Positions 1-64,000 of a DNA stretch of 64,000 nucleotides are shown piece by piece (the stretch's first letter is position 1; each line of letters begins with the position of its first letter). A program made the position numbers and the translations under genes. The notes below the pieces were generated by a model, which was not told the origin of the DNA, did no database searches, and saw only the letters and a program-made list of their open reading frames with translations. The DNA is from Flavobacteriales bacterium MED-G22. GTDB lineage: Bacteria > Bacteroidota > Bacteroidia > Flavobacteriales > Flavobacteriaceae. The stretch spans positions 1 through 64,000 of the forward strand of contig NTKF01000002.1 in the NCBI GenBank assembly GCA_002457295.1, given 5' to 3'.

Positions 1-367
1 TTTTACCTTCGTGCATCAAACGAAGTAAATTACCGTAAGTACTCAAATTATTGAACCCATGATCGTGCACGCCTGTATGGCTTACATGGGGAGCCATTTT
101 ATCGACTGTGTTTTGTATCGATTGGGTAAGCGCTTTTTGATCGGCTGTGGCCTCAAATTGTAGTATTCCAGCACCAAACTGAAATCCGTGAGTCCATTCA
201 GTCCAACCTCTGGAAGTGTAAGTTCCATTTTAAGTAAATACTGGTGCGCCATTTTTTGGATCATAGTTGGCTTCTATTGCATGAATTTTTTTTGCAGAGA
301 GTTCCCAAAATTTGGTGAGTTTTTTTCTAAGTTCTTCAGGCTGTAAGTTATTTTGAATGGCAATCAT
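1..367 (-). pseudogene. GH88-like glycoside hydrolase, N-terminal part, broken by an in-frame stop
   Basis: Reading the minus strand from the ATG at 367 gives 45 residues, then a TAA stop at 230-232. The same frame then stays open to the left edge, so no frameshift is needed. Downstream of the stop the frame reads RGWTEWTHGFQFG and later HVSHTGVHDHGFNN. This resembles the W-T-D-G-F and H-H-D-x-G-F elements of the (alpha/alpha)6-barrel of GH88 unsaturated glucuronyl hydrolases, which act on lyase-released oligosaccharides from uronic-acid polysaccharides. The family is recalled from motif resemblance, not a search. The stop separates the first 45 residues from the conserved domain, so the gene is probably inactive unless translation restarts or a sequencing error is present. 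The remainder lies outside the window. Confidence 0.55.
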
Positions 368-398
368 ATACTATTTAAAATAATAATTTAAAACACTA

Positions 399-418
399 CG
401 TTAACGTTAACGAATATA
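399..418 (-). promoter_or_regulatory. 14-bp palindrome overlapping a promoter of the hydrolase remnant
   Basis: Bases 399-412 read CGTTAACGTTAACG, a perfect palindrome. On the minus strand the adjoining box TATATTCG (411-418) matches the Bacteroidota -7 consensus TAnnTTTG in all but one position, so transcription would start inside the palindrome, about 35 nt before the ATG at 367. Palindromes with a central CG are typical operators of LacI- or GntR-type regulators of sugar-use genes. That it acts as an operator is inference. Confidence 0.45.
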
Positions 419-645
419 GTATTTCTCCGATTCTCTTTCAACTTATTATAAGAATCATTTTGATTTTTGGCTTTTATCCAATTAGCCTAGTGTTAACTCT
501 GTGATTTGAATAAAGTGGAGTTATAATCCCATTCACATATATACAAATTCACTAAAACCATCCTAACAATCCCTACAAGGAAAATATTAGGTTAAGTTAA
601 CAAAAGTGATAAATTAGAGGAGATATGTGTAGTATCCATTGGCAT

Positions 646-670
646 GAAAAACCCTCCACTTGGGAGGGTA
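646..670 (-). terminator. Rho-independent terminator of the small exported protein gene
   Basis: On the minus strand ACCCTCC and GGAGGGT form a 7-bp G+C-rich stem around a short loop, followed by a run of T. It lies about 20 nt after the stop codon at 690. Confidence 0.75.
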
Positions 671-689
671 TAGATTTAGGTTAAATTAT

Positions 690-1112
690 TTATTCAAATT
701 GACTGGCTTCGAATTTTAAGGTTTTGTTTACCATATCAAGAATTCCTTTAGCTACTGTTTTCTTTCCATCAGTAACATTATCAAAAGTGTACAGTTCAAA
801 AATTTTACCATTTCTCTTCCAAATCCCTTGCAAGGATGCTCTGTTGAAATTTTCTCCTGCTTGAGTCCAAGCTAATCCAGTAAATTCTCCAGCGTCTTCT
901 GTTTCCATTTTATTAGTAAAAATGTAAGATAGATAAACTCTTCCATAACCTCCCCCGACATCACCTGAGACATTCACTTGGTTACTCTCTACACCTAGAG
1001 TTACTGAGTCAACCGTAAAGTCCGCTTTGAACTTATTTTTACCTAATGGTATGTCTTGACCAAAAGTAAGAACTGTAAAAAAAATAGCTGTTAAAAAAAA
1101 TACTTGTTTCAT
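690..1112 (-). CDS. small exported protein of unknown function
   Basis: 140 residues from the ATG at 1112. I prefer this start to one ten codons upstream because the protein then begins MKQVFFLTAIFFTVLTFGQ, a normal signal peptide with probable cleavage at FG/QD. The mature part (about 120 residues) is rich in beta-prone segments and has no cysteine. It carries a glycine-rich patch (GDVGGGYGRVY) and a segment LQGIWKRNGKIFELYTFDN, suggesting a small beta-barrel or sandwich that is periplasmic or secreted. I recognise no family. It is monocistronic: a terminator follows at 646-670, and its leader resembles that of the next gene upstream (1327-2193), so the two may share expression signals. Confidence 0.75.
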   Translation of the reverse strand: MKQVFFLTAIFFTVLTFGQDIPLGKNKFKADFTVDSVTLGVESNQVNVSGDVGGGYGRVYLSYIFTNKMETEDAGEFTGLAWTQAGENFNRASLQGIWKRNGKIFELYTFDNVTDGKKTVAKGILDMVNKTLKFEASQFE

Positions 1113-1326
1113 TTTTATCGATTTATGGTTAATAACCTTCAATATACAAATTTGTCCCTAAACTTATTGAAGATGAGTTACCGATGATTTAAAAGAAACC
1201 CTTTAGGATTAAGTAAGAGGGCGTCTATATAGCTGAATTAAAATCACTTAAAAATAAAAGAATCCCCATGACTTCACACTTCTTTGTTTATCTGTACTAA
1301 ATGAATTACGGCACTTCTCAAAAACG

Positions 1327-2193
1327 TTAATTTGTCCACCCCCCTATTAATTTTCGAGGTGAAATTCCGTATGCTTTAATTCGCTTTTCTAGGGCGTTGG
1401 AATAATTACCAATGAGTATGAAGGATTCAATAGTGAATTTATCCAAAAAGGGTTTCATATTAGGTCCATTCTCAAAGTTATTAGCATGTAAAATAGCTGC
1501 TTCAGAGTTTAAGTACTTCTCAATTAAGGTAATCTTTTTACCATCTGGAGAGAGATAGTACCCATAATCATAAGCTTCTTGTTCATTGACGCGCATGAAT
1601 TCAGTTAGCTGCTTCAAAAATGATTTAACCTCTTCAATACTATGCCCTTTATTTATGGATAATTCTAATACAAAACCCACCTTTTCGTTAGTGCCATTTT
1701 GACTTGCTCTCGCAGTGGCTTCTTTTTCAAAAGCGGTTAGATCAAAAAACTGATACTCTTCGCTAATTTTATCTTCCTCCCATTTGTAGCTGATATGAAA
1801 TGGGAAATTCACTTTTTGTCCAGTATATTTGCCTGTTGCGCTAAAAGTATTCCATATGGAACTCCATACTTTACCATTAGAATAGTAGTTGGTTTCTATT
1901 TCTGAACCGTCAGCATCTGCATCAACATTGTCAAATGAGATGTCATCAAAAAGATCGAGCATGTCTTTGACTCCAGTAATGAATTGATTTTTATTAAACT
2001 CCTGATTTTTCGAATTGATCATTTTCATTTCATTAGAAAAAACATCTTCCAAATAGTCAACTCTTTCAGCGGCAACCTCATCAAATATTTTCTGAATTAT
2101 TAAAGATTTTTCATCTGAAACTTCAATTCTTGAACCCGATTGGTCACAAGAGAAAACAATAATTAAACTAACGAATATGATTATTTTTTTCAT
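1327..2193 (-). CDS. lipoprotein with SnoaL/NTF2-like and monooxygenase-like halves
   Basis: 288 residues. A lipoprotein signal peptide ends in the lipobox VFSC (Cys16), so the protein should be lipid-anchored. Residues about 25-155 (KIFDEVAAERVDYLEDVFSN, then NGKVWSSIWNTFSATGKYTG, then DKISEEYQFFD) have the length and pattern of a SnoaL/NTF2-like fold. The rest (VGFVLELSINKGHSIEEVKSFL to the C-terminus, with ITLIEKYLNSEAAILHANNF) looks like a dimeric alpha/beta-barrel of the antibiotic-biosynthesis-monooxygenase type. Both assignments rest on pattern recognition and could be wrong. It stands alone between the small exported protein and tRNA-Leu. No substrate can be named. Confidence 0.65.
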   Translation of the reverse strand: MKKIIIFVSLIIVFSCDQSGSRIEVSDEKSLIIQKIFDEVAAERVDYLEDVFSNEMKMINSKNQEFNKNQFITGVKDMLDLFDDISFDNVDADADGSEIETNYYSNGKVWSSIWNTFSATGKYTGQKVNFPFHISYKWEEDKISEEYQFFDLTAFEKEATARASQNGTNEKVGFVLELSINKGHSIEEVKSFLKQLTEFMRVNEQEAYDYGYYLSPDGKKITLIEKYLNSEAAILHANNFENGPNMKPFLDKFTIESFILIGNYSNALEKRIKAYGISPRKLIGGWTN

Positions 2194-2443
2194 TTTAATT
2201 GATTTAAGGTTAATAATTCCTCTAAAATATAGAGTTTGGATTACATATCAAATCATAAACTGTTGTTTCAAAAGAAAATCCTTTTTCTAAAAACCCATGT
2301 CCTTTTTTTAGTATTGGGAATACCTAAGAAGTTTACGATTAGAAATTATCAATGAATTAGAAGGTTTGTCGCCAAGGCGTTGTTAATTGGGAACAAAAAA
2401 ATCCACAAAATCATGTAAAACAAGCAATTATGGATTTTATGTG

Positions 2444-2525
2444 TACCTTGGGTGGGAATCGAACCCACACTCCCGAAAGAACTGGATTTTGAATCCAGCG
2501 CGTCTACCAATTCCGCCACCAAGGC
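2444..2525 (-). tRNA. tRNA-Leu (anticodon CAA)
   Basis: The minus strand folds as a class II tRNA of 82 nt. The acceptor stem is GCCTTGG/CCAAGGT (first pair G-U wobble), the D-arm contains GGCGGAATTGGTAGACGC, the anticodon stem is CTGGA/TCCAG around TTCAAAA (anticodon CAA, reading UUG), there is a short variable stem, and the T-arm is GTGGGTTCGAATCCCAC. CCA is not encoded. A matching promoter box lies 7 nt upstream. Confidence 0.95.
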
Positions 2526-2532
2526 AGGGTGA

Positions 2533-2566
2533 CAAAAATACTAAAATATTGGTTTTTTTTAGCAAA
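2533..2566 (-). promoter_or_regulatory. promoter of tRNA-Leu
   Basis: The minus strand carries TATTTTTG (2533-2540), a perfect TAnnTTTG -7 box, preceded after 22 nt by TTTG (2563-2566) as the -33 element. Transcription would start close to the mature tRNA 5' end at 2525. Confidence 0.65.
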
Positions 2567-2577
2567 TAAATCTAAAG

Positions 2578-2609
2578 TTTAGTAACGGCAAAAATTATTC
2601 TTAAATTTG
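2578..2609 (+). promoter_or_regulatory. promoter of prs
   Basis: TAAATTTG (2602-2609) is a perfect -7 box, with TTTAG (2578-2582) as a weak -33 element 19 nt upstream. Transcription would begin near 2616. This excludes the TTG at 2607 as the start of prs and leaves the TTG at 2628 with a leader of only about 12 nt. Confidence 0.6.
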
Positions 2610-2627
2610 CCATTCAAAACACCAAAT

Positions 2628-3560
2628 TTGAAAACGCCAGTCAAGATTTTTAGTTGTACTCAAAGTATCGAATTGGCAAAAGAAATTGCAACTCAATTCG
2701 GAGCTCCCCTGGGTGAGGTCAATTTTTCTCGATATAGTGATGGTGAATTTCAACCTTCTTTTGAAGAATCTGTTCGAGGAGCTCGATTGTTTATCATTGG
2801 CTCTACCCACCCTTCCTCAGAAAATTTGATGGAAATGTTGCTTATGCTAGATGCTGCCAAAAGAGCATCAGCAAGACACATTACGGCAGTTATGCCCTAT
2901 TTTGGTTGGGCAAGGCAAGACAGAAAAGATAAGCCTCGTGTGCCTATTGGAGCTAAAATGATTGCTAAAATATTAGAAGCCGCAGGAGCAACAAGAATCA
3001 TCACCATGGATTTACACGCCGATCAAATTCAAGGCTTTTTTGAAAAGCCTGTTGACCATCTTTTTGCTTCTACCATTTTCCTACCTCATATCAAATCGCT
3101 TAACTTAAAAAATTTAACTATTGCTTCTCCAGACATGGGCGGATCTAAAAGAGCCTATGCCTATTCTAAGTTTCTACAAAGTGATGTGGTGATTTGCTAC
3201 AAACAGAGGGCCAAAGCCAACATAATCTCACATATGGAACTCATCGGTGATGTTACAGGTAGTGATGTTATTTTGGTAGACGACATGGTAGACACAGCCG
3301 GAACACTCACAAGAGCGGCAGATTTGATGATGGAGCGAGGAGCCCAATCTGTTCGAGCTATTTGTACCCATGCGCTCTTATCTGGTGATGCCTATGAGAA
3401 AATTGAAGCTTCAAAACTAGAATCTTTAATTGTTTCTAATTCTATTCCTCCAAAAAAAGCCCATCCTAAAGTAAAAGTATTATCTTGCGCCCCATTATTT
3501 GCTGAAGTAATGCACAATGTGCATTTTAATAAATCGATCAGCTCAAAATTTATAATGTAA
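2628..3560 (+). CDS. prs: ribose-phosphate pyrophosphokinase
   Basis: 310 residues from the TTG at 2628. It makes phosphoribosyl pyrophosphate from ribose 5-phosphate and ATP for nucleotide, His, Trp and NAD synthesis in the cytoplasm. Two phosphoribosyltransferase-fold halves are visible. Signature segments include YSDGEFQPSFEESVRG, MPYFGWARQDRK, the metal-binding region TMDLHADQIQGFF and the PRPP-binding loop VDDMVDTAGTLTRAAD (about residues 215-230). There is no ATG in the N-terminal region. The -7 box at 2602-2609 overlaps an earlier TTG, so the start at 2628 (KTPVKIFSCTQS) is preferred. The gene for L25 follows after 15 nt, presumably in the same operon; this pairing with pth is common in Bacteroidota. 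Confidence 0.95.
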   Translation: MKTPVKIFSCTQSIELAKEIATQFGAPLGEVNFSRYSDGEFQPSFEESVRGARLFIIGSTHPSSENLMEMLLMLDAAKRASARHITAVMPYFGWARQDRKDKPRVPIGAKMIAKILEAAGATRIITMDLHADQIQGFFEKPVDHLFASTIFLPHIKSLNLKNLTIASPDMGGSKRAYAYSKFLQSDVVICYKQRAKANIISHMELIGDVTGSDVILVDDMVDTAGTLTRAADLMMERGAQSVRAICTHALLSGDAYEKIEASKLESLIVSNSIPPKKAHPKVKVLSCAPLFAEVMHNVHFNKSISSKFIM

Positions 3561-3575
3561 TTTAACGTAGAAATA

Positions 3576-4223
3576 ATGAAATCTATCACAATCAATGGAT
3601 CTAAAAGAGAAAGCGTAGGCAAGGTTGCTACCAAGGCCTTACGTAATGCTGGACAGGTTCCGTGTGTGCTTTATGGGGGCGATACGCCACTTCACTTTGC
3701 TGCACCTGAACTTGATTTCAGTAAGCTAGTTTACACACCCAATGCACATACCGTGGTGATCAATCTTAGTGACGGAACAAAAGTGGATGCTATATTGCAA
3801 GACATTCAATTCCATCCTGTAAATGATAAAATTCTTCATATTGACTTTTATCAGCTTTTCGAAGACAAAGAAATTTCGCTTAATATTCCTGTTAAAGTTG
3901 AAGGAACAGCGCCTGGGGTAATCAACAGTGGGGGAGTTTTAAGTTTAAACAAACGTAAGCTCAGAGTGAAGGCTCTTCCAAAAAATCTTCCTGATTTTAT
4001 TGTAGCAAACATCTCAGCATTAGAATTAGGAAGCAAACTCTACACTGCCGATTTAGAAAGTGACCTTTTTTCTTTTATGCATCCTGACAATACAGTGGTA
4101 TGTCAAGTGAGAACCTCAAGAGTCTCCAAGAGTATGCTACCCGAAGATGAAACTGATGAAACTGCAGCTGAAGATGGAGCAGTGGAGGCATCTCAAGAAA
4201 CTCCAGCAGAAGAGGCAAACTGA
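3576..4223 (+). CDS. rplY: 50S ribosomal protein L25 (Ctc form)
   Basis: 215 residues. It binds 5S rRNA in the large ribosomal subunit. The N-terminal L25 domain (about 1-90: [28 protein letters not shown]) is followed by the beta-rich C-terminal TL5/Ctc domain (about 95-185, from [18 protein letters not shown]), so this is the long form rather than the short E. coli-like one. The last 30 residues are an acidic, low-complexity tail ([24 protein letters not shown]) of the kind seen in many Bacteroidota. It follows prs by 15 nt and is ended by a strong hairpin at 4251-4280. Confidence 0.95.
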
Positions 4224-4250
4224 TAGACATGTTTAGTTGCTGAACTTCCA

Positions 4251-4280
4251 GAGCGCCCTATTTTTAGGGGCGCTTTTTTT
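4251..4280 (+). terminator. Rho-independent terminator after rplY
   Basis: GAGCGCCC and GGGGCGCT (one wobble or offset pair allowed) form a G+C-rich stem around TATTTTTA, followed by a run of seven to eight T. It ends the prs-rplY transcript. The next gene, pth, starts 12 nt later. Confidence 0.85.
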
Positions 4281-4291
4281 ATTTTAGCGAA

Positions 4292-4909
4292 ATGAAATCG
4301 TGGTTAAAAAAATTTTTGAACAAAAAACCAACCCCCTTAGCTATGCATAAATTTCTTATTGTAGGGCTTGGAAATATTGGCCAATCGTATGAAAACACGA
4401 GACATAATATTGGATTTAGCATTTTAGATTACGTAGCCAAAGAACAAGAATTTGAGTTTACCGTAGAAAAATACGCTACTGTTGGAAAAACTAAAATTAA
4501 AGGCAAACAAATGGTTTGTATTAAACCCTCTACTCTGATGAACCGAAGTGGAAAAGCAGTTCGCTATTGGGCATTAAAAGAAAATATTCCTCTTGAAAAT
4601 ATCTTAATATTGACAGATGATTTACACCTCCCCTTTGGCACTCTTAGACTTCGAACAAAAGGAAGCGCAGCAGGGCATAATGGATTGAAAGACATAGAAG
4701 CTCAACTAAACACGCCCAACTATGCAAGGTTGCGCTTTGGAATTGGTCAGGAGTCCAAAATTTTCAATCAAGTTGACTTTGTCTTAGGACATTGGGAAAA
4801 AGAGGAAATGGAAATGCTCACTGAAAGACTGCAAAAAACAAAAGATATTATTCATTCTTATTGTCTTCAAGGTGCGCAAAACACAATGAATCAGTTTAAT
4901 GGGACATAA
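4292..4909 (+). CDS. pth: peptidyl-tRNA hydrolase
   Basis: 205 residues. It releases peptides from peptidyl-tRNA that has dropped off ribosomes. The family motifs are in order: FLIVGLGNIG, then YENTRHNIGF with the catalytic His38, MNRSGKAV with the substrate-binding Asn, TDDLHLPFG with the catalytic-site Asp, and GSAAGHNGLKDIE. The first 18 residues (lysine-rich MKSWLKKFLNKK) extend beyond the bacterial core. They are common in flavobacterial homologues, but the Met at residue 18 (HKFLIVGLG) is an alternative start. The gene lies immediately after the rplY terminator and converges with the lipoprotein gene at 4912-5586, with only two bases between their stops. Confidence 0.95.
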   Translation: MKSWLKKFLNKKPTPLAMHKFLIVGLGNIGQSYENTRHNIGFSILDYVAKEQEFEFTVEKYATVGKTKIKGKQMVCIKPSTLMNRSGKAVRYWALKENIPLENILILTDDLHLPFGTLRLRTKGSAAGHNGLKDIEAQLNTPNYARLRFGIGQESKIFNQVDFVLGHWEKEEMEMLTERLQKTKDIIHSYCLQGAQNTMNQFNGT

Positions 4910-4911
4910 AC

Positions 4912-5586
4912 CTATTCTGTGGTAAACTCTCTTATAAGAGATTCTGAAGAATTACCTTCTCTATCCACTGTAATAACTTGCCAAAAATAGGTGGTGCCTG
5001 ACACAAGTTGTTGCTCGCTTTCTCTCTGAGTTATATTTTCAGCCACTACTGAAATAGTCTCCTCTTCAGTACCCACATACAAATCATAGTGAGCTATGTC
5101 ATTGTCTAGGTCGCTTCCCTCCCATTCAAAAGTTATAGTATTATTTAACAGAGAAACCACTGCATTTTCTTCAGGAAATTCTAAGGCGGCTGGAAAAGGG
5201 GCATGTTTTTGCTCTGTCTCACCCTCTAAATAAAAATACCTAACTTCACTTTTAGAGGTTATATCTGAGGCTTCAGATCTTGAAATTACCCACCAACTGT
5301 AAGAAGAACCACGTTGTAAAATTTGGTTTAAACTGGTTAAAAGAGTGGTTCTTCGAATTAAAATTCCAGTGCTTTGATTGCGAATAACCAATTCATAATC
5401 ATCTGTATGAAGAGCAGTACTCCACAAAAAACTCACCTGACTTTCATTGTTATTAATTTTATCTGCGGTAGAACAATTGTCAAGATTTACAGGCGCCAAC
5501 AATTGAGCGGCAATAGGCTCTGGAATTGGATCTGGTTTGCAAGACCATAGAGAGAATAACAAAAAAATTATTGCGGCTTTTCTCAT
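4912..5586 (-). CDS. lipoprotein with two fibronectin type III-like domains
   Basis: 224 residues. The signal peptide ends in the lipobox LWSC (Cys16). Two repeats with fibronectin III character follow. The first covers about 30-125 (LLAPVNLDNC, FLWSTALHTDDYELVIRN, SSYSWWVISRSE). The second covers about 130-222 (FPEENAVVSLLNNTITFEWE, HYDLYVGTEEE, GTTYFWQVITVDREGN). The W-x-V motif near the end of each repeat is typical of domains found in Bacteroidota surface proteins. Its ATG overlaps the TGA of the upstream metalloprotease (ATGA), so the two are translationally coupled. An accessory or anchoring role for the protease is inferred from that coupling only. Confidence 0.8.
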   Translation of the reverse strand: MRKAAIIFLLFSLWSCKPDPIPEPIAAQLLAPVNLDNCSTADKINNNESQVSFLWSTALHTDDYELVIRNQSTGILIRRTTLLTSLNQILQRGSSYSWWVISRSEASDITSKSEVRYFYLEGETEQKHAPFPAALEFPEENAVVSLLNNTITFEWEGSDLDNDIAHYDLYVGTEEETISVVAENITQRESEQQLVSGTTYFWQVITVDREGNSSESLIREFTTE

Positions 5587-8500
5587 TCCTTAATCAATTT
5601 TAACTGGGTTTGGTATGTTGGATATTTAACTAAGATCAAATACAATCCAGGGGAAAGATGTGTCACAGGAACTTGAACTTCAGGAGAATTAGTTTTCTCA
5701 ATTTGTTTTTGCCATATGAGGTTGCCAGAAGTATCAAAAAGACGAATGTTTTCAGCTTTTGATCTTTCAGGTAAAAGTACACTAGCACTTCTTTGCGCAG
5801 GATTGGGAAACACAGACACTTCACTTTCTCTTGCAATCCATGTTTCAAAACTACCTTGACAACGCAAAGCTGTTTTAACTTCTAAGCGATTCCATTTTTG
5901 TGTTAATGGAAAATTTATTTTCTCTTTTGACGCTCCGACCTCATATTTTCTTCCATTCCAATTGATCATATATGAATCACTACCTTTAAGAAAAACAGTT
6001 ACTTCTTGCTCACTATTTTGGACTACAGCCTGAACTTCTAACTCCTCTGGTTCTCTAATTTGTACGTCATAACAATATTCAAAAGAAGTAAAATCATCAC
6101 TCGTCACACAAACTTCATAAAGTCCAGCTCCTAATCCAGTAAGCGTTCCGTCCTCATCTCCTGAAAAGCGAATAACCCTATCCACATTATTGGATCCTTT
6201 GATTGAGGCCAAATAGTCAAATTGAGCCAGAGCACTTAATGAGATGCTTCCATTAAATTTTCCAATACAACTCACATTGTTTTTTGAAAGGGTAATATTT
6301 TTTGCTGAAAAAACATCGCACGCATCGCCAATGCCATTATTGTCAATATCTGATTGATCTTGATTGGCCACCTCAGGACAATTGTCATTTTCGTCTAAAA
6401 TCGAATCTTCATCACTATTGGGTAACGTTATTCCTAACAAACAGAATTCTAACTCAAACAAATTCAAAGTGCCACTATCTTCAGAATAGGAATCTGTGAC
6501 TTCCAAAGTCCAATTTCCCAATGCACTTTTTCCATAAAATGATTTGAGACTTTCAACTGGAGTATATGATCCTTTAAAAGGAGCTGAAGCACCAAAAATA
6601 CTTTCAGAAGCTTCTGAATCAAAGAGGGTTTGTTCATAATTAGAATTGCTGCCTCCAAGTTGTCTGCTCAATAAAACAGGAGTGCCATCTGGGGCTACTA
6701 GAACTAAGGTCAAATCTTCTATCCAATTGTGTTCAACATCAATCTTAACGTTCACATCTTCAATAGGAAGATCATACCCTACTGGGATTGTAAAAGCAGT
6801 TGTTTGTGGCACATCAATAGTGGCATCAGCAATTGGTGAAGGTACATTCGAAGCCGAAAGAGTGACACATGAAAGTAAAGATGTTCTGAATGAATTACCC
6901 TCCGAAAAATCACCTACTCCACATTCATTATGTCCTTTAACTCTCCAATAATAAGATTTGTCTTCTTCCAACTGAATCTCATTAAATTCATTATCATAGA
7001 CCATAATTTCATGAATAATTTCTTGGAAATTAGCCTCTTCAGCTACTTGAAGGGTATAATAATCTACATTGACAGAAGGACTCCATCTAAAATTGGGAGT
7101 CAGGTTTGCCGCAAGAACGCCCTCATTTGGATAATACAGTTCTGGTGACGGAATTGATTCGGACCGAAGTGCAAGATCAAATTGAAAATCATAACTCAAC
7201 GATCCACTGTTGGCAAGGACTTCAAAATCAAAATCATTAGGGTCTAATGTCTGCAACCCACTAATAACAATTTTACCTCGAGTGTCTGAAATTCCATATA
7301 CTGCTTTCGAAAATGAAGCTGAAAGACCTTGAGGCAACTCATTTATTGTTAAGGCTATGGCATCATCATGTCCTGAAAACCGTTTAATTTCAAAATCATA
7401 CTCTACCTCATTTGAACTACAAATTTTCTGAGAAAAGGCATCAAAAGAAAGAACAAAATCTCTTGATTGTACTTCGATAAAGGCCTCATTTATGGCAAAA
7501 TAAATTGAATTATCAGCTTCTATTTTTATTCGCGCTCTTGAGAGGTCTAAGCTGGATGGCACAATAATATCTGCCTCACCGTCATTAGAGGTATTCGCTA
7601 ATAATAGGTAGGAATACGCTATACCCTCATTTTCAGAGAGATAAATGCTTATTGTTTCTGTTCCAATCGGAGCTTCAAAGGTATTCCCAACATCCCAGAG
7701 AATGCGCTGTTTCGTTCCTGCTTCCCACACAATGTTTCTGTCCCTTTGAGAGGTGATTTGAAAAGGACCAGAATTTTCAACTACTTCAATCTCAATTTCA
7801 TCCTGCCCCAATAGTGTTTGATTGTTTTGGGTTTCTCGAACAGTGAGACCCCAACGGAGCAGACGCCCCACATCAGAAACGGTTTCCCAATCTTGATTTA
7901 ATTGAGGATTAGTTTGAGTTAAATTACCCTTTAAAATTTGACTCATGTTGGGAATAAATCTACTGCGCTCGGAAGAAGGAGGGAGAGATCTAGCTTGAGG
8001 TCCAGTAGCGTTTTGAGGGCCAAAGTTGTCTTGAGTAACTCCTCCGCTATCCAGTTGCTCCCAACAATAGGTGACCGATTCATTTTCTAAAGGAGTTTGT
8101 GCTTTGAGCTCGTAGGCTGTTCCAGTAGGTATAAAATAATCAAGGCCTCCATTTGCAATGGGTGCAGTTGTTGTAATTGGAGAAGTAGATCCACAAGGCA
8201 GTTCAGCTACATATTCATTAATGTTCTGTAGACTATAGAAATGGAAATAGGCGTCACCATGTCTTTGCACATCGTCATTTCCAGAAATACCTGCATAGCC
8301 CATGATGGTTGTACCACTTCCTGGTTCAGCATTATAGCCAAATCCCTCCACCTGGAAAGCAAAGGTGTGATAAGCACCAAATTGATGTCCCAATTCATGA
8401 CCAAAATAGTCAAGATCAAAATAGTCATTGCGATATTCTGCCCCAAAAGGATCTTCAAAAGAATGGCTAGAAAAAGCACTCCCTTTTCTCCCTGAAACAC

Positions 8501-9410
8501 AAACACAGCCCACACATCCTGCATCTCCATTAGGCGTACCATACCCAAATAAATGACCCACATCATAAGAATCATCCCCTATTTCATTGTCTAGTGTTTC
8601 TTGAATTTCTTCGCTTAAATCATTGGTAAAAGGATCTGACATAGGATCAGTATAAACCAAAGTTGTATCTGTAACGAGTTCAAGGTGAATTTGTAATTCA
8701 TTTTCATAAATCTCATTTACTCTGTTTAAAGTACTTACAACAGCCGCTAATGCATCTTCCTTGTTGGACCCATTGCTGTCGTCATCGTCACCCCAAAAGG
8801 TTGTATATTCTGCAGTAGTCGCAATAGCAATTCGAAACGTACGCATCTCTAGATTTCGTTTTAGTTTTTTCTTGTACTCAGTTTTACTCTTTTTTGGGGG
8901 ACTAAGAGTTTTACACTGCCACGAGTCATTGAGATTTTGACCCTTCTTTATATAACTAAAATGGAGCTTTTTTGCATTGCGAACCGGTTGAATGAAATAA
9001 TCTTCTTGGTTTGGTAGTCTCATCCACGCATTGACCCCTTGCGGGCTTATGCTAAGTCGAAGCTTTACGTCAGGTCTAGTGGTACTTTTACCTGTATAAT
9101 TCTTTAGTTTGTGAAATTTTTTTGCTAACGCTTCAGATAGAAGAGGCGCCTCTTGCAGATCAAAAATTTCAAGAATTCCCTTTTCGTTTATAAGGGCTAT
9201 TTGAGAAGGTTGCTTTTGAGCTATTTTGTTATAAAATTCCTTTTCAAATTTTTCTTGGTCTAGTGTTAAATAGGCTGACCCCACAGTCAATTTTCGTTGT
9301 TTCTTAAGAGGTACGTTGGTGGTCTTAGCCCAATAGTTTTGACTGATTAAAAATTGAGGTATAAAAAACAACACCCCAACCACAGCAATAACAAAAATTT
9401 TCTTTTTCAA
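5583..9410 (-). CDS. secreted reprolysin-family metalloprotease with type IX sorting domain
   Basis: 1,275 residues from the TTG at 9410. That start gives the signal peptide KKKIFVIAVVGVLFFIPQFL; the upstream in-frame ATG would overlap ribF and lacks a signal. A propeptide-like region (25-190) precedes the catalytic domain, which has the metzincin zinc motif HELGHQFGAYHTF near residue 338 and later a Met-turn-like segment (GTTIMGYAG). Then come a fibronectin-like domain (about 755-845), a proprotein-convertase P-type jelly roll (about 850-990), a thrombospondin type 3 stretch (DENDNCPEVANQDQSDIDNN) and a C-terminal T9SS type A domain (VSVFPNPAQ to LIKE, last about 78 residues). It should be exported by Sec, then secreted by the type IX machinery. 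It is coupled to the downstream lipoprotein gene. Confidence 0.9.
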   Translation of the reverse strand: MKKKIFVIAVVGVLFFIPQFLISQNYWAKTTNVPLKKQRKLTVGSAYLTLDQEKFEKEFYNKIAQKQPSQIALINEKGILEIFDLQEAPLLSEALAKKFHKLKNYTGKSTTRPDVKLRLSISPQGVNAWMRLPNQEDYFIQPVRNAKKLHFSYIKKGQNLNDSWQCKTLSPPKKSKTEYKKKLKRNLEMRTFRIAIATTAEYTTFWGDDDDSNGSNKEDALAAVVSTLNRVNEIYENELQIHLELVTDTTLVYTDPMSDPFTNDLSEEIQETLDNEIGDDSYDVGHLFGYGTPNGDAGCVGCVCVSGRKGSAFSSHSFEDPFGAEYRNDYFDLDYFGHELGHQFGAYHTFAFQVEGFGYNAEPGSGTTIMGYAGISGNDDVQRHGDAYFHFYSLQNINEYVAELPCGSTSPITTTAPIANGGLDYFIPTGTAYELKAQTPLENESVTYCWEQLDSGGVTQDNFGPQNATGPQARSLPPSSERSRFIPNMSQILKGNLTQTNPQLNQDWETVSDVGRLLRWGLTVRETQNNQTLLGQDEIEIEVVENSGPFQITSQRDRNIVWEAGTKQRILWDVGNTFEAPIGTETISIYLSENEGIAYSYLLLANTSNDGEADIIVPSSLDLSRARIKIEADNSIYFAINEAFIEVQSRDFVLSFDAFSQKICSSNEVEYDFEIKRFSGHDDAIALTINELPQGLSASFSKAVYGISDTRGKIVISGLQTLDPNDFDFEVLANSGSLSYDFQFDLALRSESIPSPELYYPNEGVLAANLTPNFRWSPSVNVDYYTLQVAEEANFQEIIHEIMVYDNEFNEIQLEEDKSYYWRVKGHNECGVGDFSEGNSFRTSLLSCVTLSASNVPSPIADATIDVPQTTAFTIPVGYDLPIEDVNVKIDVEHNWIEDLTLVLVAPDGTPVLLSRQLGGSNSNYEQTLFDSEASESIFGASAPFKGSYTPVESLKSFYGKSALGNWTLEVTDSYSEDSGTLNLFELEFCLLGITLPNSDEDSILDENDNCPEVANQDQSDIDNNGIGDACDVFSAKNITLSKNNVSCIGKFNGSISLSALAQFDYLASIKGSNNVDRVIRFSGDEDGTLTGLGAGLYEVCVTSDDFTSFEYCYDVQIREPEELEVQAVVQNSEQEVTVFLKGSDSYMINWNGRKYEVGASKEKINFPLTQKWNRLEVKTALRCQGSFETWIARESEVSVFPNPAQRSASVLLPERSKAENIRLFDTSGNLIWQKQIEKTNSPEVQVPVTHLSPGLYLILVKYPTYQTQLKLIKE

Positions 9411-9466
9411 TGCACTAATAAAAACTAAAAATAAGCAATCTTTAATGGAAAGCGTGAGATATGGTT

Positions 9467-9474
9467 TATTTTTG
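9467..9474 (+). promoter_or_regulatory. -7 box of the ribF promoter
   Basis: TATTTTTG is a perfect TAnnTTTG match 29 nt before the ribF ATG. I see no clear TTG at the expected -33 distance, only a weak TTTAA near 9441. The divergent protease gene starts at 9410. Confidence 0.5.
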
Positions 9475-9503
9475 TTTTTATAATATGCGAGAGTAATTAG
9501 TTC

Positions 9504-10436
9504 ATGAAGCAACTTAACCACCTCGACCAATACCAAGAAACAAAATCTTGTATTCTAACTATTGGCACTTTTGACGGGGTCCATTTAGGGCATCAAAAAA
9601 TTCTTGAATCTCTGGTTCTAGAAGCAAAACAAAAAGATTTGTTTGCTAATGTTCTAACTTTTTTTCCTCATCCAAGAATGATTTTACAGCAGGATCAGAG
9701 TATAAAGTTGATTGATACGATGGAAGAAAAAAAAGAAGCTTTGCAAGCCCTTGGGATAGATCATCTAATAATCCACCCGTTTTCTGAGCGTTTTTCTCGA
9801 CTTAGTGCACTAGAATTCACCCGAAACATTTTGATTGATCAACTTCATGCCTCTAAAGTGATCGTAGGTTATGATCACCGTTTTGGACGCAATAGAGAAG
9901 CTACAGCAGAAGATTTAAAAGGGCTAGGTAGCACCTATAACTTTGAAGTGAGCACCATTGCCCCCCAAGAAGTCTCTTCAATTGCCGTAAGCTCAACAAA
10001 AATTAGAGCAGCCTTAACCGCTGGAAATATAGAAACAGCCAATAAATATTTGAACAGACCTTACCAAATTAGAGGAAAAGTGGTAGAAGGTGACAGGATT
10101 GGAAGAACCATTTCTTTTCCTACCGCCAATATTAAAGTAGAATCTATCTATAAGCTCCTTCCAGCAAAAGGAGTTTATTTGGTTACTATCCTTTATGAAG
10201 GGGAAAAAATTTATGGAGTGATGAATTATGGAATTCGTCCAACACTAAAGGCAACAGAACCTTCACTTGAAGTTCACCTTTTTAATTTTAATAAGGATCT
10301 TTATGGTCAAACTTTAGTGATAAGTTTGCTGTTAAAAATTAGAGATGAACAAAAATTTGATTCACTCAGTGCATTAAAAGATCAAATTGAAAAAGACAAA
10401 GCATTTTGCTTAAAACATATTGAACAAAATTTTTGA
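9504..10436 (+). CDS. ribF: bifunctional riboflavin kinase / FAD synthetase
   Basis: 310 residues, normal length. It phosphorylates riboflavin to FMN and adenylates FMN to FAD. The N-terminal FAD-synthetase domain has GTFDGVHLGH (21-30), FFPHPRM and VIVGYDHRFGRNR, the nucleotidyltransferase motifs. The C-terminal flavokinase domain (about 185-308) has GDRIGRTISFPTANI with the PTAN motif, and KGVYLV, VMNYGIRPT and EVHLF. The gene diverges from the metalloprotease gene, has its own -7 box at 9467-9474 and is followed by serS, which carries a separate promoter within the ribF end. Confidence 0.96.
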   Translation: MKQLNHLDQYQETKSCILTIGTFDGVHLGHQKILESLVLEAKQKDLFANVLTFFPHPRMILQQDQSIKLIDTMEEKKEALQALGIDHLIIHPFSERFSRLSALEFTRNILIDQLHASKVIVGYDHRFGRNREATAEDLKGLGSTYNFEVSTIAPQEVSSIAVSSTKIRAALTAGNIETANKYLNRPYQIRGKVVEGDRIGRTISFPTANIKVESIYKLLPAKGVYLVTILYEGEKIYGVMNYGIRPTLKATEPSLEVHLFNFNKDLYGQTLVISLLLKIRDEQKFDSLSALKDQIEKDKAFCLKHIEQNF

Positions 10437-10451
10437 GAATCATTAGCTTTG
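10420..10451 (+). promoter_or_regulatory. promoter of serS
   Basis: TTG (10420-10422), a 21-nt spacer, then TAGCTTTG (10444-10451), a perfect -33/-7 pair of the Bacteroidota type. Predicted transcription starts near 10458, seven bases before the serS ATG. The -33 element lies inside the end of ribF. Confidence 0.65.
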
Positions 10452-10464
10452 CAAAAATCTGGTC

Positions 10465-11736
10465 ATGCTTTCACTAAACTATATTCGAGAAAACAAACAC
10501 ACCATATTAGCTGGTCTTGAAAAACGTCAGTTCAAACCTCTCTCCATTATTGACGAAATTATAGCCTTGGATCAAAAAAGACGTGAGCAAAAAAATGAGC
10601 TTGACAACATTCTGGCCCAAGCCAATCAAAAAGCGAAAGAAATTGGAATGCTCTTTAAACAAGGAAAAGCTGAAGAGGCTAATGAATTGAAAGCAGCAAC
10701 AGTTGCCTTTAAAGAAAAGTCAAAAACGCTTCAAGAATCTCTACAGCAAACCACGGCAGCCTTACACGATCTAAGAACACAGATCCCAAACATCCCGCAT
10801 GATCTTGTTCCTAATGGAACTTCTGAAAAGGATAATAAAATAGTTTTTACTGAAGGTGAGATTCCTAAATTGGCTGATGATGCACTCCCCCATTGGGAAT
10901 TGGCTTCTCAATATGGTCTCATAGATTTTGAGTTAGGGAGTAAAATCACAGGAGCTGGTTTTCCTGTCTACAAAGGAAAAGGAGCAAGATTACAACGAGC
11001 TTTAATCAATTATTTTCTAGATAAAAATACAGCTGCTGGATATGAAGAAATGCAAGTACCACATTTGGTTAATGCAGACTCAGGTTTTGGCACAGGCCAA
11101 TTGCCCGATAAGGAAGGACAAATGTATCGAGTTCCAGAAGACGATTTGTTTTTAATCCCGACTGCAGAAGTTCCTTTAACCAACCTATACAGAAATCAAC
11201 TTTTGCAAGCTAAGGAACTTCCCATCTGTTTAACTGGATATACTCCCTGTTTTAGAAGAGAGGCTGGAAGTTATGGTGCCCATGTTCGAGGACTCAATCG
11301 ATTGCACCAATTTGACAAGGTAGAGATTGTGCGAATTGAAGAACCTCAAAATGCTTCTGCAGCCCTTGAAGAGATGGTTAACCACGTAAAGGGGTTGTTA
11401 GCAGACCTTCAAATGCCCTACAGAATTCTACGCCTCTGCGCAGGTGATTTGGGCTTTACAGCAGCATTAACCTATGATTTCGAAATTTTTTCTACCGCCC
11501 AAAATCGCTGGTTAGAAATTAGTTCGGTTTCAACTTTTAATAGTTTTCAAGCTGAACGCCTTCAGTTGAGGTACAAAAATAAACAAGGAAAAAAGCAACT
11601 AGTACACACCCTGAATGGAAGTGCACTTGCGCTACCAAGGGTGGTTGCTGGATTACTAGAAAACTGCCAATCTTCCAAAGGAATTAAAATTCCTGATGTG
11701 TTGGTACCCTATACTGGTTTTGAATGGATCAACTAA
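10465..11736 (+). CDS. serS: serine--tRNA ligase
   Basis: 423 residues, full length. It charges tRNA-Ser (and tRNA-Sec where present) with serine. The N-terminal helical hairpin that contacts the tRNA long arm spans about 30-105 (coiled-coil pattern, DQKRREQKNELDNILAQANQ). Class II motifs follow: motif 2 in CFRREAGSYGAHVRGLNRLHQF, and motif 3 in LNGSALALPRVVAGLLENCQ. The serine-site segment TAEVPLTNLY is intact. It starts the apparent run serS - DUF4286 - rsmA - mgtE - dehydrogenase - arsC with small gaps or overlaps, an operon of mostly housekeeping genes. Confidence 0.97.
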   Translation: MLSLNYIRENKHTILAGLEKRQFKPLSIIDEIIALDQKRREQKNELDNILAQANQKAKEIGMLFKQGKAEEANELKAATVAFKEKSKTLQESLQQTTAALHDLRTQIPNIPHDLVPNGTSEKDNKIVFTEGEIPKLADDALPHWELASQYGLIDFELGSKITGAGFPVYKGKGARLQRALINYFLDKNTAAGYEEMQVPHLVNADSGFGTGQLPDKEGQMYRVPEDDLFLIPTAEVPLTNLYRNQLLQAKELPICLTGYTPCFRREAGSYGAHVRGLNRLHQFDKVEIVRIEEPQNASAALEEMVNHVKGLLADLQMPYRILRLCAGDLGFTAALTYDFEIFSTAQNRWLEISSVSTFNSFQAERLQLRYKNKQGKKQLVHTLNGSALALPRVVAGLLENCQSSKGIKIPDVLVPYTGFEWIN

Positions 11737-11740
11737 GCCT

Positions 11741-12052
11741 ATGATAATCTACAATGTAACCTCTCAAATTGATCCAGAAATAGAAAAAGAATGGCTGCGA
11801 TGGATGCAAGAAAGTCATTTGCCCTCCGTTTTTGAGTGCGGTGCTTTTGAGGCAATAAATATTTTGAAGATTCAAACTGATGCGATAGAAAGTTTGAACT
11901 ATGCTATACAATTTGTAGCCTCATCTAAAGCTGAGCTCCAAGCCTACTTAGATCAATATGGAGACAGCGATCAGGCTGCTGAGAAAAAACGCTTTGGTGG
12001 TAAAGTATTGCGATTTGATACCCAGTTGGAAATCATCCATTCTATATCATGA
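11741..12052 (+). CDS. DUF4286 family protein
   Basis: 103 residues from the ATG at 11741. An earlier in-frame ATG lies inside serS and would add residues unrelated to the family. The sequence [21 protein letters not shown] with HLPSVF is typical of DUF4286, a small ferredoxin-like alpha/beta protein of unknown function, usually found in Bacteroidota next to serS or rsmA. The segment [21 protein letters not shown] and the C-terminal [17 protein letters not shown] also fit a dimeric alpha/beta-barrel. It starts 4 nt after serS and overlaps the rsmA start by 4 nt. It has no signal peptide, so it should be cytoplasmic. Confidence 0.8.
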
Positions 12053-12828
12053 AACGGGTTCATGCCAAAAAATATTTAGGTCAGCATTTTCTCAAAGAAG
12101 TATCCATAGCTGAAAAAATTGCACTTACGCTTCCAAACCAGAAGAATTTTTCTGTATTAGAAATTGGACCTGGAATGGGAATGCTTACCCAATTCATCTT
12201 AAAGCAAGAACATCAACTCAAGCTGGTTGAAATTGATTCAGAATCTGTTGCCTATTTAAAAGAGCATTATCCAGCTTTGCGGAATCACATCATAGAAAAA
12301 GATGTTTTAAAATTAGATTTTGATGAGTTATTTGGGAATGCTCCTTTTGCTGTCATAGGTAATTTTCCTTACAATATTTCTTCTCAAATTGTTTTTAAGG
12401 TATTGAAACATAGAAATCGAATACCTTTTTTTGCAGGTATGTTTCAAAAGGAAGTGGCAAAACGACTTTGTGAAGCCCCAGGAACAAAACAATATGGTAT
12501 TCTTTCTGTACTCGTACAACTCTTTTATGAAACCAGTTATTTATTTGAGGTGCCACCAGGGGCATTTATCCCTCCGCCTAATGTAGATTCTGCTGTAATT
12601 CAATTTCAACGTAAAGAAAATTACACTTTAAATTGTGATGAGAAATTATTATTTAAAGTGGTCAAGTTAAGCTTTCAACAAAGACGAAAAACACTTCGTA
12701 ACAGTTTAAAAACATTAGGTATACCCGAAAATGTAAGAGAAGATAGTATCTTTGACTTGCGCCCAGAAAAACTTTCGGGGCAATCTTTTGTAGAACTCAC
12801 AAAACGGATAAGTGATGGCCAACTTTGA
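12049..12828 (+). CDS. rsmA: 16S rRNA (adenine1518/1519-N6) dimethyltransferase
   Basis: 259 residues. It dimethylates two adjacent adenines in helix 45 of 16S rRNA using S-adenosylmethionine. The N-terminal segment KKYLGQHFL is the family signature. The SAM-binding motif I is [11 protein letters not shown] (about 36-46) and the catalytic motif IV is NFPYNIS. The C-terminal helical domain carries [10 protein letters not shown] and [12 protein letters not shown]. The start overlaps the DUF4286 stop (ATGA), and the end overlaps the start of mgtE by about 14 nt, so all three are likely translated together. Confidence 0.96.
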
Positions 12829-14173
12829 AATAGATGCTGCGTTTTTCTCCTCCATCAAAGCACTTATCGAAACTACGCAGTCTAAAAAGCTAAAACTACG
12901 ACTTCAGAAGTTACATTATGCTGATATTGCTGAAATTCTAGAGCAGTTGTCCACTGATAACGCTATTTATCTCATCAAGCTCCTTGACAGTGACACTACA
13001 GCAGATGCCCTCGCAGAATTGGATGAAGATATTCGAGAGCGTATTTTAGAAAAATTATCGGTCAAAGAAATTGCAGAAGAAATTGCAGAATTAGATACTG
13101 ATGATGCCACTGACTTGATTTCAGAACTCCCTGTAGAAAGACAGCAAAAAGTGATTTTACAATTAGAAGATGATGATCACGCCCAAGACATTCGTGAACT
13201 ATTAACTTATGATGAAAATACAGCGGGTGGCCTTATGGCAAAGGAGTTGGTCAAAGTGCAAGAAAACCTCAGTGTACTTAAATGCCTTAATGAAATGAGA
13301 ACTCAAGCTGAAAATGTTACTCGAGTTCATTCTATTTATGTGGTGGACGAAAAAAACAGGCTCAAAGGAAGGCTGTCTCTCAAAGACTTAATAACTGCAA
13401 ATGCTAAAGCAAAAGTAAAAGACATCTATATCCCTAATGTGGATTATGTGACTGCAGAACAGGAAGGAGATGAAGTCGCAAAAATCATGTCTAAATATGA
13501 CTTGGAAGCTATTCCTGTAATTAACGCAAAAAAAGAGCTTTTGGGTCGCATTACTATTGATGATATAGTTGATTTAATCAAAGAAGAGGCTGAAAAAGAT
13601 TATCAGTTAGCCGCAGGTATTTCAAATGATGTTGAAGCCAATGATAGTATTTTTGAATTAACTCGGGCTCGATTACCTTGGTTATTTTTGGGACTTTTAG
13701 GCGGATTAGGAAGTGTTTTTATTTTACAGGGTTTTGAAAATGTGATGGAAAAACCTGAACTGCGTAACTTGTTTTTTTATACTCCTCTAATAGCAGCGAT
13801 GGCAGGAAATGTTGGAGTTCAATCTTCTGCAATCATTGTGCAAGGATTGGCCAACGACACCGTCAAAGGATCCTTGTTCTCAAGGTTGCTAAAAGAAGTT
13901 GGACTCAGTTTAATTAATGGACTGGCATTGGGAATCATACTCCTTCTTTTTGGACGCCTTATTGCACAAGAAATTGTAGTTAGCCTAACCATTGCAGGCT
14001 CTATGCTTTTAGTGATTATAGTAGCCGCACTTGTTGGCACTTTTGTCCCAATCATTTTAGACCGTAGAGGGATTGATCCTGCCATAGCAACAGGACCCTT
14101 TATCACAACCTGCAATGATATTTTTGGAATTTTTCTCTTTTTTTATATAGCAAAATTGGCTTTAGGATTTTGA
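12815..14173 (+). CDS. mgtE: magnesium transporter MgtE
   Basis: 452 residues from the ATG at 12815 (a GTG one codon earlier is possible). It is an inner-membrane Mg2+ channel gated by cytoplasmic Mg2+. Domains in order: acidic MgtE_N superhelical domain (about 10-130, with [23 protein letters not shown] repeats), a pair of CBS domains (about 135-255, [20 protein letters not shown] and [20 protein letters not shown]), then five membrane segments (about 280-452) with the conserved pore region [17 protein letters not shown]. It overlaps rsmA upstream and touches the dehydrogenase gene downstream by one base. Confidence 0.96.
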
Positions 14174-15126
14174 TGAAACCCTTGCATGTTCTCCACGTTG
14201 ATGAAAACCATCCCATTTTGATTGAGGAATTACAAAAATTGGGGTTCAACAATGAATTGGCCTATTCCACTCCACTAGAAATTCTTTTACCTCAGCTCCA
14301 TAAATATACCGGTATAGTAATTCGAAGTCGTTTTCCAATAGATCAACAAGTCATTGATGCTGCTTCTAATTTAAAATTTATTGCCCGTTTGGGTGCCGGT
14401 CTTGAAAATATTGATTTGACCTATGCCGAAAAGAAAAAAATTCAACTTTTTGCTGCTCCAGAGGGAAATAGAAATGCTGTGGCAGAACACGCGCTAGGGA
14501 TGCTATTGAGTCTAATGAATAAGTTAAGACTAGGTCACATTTCTATTCAAAACGGGCAATGGCTTAGAGAAGAACACAGAGGATGGGAACTTGAGGGCAA
14601 AACCGTTGGTATTATCGGATATGGAAATACCGGTAGGCAGTTTGCTAAAAAATTAGCAGGGATGGAGGTCAAAACGTTATGTTATGACATTCGAGAAGGG
14701 CTGGGAGATGAATACGCTACACAAGTGAACATGGACACCTTACTTTTAAAAGCAGAAGTAATTAGTCTACACCTACCCCAAGATGAGTCAACAATGGGCT
14801 TGATCAATAAACGTTTTATTTCAAAGGTAGCCCATCCCATTTGGCTTTTGAATACCTCACGCGGAAAAATTGTCGATACAGAAGCTCTTGTTGAAGGATT
14901 GAAAACAGGAAAAGTGTTGGGAGCTGGTTTGGATGTCTTAGAATATGAATCGCGTTCTTTTTCAAATACATTTGAAAAAAATAATTATCCCTCTGCATTA
15001 CGCTATTTATTAAATGCTGAAAATGTATTACTCAGCCCACATGTTGGAGGTTGGACACATGAAAGCCATCTCAAATTAGCGACTACTATTATTGACAAAA
15101 TCAAAACAAACTTTTTAAAACTATGA
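14173..15126 (+). CDS. D-2-hydroxyacid dehydrogenase (phosphoglycerate-dehydrogenase-like)
   Basis: 317 residues from the ATG at 14173, which overlaps the mgtE stop. It is a cytosolic NAD(P)-dependent dehydrogenase of the D-2-hydroxyacid family. The Rossmann motif is VGIIGYGNTGRQFAKKLAG (about 150-168). The catalytic Arg lies in LLNTSRGKIVDTEALVEGL, the Glu in AGLDVLEYE, and the His in LLSPHVGGWTHES. The substrate-domain loop ARLGAGLENIDL is typical. It lacks the C-terminal ACT domain of long SerA enzymes. The sequence does not decide between serine synthesis and another 2-hydroxyacid. The downstream arsenate-reductase-like gene overlaps its stop by 4 nt. Confidence 0.88.
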   Translation: MKPLHVLHVDENHPILIEELQKLGFNNELAYSTPLEILLPQLHKYTGIVIRSRFPIDQQVIDAASNLKFIARLGAGLENIDLTYAEKKKIQLFAAPEGNRNAVAEHALGMLLSLMNKLRLGHISIQNGQWLREEHRGWELEGKTVGIIGYGNTGRQFAKKLAGMEVKTLCYDIREGLGDEYATQVNMDTLLLKAEVISLHLPQDESTMGLINKRFISKVAHPIWLLNTSRGKIVDTEALVEGLKTGKVLGAGLDVLEYESRSFSNTFEKNNYPSALRYLLNAENVLLSPHVGGWTHESHLKLATTIIDKIKTNFLKL

Positions 15127-15545
15127 AAAATGTGCTTGTGCTCTGTACAGGAAATTCATGCCGAAGTCAAATGGCCCAAGGCTGGCTCAACTATTATAGC
15201 GGTGGAACTTCCACTATCTACAGTGCTGGAATTGAAACTCACGGTGTAAATCCTAAAGCTATCCATAGCATGGCAAAAGCAGGGGTAGATATTAGTCACC
15301 ACACTTCCAATCATGTTGATGAATATCTAGCCGTAGAGTTTGATTATATTATCACTGTTTGTGATCATGCTGCTGAAAACTGTCCAGTGATTCCTTCTAA
15401 AAAGGCAGTAAGGGTACACCAAAATTTTTTTGATCCATCAAAATTAAAGGGTACAAATGATGAAATAGAAGCTGCGTTTGACCAAACAAATGAAGCCATT
15501 GCTGCTTATTGCAAAGAATTTGTGAAAGAAAATCTTTCTCAATAG
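15123..15545 (+). CDS. arsC: arsenate reductase, thioredoxin-coupled (low-molecular-weight phosphatase fold)
   Basis: 140 residues. The N-terminal P-loop CTGNSCR (Cys8-x5-Arg14) is the phosphatase-fold active site. Cys80 and Cys87 in CDHAAENC have the same seven-residue spacing as the disulfide-relay cysteines of thioredoxin-coupled ArsC, so arsenate reduction is more likely than tyrosine-phosphatase activity. The closing Asp loop (FFDPSKLKG) is slightly different from the usual DPA/DPY. No arsenite exporter or ArsR regulator is nearby. The gene is the last of the serS-to-arsC run, and converges with the aspartate kinase gene, 13 nt away. Confidence 0.85.
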   Translation: MKNVLVLCTGNSCRSQMAQGWLNYYSGGTSTIYSAGIETHGVNPKAIHSMAKAGVDISHHTSNHVDEYLAVEFDYIITVCDHAAENCPVIPSKKAVRVHQNFFDPSKLKGTNDEIEAAFDQTNEAIAAYCKEFVKENLSQ

Positions 15546-15558
15546 GTAGTTTGGGAAT

Positions 15559-16812
15559 TTAGTTTAAAACAAACTGAGCGGTTTGTTGCGTTCGCTGTTC
15601 TAAAAGAATTGGACGGTCGTAGTTTTTGATTAGATGAATGGCCTCTCTGTTAAAATGGCGAATTGTGTAGAGATCCACATTTTCTGAAACCTCCACTCTA
15701 AAACGAGCCCGTAAAGCCGTAACAAGTTCCTCTAAACGACCATATTTATTATTAATACAAACCGAAAAACTTATTGCTGAATTTTGAACCAGTTCTACCC
15801 GCATCTGATATTGATGCAAAAGAGCAAAAATGGCACTTATATTGTCCTCTACAATAAATGAAAAATCGAGTGAAAACAAACGAAGCAACACTTGCTGTTT
15901 TTTTAAAATAAAACAGGGTGTTTCAGGAATAAGTGTTTTTCCTTTCATTACTGCTGTACCCTCAGCAGTGGGGTTTTGAAAAGATTTTACATAAAGTGGA
16001 ATTTCTTTTCGTTGAAGAGGCTGAAGCGTTTTTGGGTGAATCACAGAAGCGCCATAATAAGCAAGTTCTATGGCCTCTCTATAGGATATTTGGTGTAGCA
16101 ATGTGGTATTGTCAAAATGCCTCGGGTCTGCATTCAGCACCCCCGGGACATCCTTCCAAATGGTGACTGATTCAGCATTGAGTGCATATCCAAAAATTGC
16201 AGCGCTGTAGTCTGATCCCTCTCTTCCCAATGTGGTGGTAAAGTTGTTTTCATCACTGCCTATAAAACCTTGAGTGATTACTAATTTCTCTTTTGATATG
16301 TTGTCTTTAATGGTTTTTGAAGTGGTCTCCCAATCCAAATTTGCGTCCCTATAGTAAGCGTCTGTTTTGACACAATTTCGGGCATCTACCCATTCCATTT
16401 CAAGACCTTGGTGAATGAAATAATGAGCTATAATTTTTGTAGACAATAACTCACCAAAGCTTACGATTTGATCATATACAAAACTGAAATTTGTTGATTT
16501 GTTATGAACTAAAAAATTATCCAAGGCTTCAAATAGCTTTTTTACCTCTCCATACACTTCATGGTTATTATTTGGAAAGAGATTATTAAGGATCTCAATG
16601 TGTTGCCTTTTGACCACAAAAATACTTTGAGACACACTTCCGGCTTTATTGAAATAGTGATCCACTATAGCCTCCATTGCATTGGTTGTTTTTCCCATGG
16701 CAGATACTACAATCAGTGTATTTTGGTACCCTACACTTTTGAGTAAATCAAAAACATTACGCACTCCATCTGCATCTTTTACAGAGGCTCCTCCAAACTT
16801 AAATATTTTCAT
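15559..16812 (-). CDS. aspartate kinase (monofunctional)
   Basis: 417 residues. It phosphorylates aspartate, the first step to Lys, Thr, Met and diaminopimelate. The N-terminal KFGGASV is the KFGG(T/S)S-like ATP motif. TLGREGSDYSAAIFGYAL and VTIWKDVPGVLNADPR are the amino-acid-kinase signatures. GASVIHPKTLQPL closes the kinase domain at about 285. The last 120 residues form an ACT-like regulatory part (FSFIVEDNISAIFALLHQY), so feedback control by an amino acid is plausible. No homoserine dehydrogenase domain is fused. Its ATG overlaps the stop of the upstream GNAT gene (ATGA). Confidence 0.93.
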   Translation of the reverse strand: MKIFKFGGASVKDADGVRNVFDLLKSVGYQNTLIVVSAMGKTTNAMEAIVDHYFNKAGSVSQSIFVVKRQHIEILNNLFPNNNHEVYGEVKKLFEALDNFLVHNKSTNFSFVYDQIVSFGELLSTKIIAHYFIHQGLEMEWVDARNCVKTDAYYRDANLDWETTSKTIKDNISKEKLVITQGFIGSDENNFTTTLGREGSDYSAAIFGYALNAESVTIWKDVPGVLNADPRHFDNTTLLHQISYREAIELAYYGASVIHPKTLQPLQRKEIPLYVKSFQNPTAEGTAVMKGKTLIPETPCFILKKQQVLLRLFSLDFSFIVEDNISAIFALLHQYQMRVELVQNSAISFSVCINNKYGRLEELVTALRARFRVEVSENVDLYTIRHFNREAIHLIKNYDRPILLEQRTQQTAQFVLN

Positions 16813-17297
16813 AGTTTTTTTGAATTATTCAAAAACTGCTTCATCTGCTCTCGATGCATTTGAACTGTTCTCCAATCAGACAGCACATTAGCTCCGCTCT
16901 TTTCGTAAAAAGAAATTGCGGGTTCATTCCAATCAAGCACATTCCATTCTATTCTTGCTACTCCACTAGAATAACCATACTCAATGAATTTACTATAGAG
17001 AGCTGTTCCTATACCTTTCCCTTTCATTTTTTCAGTCACAATTAAATCTTCTAAATGCAAAGTAGGACCTTTCCATGTTGAGTAACGAGCATAAAAAAGG
17101 GCCATTCCAACTATTTTTTGGTCAACTTCAGCAACATAACATTCGAAGAGGGGATTTTGCCCAAAGCCATGTTTTTCTATATCAATTTGCGAAACAATAA
17201 CAGCATCCGGCTCACGCTCAAATTTAGCTAATTCTTTAATTAAAGCTAAAATAGCGGCACTATCTTCAATTGTAGCTTTTCGAATTTCTATTTCCAT
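16809..17297 (-). CDS. GNAT family N-acetyltransferase
   Basis: 162 residues from the ATG at 17297. A longer frame from 17315 is excluded because its first codon overlaps the -7 box at 17315-17322. The GNAT fold is clear: motif C/D at IRKATIEDSAAILALIKELA, then LHLEDLIVTEKMKGKGIGTALY with the acetyl-CoA loop KGKGIG, then RIEWNVLDWNEPAISFYEKSGA. The W-N-x-P-A-I-x-F-Y-x-K-x-G-A ending resembles diamine (spermidine/spermine-type) acetyltransferases. The acceptor cannot be named from sequence alone. It is translationally coupled to the aspartate kinase gene downstream. Confidence 0.9.
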   Translation of the reverse strand: MEIEIRKATIEDSAAILALIKELAKFEREPDAVIVSQIDIEKHGFGQNPLFECYVAEVDQKIVGMALFYARYSTWKGPTLHLEDLIVTEKMKGKGIGTALYSKFIEYGYSSGVARIEWNVLDWNEPAISFYEKSGANVLSDWRTVQMHREQMKQFLNNSKKL

Positions 17298-17314
17298 AGT
17301 GGTTGAATTGCGCA

Positions 17315-17322
17315 CAAAAATA
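17315..17322 (-). promoter_or_regulatory. -7 box for the GNAT-aspartate kinase operon
   Basis: The minus strand reads TATTTTTG, a perfect TAnnTTTG, 17 nt before the ATG at 17297. The -33 element is weak. It sets the GNAT start downstream of 17315. Confidence 0.55.
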
Positions 17323-17400
17323 CAATTGAGAACGCTCTAGAATCATAAATCCTAATAAATTTCACAGAATATAAAAAGGTTGTTATATCAATAAAAAAAA

Positions 17401-18171
17401 TCAACCTTCTAAAAATTGAAGCACTGCCTTAGAAAAATCAAGAGGGTTTTCAGCATGAAGCCAGTGTCCTGCTTTAGGAATAGTGACCAATGCTGCTTTA
17501 GGAAAGTGCTTTTTAATTAAAAGGTGGTCCTCTGGGAGTATATACTGTGAGTTTCCACCAGCAAGAAATAGGGTAGGTAGTTTACAAACAGTGTTCTTTG
17601 CCAATGACTTGCCAATGGTGGTGCCTTTTGTTTGTAACACTTCAATATTTACCCTTAACCCTAACTGTTCAGGGTTCTTCCAATAAAGATTTTTGAGTAA
17701 AAACTGACGTGTAGAGAGCTCTTTAATTTGAACAGCCAAAGCTTCATCAGCCTCTTTTCTGTTTTTAATTTTATTAAAATCTAATGCGGCCAGACTAGAT
17801 AAAATAAGTTCATGATGGGGAGGATAGGCCCGTGGTGAGATATCTGCAATTAGTAGTCGATCAATACGATCAGCATTTTCAGAAGCAAATGTCATAGCTG
17901 TTTTGCCACCCATAGAGTGCCCTAATAAAGATAGCTGTCCAATTTGTTGTTTGTCCATCCAATGCAGAAGGTCTTGGGCCATGAGCTGATAGTCAAAAGA
18001 AGGGGACCAAAAACTTCGCCCATGATTACGTTGGTCAATAAGGTGAACGCTGAAGTTTTTTTTAGACCAAGCCTTAGCGAGTGATTTCCAATTGTCTCCC
18101 ATCCCTAAAAATCCATGTAAAATCGCTAGGTGATTTGAGCCTGAACCTATGGTATTATGATGTAGTATGTC
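17401..18171 (-). CDS. alpha/beta hydrolase (YbfF-like esterase)
   Basis: 256 residues from the TTG at 18171. The family normally begins just before LHGFLGMGDNWKSL, and the TTG start (DILHHNTIGSG) fits this and leaves a 17-nt overlap with pdxJ; the ATG at 18213 would add 14 unmatched residues. The core has the oxyanion segment LHGFLG, DQRNHGRS, the nucleophile elbow GHSMGGKTA, ADISPRAYPPHH and the C-terminal catalytic His in AGHWLHAENP. It belongs to the short acyl-esterase group around YbfF, cytosolic with no signal peptide. The substrate is unknown. It is the second gene of a pdxJ-hydrolase operon. Confidence 0.88.
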   Translation of the reverse strand, partial: DILHHNTIGSGSNHLAILHGFLGMGDNWKSLAKAWSKKNFSVHLIDQRNHGRSFWSPSFDYQLMAQDLLHWMDKQQIGQLSLLGHSMGGKTAMTFASENADRIDRLLIADISPRAYPPHHELILSSLAALDFNKIKNRKEADEALAVQIKELSTRQFLLKNLYWKNPEQLGLRVNIEVLQTKGTTIGKSLAKNTVCKLPTLFLAGGNSQYILPEDHLLIKKHFPKAALVTIPKAGHWLHAENPLDFSKAVLQFLEG

Positions 18172-18886
18172 CAAATTGCAGTTGATGTAAATATAGCGGT
18201 ATGACGTTTTCAAAACCCATGTAAAGGCTTTCGCAAATTAATGCATGACCTATCGAAACTTCTAAAAGATCAGGAATGTTTTGAGCAAAATAGGCTAAAT
18301 TATCCAGACTTAAATCATGACCAGCGTTTAGTCCAAGTTGAAATCGTGACGCACACTTTGCCGCTTCTTGATAAGGAGCAATTGCGGCTTTTGGGTCTTT
18401 GGGATAGTTTTTGGCATAAGCCTCGGTGTATAACTCAATGCGATCTGTTTGAATTGCTACAGCACCCTCAACCATTTTAGGGTCAGGATCTAGAAAAACA
18501 GAAGTTCTTATACCTGCCTCTTTAAATTCGGCTATGGTATCTCTTAAAAAAGACTGGTGTTTAATCGTATCCCAGCCAGAGTTGGAAGTTATTGCATCAG
18601 GCGCATCAGGAACAAGTGTGACCTGTGTTGGTTTTATTTTTAATACTAAATCTTTAAATGCTGGAATCGGATTTCCTTCTATGTTGTATTCAGTTGTTAT
18701 TATTTCGGGGAGGGCTATAGCGTCATCATAGCGAATATGTCGCTGGTCGGGTCTTGGATGAACTGTAATGCCTTGGGCTCCAAAACGCTGTAGGTCTTTG
18801 GCAACTTCTAATAAATTAGGCATATTTCCACCCCGAGCATTTCGAAGGGTTGCCACTTTGTTGATATTTACACTTAGGGACGTCAT
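18155..18886 (-). CDS. pdxJ: pyridoxine 5'-phosphate synthase
   Basis: 243 residues, normal length. It condenses 3-amino-2-oxopropyl phosphate with deoxyxylulose 5-phosphate to form pyridoxine 5'-phosphate (vitamin B6). Family features: VNINKVATLRNARGG at the N-terminus, GITVHPRPDQRHIRYDD, CTLVPD-like TLVPDAPDAITSNSGWD, FLDPDP, RIELYTEAYA and the phosphate-binding LGLNAGHDL and EVSIGHALICESL. The upstream gap to nadK is a divergent intergenic region of about 150 nt. A near-consensus TATTTTTA box sits shortly upstream on this strand. It overlaps the downstream alpha/beta-hydrolase start. Confidence 0.97.
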   Translation of the reverse strand: MTSLSVNINKVATLRNARGGNMPNLLEVAKDLQRFGAQGITVHPRPDQRHIRYDDAIALPEIITTEYNIEGNPIPAFKDLVLKIKPTQVTLVPDAPDAITSNSGWDTIKHQSFLRDTIAEFKEAGIRTSVFLDPDPKMVEGAVAIQTDRIELYTEAYAKNYPKDPKAAIAPYQEAAKCASRFQLGLNAGHDLSLDNLAYFAQNIPDLLEVSIGHALICESLYMGFENVIPLYLHQLQFGHTTS

Positions 18887-19036
18887 GATTAAATTTTTTG
18901 TAAAAATATCTTATTGAAAAGGGTTTCAAAAGAAAATAGATGATTTTTAATGGTTGTGAATAATTCTAACATAAAATAAAGCTGACTGCGACCTCAAAGC
19001 CTAAGTTTTGTAACTTGCCATAGCAAATAGAGGAAT

Positions 19037-19918
19037 GTGAAAATTGCCTTGTTTAGTGAATATGATAATCTCATTACAATTGATTGTATTCGAGAAGTCA
19101 TCGATTATTGTCAAAACAAGAAGCATGATTTTGCTTTGATAGAATCGATGGGGCCTTATTTTGAAAATAAAAATTCACCTGTTCAATTGTTCAGTGCGGA
19201 AAAGCTCCTTTCAAAAGAATTTGATGTTCTATTTTCATTTGGTGGTGACGGCACCCTACTTCGGTCGATTGCAGTGGTTAGAGATTCTGAAATTCCAATA
19301 TTAGGTATCAATACGGGGCATTTGGGTTTTTTAACTAGTTTGAAAAAAGAAGAATTATTGAATGGTTTAGACTTATTTTTTGCTGAAAAATTTAAGCTCA
19401 TCAGACGGTCTCTTTTGGCTCTTGAAACTGAAAATAAAATTGATTCTTTAGCACAACTCCCTTTTGCCCTCAATGAAATTACTTTGAGCCGAAAAAACAC
19501 CACCTCAATGTTGAGTATTCAAACCACAGTAAATGAAGAACCTTTGACCACCTATTGGGCAGATGGTCTAATTATCGCCACACCCACAGGTTCAACAGGT
19601 TATTCTCTTAGTAGCGGAGGTCCAATTTTAACTCCCGGAACAGCGTCGTGGGTTTTGAATCCAATAGCCCCTCACAACATCAATATGAGGCCTTTAATTA
19701 TTTCTGATAAGGCCCAATTGAAAATTAATGTTTCTTCACGCGCCAAAGAATTTTTAGTTTCTCTAGATTCAAGGCTTTACAGTGTATCACAAGACAATAC
19801 CCTATACATCAAAAAAGCCCCATTTATGGTGAATACTGTTGAACTTGAAGGTCATTTTTTCTTTAAAACTTTGAGAGAAAAATTGTTTTGGGGACAAGAC
19901 ACCCGAAACACACAATAG
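19037..19918 (+). CDS. nadK: NAD kinase
   Basis: 293 residues from a GTG start. It phosphorylates NAD to NADP. The GGDGT motif (69-73, in FSFGGDGTLLR) and GINTGHLGFLT are the defining signatures. The NAD-binding segment LNEITLSRKN and the glycine-rich TPTGSTGYSLSSGGPILTP are also present, as is the C-terminal ISDKAQLKINV. No in-frame ATG lies upstream, and the GTG start gives the usual KIALFSEY beginning. It diverges from pdxJ and precedes porG by about 70 nt. The nadK-porG-uppS-bamA order is common in Bacteroidota. Confidence 0.95.
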   Translation: MKIALFSEYDNLITIDCIREVIDYCQNKKHDFALIESMGPYFENKNSPVQLFSAEKLLSKEFDVLFSFGGDGTLLRSIAVVRDSEIPILGINTGHLGFLTSLKKEELLNGLDLFFAEKFKLIRRSLLALETENKIDSLAQLPFALNEITLSRKNTTSMLSIQTTVNEEPLTTYWADGLIIATPTGSTGYSLSSGGPILTPGTASWVLNPIAPHNINMRPLIISDKAQLKINVSSRAKEFLVSLDSRLYSVSQDNTLYIKKAPFMVNTVELEGHFFFKTLREKLFWGQDTRNTQ

Positions 19919-19988
19919 ATTAGGGTATCCCACGTTTTAACTAAGACTATTGAAAGCCCCAGTTTAGGGAGATATCAATATTTATATA

Positions 19989-20693
19989 ATGGTGAAAAAA
20001 ATCTTTCTATTAGGCTCAATTTTGGTTGGATTTTGGAGTCATTCCCAATTTCATGAACTCGGAGCTGTGATAGCAGGAAGTAATTATATTGGAGATGTTG
20101 GGTCTGATCGATATATATCCCCAAGAAATATAGCCATAGGTTTATTGTATCGATACAATGTAAATACTCGTTATTCATTAAGAGCAGGATTGTCATTAGC
20201 CACACTATTTGAAAATGAAAATAAAACCAATGATATCAATCGGTTTAGGCGTAGATATGAATTTGAAAATAAAATTCAAGAAGCCCATGCAGGAGTGGAG
20301 TTTAATTTTATTGACTTTAACTTACATGAAGACAATAATCAAATTACTCCCTATCTCTTTTTAGGGATTAGTTATTTTAGGCACCAGCTTTTATATGTAG
20401 ACAGTCAAGGATCTTCTAAAGCAAATTATGTTGATTATGGAAGAGATCAAACTTTTGGACTTCCCCTTTTTGTGGGTGTAAAATGGAATCCAAACCCACT
20501 TTTTGTGATCGGTTTAGAAGCAGGGGTTCGTTATACTTTTACAGATAATTTAGACGGAAGCAATCCAACCAAAGAGTATGCAGATCAAACACAGTTAAAA
20601 TTTGGAAATGTAGGCAATAATGATTGGTTTGTATTTACAGGTTTAACAATTTCATTTACCTTTGGCGATCTGCCTTGTTATTGTAAAGAATAG
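19989..20693 (+). CDS. porG: type IX secretion system outer-membrane protein PorG (DUF6089)
   Basis: 234 residues. A signal peptide (MVKKIFLLGSILVGFWSHSQ) is followed by a small outer-membrane beta-barrel: alternating hydrophobic strands such as HELGAVIAGSNYIGDVG, NIAIGLLYRYNVN, YSLRAGLS and a final strand FTGLTISFTFGD. The early EIGxxxGxxNYxGD-like motif is characteristic of PorG/DUF6089. In Porphyromonas this protein contributes to the PorK/N ring complex at the outer membrane. The gene sits directly before uppS (adjacent stop and start codons), the same position as in Porphyromonas gingivalis. That context supports the assignment. The exact ring role in this organism is inference. Confidence 0.85.
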   Translation: MVKKIFLLGSILVGFWSHSQFHELGAVIAGSNYIGDVGSDRYISPRNIAIGLLYRYNVNTRYSLRAGLSLATLFENENKTNDINRFRRRYEFENKIQEAHAGVEFNFIDFNLHEDNNQITPYLFLGISYFRHQLLYVDSQGSSKANYVDYGRDQTFGLPLFVGVKWNPNPLFVIGLEAGVRYTFTDNLDGSNPTKEYADQTQLKFGNVGNNDWFVFTGLTISFTFGDLPCYCKE

Positions 20694-21413
20694 ATGAAAA
20701 AATTACCCAAACACATCGCCATAATCATGGATGGAAACGGCCGGTGGGCTAAAAAACGAGGTATGGAACGCATCATGGGCCACAGAAACGGAATTAAGGC
20801 TGTTTCTAATACAGTAGAGCAGGCTGCTGAATCAGGGATAGAATATTTGACCTTGTTTGCCTTTTCTAGCGAAAATTGGAGTCGCCCAAAAAATGAGATT
20901 AATATTCTAATGCAACTTTTAGTTGCCTCTTTACACAAAGAATTTAATAAACTTACAGAAAATAATATTAAGCTACAGGCCATTGGTAATTTGGCTAATC
21001 TTCCGAAAAAAGTCCATGACGAACTCAACCGTGTTATTGAAAAAACTGCAAAAAACACTGGTTTAGTGCTCACCTTGGCTCTAAGCTATGGCGGCAAAGA
21101 GGATATCGTGATGGCCTGCCAAGAGATTGCAGGGAAAGTTAAAAATAGTTTAATTTCACCCGAAAAAATTGACCAATCCACCATAAATGAGCATCTTTAC
21201 ACTCGCAATTTACCAGCGGTAGATTTGCTCATTAGAACTAGTGGTGAACAAAGAATTAGTAATTTTTTACTCTGGCAAATAGCTTATGCCGAATTGTATT
21301 TTACTGATGTTTTATGGCCCGATTTTAGTAAAGTAGATTTGCAAAATGCCATCTCGAACTATCAACAAAGAGAAAGAAGATTTGGAAAAACCAGTGAACA
21401 ACTTAGTAACTAA
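20694..21413 (+). CDS. uppS: isoprenyl transferase (undecaprenyl diphosphate synthase)
   Basis: 239 residues. It elongates farnesyl diphosphate in cis to undecaprenyl diphosphate, the lipid carrier for peptidoglycan and O-antigen. Motifs: IAIIMDGNGRWA (catalytic Asp13), GHRNGIKAV, LTLFAFSSENWSRP, LALSYGGKEDI, and LLIRTSGEQRISNFLLWQIAYAE with the conserved R-x-x-G-E-x-R-x-S-N-F. Its ATG follows the porG stop directly. The 3' end overlaps the start of bamA. Confidence 0.96.
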   Translation: MKKLPKHIAIIMDGNGRWAKKRGMERIMGHRNGIKAVSNTVEQAAESGIEYLTLFAFSSENWSRPKNEINILMQLLVASLHKEFNKLTENNIKLQAIGNLANLPKKVHDELNRVIEKTAKNTGLVLTLALSYGGKEDIVMACQEIAGKVKNSLISPEKIDQSTINEHLYTRNLPAVDLLIRTSGEQRISNFLLWQIAYAELYFTDVLWPDFSKVDLQNAISNYQQRERRFGKTSEQLSN

Positions 21414-23949
21414 ACTTTTGGCACACATCAAAATTCCCCTTTTAGTAATTCTTTTTTCACTGAGTATGCTCTCCAGCCTGCGGGCACAAGTAGGAAACTT
21501 TGTGAAGGGAAGAGATTATACTATCGATTCTATTATTGTTTCTGGTTTAAAAACATTCAATAATCAAACACTAATCTCTTATAGCGGTTTGCGTAAGGGA
21601 CAAAAAATTGCTCTACCAGGTGAAAAAGTTAGCGCCATAATTCAAAAACTTTGGAGTCTCAATCTTTTTAGTGATATCAATTTCTATGTGGTCAAAGTGG
21701 AAGGTCAAGACATCACTATTGAAATTGAAATCGAAGAATTACCAACACTCTCAGCAGTAAAAATTAATGGGCTAAAAAAAGGTAGAACAGAAACAATTAT
21801 TGATGAAACGGAGTTAAAAGTTGGCAAAAAGCTTTCTGAAAGTTTTATGACAAACACCAAAAACTACATTGAAAATAAGTTTAAAAAAGATGGCTTTCTT
21901 AAAACAAAAGTCAACTTGAATATGATTTTAGATAGCTTGGAAGCCAACACCTATAAGTTGGTTGTCAATGTAGATCGAGGTAAGAAGATGAAAATTAACA
22001 AAATTGATTTTCAAAATAATGAGATTTTTTCTGATTTTAAATTGCGTACTCAATTCAAAAAAACTAAACAAAAAAAAGATTTTCGGTTTTGGAAAGCTTC
22101 AAAATTTATTGAAGAAGAATATACCAATGACCTGAAACTCCTTATTGATTTTTATAAAGAGAATGGTTACAGAGATGCACGAATAGTAAATGATAGTTTG
22201 ATTCAAAATGGGAATAAAATTGGATTGTCACTTCAAATTGACGAGGGACAAAAATATTATTTTGGAGATATCAAGTTTATAGGCAATACCGTTTATTCAA
22301 ACTCTCAACTGGGTCGAATTTTAGGGATTCAAACCGGAGATACCTACAATGGGGTGCTTTTAAAAAAGAGAATTGCTGATACCTCAAAGCCTGATGGTCA
22401 AGATATCACAAACCTTTACCAAAATAATGGATACTTATTTTCCAACGTCAACACTGTAGAAGTGAGTGCTGAAAATGACACCATTGATTTCGAAATTCGT
22501 ATATCAGAGGGAAAACTAGCGAGCTTTAATAAGATTTCTGTAAGCGGTAATTCTAAAACAAATGACCATGTGATTTTTAGAGAACTTCGAACCAAACCCG
22601 GTGCACTATATAGCAAAGACCTCGTTGTGCGAACTGTTAGAGAATTAGGACAACTTGGATTTTTTGATGCTGAGCAAATAAACCCAGATTTTGAAAACGT
22701 CAATCCAAATTCAGGAGAAGTGGATATTAAATTTGATCTTGTTGAGTCTGGAGCCAGCCAGATTGAGCTCCAAGGTGGGTATGGTGGTGGCGGATTCATA
22801 GGTACACTTGGACTTTCATTCAATAATTTCTCTATGCGAAAAATTCTTGATAGAAAAGCATTCAAACCCCTACCTATGGGAGATGGTCAGAGCTTAAGTC
22901 TTCGTTTACAAGCCAGTCAATTTTATAGCACTTATAGTTTTAGCTTCGCAGAGCCTTGGTTAGGCGGTAGATCTCCTGTCAAATTTTCAACCTCACTTTC
23001 TCACACCATCCAATATCGCTATGATTATTTCACTGGCCTTGCAGATCGAAGCCAGTCATTCCAAATTAGTGGATTAACTCTTGGTTTAGCCAAAAGATTA
23101 CGCATTCCAGATGATTATTTCTTGTTGTCACAATCTATTTCATACCAATATTATAACCTTCAAAACTATTTCACTGGATTGTTCACCTTTGGTGACGGAG
23201 CTGCAAATAACCTTGCCTATTCTGTCGCATTAACTAGAAACAATACATATACTAATCCTATTTTTCCAGTAGGAGGTTCTACCTTTACAATAAGCGCAAA
23301 ACTCACACCTCCCTATTCTCTCTTCTCTGGTTTGGATTATAGCAACCTTGGGGAATTAGAAGAATTTCAAGATGAAAATGGAGATCCTATTCAAAACAAA
23401 ATTGATCAAGAAAAATTTAGATGGCTAGAGTTCTATAAATTAAAATTTAATGGGACGTGGTATACTACCCTTATTGGTAAACTTGTTTTGAAATCACAGG
23501 CTGATTTTGCATTCCTTGGTGCTTACAATAAAGATCGTGGCTATATCCCATTTGAGCGCTTTTTTCTTGGAGGTGACGGGATGCTAAATTATGCTCTAGA
23601 TGGAAGAGAGACAATAGCCCTCCGTGGTTATGATAATCAATCTTTATCGAGCCGAGATGGTTCTATTATTTACAACAAATTTTCTTTAGAGTTGCGTTAT
23701 CCTATTACATTAAAACCAAGTGCTTCCATTTTTGCCCTTTCCTTTTTAGAGGCTGGAAACGGCTATGATAGTTTTGAAGAATTTGACCCTTTTAATTCAA
23801 AAAGGTCTGCTGGGGTGGGTGTTCGTGTTTTTATGCCAGCCTTTGGTTTGTTGGGTATTGACTTTGGATATGGTTTTGATAATGCTGATCCAACCCAAAA
23901 CACAGCAAACGGATGGGAAACGCACTTCATTATTGGCCAGCAATTTTAA
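21394..23949 (+). CDS. bamA: outer-membrane protein assembly factor BamA
   Basis: About 851 residues from the GTG at 21394; the first ATG (21346) lies deep in uppS, and a TTG at 21418 (AHIKIPLLVIL) is an equally good alternative. The signal peptide ends at LSSLRAQ. Five POTRA-like domains follow (about 25-430, for example YTIDSIIVSGLKTFN, LPTLSAVKINGLKKG, YYFGDIKFIGNTVY and FNKISVSGNSKTN). The Omp85 barrel then runs to the C-terminal phenylalanine (HFIIGQQF). The VRGF-like loop appears as ALRGYDN. It inserts beta-barrel proteins into the outer membrane. It is flanked by uppS and the OmpH/Skp genes. Confidence 0.95.
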   Translation: MNNLVTKLLAHIKIPLLVILFSLSMLSSLRAQVGNFVKGRDYTIDSIIVSGLKTFNNQTLISYSGLRKGQKIALPGEKVSAIIQKLWSLNLFSDINFYVVKVEGQDITIEIEIEELPTLSAVKINGLKKGRTETIIDETELKVGKKLSESFMTNTKNYIENKFKKDGFLKTKVNLNMILDSLEANTYKLVVNVDRGKKMKINKIDFQNNEIFSDFKLRTQFKKTKQKKDFRFWKASKFIEEEYTNDLKLLIDFYKENGYRDARIVNDSLIQNGNKIGLSLQIDEGQKYYFGDIKFIGNTVYSNSQLGRILGIQTGDTYNGVLLKKRIADTSKPDGQDITNLYQNNGYLFSNVNTVEVSAENDTIDFEIRISEGKLASFNKISVSGNSKTNDHVIFRELRTKPGALYSKDLVVRTVRELGQLGFFDAEQINPDFENVNPNSGEVDIKFDLVESGASQIELQGGYGGGGFIGTLGLSFNNFSMRKILDRKAFKPLPMGDGQSLSLRLQASQFYSTYSFSFAEPWLGGRSPVKFSTSLSHTIQYRYDYFTGLADRSQSFQISGLTLGLAKRLRIPDDYFLLSQSISYQYYNLQNYFTGLFTFGDGAANNLAYSVALTRNNTYTNPIFPVGGSTFTISAKLTPPYSLFSGLDYSNLGELEEFQDENGDPIQNKIDQEKFRWLEFYKLKFNGTWYTTLIGKLVLKSQADFAFLGAYNKDRGYIPFERFFLGGDGMLNYALDGRETIALRGYDNQSLSSRDGSIIYNKFSLELRYPITLKPSASIFALSFLEAGNGYDSFEEFDPFNSKRSAGVGVRVFMPAFGLLGIDFGYGFDNADPTQNTANGWETHFIIGQQF

Positions 23950-24005
23950 CTTTTCTTTTTTAGCTAATTATAAAATATAGCCTCTCTTTTAACGTTATTA
24001 ATTAG

Positions 24006-24605
24006 ATGATTCGGATCAGCACATTTTTCTTTCTTTTTGTAGCCATGGTGCTATACTGTTCACCTTTGGCAGCTCAAAGGGGGGCTCGTATTGGTTATAT
24101 TGATATGAATGTGATTCTTAATAGCATCAATGAGTATAAAAAAGCGAGTGCCTTATTAGATAAAAATATTGAAAATTGGAAAAAAGAAATTGCTTTAAAA
24201 AAAGTTCAACTCAAACAGATGCAAGACCAGCTGACGGCTGAGAAAGTATTACTGACGCAAGAATTGATTGAAGACAAAGAATTAGAAATACAAGATTTTT
24301 CGATTGAACTAATTAGCCTCCAAGAAAAACGATTTGGCCCCCGCGGTGATCTAATTCAACAACGCACCAACTTATTGCAGCCAATACAAGATCAAATTTT
24401 AAGTATTGTTAAACAAGTGGCAGAGGAACGCAAATATGATTTTATTTTTGATCGATCTTCAGATGCGTTTATGCTCTATTCAGCAAAAAATTACGATATT
24501 AGCGACCTGATTTTAAAGCGGATTAACCGTCAACAAAGAATTCAAGAAAGAAAAGAACAAATAGAGACATTAAGAAACAAAAAGAACTCTGTAATTAATC
24601 AATAA
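24006..24605 (+). CDS. OmpH/Skp family periplasmic chaperone (first copy)
   Basis: 199 residues. A signal peptide (to LAAQR) is followed by RIGYIDMNVILNSINEYKKA, the family's N-terminal strand and helix. A long charged coiled coil (about 60-125, rich in K, E and Q) corresponds to the tentacles of Skp, then a C-terminal strand region (YDFIFDRSSDAFMLYSA). The last 30 residues (RINRQQRIQERKEQIETLRN) are an extra basic coiled-coil tail not present in the next paralogue. It should hold unfolded outer-membrane proteins on the way to BamA, encoded just upstream. The second OmpH gene follows after 7 nt. Confidence 0.9.
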   Translation: MIRISTFFFLFVAMVLYCSPLAAQRGARIGYIDMNVILNSINEYKKASALLDKNIENWKKEIALKKVQLKQMQDQLTAEKVLLTQELIEDKELEIQDFSIELISLQEKRFGPRGDLIQQRTNLLQPIQDQILSIVKQVAEERKYDFIFDRSSDAFMLYSAKNYDISDLILKRINRQQRIQERKEQIETLRNKKNSVINQ

Positions 24606-24612
24606 ACAAATC

Positions 24613-25119
24613 ATGAAACAATTATTCACCTTCTTTACCTGCCTATTGCTTTTAACGGCGTTTGCACCAGCTCACGCACAGTCAAAAGTGGCCCACATCA
24701 ACACTCAACAACTTTTGAGTGAAATGCCTGAGGTAATTGCGGCAAATAAAGAATTAGAGAAGCTAGAAAAACAATATGCAACTCAACTAGAAACCTCTGC
24801 TAAAGAATTTGACACTAAAGTCAAATCTTACAGTGCAGATGCTGAAAATCAAACTGATCTTATTAACCAACAGCGCCAAACTGAATTACAAGATCTTCAA
24901 CAACGTATTGCTGAATTTAGACAAACAGCCGCCCAAGAACTTCAAAAGAAACAAGCTGAAATGATGCGTCCCCTTTATGACAAAGCACGAGCCGCCATTG
25001 AAACAGTGGCTAAAGCTCAGTCTTTTGATTATGTTCTTGACTCAAGCACAGGAGGAAGTGTTATTCTTGCTGAAGGAAAAGACTTGATGGCTGATGTAAA
25101 ACAACAGCTCGGTTTCTAA
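24613..25119 (+). CDS. OmpH/Skp family periplasmic chaperone (second copy)
   Basis: 168 residues, the usual Skp length. The signal peptide ends LTAFAPAHAQ. The body begins SKVAHINTQQLLSEMPEV, then has a coiled-coil arm of about 70 residues (ENQTDLINQQRQTELQDLQQ) and ends with SFDYVLDSSTGGSVILAEGKDL and a terminal phenylalanine. It is a paralogue of the preceding gene but differs strongly in the arm and lacks its basic C-terminal tail. A strong hairpin at 25144-25168 ends the nadK-to-ompH transcription unit. Confidence 0.93.
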   Translation: MKQLFTFFTCLLLLTAFAPAHAQSKVAHINTQQLLSEMPEVIAANKELEKLEKQYATQLETSAKEFDTKVKSYSADAENQTDLINQQRQTELQDLQQRIAEFRQTAAQELQKKQAEMMRPLYDKARAAIETVAKAQSFDYVLDSSTGGSVILAEGKDLMADVKQQLGF

Positions 25120-25143
25120 CTCACAAAACATATCATATTTCTC

Positions 25144-25168
25144 AAACTGCTTTCGGGCAGTTTTTTTT
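25144..25168 (+). terminator. Rho-independent terminator after the second ompH
   Basis: AAACTGC and GCAGTTT form a 7-bp stem around TTTCGG, followed by eight T. It lies 25 nt after the ompH stop and just touches the stop codon of the convergent carbonic-anhydrase-like gene. Confidence 0.85.
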
Positions 25169-25679
25169 ATGCTTTAAACCAACTTGCATACAACAAATAG
25201 TTTTTGGCTATACGTTCCACTTCTCCCTTTTGTAATTTAGCATCAATTGATTTAATTTTTTTTGCAGGCACCCCTGCATATACTGACCCCGGAGGTACAA
25301 TTGTATTTTGTGGAAGCACTGCTCCAGCACCAATAATACTGTTTTCTCCAACCACACAATTATCCATGATAATACTTCCCATTCCCACCAAAACATGATC
25401 TTCTAGAGTGCATCCATGTACAATTGCATTATGACCAATCGAAACTTGATTACCAATTTTTGTTGCTGCCTTTTCATAAGTGCCATGAAGTATAGCCCCA
25501 TCTTGAATATTGACTTCATTGCCAATTTCAATACTATTTACGTCTCCCCTAATAACTGCCTGAAACCAAACAGAACAGTTATCACCCATGACTACATCAC
25601 CAACTAATGTGGCGTTTTCAGCAAAAAAACAATGGTTCCCATATTTTGGAGTATAACCACGAACCGTTTTAATAAGCAT
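25167..25679 (-). CDS. gamma carbonic anhydrase family protein
   Basis: 170 residues from the ATG at 25679. The longer frame upstream runs into the divergent nfu gene, so it is not used. Left-handed beta-helix hexapeptide repeats are clear: ATLVGDVVMGDNCSVWF, VIRGDVNSIEIGNEVNIQDGAILHG, IGHNAIVHGCTLEDHVLVGMG. The zinc-ligand-type histidines of the family occur in AILHG, IGHNAIVHG. Proteins of this YrdA/PaaY group may be carbonic anhydrases or acyltransferase-like; activity cannot be decided from sequence. No signal peptide is present. It diverges from the nfu gene, with 82 nt between start codons. Confidence 0.9.
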   Translation of the reverse strand: MLIKTVRGYTPKYGNHCFFAENATLVGDVVMGDNCSVWFQAVIRGDVNSIEIGNEVNIQDGAILHGTYEKAATKIGNQVSIGHNAIVHGCTLEDHVLVGMGSIIMDNCVVGENSIIGAGAVLPQNTIVPPGSVYAGVPAKKIKSIDAKLQKGEVERIAKNYLLYASWFKA

Positions 25680-25740
25680 CTTTTTTTTGTAAAAGTAAAC
25701 ACAAAATTGATCTTTAGAATCGAATGCAATGCGTTTTCCG

Positions 25741-25748
25741 TATTTTTG
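25741..25748 (+). promoter_or_regulatory. -7 box of the nfu promoter
   Basis: TATTTTTG is a perfect TAnnTTTG 13 nt before the ATG at 25762, which predicts a leader of about 7 nt. A TTTAG at 25713 is the only -33 candidate. Confidence 0.5.
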
Positions 25749-25761
25749 AAAAAAGTTTGAG

Positions 25762-26649
25762 ATGAAAAAATATTTAATTGTAGCAAAAGAAAGTGAGGAT
25801 GGGCTTTGGGCACAATTCACAATGAATGAACCCTTAGGACCAAAAGAGGTTAAAATATATGAAAATATTGATGCTGCTGATAAAGCACCAATAGTACAAC
25901 AACTTTTTTATCTACCCTTCGTTAAATCAGTCCGTCTTGCTCAACAAAGCCTTTTTGTTGAACGGTTCAATATTGTTGAATGGAAAGAGGTGATTGAAGA
26001 AGTTTCCATACAATTAGAAAATTATTTGAATGAGGGAGGAATCGTGATTGAAGCCACAGAAGGGGAGAAAATTCCTATTACCATATACGCTGAAAGCACC
26101 CCCAATCCTGCGGCCATGAAGTTTGTTGCCAACAAACCCTTAGTAACAAATTCGATTGAATTTAAAAAAGTTGAGGATAGTCAAAAAGCCCCAATGGCGA
26201 AGGCTCTTTTTCAATTCCCTTTCGTAAAAGAAATTTTTTTTGATGCAAATTATGTTTCTATATTAAAAAGCGAAACAACAGATTGGGAAAGTGTTGTTAT
26301 GGAATTAAGGGAGTTTATTAAGAACTATCTGTCCAGCGGAAAAACCATCGTTGAAGAAGACCTTGATTTGCCAACTCAAGAAAATACAATTGAAAGGATG
26401 CCTTTGTCAGCCGTTGAGGAGGAGATAGTTTCTATTCTAAATGAATATGTTAAGCCTGCTGTAGCTTCTGATGGAGGAAATATCGCTTTTGAACACTATG
26501 ATGCTGATCAGAAAATTGTTCATGTGCTTTTACAGGGTGCTTGCAGCGGTTGTCCGTCATCAACATTTACCCTAAAGAATGGAATCGAAAACATTCTGAA
26601 AGAAATGTTGCCTCAAAAGGTGAATGCTGTTGAAGCCATCAATGGCTAA
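25762..26649 (+). CDS. NifU/Nfu-type iron-sulfur carrier
   Basis: 295 residues. Two N-terminal Nfu_N-type domains are in tandem (about 1-95, and 108-200 with ESTPNPAAMKFVANKPL). The C-terminal NifU-like domain (about 212-290) has SDGGNIAFEHYD and the Fe-S cysteines in GACSGCPSST (Cys261, Cys264). Such proteins carry a [4Fe-4S] cluster to target apoproteins. The duplicated Nfu_N region makes it longer than typical bacterial NfuA. The first copy is less conserved, having lost the TPNP-type motif. A DUF255 gene follows after 9 nt. Confidence 0.93.
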   Translation: MKKYLIVAKESEDGLWAQFTMNEPLGPKEVKIYENIDAADKAPIVQQLFYLPFVKSVRLAQQSLFVERFNIVEWKEVIEEVSIQLENYLNEGGIVIEATEGEKIPITIYAESTPNPAAMKFVANKPLVTNSIEFKKVEDSQKAPMAKALFQFPFVKEIFFDANYVSILKSETTDWESVVMELREFIKNYLSSGKTIVEEDLDLPTQENTIERMPLSAVEEEIVSILNEYVKPAVASDGGNIAFEHYDADQKIVHVLLQGACSGCPSSTFTLKNGIENILKEMLPQKVNAVEAING

Positions 26650-26658
26650 ATTATTGTT

Positions 26659-28701
26659 TTGAAAGAATTTAAGAATGAGCTTTCACAAGCACTAAGTCCC
26701 TACCTACTTCAACATGCTCATCAACAGGTTGCCTGGCAGATATGGGACAAAAAATATTTTAAGGAAGATTTAAATGGAGAAAAGCTTCTTCTTATAAGCA
26801 TTGGATATTCTGCCTGCCATTGGTGTCATGTGATGGCACATGAGTCCTTTGATGACCCCAAGGTTGCCCTATTCATGAATCAAAATTTCATCAATTTTAA
26901 GATTGACCGAGAAGAGCGCCCAGATATTGATCAAATATACATGTCTGCCTTGCAAATTTTAACTGGACAAGGAGGTTGGCCACTCAATATTATTGCTCTT
27001 CCAGATGGTCAACCCATTTGGGGAACCACCTATATGAGTAAAGAAAATTGGTTGTCTGCATTGCAACAAATTCAAGAAATTCATAAGCATCAGCCACAAA
27101 AACTAATTGATCAAGCCCATCTCATTCAAGAAGGGATAAAACAATTGATTCCTCTAAAAAGTTTGGTCTCTCCAAAAAAACCAATAACCATAGTCCCTAC
27201 TCTTTTGATGGAAAAACTATACGCAAAAGTGGATCAGACCTATGGTGGTTTTATGGGTGCTCCAAAATTCATGATGCCTATTCAACTACATCTATGGCTC
27301 TGTGCAGGTCTAGTACTTCAAAGAAATCACTACCTCAAACACTTTCATAATTCACTTCATAAAATGGCGTTTGGAGGGCTTTTTGACCCCATTGAAGGCG
27401 GCTTTTCACGCTATTCTGTTGATGCTGAGTGGCATGTCCCTCATTTTGAGAAAATGGCTTACGACAATGGACAATTACTCACCACATACAGCAGGGCTTA
27501 CTTGATCAATCCTTCCACAACGTATGAAAAAGTTGTTTGTAAAACAATCTCATTTATTCAAACTAATTTAAGTGACAAAGCAGGTGGTGTTTATAGTGCC
27601 CTCGATGCAGATAGCACTAATGAAAAGGGTAAGATGGAAGAAGGTGCTTATTATGTTTGGACACCCAGCGAATTAAAAAAACTCCTAAAAGATGATTTCT
27701 CTCTCTTTGCTTCCTATTTTCAAGTTAATGAAATAGGCTATTGGGAAAACGGAAAGTATGTTTTATTTAGAGCCAAAACCATTGCTGAATTTTCTGAGCA
27801 AAAACAGATTCCTGCGGCTGAAATGGAAAAAAAAGTATCTGATTGGGAGAAGATTCTTAAAAAAGCTAGAAATAAAAGAAATTCACCCTCCATTGATGAC
27901 AAACAAATTTGTTCTTGGAATGCGATGGTATGCGAGGGAATCTTGATTGCTTCACGCGTGTTTAAATCGGAGCACTATTTAGATTTAGCCCTCAAAAGTG
28001 TTGCCTTTATAGAAGATAAATTTGTGCTTTCTAAACAGCAGTTGATTCGTATTCACAAAAAGAATACTCAACAGATTAAAGGACTTTTGGAAGACTATGC
28101 GCACTTGATTAAATTATATGTTACTGCTTATGAAACCTTATTTGTAGAATCCTATTTAACTAAAGCCGTGCTTTTAACTGATCATGTTATTGCATATTTT
28201 TTTGATCCCAAAGAAGGGTTTTTCAATAACACTCAAGAACAAGAAGAATTGCCATGGAGTCGTTCTATTGAAACAGAAGATAATGTGATTGTTTCTTCCA
28301 ATGCCCAAATGGTTGAGAATTTATTGCGCTTAGGGATACATCATAATAATCCAGATTACAATAAATTAGGACTTCAAATGCTTTCTCAAATGCAAGGAAC
28401 AATAACACAATATCCCAGAAGTTATAGCCATTGGATTACCCTTTCATTATGGGTTTCCTATCCTTCTGTAGAAATTGCTGTAGTTGGTCCAGACTACAAG
28501 AACGTTATTTCACAGCTTCAACAACATCCTTATCCATTCATCGTATGGGCTGGAGCAACTAGTGCTACTTCTCATCCCTTGCTTTTAAATAAGGGTGAGA
28601 GTGGGAAAACTCTAATTTATTTTTGTCGTAACCGGCAATGTGATCTTCCTGAGAAAGAATGGGAAAAGGTTTGGAAAAAACTAAACCTTCTATTGGATTA
28701 G
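26659..28701 (+). CDS. DUF255 thioredoxin-domain protein (YyaL/SPATA20 family)
   Basis: 680 residues from a TTG at 26659; the start fits the family's beginning, NELSQALSPYLLQHAHQQVAW. The N-terminal thioredoxin-like domain has YSACHWCHVMAHESFDD (CxxC), INFKIDREERPDID and GQGGWPLNI, all family hallmarks. The rest forms an (alpha/alpha)6 glycosidase-like barrel, with GGLFDPIEGGFSRYSVDAEWHVPHFEKMAYDN, VYSALDADS and ICSWNAMVCEG. The biochemical function is not established. No signal peptide. It follows nfu closely and ends overlapping the convergent tsaB by 4 nt. Confidence 0.93.
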   Translation: MKEFKNELSQALSPYLLQHAHQQVAWQIWDKKYFKEDLNGEKLLLISIGYSACHWCHVMAHESFDDPKVALFMNQNFINFKIDREERPDIDQIYMSALQILTGQGGWPLNIIALPDGQPIWGTTYMSKENWLSALQQIQEIHKHQPQKLIDQAHLIQEGIKQLIPLKSLVSPKKPITIVPTLLMEKLYAKVDQTYGGFMGAPKFMMPIQLHLWLCAGLVLQRNHYLKHFHNSLHKMAFGGLFDPIEGGFSRYSVDAEWHVPHFEKMAYDNGQLLTTYSRAYLINPSTTYEKVVCKTISFIQTNLSDKAGGVYSALDADSTNEKGKMEEGAYYVWTPSELKKLLKDDFSLFASYFQVNEIGYWENGKYVLFRAKTIAEFSEQKQIPAAEMEKKVSDWEKILKKARNKRNSPSIDDKQICSWNAMVCEGILIASRVFKSEHYLDLALKSVAFIEDKFVLSKQQLIRIHKKNTQQIKGLLEDYAHLIKLYVTAYETLFVESYLTKAVLLTDHVIAYFFDPKEGFFNNTQEQEELPWSRSIETEDNVIVSSNAQMVENLLRLGIHHNNPDYNKLGLQMLSQMQGTITQYPRSYSHWITLSLWVSYPSVEIAVVGPDYKNVISQLQQHPYPFIVWAGATSATSHPLLLNKGESGKTLIYFCRNRQCDLPEKEWEKVWKKLNLLLD

Positions 28702-29381
28702 TGTTTTGATTTTGGAGGAGTACTAATAAATTCTTTGAGATAAAAGGGCTCAAAATAAGCGAGATCTTCAAACTGTTTAGTTTTAAAAGCCTCATAGGCC
28801 ATAGCAACCATTTGCCTTGCGGAGGGGAAATCATAATTATCTAAAAAAAGAAGATTTTCATTTTCTGTAATCGTTTTGAATTTCTTCGCACCTTCACCAA
28901 AAACATACGCCTTTTGATTTTCTAATAGCGCACCCAACGAATTTGGGAAAAGTACTTCTGCCCAAGTTGGTTTGATTTCCTTTCCTGCTCCATCAAAAAC
29001 AGCAGTATAAACTTCCATTCTACGCGCATCTAACATAGGAATAAGCCACCTGTTTTTATCGTTTATATGAGACTGCGCCATCAGCTCTAACGTATTTATG
29101 GCAATTAATGGAATGTCTAAAGCAAAGCAGATTCCTTTGGCTGCTGCCACCCCTATGCGTAAACCAGTGAAGGAGCCAGGACCTTTACTGACTGCCACTG
29201 AATCAAGGTTTTCTACCTTAAAATCAGTAGCTTCAAATAGCTCTTGAATAAATGGGTGTAGTTGCTCTGCATGACTATAGTGCGCCGTTGCTATTTCTTC
29301 TAAAGCTAAAAGACGTCCAGATTTTGCTAAAGCAACAGAACAGTTTTTAGAAGCAGTTTCAATATGAAGAATTAATGACAT
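28698..29381 (-). CDS. tsaB: tRNA threonylcarbamoyladenosine biosynthesis protein TsaB
   Basis: 227 residues. It partners TsaD and TsaE in making t6A37 in tRNAs that read ANN codons. The ASKHA-type N-terminal segment ILHIETASKNCSVAL is followed by HAEQLHPFIQELF and the signature VSKGPGSFTGLRIGVAAAKGICFAL. It lacks the metal-binding histidines of TsaD, as expected. It is convergent with the DUF255 gene and sits 39 nt downstream of its own strand's neighbour, the TolC gene, being read in the opposite order: TolC lies upstream on this strand, so read-through is possible. Confidence 0.95.
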   Translation of the reverse strand: MSLILHIETASKNCSVALAKSGRLLALEEIATAHYSHAEQLHPFIQELFEATDFKVENLDSVAVSKGPGSFTGLRIGVAAAKGICFALDIPLIAINTLELMAQSHINDKNRWLIPMLDARRMEVYTAVFDGAGKEIKPTWAEVLFPNSLGALLENQKAYVFGEGAKKFKTITENENLLFLDNYDFPSARQMVAMAYEAFKTKQFEDLAYFEPFYLKEFISTPPKSKH

Positions 29382-29419
29382 TATCTTTAAAAATACTAAA
29401 CCTCATAGAAAAAAACGTC

Positions 29420-30835
29420 TTAGGGGTTCAAGCTTACAGGAAGTCCAAAATAAAACTCTAACACTTTCAACTTAAAAATATAATCAAACTTGGCTCTGAC
29501 CAAATTTGACATGGCCTCTTCATAGCGTTGTTTTGACTGAATAAACTCAAAAGAGTTGATCGCTCCAGCTTCCAAACGATCGCCGGCATTTTTATAGGCT
29601 TGCTCTCGAGCTAAAAGAGTGGTTTGTGCAGCTTCATAAATCTTAAATGCTCCCTTGGTGTTATTGTAGGCTTGATTGATTGTGTTTTCAAGATCTAATT
29701 TTTGTTGATCTAATAAATTCTGTGATCGCTCTAGATTGATTTTGCTCCTAGTAATTCGATTTTTCACTGAGTTTTGATTAAAAACAGGTATGGAAAGTTG
29801 CAAACCAAAATTGTGACCGTCATATAAACTCCATTGATCAAAAAAGGATGGAGGACCTACCACTGAAAATTCGGGAACTTGAGTCAAAACAGATTCGCCA
29901 GTTGATTCTATATATCCTATTGGTTGTGTACTAAAATTGCCGTTTGGAACACGTTGGTCACTATATGATATCCTAGTATTATAACTATAGAATCCCGTCA
30001 GTCTAGGAAACTGTTCTGCTTTTATTAATTTAATATCGGCAGTAGCAATTTCAACATTAGTATTTGCCGCTCTTATGTCATTTCTAAATTCAAGCGCTTT
30101 CTCATAGATGGCTTTGGGGCTTTTAGTGGTGATCTCTGAAAATGGCACTTCTAAATCTTGTAGCTGAATATCAAAGTTTTCGTAATCTTGAATAAGAAGT
30201 AATTGAGCTAAATTAATTTTTGAAAGTCTCAAGTTGTTTTCCGCATTGATCAGAGCTTGTTCCTGTGAAGCAACAGTAGCCTGAATTTCATATATATCAC
30301 CTGCTGCTAAAACACCAGAGGTGATTAAGTTTCTAGTCCGTTCTAGTTCCGATTGACTTAATTCCAACTGTGTTTTAGAAACTTTTAATATTTCATCGTT
30401 AAACATGATTTGTAAAAAAGCATTTGCAATCAAAAGTCGAACATCATCTGACATGTCTTGCAATTGATATTCACGTGCTAATAAATCTAAATTGGACCTA
30501 TAAAGCTGTAAGAAATTTCTATTACCATTATAAATGGTCATACCAACACTTCCCGAAATACCCGTAAATTGGGTTGTCAGATTTTCTAAAATCCCTGTGG
30601 TAATATTGGAGTTCAAACCGATATTCCATGAATGGTTGGACTGTAAATTAATGCTAGGTAAAAAAGCACTACGTGCATCGGATTGCCCAACTTTGGCATT
30701 TTCAACGTCCAAATCAGCTTGTTTTATACTTATGTTTTTTTCTAGGGCAATGGCAATGCATTGTTCTAGGGTGAGTTTTTGTCCAAAACCTAAACTTGTG
30801 CACAACAATAAAAAAATGAAAATGTAGCGATGCAT
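29420..30835 (-). CDS. TolC family outer-membrane efflux protein
   Basis: 471 residues from the ATG at 30835; this Met begins the signal peptide MHRYIFIFLLLCTSLGFGQ, while an earlier Met lies inside the adaptor gene. Two OEP repeats (about 20-220 and 250-465) contain the long amphipathic helices and the LTLEQCIAIALEKNISIKQA beginning of the family. DIRAANTNVEIATADIKLIKAEQFPRL marks the second repeat. It forms the trimeric outer-membrane channel for the ABC efflux pump encoded upstream. It is the last gene of the five-gene operon. Confidence 0.94.
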   Translation of the reverse strand: MHRYIFIFLLLCTSLGFGQKLTLEQCIAIALEKNISIKQADLDVENAKVGQSDARSAFLPSINLQSNHSWNIGLNSNITTGILENLTTQFTGISGSVGMTIYNGNRNFLQLYRSNLDLLAREYQLQDMSDDVRLLIANAFLQIMFNDEILKVSKTQLELSQSELERTRNLITSGVLAAGDIYEIQATVASQEQALINAENNLRLSKINLAQLLLIQDYENFDIQLQDLEVPFSEITTKSPKAIYEKALEFRNDIRAANTNVEIATADIKLIKAEQFPRLTGFYSYNTRISYSDQRVPNGNFSTQPIGYIESTGESVLTQVPEFSVVGPPSFFDQWSLYDGHNFGLQLSIPVFNQNSVKNRITRSKINLERSQNLLDQQKLDLENTINQAYNNTKGAFKIYEAAQTTLLAREQAYKNAGDRLEAGAINSFEFIQSKQRYEEAMSNLVRAKFDYIFKLKVLEFYFGLPVSLNP

Positions 30836-30845
30836 TATACTTGAG

Positions 30846-31976
30846 TTAGTTTGAGTCTGATGCTTCATCTTCATCTCTTATTTTTTTGGGCTCGGTTTTA
30901 TTCCATACCTTAATATTATCCTCAAGGGTTAGGCCAGATAAAATTTCGATATTGATTCCATCTGAAATACCAGTTTCAATTTCTTTCTTTTCAAATTCCT
31001 GACCTTCTACTTCTAGTTCTACAAATGGAGTGTCTGAGTCTTTCTCAAATTGCAGTAATGATTCTGGAATAACTAGAATGCTGTCTTTTCGTTCTAATAT
31101 GAGCGAGGCGTTAGCGCTATACCCCGCACGAACAAAAGTAGAATCATTTAAATAAATATCTCCTTCAATAATAAATTGGACAGCCCCTTGCTCTTCATTG
31201 CCTTTGGGAGCAATAAATTTTAAACGGGCTTCAAAGGCCTGGTCTTCAATAGCTCCGAGGCTTACTGATAAGGGCATGCCTACTTTTAGTTTGCCTACTT
31301 CAGCTTCATCTACTTTTCCTTCGAAGATCATTTTGTTTAGATCAGCAATAGTCGCAATGCTTGTTCCAGCATTAAAAGTATTGCTCTCAATAACTTGGTC
31401 TCCTTCTTTCACAGGTATTTCAAGAATTGTTCCCGCTACTGTAGCACGTACATTGGTATTTGCTGTGGTTGAGCCATCTGCTGACCCCAATCTGATAATT
31501 TTAAGGTCTGAGGCCGCATTGGCAACATCTAACTTGGCTTGGTTATAGCGTAGCTCTGCCGATTCAAATTCTTGCTTTGCAATTATTTCTTTTTCATATA
31601 GTGCTTTGTTTCGTTTGTAGAGTACCTCTGCATTTTTGAGCACAATTTTTGTGTTTTCTAGTCTCCCACGGGCACTATTAAGGCTTTGCTCATTGGGCAC
31701 TATTTTGACTTTTGCTAATAAGTCTCCTGTTTTCACTTGGTCTCCTTCTTCAACAAAAAGGACATCAATGATGCCTGAAATTTGGGGTTTAATTTCCACC
31801 TCGTCTTCGGGAATCACCTTGCCAGTGACCACTGTTTTCCTTTCAATTGAAGAAATAAAAGGATTTTCAGTGTCATATTCAATAATGGATTTGCTGTTCG
31901 TCTTGATAAAATAAGCTGCTGCAAATAGCCCTCCTAGAACCAAGACCGAAATACCGACATATTTTAAAATTTTCAT
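30846..31976 (-). CDS. efflux periplasmic adaptor (MacA/HlyD-like)
   Basis: 376 residues. One N-terminal membrane segment (YVGISVLVLGGLFAAAYF) anchors it. Then come the first half of a lipoyl/barrel-sandwich domain (VVTGKVIPEDEVEIKPQISGIIDVLFVEEGDQVKTGDLLAKV), a helical hairpin (about 95-165), the second lipoyl half (ATVAGTILEIPVKEGDQVI), beta-barrel and membrane-proximal domains, and an acidic C-terminal tail (KIRDEDEASDSN). It links the ABC permeases to the TolC channel. It is 16 nt from the upstream permease gene. Confidence 0.93.
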   Translation of the reverse strand: MKILKYVGISVLVLGGLFAAAYFIKTNSKSIIEYDTENPFISSIERKTVVTGKVIPEDEVEIKPQISGIIDVLFVEEGDQVKTGDLLAKVKIVPNEQSLNSARGRLENTKIVLKNAEVLYKRNKALYEKEIIAKQEFESAELRYNQAKLDVANAASDLKIIRLGSADGSTTANTNVRATVAGTILEIPVKEGDQVIESNTFNAGTSIATIADLNKMIFEGKVDEAEVGKLKVGMPLSVSLGAIEDQAFEARLKFIAPKGNEEQGAVQFIIEGDIYLNDSTFVRAGYSANASLILERKDSILVIPESLLQFEKDSDTPFVELEVEGQEFEKKEIETGISDGINIEILSGLTLEDNIKVWNKTEPKKIRDEDEASDSN

Positions 31977-31992
31977 GCTCTTTATTATAAAA

Positions 31993-33267
31993 TTATTCTT
32001 CTCTTAATGCGTCAATAGGTTTTATACTTACGGCTCTTTGTGCCGGAATTAGTCCAATTAGAGTGCCTAGAAATATCATTATGAATAAAGCTCCCAAAAT
32101 TAAAGGTATAGGCACTGTGGGATTTGTATAAGGGAAAGTGGACAAATCCTGTGTTAGCAGATTGATTCCTGCTAGTACTAATGCACCTAAAATTATTCCC
32201 ATAATTCCAGCTACAATAGTTAAAAAAACTGATTCTAAAATTATTTGATTACGAACCTCTCCTGGGGTGGCTCCTAAAGCTCTCCGCACTCCCAATTCCT
32301 TTGTGCGTTCTTTGACTGAAATCAATAAAATATTGCCAATCCCTATTACTCCTGCAATTATGGTTGCTATGCCTACAATAAGTGAAATAAATGTCATCCC
32401 ATTAGAAAAGCCCATTATTCGAGTAAAAACCTCCCCTAAATTGAAAGATCCAATTGCTCTTTCGTCTTGAGGGGAAATACGATGCCTTCTTCTTAAAGCT
32501 GCTTTAATTTCTTTTTCAACTTCAACAGCATTGGCCTCATCATAGGCTGCAATGGTAAACCAATCAACTCTGTCACCCGTATTATATATTTTTTTAAAAG
32601 TGGTAAAGGGGATATAAATATCACCATCTGAATCAAAACCTCCCCCTTGGATAAATTTATGCACCCCTATCACCTGAAAATAAATATCTTTAATTCTTAT
32701 GTAGGTACCGACAGGATTTTCTCCCCTTTCATATAGTTCTTCTAACGTTCGTTCTCCAATGACACAAACTTTTCTAGCATGGGTAATATCGTTGTCATTA
32801 ATAAAGCGCCCCCCGTCATATAGTTTTTTGGTTGCAATTTTTATATAATCTGGATAGTCACCATATACATTATAGTTACTCGATTTATTTTTTCTAACCA
32901 CTAAGGGGCTAGTTCCTCCAAAAACACCAATAGCATTTCGAGCAGCAACATATTCTATTTGTGGAACTTGCCTTTTAAGATATTCGATGTCTGAAACTTT
33001 AAGAACTATTTTTCTTCCGATCTTAAAACCGTCATAAGGAATGCTTGTATTCTGTGCCCAGACAAACATGGAGTTTTTCGCAATATTTTCAAACTGTCTT
33101 TCAAAGCCGTTGTCTAACCCTTTTGCGGCTCCTGAGAGGGCTATATAAATAAAAATTCCCCACAAAACACCTATAACGGTGATTATTGTTCGTGTCTTGT
33201 TTTTAGCAATGGAACCAAAAATTTCTTGCCATGTATCTGTATCCCAAATCACTTTTAGACTATTCAT
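31993..33267 (-). CDS. ABC transporter permease, MacB type (second copy)
   Basis: 424 residues from the ATG at 33267, which overlaps the preceding permease gene by 8 nt; a GTG/ATG slightly upstream is possible. The MacB topology is seen: an N-terminal membrane helix (RTIITVIGVLWGIFIYIAL), a large periplasmic MacB_PCD domain (about 45-270), then three C-terminal membrane helices with the conserved loop KERTKELGVRRALGATPGEVRNQI that contacts the ATPase. MacB-type transporters use mechanotransmission across the envelope rather than classical transport. The two permeases in this operon are paralogues and probably form a heterodimer. Confidence 0.93.
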   Translation of the reverse strand: MNSLKVIWDTDTWQEIFGSIAKNKTRTIITVIGVLWGIFIYIALSGAAKGLDNGFERQFENIAKNSMFVWAQNTSIPYDGFKIGRKIVLKVSDIEYLKRQVPQIEYVAARNAIGVFGGTSPLVVRKNKSSNYNVYGDYPDYIKIATKKLYDGGRFINDNDITHARKVCVIGERTLEELYERGENPVGTYIRIKDIYFQVIGVHKFIQGGGFDSDGDIYIPFTTFKKIYNTGDRVDWFTIAAYDEANAVEVEKEIKAALRRRHRISPQDERAIGSFNLGEVFTRIMGFSNGMTFISLIVGIATIIAGVIGIGNILLISVKERTKELGVRRALGATPGEVRNQIILESVFLTIVAGIMGIILGALVLAGINLLTQDLSTFPYTNPTVPIPLILGALFIMIFLGTLIGLIPAQRAVSIKPIDALREE

Positions 33268-34489
33268 CACGCAGCGCAATTATGGGTTTTATACTGGCAG
33301 CTCTTTTGGCGGGTATATACCCTGCAATACTCCCAAATAGAATGAGAATGAAAGTAGCAAATAGAGCAGTGTTTATGTTGATATAGGGATAGATAATAAA
33401 ATAATCTTCTAATTTCAACCCTAGATTTCGTAATAATAGTATGCCAAGAAAAAGGCCTGCATATCCAGATAGCGTGGTAATAAAAATAGATTCGTGTAAA
33501 ATCATTTGTATAACAGACTTAGGAGTGGCTCCAAGGGCTTTGCGAATCCCAAGCTCCTTAGTTCGTTCTTTTACTACAAACACCATAATATTAGAAATTC
33601 CAATGATTCCAGCAATCAGGGTTCCCAAACCAACAAAGGCAACAATCAATTGAAGGGCTCCAGCAAACTGTTGGTTCTGCTTTAAGTTATCCGCAACATT
33701 TTGAAAAAAAAGCCCACTTGAGTCAGTAGGATCAATAAATTTCTTTTCTTTTAAAAATTTTCTTAAGGCGTCTTCAAACCCCAATGCTCCTGTGTGTCCT
33801 AATTCATTTCGAAAGGTCACTACAATTTGGTCTAATTTATCATTTCCTTTTTCTAGTTGCTGTCTTGTGGTGTAGGGTATATATATATTGCGTTCTTCAT
33901 TGTCTCCACCTTCATCTTGAAAAACACCAATAACCTTAAAGGCACTACTGTTGATTTCAACATAAGCACCAACAGGGTTCTCGTCTTTAAAAAGATCTTT
34001 AGCCACTAGTCGACCAATAACAGCGTGTTTCGTTTTGTTTAGGATATCGTTGTTATTAAGATAACGCCCTTGCATAATGATCGTTTTTTCCACTTTTTGA
34101 TTGGCGGGTGCAACACCTCTAGTATTGTATGAATTGCTTTCATTTTTATAGCGGACGTTGGCGTTTCTTGAAATTCTAGGAGTAATGTCCTCCAAAAAAA
34201 AGGTGAAATTTTCTTTTATATCATCCAGATCACTATTTTCAAATTCTATTCTACGATTGGCTTTAAATCCTTTGTAGGGTTTGGAGGTTTTTCCAGGATA
34301 GATGAAAATGACATTGTTGGCATCATCAACAAAAAACTTTTTAAAAGAATTTTTAAGACCATTTCCTAAGCCATACAGAACAACAAAAATAAAAATGCCC
34401 AGTGCAACGGTAAAACCAGATAAAAAGGTGCGCATTTTATTTTTACTAATTGTTTGAAAAATTTCTTGCCAGCGGTCTCTACTAAACAT
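33260..34489 (-). CDS. ABC transporter permease, MacB type (first copy)
   Basis: 409 residues. Same architecture as its downstream neighbour: N-terminal helix (RTFLSGFTVALGIFIFVVLYGLG), periplasmic domain (about 45-270) and three C-terminal helices with VKERTKELGIRKALGATPKSVIQMI. The C-terminus IPAKRAASIKPIIALRDE is shared with the paralogue (IPAQRAVSIKPIDALREE). The periplasmic domains have diverged much more than the membrane part. Its start overlaps the ATPase gene end by 8 nt. Confidence 0.93.
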   Translation of the reverse strand: MFSRDRWQEIFQTISKNKMRTFLSGFTVALGIFIFVVLYGLGNGLKNSFKKFFVDDANNVIFIYPGKTSKPYKGFKANRRIEFENSDLDDIKENFTFFLEDITPRISRNANVRYKNESNSYNTRGVAPANQKVEKTIIMQGRYLNNNDILNKTKHAVIGRLVAKDLFKDENPVGAYVEINSSAFKVIGVFQDEGGDNEERNIYIPYTTRQQLEKGNDKLDQIVVTFRNELGHTGALGFEDALRKFLKEKKFIDPTDSSGLFFQNVADNLKQNQQFAGALQLIVAFVGLGTLIAGIIGISNIMVFVVKERTKELGIRKALGATPKSVIQMILHESIFITTLSGYAGLFLGILLLRNLGLKLEDYFIIYPYININTALFATFILILFGSIAGYIPAKRAASIKPIIALRDE

Positions 34490-35183
34490 GATTTGAAGCG
34501 GCTACTTGTTCTGTTAATGTATCTTCAACAATCACGCCGTCCTTCAATTTTACGATTCTTTTGCACATTTGGGCAATGTCAGGTTCGTGTGTAACCACTA
34601 AAATCGTTTTCCCTTCTTCATTGATTTGTTGTATAAGCTCCATCACCTCATAAGAGGTTTTGGTGTCTAGAGCACCTGTGGGCTCGTCAGCTAAAAGTAC
34701 TTTTGGTTTTGAGGCCATAGCACGAGCAATTGCAACACGTTGCTTTTGTCCGCCTGAAAGCTCATTGGGTAAATGAGAGGCCCAATCATGTAAGCCTACC
34801 TTGGTCAAATAATCTAATGCTTGTTTTTGTCTTTCTTTTCTTTTAACACCCTGATAATACAGAGGTAGTGCAACGTTTTCAAGGGCATTCTTATAATTTA
34901 TTAAATTGAATGATTGAAAAACGAATCCTAAAAATTGGTTGCGATATTTCGCTGCCTTAGTTTCATTTAGATCTTTAATTGCTACACCATCTAACTCATA
35001 ATGCCCTTTGTCAGCCGAGTCAAGCATCCCTAAAATATTCAATAGCGTTGATTTACCAGAGCCTGAAGAACCCATAATGGCGACTAACTCCCCTTCTTGA
35101 ACATTAAAGTCTATGCCTTTTAAGACATGAAGCGAGGAATCACCCATTTTGTAAGATTTGTGTAGGTCTTTTATTGCTATCAT
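34482..35183 (-). CDS. ABC transporter ATP-binding protein (MacB/LolD type)
   Basis: 233 residues. Walker [10 protein letters not shown] (38-46), Q-loop [12 protein letters not shown], signature [15 protein letters not shown], Walker [13 protein letters not shown] and the switch His in [10 protein letters not shown] are all intact. It belongs to the LolD/MacB subfamily, in which a separate ATPase serves lipoprotein or peptide/macrolide pumps. As first gene of the efflux operon it is preceded on this strand by the near-consensus -7 box at 35202-35209, about 18 nt from the ATG. No adjacent regulator gene is visible. Confidence 0.95.
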
Positions 35184-35201
35184 TTTATTTTAAATGCATG
35201 G

Positions 35202-35209
35202 CAAATATC
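35202..35209 (-). promoter_or_regulatory. -7-like box before the efflux operon
   Basis: The minus strand reads GATATTTG, seven of eight matches to TAnnTTTG, 18 nt before the ATP-binding protein gene. Weak evidence on its own; position is right. Confidence 0.35.
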
Positions 35210-35266
35210 GTATTTTTTATCATCATCTTATAATTAGACCATGAAAACCTAAAAATGTTACAAAAA

Positions 35267-35485
35267 TTATTCTTTTTTTAAGATTTGTATCACTTTCCAA
35301 CCCACAAGAGCAACTAAGATATAGGGAAGAGCCATCAAATATAAAATCCCGTTATTGATTCCTTTAGCTGTTTCTTGGGCCTCTTCTGATTGTAATACAG
35401 CCCGGCACATTGAGCATTGAGCATTGATTTCTATGAAGCTAAAAAGAAAAATTAAAATTATAAAAAATGTAAAATTATTTTTCAT
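35267..35485 (-). CDS. small CxxC membrane protein of the oxidase cluster
   Basis: 72 residues from the ATG at 35485. A signal peptide (MKNNFTFFIILIFLFSFIEINA) precedes QCSMCRAVLQSEEAQETAKG, then one C-terminal membrane helix (ILYLMALPYILVALVGWKVI) ending in KKE. The mature N-terminus therefore presents a CSMC pair in the periplasm. The residue before the first Cys is Gln, so a lipobox is unlikely. The gene is 5 nt after the DUF420 gene and is the last of the cytochrome-oxidase biogenesis operon. Similar short proteins occur next to oxidase genes in other flavobacteria, as I recall. A role in copper or thiol handling is inference. Confidence 0.75.
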   Translation of the reverse strand: MKNNFTFFIILIFLFSFIEINAQCSMCRAVLQSEEAQETAKGINNGILYLMALPYILVALVGWKVIQILKKE

Positions 35486-35490
35486 CTTAA

Positions 35491-36027
35491 TTAAGTGTAA
35501 TAAGGTGCTATCATTAAATAAACTATAACACCAGTAATTGCAATATAGAGCCAAATAGGAAAAGTATATCGTGCAATTTTTTTGTGTTCTGTAAAAAGTT
35601 TAGAAACAGCCCGCACATAGGTAACTAATACCATGGGGATTATTCCTATGGATAATAATATATGGGAAATTAAAATGAAATAATAGATATATTTTAAAGT
35701 CCCTTCACCACCGTAGGGTGTGGGGTCAGAGGTCATATGATAAGCAACATACATGCCTAAAAAAACAACAGAAAGTGCTATTGCCGTTTTCATCAATTGC
35801 TCATGAAGAGCAAGGTTTTTTCGTCTAACGGCGGTGTAGGCAGCAATTAGGACTATTGCAGTGACCCCATTAATTCCAGCATATATTGGTGGTAAAAAAG
35901 AAAGGGGAGCAACATTTGGTATTCGAACAGCAAATAGGGTTCCAACTATGACAGGTATAGCCACCGAAACTACCCAGATAAGGTATTTGTTTTTGATCTC
36001 CTTAGACCTAATTTTATCTTTCATCAT
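35491..36027 (-). CDS. DUF420 family membrane protein
   Basis: 178 residues with five probable membrane helices: LIWVVSVAIPVIVGTLFAVRI, FLPPIYAGINGVTAIVLIAA, KTAIALSVVFLGMYVAYHMT, YYFILISHILLSIGIIPMVLV and FPIWLYIAITGVIVYLMI. Histidines in the helices (LHEQLMK, AYHM, ISHILLS) fit the DUF420 family, associated with cytochrome-oxidase assembly (CtaM-like group). It overlaps the SCO gene end by 4 nt and lies in the oxidase operon. A heme or copper delivery role is inferred from context. Confidence 0.85.
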   Translation of the reverse strand: MMKDKIRSKEIKNKYLIWVVSVAIPVIVGTLFAVRIPNVAPLSFLPPIYAGINGVTAIVLIAAYTAVRRKNLALHEQLMKTAIALSVVFLGMYVAYHMTSDPTPYGGEGTLKYIYYFILISHILLSIGIIPMVLVTYVRAVSKLFTEHKKIARYTFPIWLYIAITGVIVYLMIAPYYT

Positions 36028-36719
36028 TCTAATAATAGTTTATCGATATCTTCTATCAACCATTCAACTTGTTCTTTTGAGCCGTCTTCTTGATCAATAC
36101 CAATATAATATACTATTGGATTATCAAACCGATCTGTTCTAGAGCGTATAAAACCATTTTTATCAATGAGTGCAAAATAGCCTTGATGTTCAAAACCACC
36201 TGCAATATCTGGATTTATTCCAGCATAGATATTAAAACCTCTGTTGGCAAGCTGATAGATTTTCTCTTTTTCCCCTGTTAAAAAGTGCCAATTTAATGAA
36301 AAAACGTCATATTGTTCTGCATAGAGTTTCAAAACAGAAGGGCTATCGTGGTCTGGGTCTATAGAAAATGAGGCGATGCCGAAATCATTTCGCTGACCAA
36401 ATTTTTCTTCAATTAATTTCATGTTCTTATTCATTATGGGGCAAATAGTTGGGCAGGAGGTGAAGAAAAATTCAGCAACATAGACTTTGTCTTTATAGTC
36501 TTCATTAGAAATGAATAAACTGTCTTGATTTAAAAAGGTAAAGGGAGGCACATTTTTTGTTTGACCATTGAGTTGAATATAACTTAAAGGCTCAGCTGAA
36601 GTGGCTCTATTGTCTTCTACCACCGTGTCAGACTGAAAGCGTGCAACTATCTTGGGAATAAACAAAATACTAAAAAGGATGATCACACCTGCAAGTCCGA
36701 AATAGCCTATTTTATTCAT
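36024..36719 (-). CDS. SCO family copper chaperone
   Basis: 231 residues. A single N-terminal membrane anchor (FGLAGVIILFSILFIPKI) and a periplasmic thioredoxin-fold domain. The copper ligands are Cys89 and Cys93 in TSCPTICP, and His178 in EHQGYFALID. It inserts copper in the CuA site of cytochrome c oxidase subunit II or keeps its cysteines reduced. The DPDHDSPSVL segment is the family loop. It lies 4 nt after a cysteine-free protein of related layout (36724-37374) in the same operon and overlaps the DUF420 gene. Confidence 0.94.
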   Translation of the reverse strand: MNKIGYFGLAGVIILFSILFIPKIVARFQSDTVVEDNRATSAEPLSYIQLNGQTKNVPPFTFLNQDSLFISNEDYKDKVYVAEFFFTSCPTICPIMNKNMKLIEEKFGQRNDFGIASFSIDPDHDSPSVLKLYAEQYDVFSLNWHFLTGEKEKIYQLANRGFNIYAGINPDIAGGFEHQGYFALIDKNGFIRSRTDRFDNPIVYYIGIDQEDGSKEQVEWLIEDIDKLLLE

Positions 36720-36723
36720 TTTT

Positions 36724-37374
36724 TTATTTTTTTCGATCTGAGTTATATATTTTGAGAGCTAAGCGATATTCGGCCAAAATTACTTTAACGTCATCTATCA
36801 TTTTCTTTGAAATTTCTGCTACTGATCTGGCGTCAAAACCGAAGAGCTCTTCCATATCTTCATCATCATTTCTTCCCCTCAAATTTAAATTTTTATCAAC
36901 AATGAATACATAGGGTGTGCTGTATTGTTGATTAAGTTGATAAGGTGTTTTGAGAGATTGAAAATGAGATTGAATTTGTTTTGGGGAGGAGGGTAAAAAA
37001 TACCAATTGCTCAAATCGGTTCCTGTTCCTGTTTGAAGGGCATTTTTAAGGGCTTGGACTTCTTCTTCATTCTCTTCGTTTACAAAAAAAACAAACTGAA
37101 AATCATCAAAACCATTGAACCGTTTGAATATTTTTTCATTTAAATTAAGCGCCTCGGCCTTTTTGTCTGACAAATCTCCTCCCCAATAGCCTAGAATAGA
37201 AATATGATCTTTTAGTGTGACCGAACGATTTGAGAAATCCTTATTTATTGGAAGAGATTGAATATTAGGAGTTAAAGTAGGAAGTTTAGCAAAATTATTT
37301 TTACCGGAAGCAAAAAATAAATAGACCAACAGTGGAAATACAAACAGAACCCCTAATACTAATTGCTTTTTCAT
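36724..37374 (-). CDS. cysteine-free SCO/thioredoxin-like membrane protein
   Basis: 216 residues from the ATG at 37374 (four codons inside the longest frame; the longer start is also possible). An N-terminal membrane helix (LVLGVLFVFPLLVYLFFA) anchors a soluble domain that has the layout of SCO: ILGYWGGDLSDKKAEALNL where SCO has its CxxxC strand-helix turn, then FQFVFFVNEEN, LSNWYFLPSSPKQIQSHF, and YSTPYVFIVDKNLNLRGR. It has no cysteine at all, so it cannot bind copper in the SCO way. It may be a structural partner of the following SCO. Conservation next to SCO in related genomes is my recollection, not verified. Confidence 0.7.
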   Translation of the reverse strand: MKKQLVLGVLFVFPLLVYLFFASGKNNFAKLPTLTPNIQSLPINKDFSNRSVTLKDHISILGYWGGDLSDKKAEALNLNEKIFKRFNGFDDFQFVFFVNEENEEEVQALKNALQTGTGTDLSNWYFLPSSPKQIQSHFQSLKTPYQLNQQYSTPYVFIVDKNLNLRGRNDDEDMEELFGFDARSVAEISKKMIDDVKVILAEYRLALKIYNSDRKK

Positions 37375-37431
37375 TTTCCCTTTCATTTTTTTAAGTAAAA
37401 AGAAGTAAAAATTACCTCAACAACTGAAACA

Positions 37432-37812
37432 TCAGAAGTTCCAACTGACAAAGCCATTTTTCATGACCTCAAAAATATAATCTGCCTCAAGAATTAAGAT
37501 AAAAGCTAAATAAGGGATTAAAATAAGTAGTGGCAACACAATTGCATTTTTTAGTCCACTGGTTTCATCCCTCAAGTGCATAAAGTCCCAGGCAATATAA
37601 TAAGCTTTTACGATAGTTAAAATGATAAAAATCCAATTGAGTAATTTCATACTCAAAAAAGGAGTGAGCAAAAAGGCGGGCTTAATAATACCCAAAGCGA
37701 CCTCAATAGTTGTCACAATAGAAAGGAATATCAATACTCCCCAAATTTTTTGCTGATTGGATTTAAATTTTAATAAACCCCTAAAGATTGCTAATTTATG
37801 TTCTACAGCCAT
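37432..37812 (-). CDS. cytochrome c oxidase subunit IV family protein
   Basis: 126 residues with three membrane helices (IWGVLIFLSIVTTIEVALGI, LLNWIFIILTIVKAYYIAWDF and AIVLPLLILIPYLAFILILEA). MHLRDE after the second helix is typical of the prokaryotic COX IV/CyoD family. It is a small accessory subunit of the heme-copper oxidase, without redox centres. It follows the long subunit III gene by 16 nt. Confidence 0.88.
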   Translation of the reverse strand: MAVEHKLAIFRGLLKFKSNQQKIWGVLIFLSIVTTIEVALGIIKPAFLLTPFLSMKLLNWIFIILTIVKAYYIAWDFMHLRDETSGLKNAIVLPLLILIPYLAFILILEADYIFEVMKNGFVSWNF

Positions 37813-37828
37813 AATAATTTAAACTAGA

Positions 37829-38806
37829 TTAAACCAAATAGAAAAAGGTAAATACAAAAACCCAAACTAAATCTACAAAGTGCCAATAAAGGCCCACTTT
37901 CTCAACCATTTCATAATGGCCCCTTTTTTCATAAGTACCTAAAATGACATTAAAGAAAATGATAATGTTAATAACTACTCCTGAGAAAACGTGAAAACCG
38001 TGAAAACCTGTTATAAAGAAAAAGAAATCTGCAAAGAGTCTATTGCCATATTCATTTCTAATCAAATTGGCACCTTCAACTACAATTTGAGCCTCTTCGA
38101 TTTTAGCTAAAGATTCAGCTCTGGAAAGAACGGTTTTTTGCCCATTTTCATCCAGCAACTCCGTTCGGATTACTAAATTATCATCTGCTTGAAATCCTGT
38201 TTTGACTTCAGCAACACTAAAAGTAGATAAGGTACTTTCTTGAGCAAACCACAAACCATTATTTTTTTGATGTGTAGTTCTTTCTGTGGGCTGGAGAACT
38301 GCAAAATCTTCAATAGCTGCCCTTTTGCCAGTATCTGCTTGCACAAATTGAAGTATTTGTCCTCCTTTGGTTTCTAAAGCGCCATATTCTCCACTAATAA
38401 AATTTTTCCACTCCCACGCTTGTGAACCCACAAAAATGGCTCCTCCGACTATGGTAAGTAGCATATAAAAAGTGACTTTAGATTTGTCCATATGGTGACC
38501 CGCATCTACAGCTAGAACCATTGTGACCGATGAAAAAATTAAAATGAAAGTCATGAGTGCTACATAATACATTGGAGCATCAATACCATGAAGAAAGGGA
38601 AAGTGAGTAAAAACCTCATCGGCTATTGGCCATGAATTGATGTTTTTAAAACGTGAAAACCCATAGGATACTAAGAAACCAGAAAAGGTCAAGGCATCAG
38701 ATACGATAAAAAACCACATCATTAGCTTGCCATAACTAGCCTTTAGGGGCTTGTTGCCCCCTCCCCAAATGTTTGATTGCTCATCTGTTGCTGCAGTTAC
38801 TTCCAT
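37829..38806 (-). CDS. cytochrome c oxidase subunit III with a large soluble insertion
   Basis: 325 residues. The subunit III core is present: helices near 28-50, 78-100, 112-130, 258-285 and 303-325, with WEWKNFI and FFITGFHGFHVFSGVVIN (the conserved HxxHV region) and the C-terminal YWHFVDLVWVFVF. Residues about 140-255 are a hydrophilic insertion between two helices, rich in E, K, T and Q and without cysteine, absent from proteobacterial subunit III. The N-terminal part is also longer. It is encoded right after a short subunit III paralogue, so the oxidase has two such proteins. Confidence 0.93.
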   Translation of the reverse strand: MEVTAATDEQSNIWGGGNKPLKASYGKLMMWFFIVSDALTFSGFLVSYGFSRFKNINSWPIADEVFTHFPFLHGIDAPMYYVALMTFILIFSSVTMVLAVDAGHHMDKSKVTFYMLLTIVGGAIFVGSQAWEWKNFISGEYGALETKGGQILQFVQADTGKRAAIEDFAVLQPTERTTHQKNNGLWFAQESTLSTFSVAEVKTGFQADDNLVIRTELLDENGQKTVLSRAESLAKIEEAQIVVEGANLIRNEYGNRLFADFFFFITGFHGFHVFSGVVINIIIFFNVILGTYEKRGHYEMVEKVGLYWHFVDLVWVFVFTFFYLV

Positions 38807-38842
38807 AGTGTCAAGTTAAATTCATTACAAATTTATTAATTT

Positions 38843-39421
38843 TTAACTGTAGAATGAAACGAATAAAAATAAATATACCCAAAGTAAATCAAGAAAATGC
38901 CAGAAAGTTACTGCCAACTCAAAACCCAGGGTGTGTTTTGTTGTGTTTTTGACAACTGAACTTAGATAAAGCAAGCGTAATACAACAACAAATCCTGCTG
39001 TTAAATGTGCCAAGTGTAGCAACACTAAGACATATAGGTAAGAGGTGTTGATGCTACTTTGTGGCCCTGTAAAGTAATAGCCCATTTCAATAATTTCAGA
39101 GAAGCCTTTAAACTGAAAATAGATAAATAGAGTAGCTAAAAATAATGTAGATAGGAGCAAAATCTGACTGTTTTTAAATTGCTGTTTTTCAAAATAATGC
39201 TTTGCCCAGTGGAAACTAATGCTGCTCAAAATAATAATTAAAGTGCTTATTGAAAATGCCGTTGGCAAAGAGATTTGTTCTAGCCAATCAGCACGAGAAC
39301 TACTCACCACGTAGGCACTTGTTAGACCTGCAAAGGTCATACTCATGCTGATCATACCAATCCAGAGCATCATTTTTTTGGCACGTTTGTTTTTTATTTC
39401 AAAAGAATCTGAAGTATTCAT
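38843..39421 (-). CDS. cytochrome c oxidase subunit III, short form
   Basis: 192 residues. Five membrane helices (MMLWIGMISMSMTFAGLTSAYVV, PTAFSISTLIIILSSISFHW, NSQILLLSTLFLATLFIYFQF, YLYVLVLLHLAHLTAGFVVV and FELAVTFWHFLDLLWVYLFLF). The HLAHLTAG and FWHFLDLLWVYL motifs are subunit III signatures. Length is that of the compact family, without the insertion of the downstream paralogue. The start overlaps the cyoE stop by 4 nt. Confidence 0.92.
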   Translation of the reverse strand: MNTSDSFEIKNKRAKKMMLWIGMISMSMTFAGLTSAYVVSSSRADWLEQISLPTAFSISTLIIILSSISFHWAKHYFEKQQFKNSQILLLSTLFLATLFIYFQFKGFSEIIEMGYYFTGPQSSINTSYLYVLVLLHLAHLTAGFVVVLRLLYLSSVVKNTTKHTLGFELAVTFWHFLDLLWVYLFLFVSFYS

Positions 39422-40323
39422 ATTGTCATATATTTATCAATCACATAAATCAGTTGTAAGGCTGTGATATATACTATACTCACGCCAATAAGGTTTTGTG
39501 CAGCCATTTTAGATTTTTTTTTCATTAACATCATTGCAAAATAAAGCATCACTGAGCCTAATAAGGCTATAGCAATAGCTGCTGTAAAAGAAAGCCTCAA
39601 TCGTCCTGTATAATGGAAAGCCGGTATTAAAGAGACTACAACTACCCAAAGCGAATAAAACACTATTTGAAAAGCAGTGACGCGGTCTGTTTCTCCCGAT
39701 GGCAGTAGTTTAAATCCTGCTTTTTTATAATCTTCATCTAACACCCAGCCAATAGCCCAAAAATGGGGGAATTGCCATAGAAATTGTATCATAAATAACA
39801 CTCCGGGTTCTATTCCAAATTTATTAGTTGCTGCCACCCACCCAAGCATAAAAGGGATGGCTCCTGGAAAAGCACCCACAAAAACGGCTAAGGGTGATTT
39901 ACGTTTGAGAGGGGTATAAATGCAGACATAAATAAAAATTGACAGTGCCCCAAAAAAGGCGGTTCTAAAGTTGACAAAACCTAAAAAAAGAATCCCTAAT
40001 AAAGTTAATCCACTCGCAATAGTTAGTGCAGTAGACTCTTGCATCCGCTTGCTGGGCAATGGCCTGCTTTGTGTTCTTAACATAAGTGCATCCAAATCTC
40101 TCTCCATCCACTGATTGAAAGCATTGGAAGCACCAACCATGGCATATCCTCCCAAAAAGAGAAAAGAAATAATGTCCCATTCTATTTGTTCTGAAGCCAG
40201 TAAATAGCCTGCTAAGGAAGAAATTACAACACTAATAGCCAATCTGAACTTTGTTAGCTGCAAAAAGTCATTTAGGGTGCGGTGTAGTGTATTTGATTTT
40301 TTGGCTTCAATAAGTGGCATCAT
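39418..40323 (-). CDS. cyoE: protoheme IX farnesyltransferase (heme O synthase)
   Basis: 301 residues from the first of two adjacent ATG codons. It makes heme O from heme B and farnesyl diphosphate, as needed for the oxidases encoded downstream. The prenyltransferase motif is GASNAFNQWMERDLDALMLRTQSRPLP, with both Asp residues in DLD. The second, weaker motif lies around DEDYKKAGFKLLP. It has eight to nine membrane helices. A strong promoter precedes it at 40342-40372. It is the first gene of the eight-gene oxidase operon ending at 35267. Confidence 0.95.
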   Translation of the reverse strand: MMPLIEAKKSNTLHRTLNDFLQLTKFRLAISVVISSLAGYLLASEQIEWDIISFLFLGGYAMVGASNAFNQWMERDLDALMLRTQSRPLPSKRMQESTALTIASGLTLLGILFLGFVNFRTAFFGALSIFIYVCIYTPLKRKSPLAVFVGAFPGAIPFMLGWVAATNKFGIEPGVLFMIQFLWQFPHFWAIGWVLDEDYKKAGFKLLPSGETDRVTAFQIVFYSLWVVVVSLIPAFHYTGRLRLSFTAAIAIALLGSVMLYFAMMLMKKKSKMAAQNLIGVSIVYITALQLIYVIDKYMTI

Positions 40324-40341
40324 GCATCATCCAATCAGGTG

Positions 40342-40372
40342 CAAATATAACACTACACTTAGCATTGTCCAA
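40342..40372 (-). promoter_or_regulatory. promoter of the cytochrome-oxidase operon
   Basis: On the minus strand TTG (40370-40372), a 20-nt spacer, then TATATTTG (40342-40349), perfect at both elements for the Bacteroidota primary sigma factor. The predicted start is 7 nt further, leaving a leader of about 12 nt before cyoE. Confidence 0.7.
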
Positions 40373-40415
40373 CGGAATTTTTGATAAAGTCACTAACTTA
40401 TTTTGTAGGCTTTTT

Positions 40416-41126
40416 TTATTGGAGTTTGAAGGTAATTGGAATACTAAATGGAACTCGAACAGCTTTACCTCTTTGCTTGCCTGGTGTCATTTTGGGTAGT
40501 TTGGAAATGATGCGGTTTGCTTCATTTTCTAAATTTTTGTCTGGCCCACGCATTCTGATATTTGAAATGTTCCCATCCTTTCCAATAACAAAGTTTACAT
40601 ATACCCGCCCTTGAATTCCCATCTCTTGAGCAATTTCTGGATAACGGAAGTTTTTTCTAATATGTTTATTCATTTGTTCTTGGAAACAATCGCGTCTTTT
40701 AGATTTTTTCACTTTTTCACAACCAGGAAATATTGGAACATCTTCAATTACAGCAAAAGGGACATCAACATCATCATACTCTTCTTCAATCTCTACGTCT
40801 TCCACTTCTATTATTTCCTCCTCATCAGTTTCAGTAGATTCTATAACTGTTTCTTCAACATCCTCTTCGTCTTCAACTATTTCAATAACAACTGGAGCTG
40901 CTGGCGGTGGCGGTGGTGGTGGTGGTGTTTTGATTTGTTCTGTGATAGGGATTTCTTCATCCTCATCATTTTCTACATCTAAGGCCTCATAGTCATAGAG
41001 GCTTTTATCATACGATTTCCATTCTATGGCCTGCCAGGTGAGAAACAAGATTAGACACAAACCGATTACAAAATATAAACTTGAATTTTTTTTAAGGTCG
41101 ACTTTGGGGTTTTTTTTAGATTTCAT
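40416..41126 (-). CDS. energy transducer TonB (copy 1)
   Basis: 236 residues. One N-terminal membrane helix (SSLYFVIGLCLILFLTWQAI), then a periplasmic spacer with eight consecutive prolines (about 70) and a long acidic part rich in E, D and V. The C-terminal TonB domain (about 150-236) has HIRKNFRYPEIAQEMGIQGRVYVNF, KDGNISNIRMRG and VPFSIPITFKLQ. It transmits proton-motive force from ExbBD to outer-membrane receptors. A Cys pair (CEKV, DCFQE) lies just before the domain, as in other flavobacterial TonB. It is a tandem paralogue of the next gene. No exbBD is in the window. Confidence 0.93.
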   Translation of the reverse strand: MKSKKNPKVDLKKNSSLYFVIGLCLILFLTWQAIEWKSYDKSLYDYEALDVENDEDEEIPITEQIKTPPPPPPPPAAPVVIEIVEDEEDVEETVIESTETDEEEIIEVEDVEIEEEYDDVDVPFAVIEDVPIFPGCEKVKKSKRRDCFQEQMNKHIRKNFRYPEIAQEMGIQGRVYVNFVIGKDGNISNIRMRGPDKNLENEANRIISKLPKMTPGKQRGKAVRVPFSIPITFKLQ

Positions 41127-41191
41127 GGAGAGGAGATTTGGGTTCTCCTAAATATACGCAAATATTATACCATTGGGTCCTAAACAGATAT

Positions 41192-41219
41192 AAAAAAACC
41201 CGAAGAAACTATCGGGTTT
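41192..41219 (-). terminator. Rho-independent terminator of TonB copy 2
   Basis: On the minus strand AAACCCGA and TCGGGTTT form an 8-bp stem around TAGTTTCT, followed by a run of T. It sits between the two tonB genes, so copy 1 is transcribed from its own promoter. Confidence 0.8.
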
Positions 41220-41237
41220 AAATTTGTATGAGCTTGT

Positions 41238-41948
41238 TTATTGCAACCTAAATGTGATAGGAATACTAAAAGGGACTCTCACAGGTCTTCCTCTTTGTTT
41301 TCCTGGGGTCATCTGTGGCAATTTTGAAATAATGCGTTGAGCCTCTTTTTCTAGGTTTTTGTCTGGACCACGCATTCTGATGTTTGTAATTGCTCCATCT
41401 TTACCAATAACGAAATTAACATAAACTCTCCCTTGGATGCCCATCTCCTGTGCAATTTCAGGATAGCGGAAATTTTTTCTGATATGTCTATTCATTCGCT
41501 CTTGGAAACAAGCGCGTCTTTCAGATTTTTTTACTTTTTCGCATCCAGGAAAAATTGGTACATCTTCGATCACTGCAAACGGCACATCAATATCTTCAAT
41601 TTCTTCTTCTATTTCAACCTCTTCCACCTCAATAATTTCTTCTTCATCAGTTTCAGTAGATTCGATTACTGTTTCTTCAACTTCTTCTTCATCTTCAACC
41701 ACTTCTATTACCTCTGGTGCAGGTGGCGGCGGGGGCGGCGGGGGTGGAGTTTTAATTTGTTCTGTGATAGGAATTTCCTCATCGTCTTCATCATCAACAT
41801 CTAAGGCTTCATAGCCGTATAGGCTTTTGTCATAGGTTTTCCACTCTATGGCTTGCCAAGTAATTAGTAATATGGCTGCAAGCCCAATGACAAAATAGAG
41901 ACTACTATTCTTGCTTAAATCTACTTTTGAATTTTTCTTGGGTTTCAT
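41238..41948 (-). CDS. energy transducer TonB (copy 2)
   Basis: 236 residues, the same length as copy 1 and nearly identical in most stretches. Differences concentrate in the membrane helix (GLAAILLITW), the acidic spacer and a few C-terminal positions (KDGAITNIRMRG, VPFSIPITFRLQ). It has nine prolines and keeps both pre-domain cysteines (CEKV, ACFQE). The tandem arrangement, separated by a terminator, points to a recent duplication with separate expression. Different outer-membrane receptors or ExbBD sets could be served; sequence does not say which. The gcvH gene lies upstream, about 190 nt away, without another gene between. Confidence 0.93.
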   Translation of the reverse strand: MKPKKNSKVDLSKNSSLYFVIGLAAILLITWQAIEWKTYDKSLYGYEALDVDDEDDEEIPITEQIKTPPPPPPPPPAPEVIEVVEDEEEVEETVIESTETDEEEIIEVEEVEIEEEIEDIDVPFAVIEDVPIFPGCEKVKKSERRACFQERMNRHIRKNFRYPEIAQEMGIQGRVYVNFVIGKDGAITNIRMRGPDKNLEKEAQRIISKLPQMTPGKQRGRPVRVPFSIPITFRLQ

Positions 41949-42137
41949 CTATCGAAATCTTAGTATGCTAAACTATAAAATTTTATAAAAAAAACAAGGA
42001 AAAAATCACCTAGCCTTTTAATCAAAAATAAATATTATGAGAATATAGGCACGAAATATATAAAGACCCTATAGTTTCAACACTAAAATATTCAAAGGAA
42101 AACTGAACTTGATGGGATGAATTAGGAAATAAAACAA

Positions 42138-42518
42138 TTAACTCGAAATAAGCTCCCGATATGCTTTAGCATCTAATAAATGTTCTAGGGCTGAAGGGTT
42201 TTCAAACTTAATTTTGATCATCCACCCAGATTCGTAGGGCATTTCATTGACTAATTCAGGCGTTGCTTCTAAAGCTTTGTTGACTTCAACCACAGTGCCC
42301 TCAAGAGGCATAAATAGGTCTGAAACAGTTTTGACGGCTTCTACAGTGCCAAAAACTTCCTCAGCCTCTAATTTTTCATCTAATGTTTCAATCTCAACAT
42401 AAACAATATCACCTAGTTCAGATTGAGCAAAGTCTGTAATACCAACAAGAGCTAGGTCTCCTTCCACTTTTATCCATTCGTGGTCTTTAGTATATTTTAA
42501 ATGGTCTGGGATATTCAT
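42138..42518 (-). CDS. gcvH: glycine cleavage system H protein
   Basis: 126 residues. It carries the lipoyl-bound aminomethyl group between the P, T and L proteins. The lipoylated Lys63 is in FGTVEAVKTVSDLF. Conserved surroundings: HEWIKVEGDLALVGITDFAQSELGDIVYVE and VNKALEATPELVNEMPYESGWMIKIK. The other glycine-cleavage genes are not in this window. It lies directly downstream of sprA, an arrangement common in flavobacteria, and has its own -7 box at 42536-42543. Confidence 0.96.
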   Translation of the reverse strand: MNIPDHLKYTKDHEWIKVEGDLALVGITDFAQSELGDIVYVEIETLDEKLEAEEVFGTVEAVKTVSDLFMPLEGTVVEVNKALEATPELVNEMPYESGWMIKIKFENPSALEHLLDAKAYRELISS

Positions 42519-42535
42519 GAGAAAAATTAAAAATA

Positions 42536-42565
42536 CAAATGTAGGAGTTTTTCTCTAGCTAGAGA
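42536..42565 (-). promoter_or_regulatory. gcvH promoter with an overlapping palindrome
   Basis: The minus strand has TACATTTG (42536-42543), a perfect -7 box. Bases 42552-42565 (TCTCTAGCTAGAGA) are a perfect 14-bp palindrome that occupies the -33 region, where no TTG is found. The palindrome also follows the sprA stop by 5 nt, but no T-run follows it on the minus strand, so it is not a normal terminator. A regulator site is inferred. Confidence 0.5.
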
Positions 42566-42570
42566 TGCAC

Positions 42571-45500
42571 TTAATTTCCAAAATTATACCGTAAAGTGAA
42601 GCCAGAACGAATGCTTGTTTGTGGAAATGCTGTAGAAATGGCAAACTTGGAAAAATTATGATCATAGAAAAAAGTGGCCATAACATTTCTTGAAAGTGCA
42701 TAGTCTGCAGTGATTTTTAAAATGAATATTTTTTGCCCTGCGGTAACTTGATTGTTGTCATATTCGAGGTTTCGTAGTACTGTAATGTTGTTTCGATAAG
42801 ACAAATCGGCTTTAATATTTAAATCTCCTTTGAGAATGATCCTTCTTCCATTAAAATTGGTGCGCATACGAAGATCCCTAAATCGATATCCTAAACCCCC
42901 TACATATTCGTTACCACTCACTTCCGTTAATAAATTATTATCCAAACTCAAGGAAAGGGAGCGATCACGATTGATTTCAATTAAAAACTTAAAATTATTT
43001 TTCAATTCCATATCCAATTGCATTAATGGATTGAATTGTTCCACCAGAGTTACATTTGAAAAAAGCCGCTCCGGTATAATATTCCCTGCCACATCGGTAT
43101 TCAAAGGAAAATCGGCATCATAGTCAAAATTGGTTTGAAAGTTATTGATGGTATAACTTGCTCTATAGCCATGATTGAGTGAGAATCTTGAAAATATTTT
43201 AGATAAAGAAGGTATTTTATTTAAACCAGAATATTTTAAATTCCAATTGGGTAGTCCAATTCTTTTGATTGGTTCTAATGCCACTTTATTTGGATCGGCA
43301 CCCAAATAGGCCGCTAAGAAAGAGTGTAGCACAACATCTTGTTGTGATTTTCCATACCCCTTCGGAAAATCCGTTTCATCTCTTTCAGTAATAGGCTGAT
43401 TTTGTGAAGCCAAGCGATCAGCAACAATAAGTCTATTCTCTCTAAAGGTTTCAAATGTTGGATTAAATTGTCCACTACTTTGACTAAAACTAGTTTTAAT
43501 CATTACGGTTGAAACCCCTAAATTGCCAAAAACATTTGTGTTGAGGGGTAAATATTCATTGTTCCTAACCAAGAAGTTTTCATTACTATTTTCAGAAAAA
43601 TTTCGTTCTACGTAGAAGTCAATCAGCAAACCCTCAAGGGGTACAAGTTGTCCTGAAAGATTGAATTTACTGGAGTGAATTTGTTGTAGAGTTTCATTAA
43701 AGTTAGGAAAACTTGTTAGCCACCCTCTTTGAGCTAAAGTGTAGCGCAAGTCTGCTTGACTCCCTAAGGTGAACCCAAGAGTGGGTTGTAAACCGCCTGC
43801 AAAACCTACCGCTGGAAGATATCCAGGCAATAAAGTTCCATTGTTTTCAGAATAGTTGAATTGAACTCTTTTGATTTTATTTAATACCGACAACAAAGGG
43901 GTCACTGCTTTCCTAAGCGTATTACTCCTTTTTTTGGAAACAGAATCTAATGTCCTACTCAAATTCCCCCTAGCTGGGGTTCTTTGATTGGGTGACTTTA
44001 TGCCAAAGACAGTATATAATTTTTGGAAAGAAAGGTTCCCTGTTATCGTTTTTGTGTTACCGTTTTGTAACGTATTTACACGTCCTAAAATTTCTCCGTT
44101 GGGTCCTTCAACTTGTTCTAAGGCCTCTGATCCTCTTTGCCAACTATAATCTGCCTTATAATTATAAGTCGCATCAATAAATCTTAAGAAAGGAATATAT
44201 TGGAAAGGCAATCTATAGTTTAAACTTAGAGTATGAAAATGCCTGTTAAGTTCTCCAAAATTAGTCAGTCCAGACCAAAGGTTATACACTCTAGATTCTG
44301 TTTCATCTTGTTGGTCTAAAGCCTCACGATCTCTAACTATATTACTTGTGTTAGCATCAAAAGTGAGCCGTAGAGAACGAGTCAGATTGTGGGTCCAAGT
44401 GTAGTTATAATCAAATAGAAAATTGTGTTGTTGAAGATTGGGTAATTCTCTCTGCAAAGACGCATCTACACCTTCAAAATAAACCTGTCTAAATTTTTGG
44501 CTGTAAAGTGCTCTGTTCAAGTTGGCATTGAAATTTAGTGCGTTTGGTAGTAGACTAAAGTTTAGTGCCTTCAACCATTCCCAATATTTTTTTTGCTGAA
44601 AGGCTTTTGTTTTTTGAAAAGGGCTAATGTTCTTCTGTTTAAAGGCATAAGTGTAATTTGCCCCTAACACAAGTTCTTCCTCCTGCAAATTTTCTAACTC
44701 AAAATCACGATGTTCAAGTGCATTGTAAGCATAAGAAAAATTAAAATTTTCTGGGCTATATATTTTAGATTCCCCTGAACCAGTTCTTCTTTTCCTTACT
44801 CCTATCATACTAATACTCTTACGTCTGGTATAGTCTTGAGCTTGTCTTTTAATAGTGTCTTTCAACGATTTACGATCTGCAGAAGCCAATCTATCTTTGA
44901 GTTTAATGTCTTGATAAAAAGGATCATATTCTGGTGAAATGATGGTTTCTCCTGCGGCAAAGTTTAATGGAATTTCGAGCCCCCAATTTTCTGGAACCAA
45001 TTGACCCAAATTCATATTTGTGACAAGGTCATATTGCAAGAGGTCTTCACGAGCACGTTGGTTTGGAGTTTGATCTACATTTCCAAAACCAATGGTAGCA
45101 TAGCGTCCAGTGGCAGATATATTTGCGAAATCTGCAATATTTGCATCGAGACCACCCACTGCTGCCCAACCGCCTTCATCTTCAATTCCAGAAAGGCGAA
45201 GTTCATTAAACCAAACCTCTCCACAAAGGGTATTCCCAAGTTCCTCTGATGGGTTTTTTACACCTATCATGAGTGTTCTAATTGCACCAAGAGTTGGGTT
45301 TCCTCTAATTGATAATTTGTATTTTTTTTCTCCAGGCAAACTGCTTATTGGAGTAAATTCCGAAATTGGATTAAGCGCTTCATCAAAATAAAGGGCTTTA
45401 CCTTGTGCGTTGCCAATAAGGGCTTTACTCTTTAATTTAGATAAAAGTGAAGTGGCAACTACAAGTTCATTTTGGTCAGGAATCCAAACTTCATCTGCAC

Positions 45501-48500
45501 TTAATCGGTTTGAAGTATTTTCAGTATAAGGAGTTGGTTTTAATGGAATTTCAATTTGATAATAGTTGTCTTTATTGTCGGTTCCTAAACGTAAAAATGC
45601 AACCAATCGATTGTCGTATTCAGAATCTCCTTCGGCGTCAGGCAAGGGTGGGTTTCCTGGAATGGATTCAGCATGAATAAACATTCTAATCTTTTTGTAT
45701 TGACGCATATCCAAATTCACGTTTTTAAAAATACCCCTTGCATCCATAGGTTGCAAGTCACATATCCGAAAGGCAAGAGATTGTTCGTTTTGACGAACGA
45801 TGGTGTTGTTATTATTGATTTGTTCTCGTTGAATATCTGGGGGTAAAACATAATTGACAGGTATTCTGTTTTCATTTTCTAATATGTTCACAGTGCTTAT
45901 GTCTACTGTAGTATTTTGATTGCCAAGCACCTCTTCATTTAGCTGTTTGGTATATTGGCGCCAATCTCCACGAACTAAATCTAATGTGCCAAAACGAAAA
46001 ACTACTGGCTGATCAAATTTATGTAACAACATGCGCATAAATCGAATCGATCGGAGGTCTTCTATGGCATTGACAGATTTAAAATAGGGTTCATAAATAG
46101 TTTCTTCATAATACCCTTTTTGGATTGGAATTTTAAATTGTAACCAACGTGTGTTAATTTCATCTCCGTTTGGCACTAGAACTTTTACATTATCTCGTAC
46201 ATCGGTCACAAAAGGGTGATTTCCAACTGCCATAGATTTTCGAATAGGTATCCTATATTCAAAATAGCTATCTATCGTATTCATACTTTGATCTCGATTG
46301 ATATCTTCCGTATCGGGTTCTGTGGTATTTCCTCGATCGGTATCGGAAAAACTAATTGGAGTATTGCCATCTGTGCCATTATAATTTTTATACCGTTCTA
46401 AAATATTTCCTGAAGCTTTAATATAATATTCATAATTGTCTCCGGCGGGGTCATTGGTGGGTCCATTGTTGTAAATATTGAATTCCTCACTATCAGAAAG
46501 TCCATCTAAACCAACATCTTGTCTTTCTCTATCTTCAGCTTCAGTATTGAATGCATATACCAATGATTGAGTGGCAGGCACTTTGCCCCACTCTGTCTCA
46601 TAAGTAGCGGTATTTTCTGTGGCTCCAGGCAGTCCGTTTTCAAATTGTTTTCGTCCATCATCTAGAATGTCCTCAGAAATATTTCCTAAGTGAAAAACAA
46701 GGTCGCCTAATTCATCTTCATCAGCTTCAAGATCAGAAAACGTGTCTAGCAACCAAAATTCAATAAACTCTACATTAGCTTGTTCAAAATTGGTAGCATT
46801 AATTGAACGTGTAATTCCAGCCCAATGTTCTTTGGATTTTTCTTCAAATGATTCAATTGGTGAATTATTATAAGGGCCTTTCTCATCTGGATAATAGGCT
46901 AAATCTAAGGTGTTTTGTACTGTTGTGTTTCCCTGTACTAAATCTTGTTCAGGAAAAATTTCCTTAATAAAAATCCGCCTCGTGGTATTATCAGAAATAT
47001 CGTTATTATTAATACCAGTCGGTGGGGTTCTACTATAAAATATTCGGTCAATAGAATACCAAGCTAATTTGGATCGCCCATAGCCCCGAGCTAACCCTTT
47101 TTCTTCAGCTCCCAAAACACCATTGATGGGGACGCTGGATAAATTCCAAGCATTAAATCCTTTGATATCAATGTTGGTTTGTGCTCCTTCAAAATCATCA
47201 ATATAGACATTGGTTTCCCCTTGGAGTTGGGTGTTTCTTGGGTTTCTAGCTCTCAAGGCTGCTACCTCCCCTCTGAAGGAAAGTTGCGAAGGGGTGCTTG
47301 ATTTAACCGTTGTGATTTTGTTTGCCATTCGGGTTAAAAATGGAATTTCTGTTGAGAAATTTGTATTAAAACCCATCATAGTGTTGTTCACTGGCTCAGT
47401 ACCATAATTAGCTTTTTGAGTTAAAGGGTTTTCGCTCAAATTGACTAGTGTAGCTCCAAAATAAGCTCGTTCATTGAGTTGATGAATAATATTAATACCC
47501 GAAAATCTTTTATTTTGTTGATTGAAAAAAGAATTATTTTCTACTGAGATATCAATAGGAATGTTGGATGCTTTTAAGCCCTCATCGAGAATTTTAACAC
47601 GTCCAATTTCATAATTTACAGTATAGTCAAGTCCTTCTTGAAGCAGTCTACCTCCAGCAGTCACTCGAACAGACCCTCTGGGCACATTGAAAGCACCTAT
47701 AGGAATTCCATCACCTCCTTCAGACTTGTAGCGGCCTTTTAGCTGAAATTTGTTCTTTTCAATGGCTTCAAGGGCTGCTGCCTTTGTCAGGGCATACATT
47801 TCTCTAAAAACGTATTTCTTTTGATTGGAGTTAAAAGAATTAACCTGGTCATAATTCTCTTTTGATGTGTTAGGATCGTCTAACAAATCGAAAAGAAACT
47901 CTCCAAAAGGTTCGACCTGAGGAAAAATAATTCGCCCAAACTTCGGGTCAATAGTAATCCCAGGCACATAATCAAAAAAGCCATCTCCTTTGGCCGTTAG
48001 GTCTTGATAGACATTTAGCCTGTCCAATTGAAAGGTGTTCAACAATACTTGCTGTTCCAACTCTTTTGGCCAAATTTTATTATTAACCGCTGTCATGTAG
48101 TTTATTGGAGAAGGATCTGTGTAGAGAATTGAAAGTTTAAAATCTTCTTCTGAAAGTTGAAAGGCTCCTGTGTTGTAAATATTTTTCATCATCAGATCCC
48201 AAACAGGTTGCCGAACATCAGTAACGCTACTTTTTAACATTTTTACAACCAAATTGTTGGTTTGAACTACAGGCGCTTGTTGTGGATTGTTTTGATTGGA
48301 GGTTATTTCAGTTCCAGGCACTCCCCCATTGGCAAACTCTCCCACCTGAAATACTTTTCCCAAATAGGTGTATTGAAAAGCAACTCCTAGAATCTCGTCA
48401 TTACTCAACCGTTGATTCAAAGAGATATAGCCCAATTGTGGGTGATAAGAATATTCTTGTGGACTTAATTTACGCGCACTTTCAAGCACGGCATAATCAT

Positions 48501-50010
48501 ACCCCTCGCGCACTTTTGCACTCGCAGAACCAAAACTATTTTTTACTGTTGCAATATCTCTAATAGACTCGGTGATGAGTCCTCCAAAACCTATCGTTTC
48601 TGGATCTAACCGATTTACTCCATTGTCAGGAGGAGCATTTCTATTCGATTCAGTAAAAAAAGGAGTGGAAATTTTATCAAGTCTTGTTTTCTCTGGATTT
48701 GCTTCAGCGAGGTCTTGCAAGGCTACTATGTTTCTAACATTTTGAGTGCGGGCTCCTCTATTGGTGACCCAAACTTCAATTCTAGTGATTTGAATAGGAG
48801 AATTGATATAAGGGTAGGTTTTTAAAAAAGCATCATAATTGTCTCGAAAATATTGAGCCAAAAAATAATGCCGGTCTTCTTCATAATCTAGTGCAAATAA
48901 ATCAAACTCTTGTAGAGTTCCTCCTCCTTGAGTAGTTATGTTTTGTGATTGAGACCGTTGTTCAGAAAATACACTGGAGATGGTGGTTCTCCCAAATTTT
49001 AAATCAGTGCGCACACCAAATAAACTTTGAGCACCTTGAATTAAATTACTATTTATAGGCATACTTACGTTACCAATATCGATATTTTGTAAAATCCCAT
49101 CCTCAGTCACTTTTCCATTGAGAAAATTAGAAACCCGATTAGAAACCTGTGCTGTGCTGTTGGGTAAATTATTAACTTTATTTTTTAGAGACTCTATTTT
49201 TTGTTTTGTTTGTTCGATGGCGACTTTTGCCTCATTGACTCCTTCTCGCACTTCATTAATTGTTCCTTGCGCTTGTTCAAATCGGTTTTGAAATGCTCCA
49301 ATTTGTCGGCCATAATTATCTGGTAATATTTCTGTAGCATCGGCCAAGGTGGGAGGGTTGAATCTAATTTTTATAAGATTTTGAAAATCAAAGGTAGATT
49401 CTGTATCATAATTCGCAATGATTTGTAAACGCTCTCCAATATTTCCCAGCAAACTTAAGCTGATTTGCTGGTCAAAATCAAAACCGAAATTTCTTCTGTC
49501 ACGAGGAGAACTAATGGGATTGTCTGTTTTTTGATAACGAACTCCTAGATCAATTCCAATAGAACCTTGGGGCACAACGTCTATGCTATTGCTACCAAAA
49601 ATAGTTTGAAAAAACTTATTGTTAACATATACTTCTGGGAGTAAATTTTTCTGACTTTCTTCAAGATTAGAGCTTTTACCACTTAATGCTGCGATCTTTT
49701 CTTGAAAATAACTTTCCATTTGTTCTTTGAGCACTAGTGCTTCAAACTCTTCTAAAGTCAAAACGAGGGGAGTCCCTACAGGATAACCTTCAATTTCTTC
49801 AGAAAAAATATACCGCTCTGTTGTGGGGTCATAGGTATACTTGCTTACGATAGATTGAGGCAATGGAATTTTGATCTTCCCCAAATCGGCTCCGGATTGA
49901 ACATTGTCCTGTGCCCATAGCAATCCATTACATAAGATAAAACACAGAATAAGAAGTTTTCGGAAGCTAAAGGAACAATGTTTATTTAGTAATTGAATTT
50001 TTCCAATCAA
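42571..50010 (-). CDS. sprA: T9SS translocon protein SprA (Sov)
   Basis: 2,479 residues from a TTG at 50010, which gives a signal peptide ending NGLLWAQ. SprA forms the giant 36-stranded outer-membrane beta-barrel through which type IX substrates leave the cell. Visible features: repeated barrel segments such as SSIDVVPQGSIGIDLGVRYQ, FDFDQQISLSLLGNIGERLQ, YEEDRHYFLAQYFRDNYD, GVNRLDPETIGFGG and YIDDFEGAQTNIDI, all typical of SprA, and a C-terminal barrel end RSGFTLRYNFGN. The length is usual for the family. It starts 3 nt after ruvA and precedes gcvH. It would export the protease encoded at 5583-9410, whose sorting domain fits. Confidence 0.95.
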   Translation of the reverse strand: MIGKIQLLNKHCSFSFRKLLILCFILCNGLLWAQDNVQSGADLGKIKIPLPQSIVSKYTYDPTTERYIFSEEIEGYPVGTPLVLTLEEFEALVLKEQMESYFQEKIAALSGKSSNLEESQKNLLPEVYVNNKFFQTIFGSNSIDVVPQGSIGIDLGVRYQKTDNPISSPRDRRNFGFDFDQQISLSLLGNIGERLQIIANYDTESTFDFQNLIKIRFNPPTLADATEILPDNYGRQIGAFQNRFEQAQGTINEVREGVNEAKVAIEQTKQKIESLKNKVNNLPNSTAQVSNRVSNFLNGKVTEDGILQNIDIGNVSMPINSNLIQGAQSLFGVRTDLKFGRTTISSVFSEQRSQSQNITTQGGGTLQEFDLFALDYEEDRHYFLAQYFRDNYDAFLKTYPYINSPIQITRIEVWVTNRGARTQNVRNIVALQDLAEANPEKTRLDKISTPFFTESNRNAPPDNGVNRLDPETIGFGGLITESIRDIATVKNSFGSASAKVREGYDYAVLESARKLSPQEYSYHPQLGYISLNQRLSNDEILGVAFQYTYLGKVFQVGEFANGGVPGTEITSNQNNPQQAPVVQTNNLVVKMLKSSVTDVRQPVWDLMMKNIYNTGAFQLSEEDFKLSILYTDPSPINYMTAVNNKIWPKELEQQVLLNTFQLDRLNVYQDLTAKGDGFFDYVPGITIDPKFGRIIFPQVEPFGEFLFDLLDDPNTSKENYDQVNSFNSNQKKYVFREMYALTKAAALEAIEKNKFQLKGRYKSEGGDGIPIGAFNVPRGSVRVTAGGRLLQEGLDYTVNYEIGRVKILDEGLKASNIPIDISVENNSFFNQQNKRFSGINIIHQLNERAYFGATLVNLSENPLTQKANYGTEPVNNTMMGFNTNFSTEIPFLTRMANKITTVKSSTPSQLSFRGEVAALRARNPRNTQLQGETNVYIDDFEGAQTNIDIKGFNAWNLSSVPINGVLGAEEKGLARGYGRSKLAWYSIDRIFYSRTPPTGINNNDISDNTTRRIFIKEIFPEQDLVQGNTTVQNTLDLAYYPDEKGPYNNSPIESFEEKSKEHWAGITRSINATNFEQANVEFIEFWLLDTFSDLEADEDELGDLVFHLGNISEDILDDGRKQFENGLPGATENTATYETEWGKVPATQSLVYAFNTEAEDRERQDVGLDGLSDSEEFNIYNNGPTNDPAGDNYEYYIKASGNILERYKNYNGTDGNTPISFSDTDRGNTTEPDTEDINRDQSMNTIDSYFEYRIPIRKSMAVGNHPFVTDVRDNVKVLVPNGDEINTRWLQFKIPIQKGYYEETIYEPYFKSVNAIEDLRSIRFMRMLLHKFDQPVVFRFGTLDLVRGDWRQYTKQLNEEVLGNQNTTVDISTVNILENENRIPVNYVLPPDIQREQINNNNTIVRQNEQSLAFRICDLQPMDARGIFKNVNLDMRQYKKIRMFIHAESIPGNPPLPDAEGDSEYDNRLVAFLRLGTDNKDNYYQIEIPLKPTPYTENTSNRLSADEVWIPDQNELVVATSLLSKLKSKALIGNAQGKALYFDEALNPISEFTPISSLPGEKKYKLSIRGNPTLGAIRTLMIGVKNPSEELGNTLCGEVWFNELRLSGIEDEGGWAAVGGLDANIADFANISATGRYATIGFGNVDQTPNQRAREDLLQYDLVTNMNLGQLVPENWGLEIPLNFAAGETIISPEYDPFYQDIKLKDRLASADRKSLKDTIKRQAQDYTRRKSISMIGVRKRRTGSGESKIYSPENFNFSYAYNALEHRDFELENLQEEELVLGANYTYAFKQKNISPFQKTKAFQQKKYWEWLKALNFSLLPNALNFNANLNRALYSQKFRQVYFEGVDASLQRELPNLQQHNFLFDYNYTWTHNLTRSLRLTFDANTSNIVRDREALDQQDETESRVYNLWSGLTNFGELNRHFHTLSLNYRLPFQYIPFLRFIDATYNYKADYSWQRGSEALEQVEGPNGEILGRVNTLQNGNTKTITGNLSFQKLYTVFGIKSPNQRTPARGNLSRTLDSVSKKRSNTLRKAVTPLLSVLNKIKRVQFNYSENNGTLLPGYLPAVGFAGGLQPTLGFTLGSQADLRYTLAQRGWLTSFPNFNETLQQIHSSKFNLSGQLVPLEGLLIDFYVERNFSENSNENFLVRNNEYLPLNTNVFGNLGVSTVMIKTSFSQSSGQFNPTFETFRENRLIVADRLASQNQPITERDETDFPKGYGKSQQDVVLHSFLAAYLGADPNKVALEPIKRIGLPNWNLKYSGLNKIPSLSKIFSRFSLNHGYRASYTINNFQTNFDYDADFPLNTDVAGNIIPERLFSNVTLVEQFNPLMQLDMELKNNFKFLIEINRDRSLSLSLDNNLLTEVSGNEYVGGLGYRFRDLRMRTNFNGRRIILKGDLNIKADLSYRNNITVLRNLEYDNNQVTAGQKIFILKITADYALSRNVMATFFYDHNFSKFAISTAFPQTSIRSGFTLRYNFGN

Positions 50011-50013
50011 AAT

Positions 50014-50595
50014 TTATAATTTATTCAAAGCAACCTTTATAAGCTCTTCAATTGAGCTGTTTGGATCACTTTGAATCGCGTTATCAATAACTTTTTCAGC
50101 TTGACGTCTGGGGTAACCCAATACCTCTAATGCTGATAACGCTTCTTCTTTGATTGTATTGTTTTTTAGTAGTGGTATTTGTTCACTTTCATAGAGCTGG
50201 AGCATCTTGTCTTTAAGCTCAATGAGAACCCTTTGTGCTGTTTTTAGTCCAATCCCTTTTATGCCTTTAATTGTAGCTAAATCTTCATTCACTATAGCCG
50301 CATGAATTTCTTGTGGGGCGAGTGAAGATAACATGGTTCTTGCAGTAGCTGCGCCAATGCCAGAAACACTGAGCAATAAACGAAAAATACTCCTTTCCAA
50401 AAGGCTGTGAAATCCAAATAATGTGTGTGCATCTTCTCTAATTTGAAGGTGTGTGTAAAGTTTTATTTTTTCTTCATCTTTAATTTGCGAAAAGGTGTGC
50501 AATGAAATATGTACTTCATAACCTATGCCATTGCAATCAATCACAAGAGTTGTTGGAGTTTTTTCGACCAGACGGCCAATGAGTTGAGTAATCAT
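50014..50595 (-). CDS. ruvA: Holliday junction branch migration protein RuvA
   Basis: 193 residues. It tetramerises on four-way junctions and directs RuvB. The N-terminal OB-fold ([29 protein letters not shown]) is followed by tandem helix-hairpin-helix motifs (LLLSVSGIGAATARTML and IKGIKGIGLKTAQRVLIELKDK) and the C-terminal RuvB-binding domain III (EALSALEVLGYPRRQAEKVID). ruvB is not in the window. The start overlaps the maeB stop by 4 nt and the stop is 3 nt before sprA, so ruvA sits in a maeB-ruvA-sprA transcript. Confidence 0.97.
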   Translation of the reverse strand: MITQLIGRLVEKTPTTLVIDCNGIGYEVHISLHTFSQIKDEEKIKLYTHLQIREDAHTLFGFHSLLERSIFRLLLSVSGIGAATARTMLSSLAPQEIHAAIVNEDLATIKGIKGIGLKTAQRVLIELKDKMLQLYESEQIPLLKNNTIKEEALSALEVLGYPRRQAEKVIDNAIQSDPNSSIEELIKVALNKL

Positions 50596-52874
50596 CCCTT
50601 TACATTTTGTTGTTTTGTCTGAGCATCAATTACAGCAACCGCAGACATATTCACAATTTCTTCTACTGAGGCTCCTAGTTGTAATATATGTATAGGCTCG
50701 CTCAAGCCCATTAGAATTGGACCAATAGACAGATTTTCATTTAGTTCTTTCATTAACTTGTAGGTGATATTTGCAGCATCAAGATTTGGAAAAATGAGTG
50801 TATTTACGTTCTTATTGGACAAGCCTGAAAAAGGAAAACGTTCCTCTAACAATTTCTTGTTAAAAGCAAAATCGGATTGTATAGGTCCGTCTACAATGAG
50901 TTCAGGGTTTGTTCTGTGAAGTAATTTGACTGCCTGCGATACTTTTTTAGCTTGAGGGAAGCGGGTAGATCCAAAATTGGAAAAAGAGAGCATACCTAAC
51001 ACTGGTTTAATACCAAACATAGCCACCGTTTTAGCTGTCATTTTTGCAATGGTAGCTAATTCTTTAGCGTTTGGTTCTACATTAATAGTGGTGTCTGACA
51101 GAAAGATAGGGCCCCTTTTTGTCAGCATTAAATTGGTGGCTGCTACTCGTCTTACTCCTTTGGCTCTTGGAATAATCTCTAAAATGGGTTTTACTACCGT
51201 TGGGTAATTTCTTGAATAACCCGAAATCATAGCATCTGCATCACCGTTTTGGACCATCATTGCTGCAAAATAATTTCTTTCACTCATCAGTCTTTCCGCA
51301 TCATAAAGAGTATACCCCTTTCGCTGCTGTGCTTTCCAAAATAATTTCGCATACTTTTCACGTAAGGGTTGATAAGAGTCATCTTTTGGGTCAATAATTT
51401 CAACCTTTGCCCCATAATCTAACTTGTTTTTTAAAGTTTCTATCATGGCTTTATTTCCGAGCAGTACGGGAGTTCCCATTTTTTCTTCTTGAACAATTTG
51501 AGCTGCTTTCAAAACGTCCAAACAATCTGCTTCAGCATAGACAATTTTTTTAGGTTTTGCTTTTGCTCTATCCTGCATTAGTCGGATCAATTTCTGGTCA
51601 CTGCCTAAAAGTGCTTCAAGGGACTCTTCATAGTTTTTCCAATTCTCTATGGGCTGGGTTGCAACTCCTGATTCCATTGCTGCTTTTGCAACTGCTGGAG
51701 GTATTTTAGTTATCAAACGAGGATCAAAAGGCTTTGGAATTATGTAGGCTTTGCCAAAACGTAGGCGCGTTTCATCATAGGCAACATTGACTTGCTCAGG
51801 AACAGGCTCCTTAGCTAATGCGGCTAGTGCTTTAACAGCAGCCATTTTCATTGCTTCATTGATCTTAGTGGCACGTACATCTAATGCCCCTCTAAAAATA
51901 AAAGGAAACCCTAAAACATTGTTTACCTGATTTGGGTAGTCTGATCGACCCGTGGCCATGATGACATCTTTTCTCGTCTCACAAGCCAACTGATAATCAA
52001 TTTCTGGATCTGGATTTGCCATGGCAAAAACAATAGGATTTTTTGCCATAGAGTTTAGCATCTCTACCGTTAAAAGCTTCGGTTTTGAAAGACCAATAAA
52101 GACATCTGCTCCCTTCACCGCATCACCTAGAGTATCTATTTTTTCTTGAGTAGCAAAAAACGCTTTTTCAGGGGTGAGGTGTTCTCTATCTGCACGAATA
52201 ACTCCCTTAGAATCTACCATTAGGATGTGTTTTTTGAGTACACCAAAGGCCATATATAATTTTGAACATGAAATTGCAGCAGCTCCAGCTCCAGAGACAA
52301 CAACTTTAAGCTCTTCCATTTTCTTTTGACTCAATTCAGCGGCATTTAAAAGCGCGGCGCAAGAAATGATGGCTGTTCCATGTTGGTCATCATGCATTAC
52401 TGGAATGTCCAACTCCTCTTTTAATCTTCTTTCAATTTCAAAGGCTTCTGGAGCCTTTATATCTTCTAGATTAATGCCGCCAAAAGTTGGAGAAATGGCT
52501 TTGATGGCCTGAATAAATTGTTCGGGGTCTTTGGCATCAACTTCTATATCAAAAACATCTATTCCAGCAAAAATTTTAAACAATAGAGCTTTTCCCTCCA
52601 TCACTGGTTTTGAGGCATTTGGACCAATATCTCCTAAGCCTAAAACAGCCGTCCCGTTTGAAATAACAGCAACTAAATTTCCTTTATTGGTATATTTATA
52701 AACCGAAGCTTTTTCTTTTTCTATTTCTAAACAAGGATGTGCAACGCCAGGAGAATAAGCCAAAGATAAATCTCTTTGAGTACGATAGTTTTTGGTAGGA
52801 ATGACTTCTGTTTTACCAGGTTTGGGTTTGGCATGATATACCAATGCGGACCTTCTATGTTGGTCTTTTTTCAT
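50592..52874 (-). CDS. maeB: NADP-dependent malic enzyme
   Basis: 760 residues, the long MaeB form. The N-terminal malic-enzyme domains (about 1-425) have [12 protein letters not shown], the NAD(P)-binding [17 protein letters not shown] and [10 protein letters not shown]. The C-terminal phosphotransacetylase-like domain (about 430-755) has [33 protein letters not shown] and [18 protein letters not shown]; in this family that domain is regulatory rather than catalytic. It decarboxylates malate to pyruvate with NADPH production. Its own promoter at 52890-52917 separates it from the haloperoxidase operon upstream on the same strand. Confidence 0.96.
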
Positions 52875-52889
52875 TCTTTGGGTTTAAAA

Positions 52890-52917
52890 CAAAGGTATTA
52901 AATTGAAACGACTTCAA
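52890..52917 (-). promoter_or_regulatory. promoter of maeB-ruvA-sprA
   Basis: On the minus strand TTG (52915-52917), a 17-nt spacer, then TACCTTTG (52890-52897), both elements perfect. The predicted start lies about 8 nt before the maeB ATG. No hairpin terminator separates the preceding MFS gene (stop at 52943). Confidence 0.65.
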
Positions 52918-52942
52918 TTTTTCAAAAAACTGAAAACTGGGA

Positions 52943-54295
52943 TTATATTTTAACTCGTAAAGAAAATAATCCTCCAAGAATTAGAAATAGCCCTGCTAGA
53001 CGAATTACGTTGATAGGGTTTTCACCCAGAACGCCATAAACAAAATACTGCATACTGACAATTTGGATGATCATTGGTATGACGATGAACATATTAAATA
53101 TGCCCATATAGACCCCTGTTTTTTCTGATGGAATAGAGGCTGCCAGCATTTGATAGGGCATCGCCATCATGCTAGCCCATGTGATACCCAGTCCAAAAGA
53201 AAACAAATATATTTGAGACACTGCAATGCCTGATCCAAAAGGATTTGGAATAGTAAAAAGTATAGTTGTGTCATCCAAAAATGGCATAGCAAGAAGTGCA
53301 GATCCACCTATTGCTAAACTTATGAAGTGAAGTTGTTTGGCACCAAATTTTCGTGCAATGGGTATCATGGCGAAAGCAATTAAAAAACAGATGATATTAT
53401 AGGTGCCATTCAAATTGCCAGTGAGCAATTGGGCTTGATTAAAATAAGTTGTTGATTGATCTAGCGTATTATAGAGAGAAAGAGACAATGCGGATGTGAG
53501 ATATTGCCAATAACAGAACATGGCATACCAAGGAAAAAACATAACAGGAATGAGTTGTTTCATGGTGAGTGGCATTTCCTTTATGGCTATTCCAATGTCT
53601 TTTAGTGTTCTAATAACAGGGTTCCCCAATTTTTTTGCTTCTTTAATTCTCTCTAATTCTTCTTGGGTTGGTGGATATTCTGAAGTAGTAAAAACAGTCA
53701 CTAAGATAGTCGCAATTGAGGCAAAGGCACCAATACCAAATGCCCAATAGGTTGAAACAGGAATGCCATTTTCCATTTTGTCACTTAAAGCTAAAATGCC
53801 AAAAGAAACTAATAGAGCGGGTGTAAAGTTTGCCATAGTGGTTCCTAGTCCAGTGAAGAAACTTTGCATGAGAAAGCCAATGGAGTGTTGTTTTTTATCT
53901 AATTTATCTGATATAAAAGCTCGATAGGGTTCTAAAGCAATATTGTTTGCAGCATCTAAAATCCAGAGAAGACTGGCGGCCATCCATATGGTACTAGAAT
54001 AGGGCATTGATACCAAAGCGATACTTGCTATGACAGCTCCAATAAGAAAAAAGGGCTTTCTTCTTCCAAATCTTACAGACCAAGTTCCATCACTAATAGC
54101 ACCAATAATGGGTTGCACTATTAGACCTGTAACTGGACCTGCTAACCACAACATTGGCAACTCAGATTCTTCAGCCCCAAGATATTTGTATATGGCACTC
54201 ATATTACTTTGCTGCAATCCAAAACTGAATTGAACACCAAAGAATCCAAAGTTCATAGTTAGAATTTGCCAGAAAGAAAGATGCTTTTTATTCAT
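52943..54295 (-). CDS. MFS transporter of the SLC45 (sugar:cation) type
   Basis: 450 residues, twelve probable membrane helices. The start MNKKHLSFWQILTMNFGFFGVQFSFGLQQSNMSAIY and the motif WSVRFGRRKPFFLIGA match the SLC45/sucrose- and maltose-transporter branch, as do AGPVTGLIVQPIIGAISDG and ANNIALEPYRAF. Such proteins import glycosides with protons. In this operon it is the last gene, 6 nt after the haloperoxidase-like gene, so its substrate is probably connected to the surface lipoproteins. I infer that from context alone. Confidence 0.9.
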   Translation of the reverse strand: MNKKHLSFWQILTMNFGFFGVQFSFGLQQSNMSAIYKYLGAEESELPMLWLAGPVTGLIVQPIIGAISDGTWSVRFGRRKPFFLIGAVIASIALVSMPYSSTIWMAASLLWILDAANNIALEPYRAFISDKLDKKQHSIGFLMQSFFTGLGTTMANFTPALLVSFGILALSDKMENGIPVSTYWAFGIGAFASIATILVTVFTTSEYPPTQEELERIKEAKKLGNPVIRTLKDIGIAIKEMPLTMKQLIPVMFFPWYAMFCYWQYLTSALSLSLYNTLDQSTTYFNQAQLLTGNLNGTYNIICFLIAFAMIPIARKFGAKQLHFISLAIGGSALLAMPFLDDTTILFTIPNPFGSGIAVSQIYLFSFGLGITWASMMAMPYQMLAASIPSEKTGVYMGIFNMFIVIPMIIQIVSMQYFVYGVLGENPINVIRLAGLFLILGGLFSLRVKI

Positions 54296-54301
54296 TCAGG
54301 G

Positions 54302-55651
54302 CTATTGGACGGCAACAGTTGTCGAACTATTTTTTTTCAATGTTTGAATATTTTCAACAATATAATCCCCTACGCGTTGTCCCTGGCGAACGCCTTCTTC
54401 AATAGCCATCATATAATGTATTCCTCCATAAAGTCTAGAAATGGCGGCTTCTTCTGAAGCTTGAATAAAGGTATTATAGCTTCTGTCTGGTAAACCATAG
54501 GCTGACTCTGTTGTATCAACAAAAGAAAAATTTGGTCCATAAACATCTGTCAATGCTAATGCGGCAGCTCTAGAAATTACTGAATGACCACTGGTATATT
54601 CTGGAAATGGTGGTGTTTGTAATAACGGAAGCCATTCCTCATCATAATAAGCATTTATCAATGTTTCAGGACGTACTACCAATGTTTTCCATTTTTCATC
54701 CCAACAACTAATGAAAGCATCAAAAAGGGCGATGGTCACATTGGCAAAAGCATTTACGGTTTCATCAAAACTACTATTTGCTGTTCGTGCCGCAATACCA
54801 GTGATGCCAATCCAATGGCCACCGGGGGTAATTTTTTTGGTAGCAAACATGGCGTGCCCTCGGTGATGGGTGACATAGGGGTTGCAATCCCAAAATTTTG
54901 CAATTTCTAATTGCTCATCGTTGAGGCCTTTACCTATTTCATATACTTCAAATAATTGTTTTTGAAAAGGGCTGCCCTCTTTGAGGTCAAATTTTAGGGG
55001 TGGTTTGGCTGGAAACTGGTTGGCCGAATCTAAAACCATCGTTCTAATTTCTTTCCAATGAGGTTCAATTCCATCCATATAGTCTGGAGGAGTGGGTTTC
55101 CAATATTCAGGAGGATCTAAAATAGTGTATTTAGGAAAGGTTCTAGTTTGGTTGTAGAGGTCTTTACTTGCCCACATCATAATGTGTTCTGCTACTTTTA
55201 TTCCAAACTTTTTAGAATTTGCCTTTAATGCTCTAGGAACTCCCATTTCCTTTAATTCCATTTCAAATGATTCTTGGAATTGAGCAATTTTATCTTCCGA
55301 AAAAATAAGTTCTTTCCCAACTGCATTGAAGGCATAAAGTGCTGCCATATGGGGACTTATATTTTCATCTTCTGTCTTTGGAATTGGAGGTAAATGTGCT
55401 ATTTGCCCACTTAATGAGTTGTATTTTTCTGGCATTGATTGGGCTAAAATCTCATAGGCAGCAATGGTGGGATAGAGATAGACCCTTGAAGCTACTGGAG
55501 GTGAAAAAATATCGTAGACTACAATATCTGAGAGGTTTTGTATTGCTTTTTGAAAAAGCTCAGGATTTTCTAATTGCTTTGGTTCAAAAGGAGGCCTGCA
55601 TCCTACGACAAATGCTACTAAGAAAAGGCCCTGTAAGATTTGCTTTTTCAT
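54302..55651 (-). CDS. vanadium-haloperoxidase / PAP2-fold lipoprotein
   Basis: 449 residues. The signal peptide ends in the lipobox VVGC (Cys18). The core has all three vanadate/phosphate-site arms: Lys320-x6-Arg327-Pro, SGH at 354-356 and Ser405-Arg406-x5-His412, in the context EYTSGHSVISRAAAL and ISRLYGGIHYMMA. These define the vanadium-dependent haloperoxidase/PAP2 superfamily. The length and helical layout fit the bacterial haloperoxidase-like group. Haloperoxidase and acid-phosphatase activities cannot be separated by sequence. It is the fifth gene of the operon visible here, 13 nt after the VCBS gene and 6 nt before the MFS gene. Confidence 0.9.
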   Translation of the reverse strand: MKKQILQGLFLVAFVVGCRPPFEPKQLENPELFQKAIQNLSDIVVYDIFSPPVASRVYLYPTIAAYEILAQSMPEKYNSLSGQIAHLPPIPKTEDENISPHMAALYAFNAVGKELIFSEDKIAQFQESFEMELKEMGVPRALKANSKKFGIKVAEHIMMWASKDLYNQTRTFPKYTILDPPEYWKPTPPDYMDGIEPHWKEIRTMVLDSANQFPAKPPLKFDLKEGSPFQKQLFEVYEIGKGLNDEQLEIAKFWDCNPYVTHHRGHAMFATKKITPGGHWIGITGIAARTANSSFDETVNAFANVTIALFDAFISCWDEKWKTLVVRPETLINAYYDEEWLPLLQTPPFPEYTSGHSVISRAAALALTDVYGPNFSFVDTTESAYGLPDRSYNTFIQASEEAAISRLYGGIHYMMAIEEGVRQGQRVGDYIVENIQTLKKNSSTTVAVQ

Positions 55652-55664
55652 AAGCGCTGGAGTT

Positions 55665-58600
55665 TTATTCTTTTTTCTTTAATAAATAGGAATTGTCATT
55701 ATTGGTTATAACAACAAAATCGTCATTATCTAATTGTACAATTTTTTTTGCAATGGTACCCAAAGGTAAGGGAAACCGTTGGTAACTTGCAAAATTTTGA
55801 ATGGTTGAATCATAAAAGTTAAACAAACCTCCTGCATTGGCTAAAGAAGGACCTAGTTCAGCTACATTGTTATTATTGTTTCCTACAAAGGCAAGTGTAC
55901 CTGTTGTAGCATTAAAACTAAAATCTTCAATACTACTCTTCTGTGCCTCATTTGGGAGGGGTTTGGCTTCAAATGATGTTCCTCCTTGGTTTAGAAAAAT
56001 CATAGAACGCAATTCCACCAAGCGTTTTGTTTGAAGAATATTGGATGGTTTTCTATCTACTAACGTTTCGATGCTATTTACCTTAGCAAAATCATTGTAA
56101 GAAGTAAATCTTTTTTTGATGCCTGGTAGTTGAGATGACAGCTTATCTTTTGAAGCAAAGGGTATGGTTGTTTTTCCATATTCATAAAAAATAATTGGGT
56201 CTGCTTGCTTATTGTTGTCAAAATCATCCAAATATAGAACTATAGGCTTTTCAAGACTTGCATCCCACTTTAAATTTGATCCTGCATTACCCGCAACAAT
56301 ATCTAAAAACCCGTCCTTATTGAAGTCTTCCACGAGAACGGTATTCCATAGCCCCTGTGTAGCTGCCAAACCGTATGCTGCTGTCTGATTTTCGAAGGCT
56401 TTACCTTCTTGATTGATTAAAATGGTTATGGGCATCCAGTCTCCCACTAAAATTAAATCTAAATAATCATCTTGGTTTAGATCTATCCATTGGGCATCTG
56501 TTATCATTCCCCATTGCTTTCGGTCTAACATTTTCATGGCCCTACCCGCTTCATTTTGAACAATAAAACTTTTTGGTGTTAATCCATAAGCGCCCGTAAT
56601 ACTTCTGCTGCCTATAAAATAGTCTGGGTTTTGATCGTTATCAAAATCAGCAATAGCCACACAGCCTGTGTTGGTTTGTGGCAATGAAATAGGCGCTCTT
56701 TTAAAAATTCCTTTTCCATCGTTGACATAGATACGATCTTCATAAGCTGGGTTGGGAGATATTACTTCATTTCCACCACTTCCAACATATAAGTCTAGAT
56801 CTCCATCTTTGTCAATATCAATACTAGCCACCGTAACATCTTCAAAGCCTCTATCGCGATCAAAATCTGGAATAAATTGATTTTTAAATGTTCCTTGCTT
56901 TGTTCCTAATAAAATTTGGGCGGGTTGTTGGCTTGCACCTCCAATAAAAAAATCTTTTATCTCATCTTGATTAAAATCAGCATAAAGAACTGCAGGACCT
57001 TCTCTAGACAATCGTTCTGGGACTAGTTGTTCTTTTTCTTCGTCATAGTAATTATTTTCTATGTGCTTGAAAGGAAAAAGATCAAGTTCAAATTGTTCGT
57101 TTACCACTTTTTCTTGAAAACGAGAGGGTTTTTGAACTGATGGATTTATGACGATCAACCGATCATCAAATTGTTTTAGCCATTGTTCAGTTCCGTTTGG
57201 CCAAAGAACTTTTAATGAATCTAATAAACCTTGAGGGGGAAGCGCAAAATGAATTTTAGAACTTGATGCAGATTGAAAACCTCTGACGGTTTGATGTTCT
57301 TTTATTGTGGTATACGCATTAGTGTAAAAAAACAATTTTGTTCCTACCACGTTAGGACAGTTTTCATTTGGCTTTAAGACAAAAGTGAAACTTTGATTTC
57401 CCTCTTTTTTATTTTCTAAAATTTGAGCAGGTGTGTCTATATTGTTTAGAATCAAGTCCAAGTCGCCATCATTATCTAGATCGCTGTAGGCTGCCCCTGT
57501 GGTATAGCCAGGAGTACCAATGGCAGATTTTTCAATGCTTTCAAAACCAAGTTTTCCTTTGTTATGAATTAAAAGATTTGGAATCTCAAGGGTAGGCATT
57601 TCGTTGATGATTTTTTTTCTGATTTTGTCTTTTTTAGTTTGCTCAAACTGGCTATAATTTGTGTTACTTAAGTAGTTGATATAATCTAAATCGTTTGGCC
57701 TTTTTACAATCCCATTAGGCACAAAAATGTCATTCCACCCATCGTTGTCAAAATCAGCTAGAAGCACACCCCAACTCCAGTCTGTAGCAAAGGTTTTTGT
57801 TTGAAGTGCTAGATCAGAAAAAGTTGTATCGCCATTGTTGATTTGTAAATGATTTCTCGCAAACTGAGGTCTAAACCCATACCGCTCTTTAATCCTTATG
57901 ACCTGATCTGTATCTTCCCCTCCCGATTTTAAAAGAATTTCTGCAGCAAAGGGAAGCATGTCTGTAGTAAAAAAATCAAGGAATCCATCGTTATTCATGT
58001 CGGCTATATCAATTCCCATAGTGAACCTAGAAGTATGGCTGGTATAAAACTCAATAGATTCGGTGAATGTTTTATTACCATTATTGATGTAGAGATAGTC
58101 GTTTTCATGAAAATCATTACCTACATAAATATCGGGCAAACCGTCCATATTAAAATCTGAAATCCCAACAGCCAAGCCATAACCCAATGCACTGCTGTAA
58201 ATTCCTGAAGATTCAGTGACCTCTTCAAAAGTGCCTGACTCATTCATCTTATTTTCATAGAATCGATCGCCAGCAAGTGTATTTGGAATTTTCCGTGCTT
58301 TTGTATTTCCATAACTTCTGACTGAATGAATATTATGATTCAATAAATAAAGATCTAAATCTCCATCTTGGTCATAGTCTAAAAAGGCGGCCTGCGTTGA
58401 AAAGCCTGAAAAATCTAAATTAACTTCTGAAGCAGCTTCTGTAAAAGTCAAATCGCCGTTGTTTAAATAGAGTTCATTATGAGATTGTAACTCATTAAAC
58501 TGTCCTACTTTGCATACATAAATATCTATATAGCCATCGTTGTTAACATCTTGCATGCTCACTCCCGTGGACCAAGAGGGTTTTTGATTCAAACCAGCAG

Positions 58601-58919
58601 CAGTTGATATGTCTTTAAATTGCATATTCCCCAGGTTGAGATAAAGTTTATCGGGGAGTTGATTGGCGGCAAAATAAATGTCGTCTAGGCCATCATTATT
58701 GATGTCTCCTACACTCACTCCACCTCCATTGTAGTAATAGAGATATTCAATGATATTTAGTGAAGAGGTGTCTGTCAGTTTATTTTCGAAAGTTATCCCA
58801 GTTTTTTTTGAGGATAAAACTTCCATCTTGAAAGTAGTGTTTTGCAGAGGTTCAACAGGTGCATTGATACACCCAATAATGGCAATACATAGAAGAATTA
58901 TACTTTTTCTAGCTATCAT
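55665..58919 (-). CDS. VCBS/FG-GAP repeat lipoprotein with ASPIC/UnbV domain (copy 1)
   Basis: 1,084 residues. A lipobox is present (IIGC, Cys17). Numerous FG-GAP/VCBS blades follow, each with a DxDxDG-type calcium loop (for example GDINNDGLDDIYFAAN, YDQDGDLDLYLLN, FNMDGLPDIYVGNDF, DIDKDGDLDLYVGSGG). Between two propellers an ASPIC/UnbV-type segment is visible at about 535-600, ending LKVLWPNGTEQW. The protein therefore looks like two beta-propellers joined by that domain, surface-exposed. Such CRTAC1-like proteins have no established function. The start overlaps the upstream paralogue's stop (ATGA). Confidence 0.9.
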   Translation of the reverse strand: MIARKSIILLCIAIIGCINAPVEPLQNTTFKMEVLSSKKTGITFENKLTDTSSLNIIEYLYYYNGGGVSVGDINNDGLDDIYFAANQLPDKLYLNLGNMQFKDISTAAGLNQKPSWSTGVSMQDVNNDGYIDIYVCKVGQFNELQSHNELYLNNGDLTFTEAASEVNLDFSGFSTQAAFLDYDQDGDLDLYLLNHNIHSVRSYGNTKARKIPNTLAGDRFYENKMNESGTFEEVTESSGIYSSALGYGLAVGISDFNMDGLPDIYVGNDFHENDYLYINNGNKTFTESIEFYTSHTSRFTMGIDIADMNNDGFLDFFTTDMLPFAAEILLKSGGEDTDQVIRIKERYGFRPQFARNHLQINNGDTTFSDLALQTKTFATDWSWGVLLADFDNDGWNDIFVPNGIVKRPNDLDYINYLSNTNYSQFEQTKKDKIRKKIINEMPTLEIPNLLIHNKGKLGFESIEKSAIGTPGYTTGAAYSDLDNDGDLDLILNNIDTPAQILENKKEGNQSFTFVLKPNENCPNVVGTKLFFYTNAYTTIKEHQTVRGFQSASSSKIHFALPPQGLLDSLKVLWPNGTEQWLKQFDDRLIVINPSVQKPSRFQEKVVNEQFELDLFPFKHIENNYYDEEKEQLVPERLSREGPAVLYADFNQDEIKDFFIGGASQQPAQILLGTKQGTFKNQFIPDFDRDRGFEDVTVASIDIDKDGDLDLYVGSGGNEVISPNPAYEDRIYVNDGKGIFKRAPISLPQTNTGCVAIADFDNDQNPDYFIGSRSITGAYGLTPKSFIVQNEAGRAMKMLDRKQWGMITDAQWIDLNQDDYLDLILVGDWMPITILINQEGKAFENQTAAYGLAATQGLWNTVLVEDFNKDGFLDIVAGNAGSNLKWDASLEKPIVLYLDDFDNNKQADPIIFYEYGKTTIPFASKDKLSSQLPGIKKRFTSYNDFAKVNSIETLVDRKPSNILQTKRLVELRSMIFLNQGGTSFEAKPLPNEAQKSSIEDFSFNATTGTLAFVGNNNNNVAELGPSLANAGGLFNFYDSTIQNFASYQRFPLPLGTIAKKIVQLDNDDFVVITNNDNSYLLKKKE

Positions 58920-61900
58920 TCTTGTGGTTTTAAAATAGCCACACTTTCGTTGGATCGAAAGACATAAATGGAATTATCAACTATTTTGATATCTCTCACT
59001 TCTCCACGGACAAAAAAGTCTTGTGTGTTGTTTGTTATCATTAACTCTCCATCAATATTCTCTAAATAAATGCCATGGCTAGCATCATAGATACCGACTT
59101 CAGGTTTCACACGATATAAGTTACCACCCATAACAATATCAGCATCTCCGTCTGAATCAAAATCTCCATGAGCAATAGCATAGATTGGACTGAGTTGTGC
59201 TTCAAGAGGTAAAGGTTTAGCCAAGAAATTGAAATTACCTTGGTTTATAAACAGAGTTGTTGCAAGTGTATTGACTTTGAGCACTTCCATTCCTTCTTGC
59301 TCTTGGGGTGTGAAAATTTGATTGAAATCCGCATTTTTAAATGTCTGATAATTAGGGAATTTCTTTTTGAGGCTTTTCACTTGATCTATCAATGTATGTC
59401 TAAGGGCATAGGGCATATCACGTTTTTCCTTATTGGTAAAGGTTAAAATACCTTCAACAGATCCGTTTCGATCAAAATCGTTGAGATATAATTTAATCGG
59501 TTGAGAGGGAGTTGCTTTAAATCGAGAATTTAAACCATGGTTTCCAGCCAAAATATCTAGGTCACCGTCATTGTCAACATCAAACAAATGTAAGGTATTC
59601 CACCACCCCTTGAAGGAGGATAGCGCATGGTTTTTTAGGGGAGAAAATTGACCGTTGTTATTTTCGAAAATTTCAATTCCCATAAATTCTCCTGTAACCA
59701 TCAAATCTTCATCACCGTCTTGATCCAAATCATAAAAATGAGCATCTGTAAACATTCCAAACGATTGCAAGAAAGGAGCTCTTTTGATGGTTTCATTTTC
59801 AAAATTTCCAAATCCGTTATTCATTAATATATAACCAGATCCCGCTTGCCCATAATGTCCTGTAACAATTCGTTCTCCAACAAAAAGATCCAGATTGCCA
59901 TCATTATCAATATCGGCTGCTCTAACACAACCTGTGCTAATGGGTGCCTCAGAGGCAGGAAACTTTTGAGGAGACATTGAAAAGTTTCCTTTTCCATCAT
60001 TGAAAAATAAACGATCATAGAGGTAATCGGAATAGGGGCTCATTTCAATACTTCCTGAAGCCAAATAGAGATCTAAATCTCCGTCTTGATCTGCGTCAAA
60101 AAGCAGGCTCTCTGTATGCTCTGCTCGAGCAATTTTATTTATGTCTTTTTGTAAAAGTGGAAGCATTCCTTCTTTTGAATTCAGATATACTCTTGAGGGT
60201 TGATTTTTTGGTCCTGGTATTATTATATCTTCTCTACCGTCGCCATTGATGTCTCCTTGAGCTACCTCTGGTCCTTCATTGCTGCACATATGATACATTA
60301 GGCGTTCTCTATGGAAATCGACAAAATTTGCTTCTTCATGAGTGTAGATTAGTGGAGTATCCTCTACAGGCACAAACAAACTAGGGTTTTTAGTTGGAGT
60401 TTCTTTTTTCACTTTGACTACTCTCTGCTCATTTATAATGAACCGTTGGTTGGCTGCAATGTTTTTGAGAAGAGTTTGTTTGCCAAGAGGCCATTTAATT
60501 ATTAAGTCAACTTGTGTGGCTTCCGCTAAACCGACATGAATGAGCGGGTCAACGCTTGATTGAAATCCTCTCGCAGGTTGCTGCTCAAAATAAAGAGTAT
60601 CCTTAGAAGTGACTACTTTTATTTTAGTTCCTAAAGCAAAAGTATTTTTTCCTGAACCCTCTAATTGAATTTGGAGGTGATTATGAGATTCTTTTTGTTG
60701 ATTCTCATAAACAAAGGCTTCCATGTTTACGTTGTTAACGACAAGATCTAAATCTCCATCATTATCTAAATCTGTATACACAGATCCATTAGAGAAACTG
60801 GGGGTGTTTAGTCCTAGATTTTTTGCTGCTTCAAACTGAGTGTTTCCTTTATTTATGAAAGCTTGATTAGGTACTTTTTCCGAAGGGATAATATCAATCA
60901 ATTTTTCAAAATTAACTTTGTTTTCCTCCATCAATGCGTTGACAACCTCTTCATTAGAGATATACTGCAGATAATCTTGATCTGTAAGATCTTTATAAAT
61001 ACCATTAGATACAAAGAGGTCTTTTAGTCCGTCATTGTTCATGTCAAAAAATAGAGCTCCCCAACTCCAATCAGTAGCTTCTACTCCGGCAAAACGCCCC
61101 ACTTCACTAAAAGTGCCATTGGCATTATTACGATGCAGCATATTGCGTGTAAATTGGTGATGGTAGCCATTTTTAACGTTGTATTGGTAGCGGTTCCAAT
61201 CTTCAAAAGTGGTTACAGATTTGAGTCGCTGGTAGTCAACAGGAAGCATTTCTGTTACAAAAATATCATTGTCCCCATCATTATCAATATCGGCCATGTC
61301 TGCCCCCATTGATGCTCCACTAATCGATTTGATTTGTTCGGTCAATACTTCTTTAAAACTGCCGTTTTGCTGATTGATATAAAGGTAGTCACGCTCAAAA
61401 AAATCATTTGAAATAAAAATATCTTCCCAATCATCATTATTAACATCTCCTACAGTAACTCCAAGACCAAAACCAATAACACTTCCATAGATTCCTGCTT
61501 GCTCACTAACATCTATAAATTTACCGTTTTCATTGCGCATTAATTTATCACCCCCTAGACGATCTCTTTTAGGGCGCTCATTTCTCCTTAAATCAAAACT
61601 ACCAATGGCCTGATAAGAGTTATTGAGTAAATAGACATCTAAATCACCATCTTTATCGTAATCAAAAAATACTGCATGAGTTGAAAAGCCTTTATCGTCC
61701 AAACCGTATACTGAAGCTTCTTCTGTAAAGGTTCCGTCTTGGTTATTAATAAATAATTCATTTTGTTTATTGTCTCCAGCAACATCTCCAGAATTGCAAA
61801 CATATATATCTAACCATCCGTCAGCATTAATATCAACCATAGTTACACCTGTTGACCAAGCTTTTGTTCCTGCCACATGGGCATCATTTGTAACCCTTTG

Positions 61901-62209
61901 AAACTTAAAATCACCTTTATTTAGGTAGAGTTCATTGGGCTTCTGATTGGCTGTAAAATAAAGATCAACCAAACCATCATTATTCACGTCGCCCACGGCG
62001 ATTCCTCCCCCATTGTAAAAGTTACGATACTTATAAACATTAAAATCATCTGTATAGCTAAGCTCGTTAGAGAAAGTTATACCTGTTTTAGAACTTGGAT
62101 GAAGTTTAAATTGTGTTTCTTCTTTTGGAGTTCCACAACCCCAAAAAAAGAGCATTCCTATAAATATATTATAGAAAAATATAAACTGCTTCGCCTTAAT
62201 TGGATTCAT
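58916..62209 (-). CDS. VCBS/FG-GAP repeat lipoprotein with ASPIC/UnbV domain (copy 2)
   Basis: 1,097 residues, with the same layout as copy 1. The lipobox is FWGC (near residue 25). Calcium-loop blades include GDVNNDGLVDLYFTAN, DINADGWLDIYVCNSGD, YDKDGDLDVYLLNN, DIDNDGDNDIFVTEM and DADQDGDLDLYLASGS. An ASPIC/UnbV segment lies at about 545-610 (LIHVGLAEATQVDLIIKWPLG). Sequence identity with copy 1 is clear in loops but low between them, so the duplication is old. It overlaps the upstream lipoprotein gene by 14 nt and copy 1 by 4 nt. Confidence 0.9.
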   Translation of the reverse strand: MNPIKAKQFIFFYNIFIGMLFFWGCGTPKEETQFKLHPSSKTGITFSNELSYTDDFNVYKYRNFYNGGGIAVGDVNNDGLVDLYFTANQKPNELYLNKGDFKFQRVTNDAHVAGTKAWSTGVTMVDINADGWLDIYVCNSGDVAGDNKQNELFINNQDGTFTEEASVYGLDDKGFSTHAVFFDYDKDGDLDVYLLNNSYQAIGSFDLRRNERPKRDRLGGDKLMRNENGKFIDVSEQAGIYGSVIGFGLGVTVGDVNNDDWEDIFISNDFFERDYLYINQQNGSFKEVLTEQIKSISGASMGADMADIDNDGDNDIFVTEMLPVDYQRLKSVTTFEDWNRYQYNVKNGYHHQFTRNMLHRNNANGTFSEVGRFAGVEATDWSWGALFFDMNNDGLKDLFVSNGIYKDLTDQDYLQYISNEEVVNALMEENKVNFEKLIDIIPSEKVPNQAFINKGNTQFEAAKNLGLNTPSFSNGSVYTDLDNDGDLDLVVNNVNMEAFVYENQQKESHNHLQIQLEGSGKNTFALGTKIKVVTSKDTLYFEQQPARGFQSSVDPLIHVGLAEATQVDLIIKWPLGKQTLLKNIAANQRFIINEQRVVKVKKETPTKNPSLFVPVEDTPLIYTHEEANFVDFHRERLMYHMCSNEGPEVAQGDINGDGREDIIIPGPKNQPSRVYLNSKEGMLPLLQKDINKIARAEHTESLLFDADQDGDLDLYLASGSIEMSPYSDYLYDRLFFNDGKGNFSMSPQKFPASEAPISTGCVRAADIDNDGNLDLFVGERIVTGHYGQAGSGYILMNNGFGNFENETIKRAPFLQSFGMFTDAHFYDLDQDGDEDLMVTGEFMGIEIFENNNGQFSPLKNHALSSFKGWWNTLHLFDVDNDGDLDILAGNHGLNSRFKATPSQPIKLYLNDFDRNGSVEGILTFTNKEKRDMPYALRHTLIDQVKSLKKKFPNYQTFKNADFNQIFTPQEQEGMEVLKVNTLATTLFINQGNFNFLAKPLPLEAQLSPIYAIAHGDFDSDGDADIVMGGNLYRVKPEVGIYDASHGIYLENIDGELMITNNTQDFFVRGEVRDIKIVDNSIYVFRSNESVAILKPQE

Positions 62210-62771
62210 CTAAATCATCAATTTTAACTATGATATCTTGTGTATTTTCTACATAAGCTCTAAACCGTCGGTCGCCATCAACTTTTACATAGATTGAAGG
62301 AATAGTATCATTTTTTAATTCATATTTAACAAATTCATTTCCACCATACCACCTTTGTATTGAATCAAGTACCCTGGGTAATAATTGTGATGCATGGTAG
62401 TCTTCATTCCAAGGAACCCAAAGCACATGAGAAAATATAACCTTCATATTATTGAGTTTTCTTTCTTTATTAAAACCACCAGTATATTCCATAGCAAAGT
62501 CATTTTGTTTTTCAGGTGTTTTAGGATCTTGAAAAACATACTTCATAAAAGTATACGACCTTCCTTGTACAACTATTTTATTGTGATTTAAATCCCAACT
62601 CTTTTCGTGGTAAGAATCTTTTGATTCCCCTAATCTATAATTAAAGAAAAGAGAATCTTCTTTTACATTTTTCTTTAACTCGCGATCTACCATTTTTTCA
62701 TACTCTGATTTACAACCTAAAATTGTCAGAGAGAAATGAAGTAATGATATTAAAACCCAAAATTGTTTCAT
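62196..62771 (-). CDS. lipoprotein of unknown function within the VCBS operon
   Basis: 191 residues. A lipobox ILGC (Cys20) follows a hydrophobic signal. The mature part has KMVDRELKKNVKEDSLFFNYRLGESKDSYHEKSWDLNHNK, which resembles lipoproteins of flavobacteria that are otherwise unassigned, then NDFAMEYTGGFNKERKLNNMKVIF and WNEDYHASQLLPRVLDSIQRWYGG. No known domain is recognised. It lies 12 nt after the partial VCBS gene and overlaps the next VCBS gene by 14 nt, so it belongs to the same functional set. A partner or periplasmic-chaperone role is possible but unproven. Confidence 0.75.
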   Translation of the reverse strand: MKQFWVLISLLHFSLTILGCKSEYEKMVDRELKKNVKEDSLFFNYRLGESKDSYHEKSWDLNHNKIVVQGRSYTFMKYVFQDPKTPEKQNDFAMEYTGGFNKERKLNNMKVIFSHVLWVPWNEDYHASQLLPRVLDSIQRWYGGNEFVKYELKNDTIPSIYVKVDGDRRFRAYVENTQDIIVKIDDLDESN

Positions 62772-62783
62772 GCTAAATTAACT

Positions 62784-64000
62784 TTAAGGCTCTAGTTTTA
62801 TTAGATTTAATGCACTATTGTTAAGACCTATTAGCAGTTTTTTTTGAGATTCCAAATTTACAACTTCCAATTGTCTTATTTGACCTTTGACAGCTAAACT
62901 TTCAGGCTGTTCCCATTGCCATTTTGAGGATTCATTTTGATAGTCTAGTTGCCAACCATGAGAGGCATCATATTGACCAAATTGAGGTTTTACTAAAAAC
63001 TGATTGCCTCCAAAAAAGAGGCTTCCCTTTCCCCTTTTTTCTGCTGCTAGATGATCTATTGCGAAGACTGGTGCATATTGTATTTCAAGAGGTAATTCAA
63101 TTTTTTCAAACCCAGAATTCTTGCCCACAAAAAGTGTGGTTTCTAGTGTTTGTAGTTCTGTAACCTCACTGTCTGATAATTGTGCTTCAGCAAATAGATC
63201 TGGCATTGAAGCCGCTGCATAATTTTCATATTTAAGAGCTCGCTTTTTTAAATAGGGTAATTGAGCAATTAGTTCATCCTTGTCAGCTATGGGGTAGTCT
63301 TTTCCATCATTTTGAAAAGTGATAATGGGTTCAAAACTACCGTTTTTATCAAAATCATTTAGAAATAATTTTGTTCCTGGGCTAAAGAAGGTATTAATCC
63401 CCATATTCCCAGCAATCAGATCTGGCCTCCCGTCAAAATTGAAATCTTCAACGAAGAGACTATTCCATAATCCCGTTGTTGACTCTAAACCATATTCTTT
63501 TGTGCGGTTCACAAAAGTGCCAGATTCATTTATCCAAATACTTATTGGCATCCACTCTCCAACAGCTACCAAATCTAACCAGCCATCTTTATTAAAATCA
63601 ACTGAAGAAAGATGAGTAATTAACCCAACTTTTTCAAATGAAGGCTGTTGGTTTAAAATAAAGTTTCCGAGTCCATCATTGATCAAAAGATGTAGGTTTC
63701 CTTTTTTACCATAAACAGACAAATCAAATCGTTCTCCAATAATAATGTCTTTAAAACCATCTTTATTAAAATCACCTATGGTGACCCCCCCAGTTGAAAA
63801 ATGAGAATCAAATGGTAGAGATGAACTCTTCTTTAAAAAATGTTTCTCTCCAATATTTTCATAATACCGATCATCCAAAAGGGCAGAAAACCTTGAAAAG
63901 GCTCTCCCTCCACTCCCGACAAATAAATCCAAATCTCCGTCACCATCGCCATCAAAAAACTCAGCCACTACATCTTCTGAACCTTTGTCATTTTGAAAAG
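62784..64000 (-). CDS. VCBS/FG-GAP repeat protein, C-terminal part (runs off the right edge)
   Basis: The frame is open to the last base, where it reads FQNDKGSEDVVAEFFDGDGDGDLD, so the apparent start at 63968 is only an internal Val (GTG); the gene begins outside the window. About 405 residues are visible, aligned with the second propeller of the two downstream paralogues: GDGDGDLDLFVGSGGRAFSRF, GDFNKDGFKDIIIGERFD, VDFNKDGWLDLVAVGEWMP, EDFNFDGRPDLIAGNMGIN. The C-terminus ends in the same VKGQIRQLEVVNL-type strand as copy 2. A lipoprotein signal and an ASPIC/UnbV domain are expected upstream of 64000 but cannot be seen. Confidence 0.88.
   Translation of the reverse strand, partial: FQNDKGSEDVVAEFFDGDGDGDLDLFVGSGGRAFSRFSALLDDRYYENIGEKHFLKKSSSLPFDSHFSTGGVTIGDFNKDGFKDIIIGERFDLSVYGKKGNLHLLINDGLGNFILNQQPSFEKVGLITHLSSVDFNKDGWLDLVAVGEWMPISIWINESGTFVNRTKEYGLESTTGLWNSLFVEDFNFDGRPDLIAGNMGINTFFSPGTKLFLNDFDKNGSFEPIITFQNDGKDYPIADKDELIAQLPYLKKRALKYENYAAASMPDLFAEAQLSDSEVTELQTLETTLFVGKNSGFEKIELPLEIQYAPVFAIDHLAAEKRGKGSLFFGGNQFLVKPQFGQYDASHGWQLDYQNESSKWQWEQPESLAVKGQIRQLEVVNLESQKKLLIGLNNSALNLIKLEP

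Follow-up and report, generated by a model that had tools for sequence, protein, structure and literature searches.

A zgVIPO1-type vanadium peroxidase encoded with FG-GAP/UnbV lipoproteins and an SLC45-like transporter in a candidate SusCD-type uptake operon of a Flavobacteriales bacterium

We analyzed a window of 64,000 nucleotides from Flavobacteriales bacterium MED-G22 (contig NTKF01000002.1, positions 1 to 64,000), one end of which holds six adjoining genes. Based on ORF coordinates, all six lie on the minus strand, separated by 6, 13, -4, -14, and 12 nt when read along the coordinates. This agrees with the tight packing and overlaps described in an initial annotation of the same DNA, as no gap exceeds 13 nt. 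The six genes and their downstream neighbor are:

50592..52874, minus strand: maeB-like malic enzyme, named by sight, 68 nt downstream of the SLC45-like gene
52943..54295, minus strand: SLC45/GPH-type MFS symporter, last gene of the operon (MFS_1, MFS_2, TIGR01301, and PDB matches)
54302..55651, minus strand: zgVIPO1-type vanadium-dependent haloperoxidase with a lipoprotein-type N-terminus (4CIT match, lipobox VVGC)
55665..58919, minus strand: VCBS_A, a VCBS/FG-GAP and UnbV_ASPIC lipoprotein (Pfam; 11 calcium-type loops by pattern)
58916..62209, minus strand: VCBS_B, a VCBS/FG-GAP and UnbV_ASPIC lipoprotein (Pfam; 12 calcium-type loops by pattern)
62196..62771, minus strand: LIP, an orphan 191-aa lipoprotein with no Pfam or NCBIfam family
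62784..63998, minus strand: VCBS_C, a third VCBS/FG-GAP protein, C-terminal ~404 residues, the rest lying beyond the window edge

The maeB-like gene is also found next to the block in many Flavobacteriaceae relatives, and we thus consider it part of the chromosomal setting, outside the system itself. Promoter-like and terminator-like sites in the operon occurred at the level of shuffled sequences (40 vs 38.1 and 10 vs 7.6, respectively), so these counts settle nothing. As initially reported, the operon as far as it is visible encodes neither SusC nor SusD. Searched with Pfam and NCBIfam, the six genes yielded no glycosidase, glycoside hydrolase, or lyase, the operon continuing unseen beyond the edge; a glycan-degrading enzyme, one of the features that define membership in a SusCD locus, is lacking in these six genes and present in some relatives. 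Likewise, the six include no oxidase-, iodide-transporter-, or dehalogenase-like gene and no peroxide source. Four clear lipoboxes had been proposed: three fit the pattern (VVGC, IIGC, and ILGC), while the fourth (FWGC, Cys25) departs from it, its cysteine being invariant in 17 of 17 aligned sequences including the one from the window.

Both full-length VCBS proteins contain FG-GAP repeats and an UnbV_ASPIC domain according to Pfam. For the predicted model of VCBS_B, the top structural match was CRTAC1, i.e., cartilage acidic protein 1 (PDB 9etn, E 1.3e-24, TM 0.66 on target). The two have FG-GAP repeats and an UnbV domain in common; VCBS_B, however, has another half besides its CRTAC1-like part, again with FG-GAP repeats, and a lipoprotein-type cysteine in addition. 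The VCBS_C fragment aligned to the last ~400 residues of homologues of ~1,085 aa, and the four homologues with a readable N-terminus (L089-L092) carried a lipoprotein-like cysteine, in line with the earlier suggestion that the truncated gene probably encodes a lipoprotein as well. The predicted model of LIP was confident (pLDDT 89.8) with no clear fold match: its structural matches to DUF4309/YjgB, DcrB, and SciW/EagT6 were middling and possibly reflect just a common arrangement, and a profile search of PDB sequences returned a single chance-like row (E 0.19).

The peroxidase matched PDB 4CIT (zgVIPO1) with 496.6 bits over residues 3-439, the next chain scoring 16 bits, and 224 of 434 aligned residues (52%) were identical. 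The vanadate-site residues named by the initial annotation were all found where expected: Lys320, Arg327, His356, and Arg406 were kept in 121 of 121 peroxidase relatives and His412 in 120, the single miss being an alignment gap. The full set comprises K320, R327, S354, G355, H356, R406, and H412. In addition, Y259, W317, and F349 occupy the columns of Tyr263, Trp321, and Phe353 of zgVIPO1, which we take to be its halide-pocket residues, and Trp317 and Phe349 were invariant (121 of 121). These features assign the enzyme to the zgVIPO1-type vanadium peroxidases, with halide oxidation as its predicted activity. Its PAP2 Pfam match is barely above the cut-off (27.4 vs 27.2 bits). Of the two reactions initially put forward, halogenation or dephosphorylation, the former is favored in that a characterized haloperoxidase is by far the nearest match, while phosphatase activity is still compatible with the sequence. 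To our knowledge, it is not established what bacterial vanadium iodoperoxidases do in nature.

The SLC45-like protein matched MFS_1 (1.9e-19) and MFS_2 (2e-8) in Pfam, as well as the structures of plant SUC1 (8bb6, 6.8e-18) and SLC45A4 (9giu, 9.2e-9), and its MFS domain together with the homology to SUC/SLC45 structures places it among MFS/SLC45-like transporters. The homology to SUC1 spans most of the protein, including an FGRRKPF stretch. It is nonetheless distant from plant SUC and animal SLC45 symporters, scoring 68 bits against SUC1, and against the TIGR01301 sucrose/proton symporter model 102 bits (3.4e-29), well short of the cut-off of 511.

Next, we evaluated the conservation of this gene set in two samples: the best 80 of 288 relative loci, chosen by peroxidase similarity, and a phylum sample of 296 Bacteroidota genomes centred on a genome already known to carry the locus (G003). 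For the latter, we retrieved the neighborhoods of 44 out of 97 further peroxidase places, largely those with the highest scores, and counted 43 loci after dropping one (L168) whose peroxidase was lost to the ORF filter. Many neighbor genes were labeled through BLAST to a few Pfam-tested references instead of individual Pfam searches. The exact block was found in 17 of these best 80 loci, next to maeB or other neighbors and hence in several chromosomal settings. The initial annotation had made its proposal depend on the genes being conserved together, and since they are kept together in part of the relatives, the proposal stands on this point. A VCBS gene occurred among the three same-strand genes upstream in 42 of the best 80 loci and 30 of the 43 phylum-sample loci (and in none of these positions in 38 and 13, respectively), and SLC45 immediately adjoined the peroxidase gene in 34 of the best 80. 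On a FastTree phylogeny of 123 rows, its topology taken as it stands, LIP changed 11 times, SLC45 20 times, and the VCBS context 23 times. By these change counts, the peroxidase context is patchy and not one inherited block.

In 9 of 10 relatives with readable upstream sequence, SusC and SusD preceded the five-gene block, and in the tenth SusD was followed by the contig end (labels confirmed by Pfam in L088-L092, and assigned by BLAST in L093 and L147-L150). A LacI-type regulator adjoined SusCD in L088, L091, and L092 (Pfam-confirmed), and in L147 (BLAST). This suggests that a SusC/SusD pair probably lies just beyond the window edge; as the contig of the closest fetched relative (L001 in genome G001, locus L094) stops inside the same VCBS gene, this suggestion draws on the other relatives. 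The earlier idea of an alternative to SusC/SusD uptake is thus not supported, while the accompanying scenario, in which a single substrate is captured, processed, and imported, fits what is seen in the relatives. Large FG-GAP/UnbV lipoproteins and LIP form a module found with SusCD and also without the peroxidase: at E 1e-20, no peroxidase gene was detected in 14 of 22 LIP genomes, and we accordingly rejected LIP as a peroxidase partner. The ORF script called LIP in 19 of 21 fetched LIP stretches, missing it in two (L153 and L156) where the search does find it.

We then looked at sugar enzymes around the peroxidase family, which was present in 59 of the 296 sampled Bacteroidota genomes. Across these 59 genomes, kojibiose hydrolase was within 3 kb of a peroxidase gene in 10 of 16 cases (0.06 expected), trehalase within 15 kb in 9 of 27 (0.39 expected), and SLC45 within 3 kb in 7 of 58 (0.2 expected), where expected counts assume uniform placement and ignore kinship, with three genomes (G149, G225, and G264) looking alike. 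The peroxidases beside kojibiose hydrolase are the more distant ones, and near relatives of the window have SLC45 instead. In G003, the sole near block genome searched whole, neither trehalase nor kojibiose hydrolase was found at the thresholds used. In one locus (L018), the peroxidase gene and an SLC45 gene flank a sucrose phosphorylase gene whose match exceeds the cut-off. A general partnership is weakened by the 59 genomes, however, in which sucrose phosphorylase appeared at four places in four genomes: three ~4 kb from the peroxidase yet below cut-off, and the sole above-cut-off match ~157 kb away. Elsewhere, peroxidase neighbors included sulfatase/rhamnosidase, alpha-L-fucosidase, GH13 amylase, GH116-like, and DUF1501/cytochrome genes, and in one locus (L195) four unknown families (187, 312, 313, and 364 aa) with no Pfam match, the latter three also with no PDB match. 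In many but not all cases, the neighbors in other genomes point to small alpha-glucosides.

Based on these observations, we favor, with moderate confidence, a locus that takes up small alpha-glucosides through a SusCD-type system and includes an extracytoplasmic peroxidase. The six genes would then form the 3′ portion of an operon for SusCD-type uptake across the outer membrane, adjoined in several relatives by a LacI-type regulator. SusC/SusD beyond the edge, the three calcium-loop propeller lipoproteins, and LIP as their small partner may capture at the cell surface a small alpha-glucoside of the sucrose, trehalose, kojibiose, or glucosylglycerol kind, e.g., phytoplankton osmolytes, which the SLC45/GPH symporter would move intact across the inner membrane. 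The peroxidase, a putative lipoprotein outside the cytoplasm, would use peroxide and iodide or bromide, acting on the ligand itself or protecting against oxidants that surround the source cell. Against this reading stand the lack of a glycosidase in the six genes and of trehalase and kojibiose hydrolase in G003, the greater distance of the peroxidases found beside kojibiose hydrolase, the varied other neighbors elsewhere, the loci with no VCBS gene at the three upstream positions, the blocks in L147-L150 with no SLC45 in the stretch, the weak record of sucrose phosphorylase in the 59 genomes, the far sub-cut-off score of SLC45 as a sucrose symporter, and the missing peroxide source.

A possible, if doubtful, alternative is that iodide or bromide oxidation is the core of the system, serving to take up halogen, to defend the cell chemically, or to detoxify oxidants from algae, with SLC45 and sugar genes as companions supplying peroxide or reductant. 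This would suit the active-site match and the identity to a characterized haloperoxidase, and it is consistent with two literature observations: the Zobellia iodoperoxidase vIPO3 was reported to be upregulated with Ascophyllum nodosum compared to alginate (PMC9296495), and iodide uptake by Arenibacter C-21, which encodes at least five homologues of 4USZ, requires glucose, oxygen, and calcium (PMC5064120). However, none of the six genes resembles an oxidase, iodide transporter, or dehalogenase, and SLC45 as well as the SusCD and LacI of relatives are sugar-type parts. A variant joining both ideas, in which alpha-glucosides taken up via SusCD and the propellers are oxidized to yield surface peroxide and the peroxidase converts iodide to a reactive form, either for uptake or as a weapon, appears improbable; if true, it would provide a genetic basis for the glucose, oxygen, and calcium needs of the marine Flavobacteriaceae strain C-21 in iodine accumulation (PMC5064120).

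Haloperoxidases also share a PAP2-type superfamily with phosphatases, the two activities using the same conserved residues. The enzyme could then be a phosphatase or phosphotransferase that dephosphorylates a sugar phosphate or glycolipid head group before SLC45 imports the free glucoside. The PAP2 match and the retention of the shared residues agree with this, and it would account for the tie to glycosidases, yet we regard it as unlikely given the nearest characterized relative and the invariant Trp317 and Phe349 at the presumed halide-pocket columns. Finally, the locus may simply be two frequent neighbors with different substrates, SusCD-VCBS-LIP as one module and peroxidase-SLC45 as the other. 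Besides the LIP genomes with no detected peroxidase gene, this is suggested by peroxidase-SLC45 pairs lacking an adjoining VCBS gene (L006, L009, and L010), by halves on opposite strands (L041 and L049), and by blocks with no SLC45 found within the stretch (L147-L150), but the overlapping genes of the window and an order kept across several chromosomal settings make such independence improbable.

The zgVIPO1-type family, together with a copy 98% identical to its founding member, can be placed in SusCD/VCBS-type loci and tied, well above chance, to kojibiose hydrolase (an alpha-1,2-glucosidase), trehalase, and SLC45-type symporters. This connects marine halogen chemistry to small-sugar uptake and offers concrete substrates and mutants to test. 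A limited literature search found no description of a peroxidase-VCBS-SusCD locus, although the founding zgVIPO1 paper may describe the neighborhood.

Compared to known systems, SusC/SusD PULs of Bacteroidota share lipoproteins and a sugar-type transporter with this locus, and the SusCD pair and LacI with its relatives; among the six genes seen here, however, large FG-GAP/UnbV lipoproteins and a peroxidase take the place of glycoside hydrolases and lyases. Kojibiose hydrolase (GH65, NCBIfam NF053734) has the tightest tie to the peroxidase family among the four enzyme and transporter families tested, yet is absent from the six genes and from the neighbor labels of window-like loci, and was not found in G003 at the thresholds used. 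A further parallel is zgVIPO1 of Zobellia galactanivorans (4CIT/4USZ), a 98.4%-identical ortholog of which (genome G189) is followed by a GyrI-like gene (U301) where the window has SLC45, in a genome where a search found no LIP and where SusD/SusC lie ~11 to 15 kb off with unrelated genes between. This ortholog nevertheless sits in a VCBS-VCBS-VCBS-peroxidase operon, coming after three VCBS genes as in the window, and zgVIPO1 and the window peroxidase share 52% identity, the checked catalytic and pocket residues, and a lipoprotein-type N-terminus.

The right end of the window (52943..64000) carries six minus-strand genes, transcribed in the order VCBS_C, LIP, VCBS_B, VCBS_A, peroxidase, and SLC45-like transporter, with successive intergenic gaps of 12, -14, -4, 13, and 6 nt. 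This gene order, shared strand, and tight spacing bear out the six-gene operon proposed in the initial annotation.

Genes of the operon and the gene that follows it
VCBS_C, minus strand, first of the six genes, cut by the window edge
LIP, minus strand, orphan lipoprotein, 191 aa
VCBS_B, minus strand, 1097 aa, FG-GAP repeats and UnbV_ASPIC, 12 calcium-type loops by pattern
VCBS_A, minus strand, 1084 aa, FG-GAP repeats and UnbV_ASPIC, 11 calcium-type loops by pattern
Peroxidase, minus strand, 449 aa
SLC45-like transporter, minus strand, 450 aa
maeB-like gene, minus strand as the operon, 68 nt after the SLC45-like gene

The predicted structure of VCBS_B (17-row alignment, mean pLDDT 77, pTM 0.73) had mouse CRTAC1 as its top structural match (Foldseek E 1.3e-24, TM 0.66 on target). 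Beyond the CRTAC1-like part, the model includes a second strand-rich half, also with FG-GAP loops, which is likely another propeller. LIP matched no family in Pfam or NCBIfam searches, and its confident model (pLDDT 89.8) had no clear relative among known folds. In one relative (L021), SLC45 and maeB flank another LIP-like gene, shortened to 127 aa (13320-13703). Elsewhere in the window, a tandem pair of 236-aa genes (40416-41126 and 41238-41948, minus strand; 203/236 residues identical) has a proline-rich middle and a C-terminal part resembling, by sight, TonB energy transducers, and a 1317-aa reprolysin-like metallopeptidase with a P-domain is encoded at 5583-9536 (minus strand).

The peroxidase matched the vanadium-dependent haloperoxidase 4CIT/4USZ with 496.6 bits, the next chain scoring 16 bits. 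When aligned to 4CIT together with 121 relatives, the peroxidase was identical to 4CIT at 224 of 434 positions, including K320, R327, S354, G355, H356, R406, and H412. W317, K320, R327, F349, G355, H356, and R406 were invariant in 121/121 relatives, while 120 relatives have H412 (the other a gap), 117 have S354, and 95 have Y259 (otherwise 25 Phe and 1 Gly). We take 4CIT to be zgVIPO1 with iodoperoxidase activity, and Tyr263, Trp321, and Phe353 are presumably its halide-pocket residues. 4USZ is named as the Zobellia iodoperoxidase (PMC5064120). Sequence alone cannot prove peroxidase rather than phosphatase activity. Four loci (L192, L195, L188, L201) encode a second, divergent peroxidase (513-552 aa, 26-31% identity) near the first, with an adjoining 310-319-aa gene; that of L195 had no match in Pfam or PDB.

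A scan of public genome contigs with the peroxidase yielded 288 relatives, of which the best 80 were kept. Among these 80, the exact block VCBS-LIP-VCBS-VCBS-peroxidase was found in 17, LIP within five genes upstream of the peroxidase in 19, and no VCBS gene within three genes upstream in 38; the next gene after the peroxidase was SLC45 in 34 and maeB in 18. The block precedes maeB-ruvA-sprA in many Flavobacteriaceae, and its neighbors differ in L052, L060, L066, L070, L072, and L074, so that it is not merely shared chromosome order. Two loci of Bacteroidota type (L024, L069), from records titled Rhodobacteraceae and Rickettsiales, are probably mis-binned metagenome contigs. Across 296 evenly drawn Bacteroidota genomes, the peroxidase (E 1e-20) was detected in 59 (98 places), LIP in 22, and both in 8; five genomes, including the chosen center of the sample (G003), had the window-like arrangement. 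Same-strand VCBS genes occurred among the three upstream genes at 30/43 peroxidase loci of this sample and were missing there at 13/43. The parts of the locus and their linkage are observed. No peroxidase gene was found in 14 of the 22 LIP genomes, and VCBS genes adjoin LIP in most of the stretches fetched from these; since LIP occurs without the peroxidase and mostly beside VCBS genes, it belongs with the VCBS proteins. Four peroxidase-free VCBS-LIP-VCBS-VCBS modules (L151, L152, L158, L160) all adjoin a ~815-aa gene.

The region upstream of the block was readable in ten relatives, namely six of seven extended loci (L088-L093; the seventh, L094, ends inside a VCBS gene) and four loci of the 296-genome sample (L147-L150). 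A SusC/SusD pair was there in nine, confirmed by Pfam in L088 and L089-L092 and identified by BLAST in L147-L150 (SusC of L147 in two frames); in the tenth, L093, the contig ended after a SusD with 73% identity to the L088 protein. In L092, SusD and VCBS are separated by an additional 229-aa ORF. Pfam confirmed a divergently oriented LacI gene in L088, L091, and L092, and BLAST found one in L147; none was present in the fetched stretches of L148-L150, and sigma/FecR-type genes take the place of LacI in L089 and L090 (Pfam on the L089 pair). Because relatives' blocks have SusC/SusD upstream, the lack of this pair in the window is most likely an edge effect, and the earlier suggestion of an alternative uptake system without SusCD is not supported.

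Neighboring genes at other peroxidase loci offered clues to the substrate: trehalase (L071 and L052 by Pfam; L175 and others by BLAST label) and sucrose phosphorylase (L018, 472.6 against a cut-off of 334.4; L175 just below, 330.4). A sugar kinase of the pfkB family was also seen at L175, and a kojibiose hydrolase at L184 scored 1109, above its cut-off of 800. We evaluated co-location in all 59 peroxidase genomes, with expected numbers assuming uniform placement. Of the 16 places with kojibiose hydrolase, 10 lay no more than 3 kb (0.06 expected) and 13 no more than 15 kb (0.24) from a peroxidase gene; trehalase occurred at 27 places, 3 within 3 kb (0.11) and 9 within 15 kb (0.39); and SLC45 (any match, E 1e-50) at 58 places, 7 within 3 kb (0.2) and 10 within 15 kb (0.75). 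Sucrose phosphorylase had four places, three near but below cut-off and one above cut-off but far. Kojibiose hydrolase exceeded its cut-off in 24/296 genomes, 16 of them among these 59. The six window genes include no trehalase, sucrose phosphorylase, sugar kinase, or kojibiose hydrolase, neither trehalase nor kojibiose hydrolase was found in G003 (the only near genome searched whole), and neighbors at other peroxidase loci include sulfatase/rhamnosidase, fucosidase, amylase, GH116-like, and DUF1501/cytochrome genes. Alpha-glucosides are therefore a strong clue to the substrate of peroxidase-family loci, not a rule, and an indirect one for the window operon. At L026, L030, L045, and L053, DUF1501, NHL-repeat, and Planctomycete-cytochrome/DUF2231 genes lie upstream of the peroxidase (Pfam on L026, others by matching sizes), and downstream come a TonB-dependent receptor gene and a further gene encoding 444 aa.

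Genome G189 is probably a Zobellia, as its peroxidase (L176) is 98.4% identical to 4CIT. Three VCBS genes precede this peroxidase gene and U301, a GyrI-like, membrane-anchored-looking gene, follows it. The first VCBS gene and a sodium:solute symporter gene are divergently oriented, and, with unrelated genes intervening, GH2, SusD, SusC, and LacI are located another ~6 to 16 kb away; LIP was not found in this genome. U301 and LIP shared a locus in 0/60 stretches (11 with U301, 19 with LIP called), and they might be alternatives to each other.

Loci bearing U301 or LIP
U301: L174-L180, L182-L185
LIP: L147-L152, L154, L155, L157-L166, L206

For substrate, surface position, and chemistry, we infer, with roughly even confidence, an uptake locus in which a SusCD-type system would take up a small alpha-glucoside, SLC45 would bring it in intact, and the peroxidase would work outside the cytoplasm. 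That halide oxidation is instead the core job seems less likely to us, but published work favors this alternative: iodide uptake by the iodide-accumulating Arenibacter strain C-21 requires glucose, oxygen, and calcium, this strain has at least five 4USZ homologues (PMC5064120), and Zobellia vIPO3 was reported to be upregulated with Ascophyllum versus alginate (PMC9296495). In the accessible portions of the literature searched, including PMC8490876, PMC8537180, PMC8626586, PMC12188728, and PMC10643221, neither this locus type nor a tie of the zgVIPO1-type peroxidase family to kojibiose hydrolase, trehalase, or SLC45 is described; the peroxidase, VCBS/UnbV, SusCD, and SLC45 families are themselves already known.
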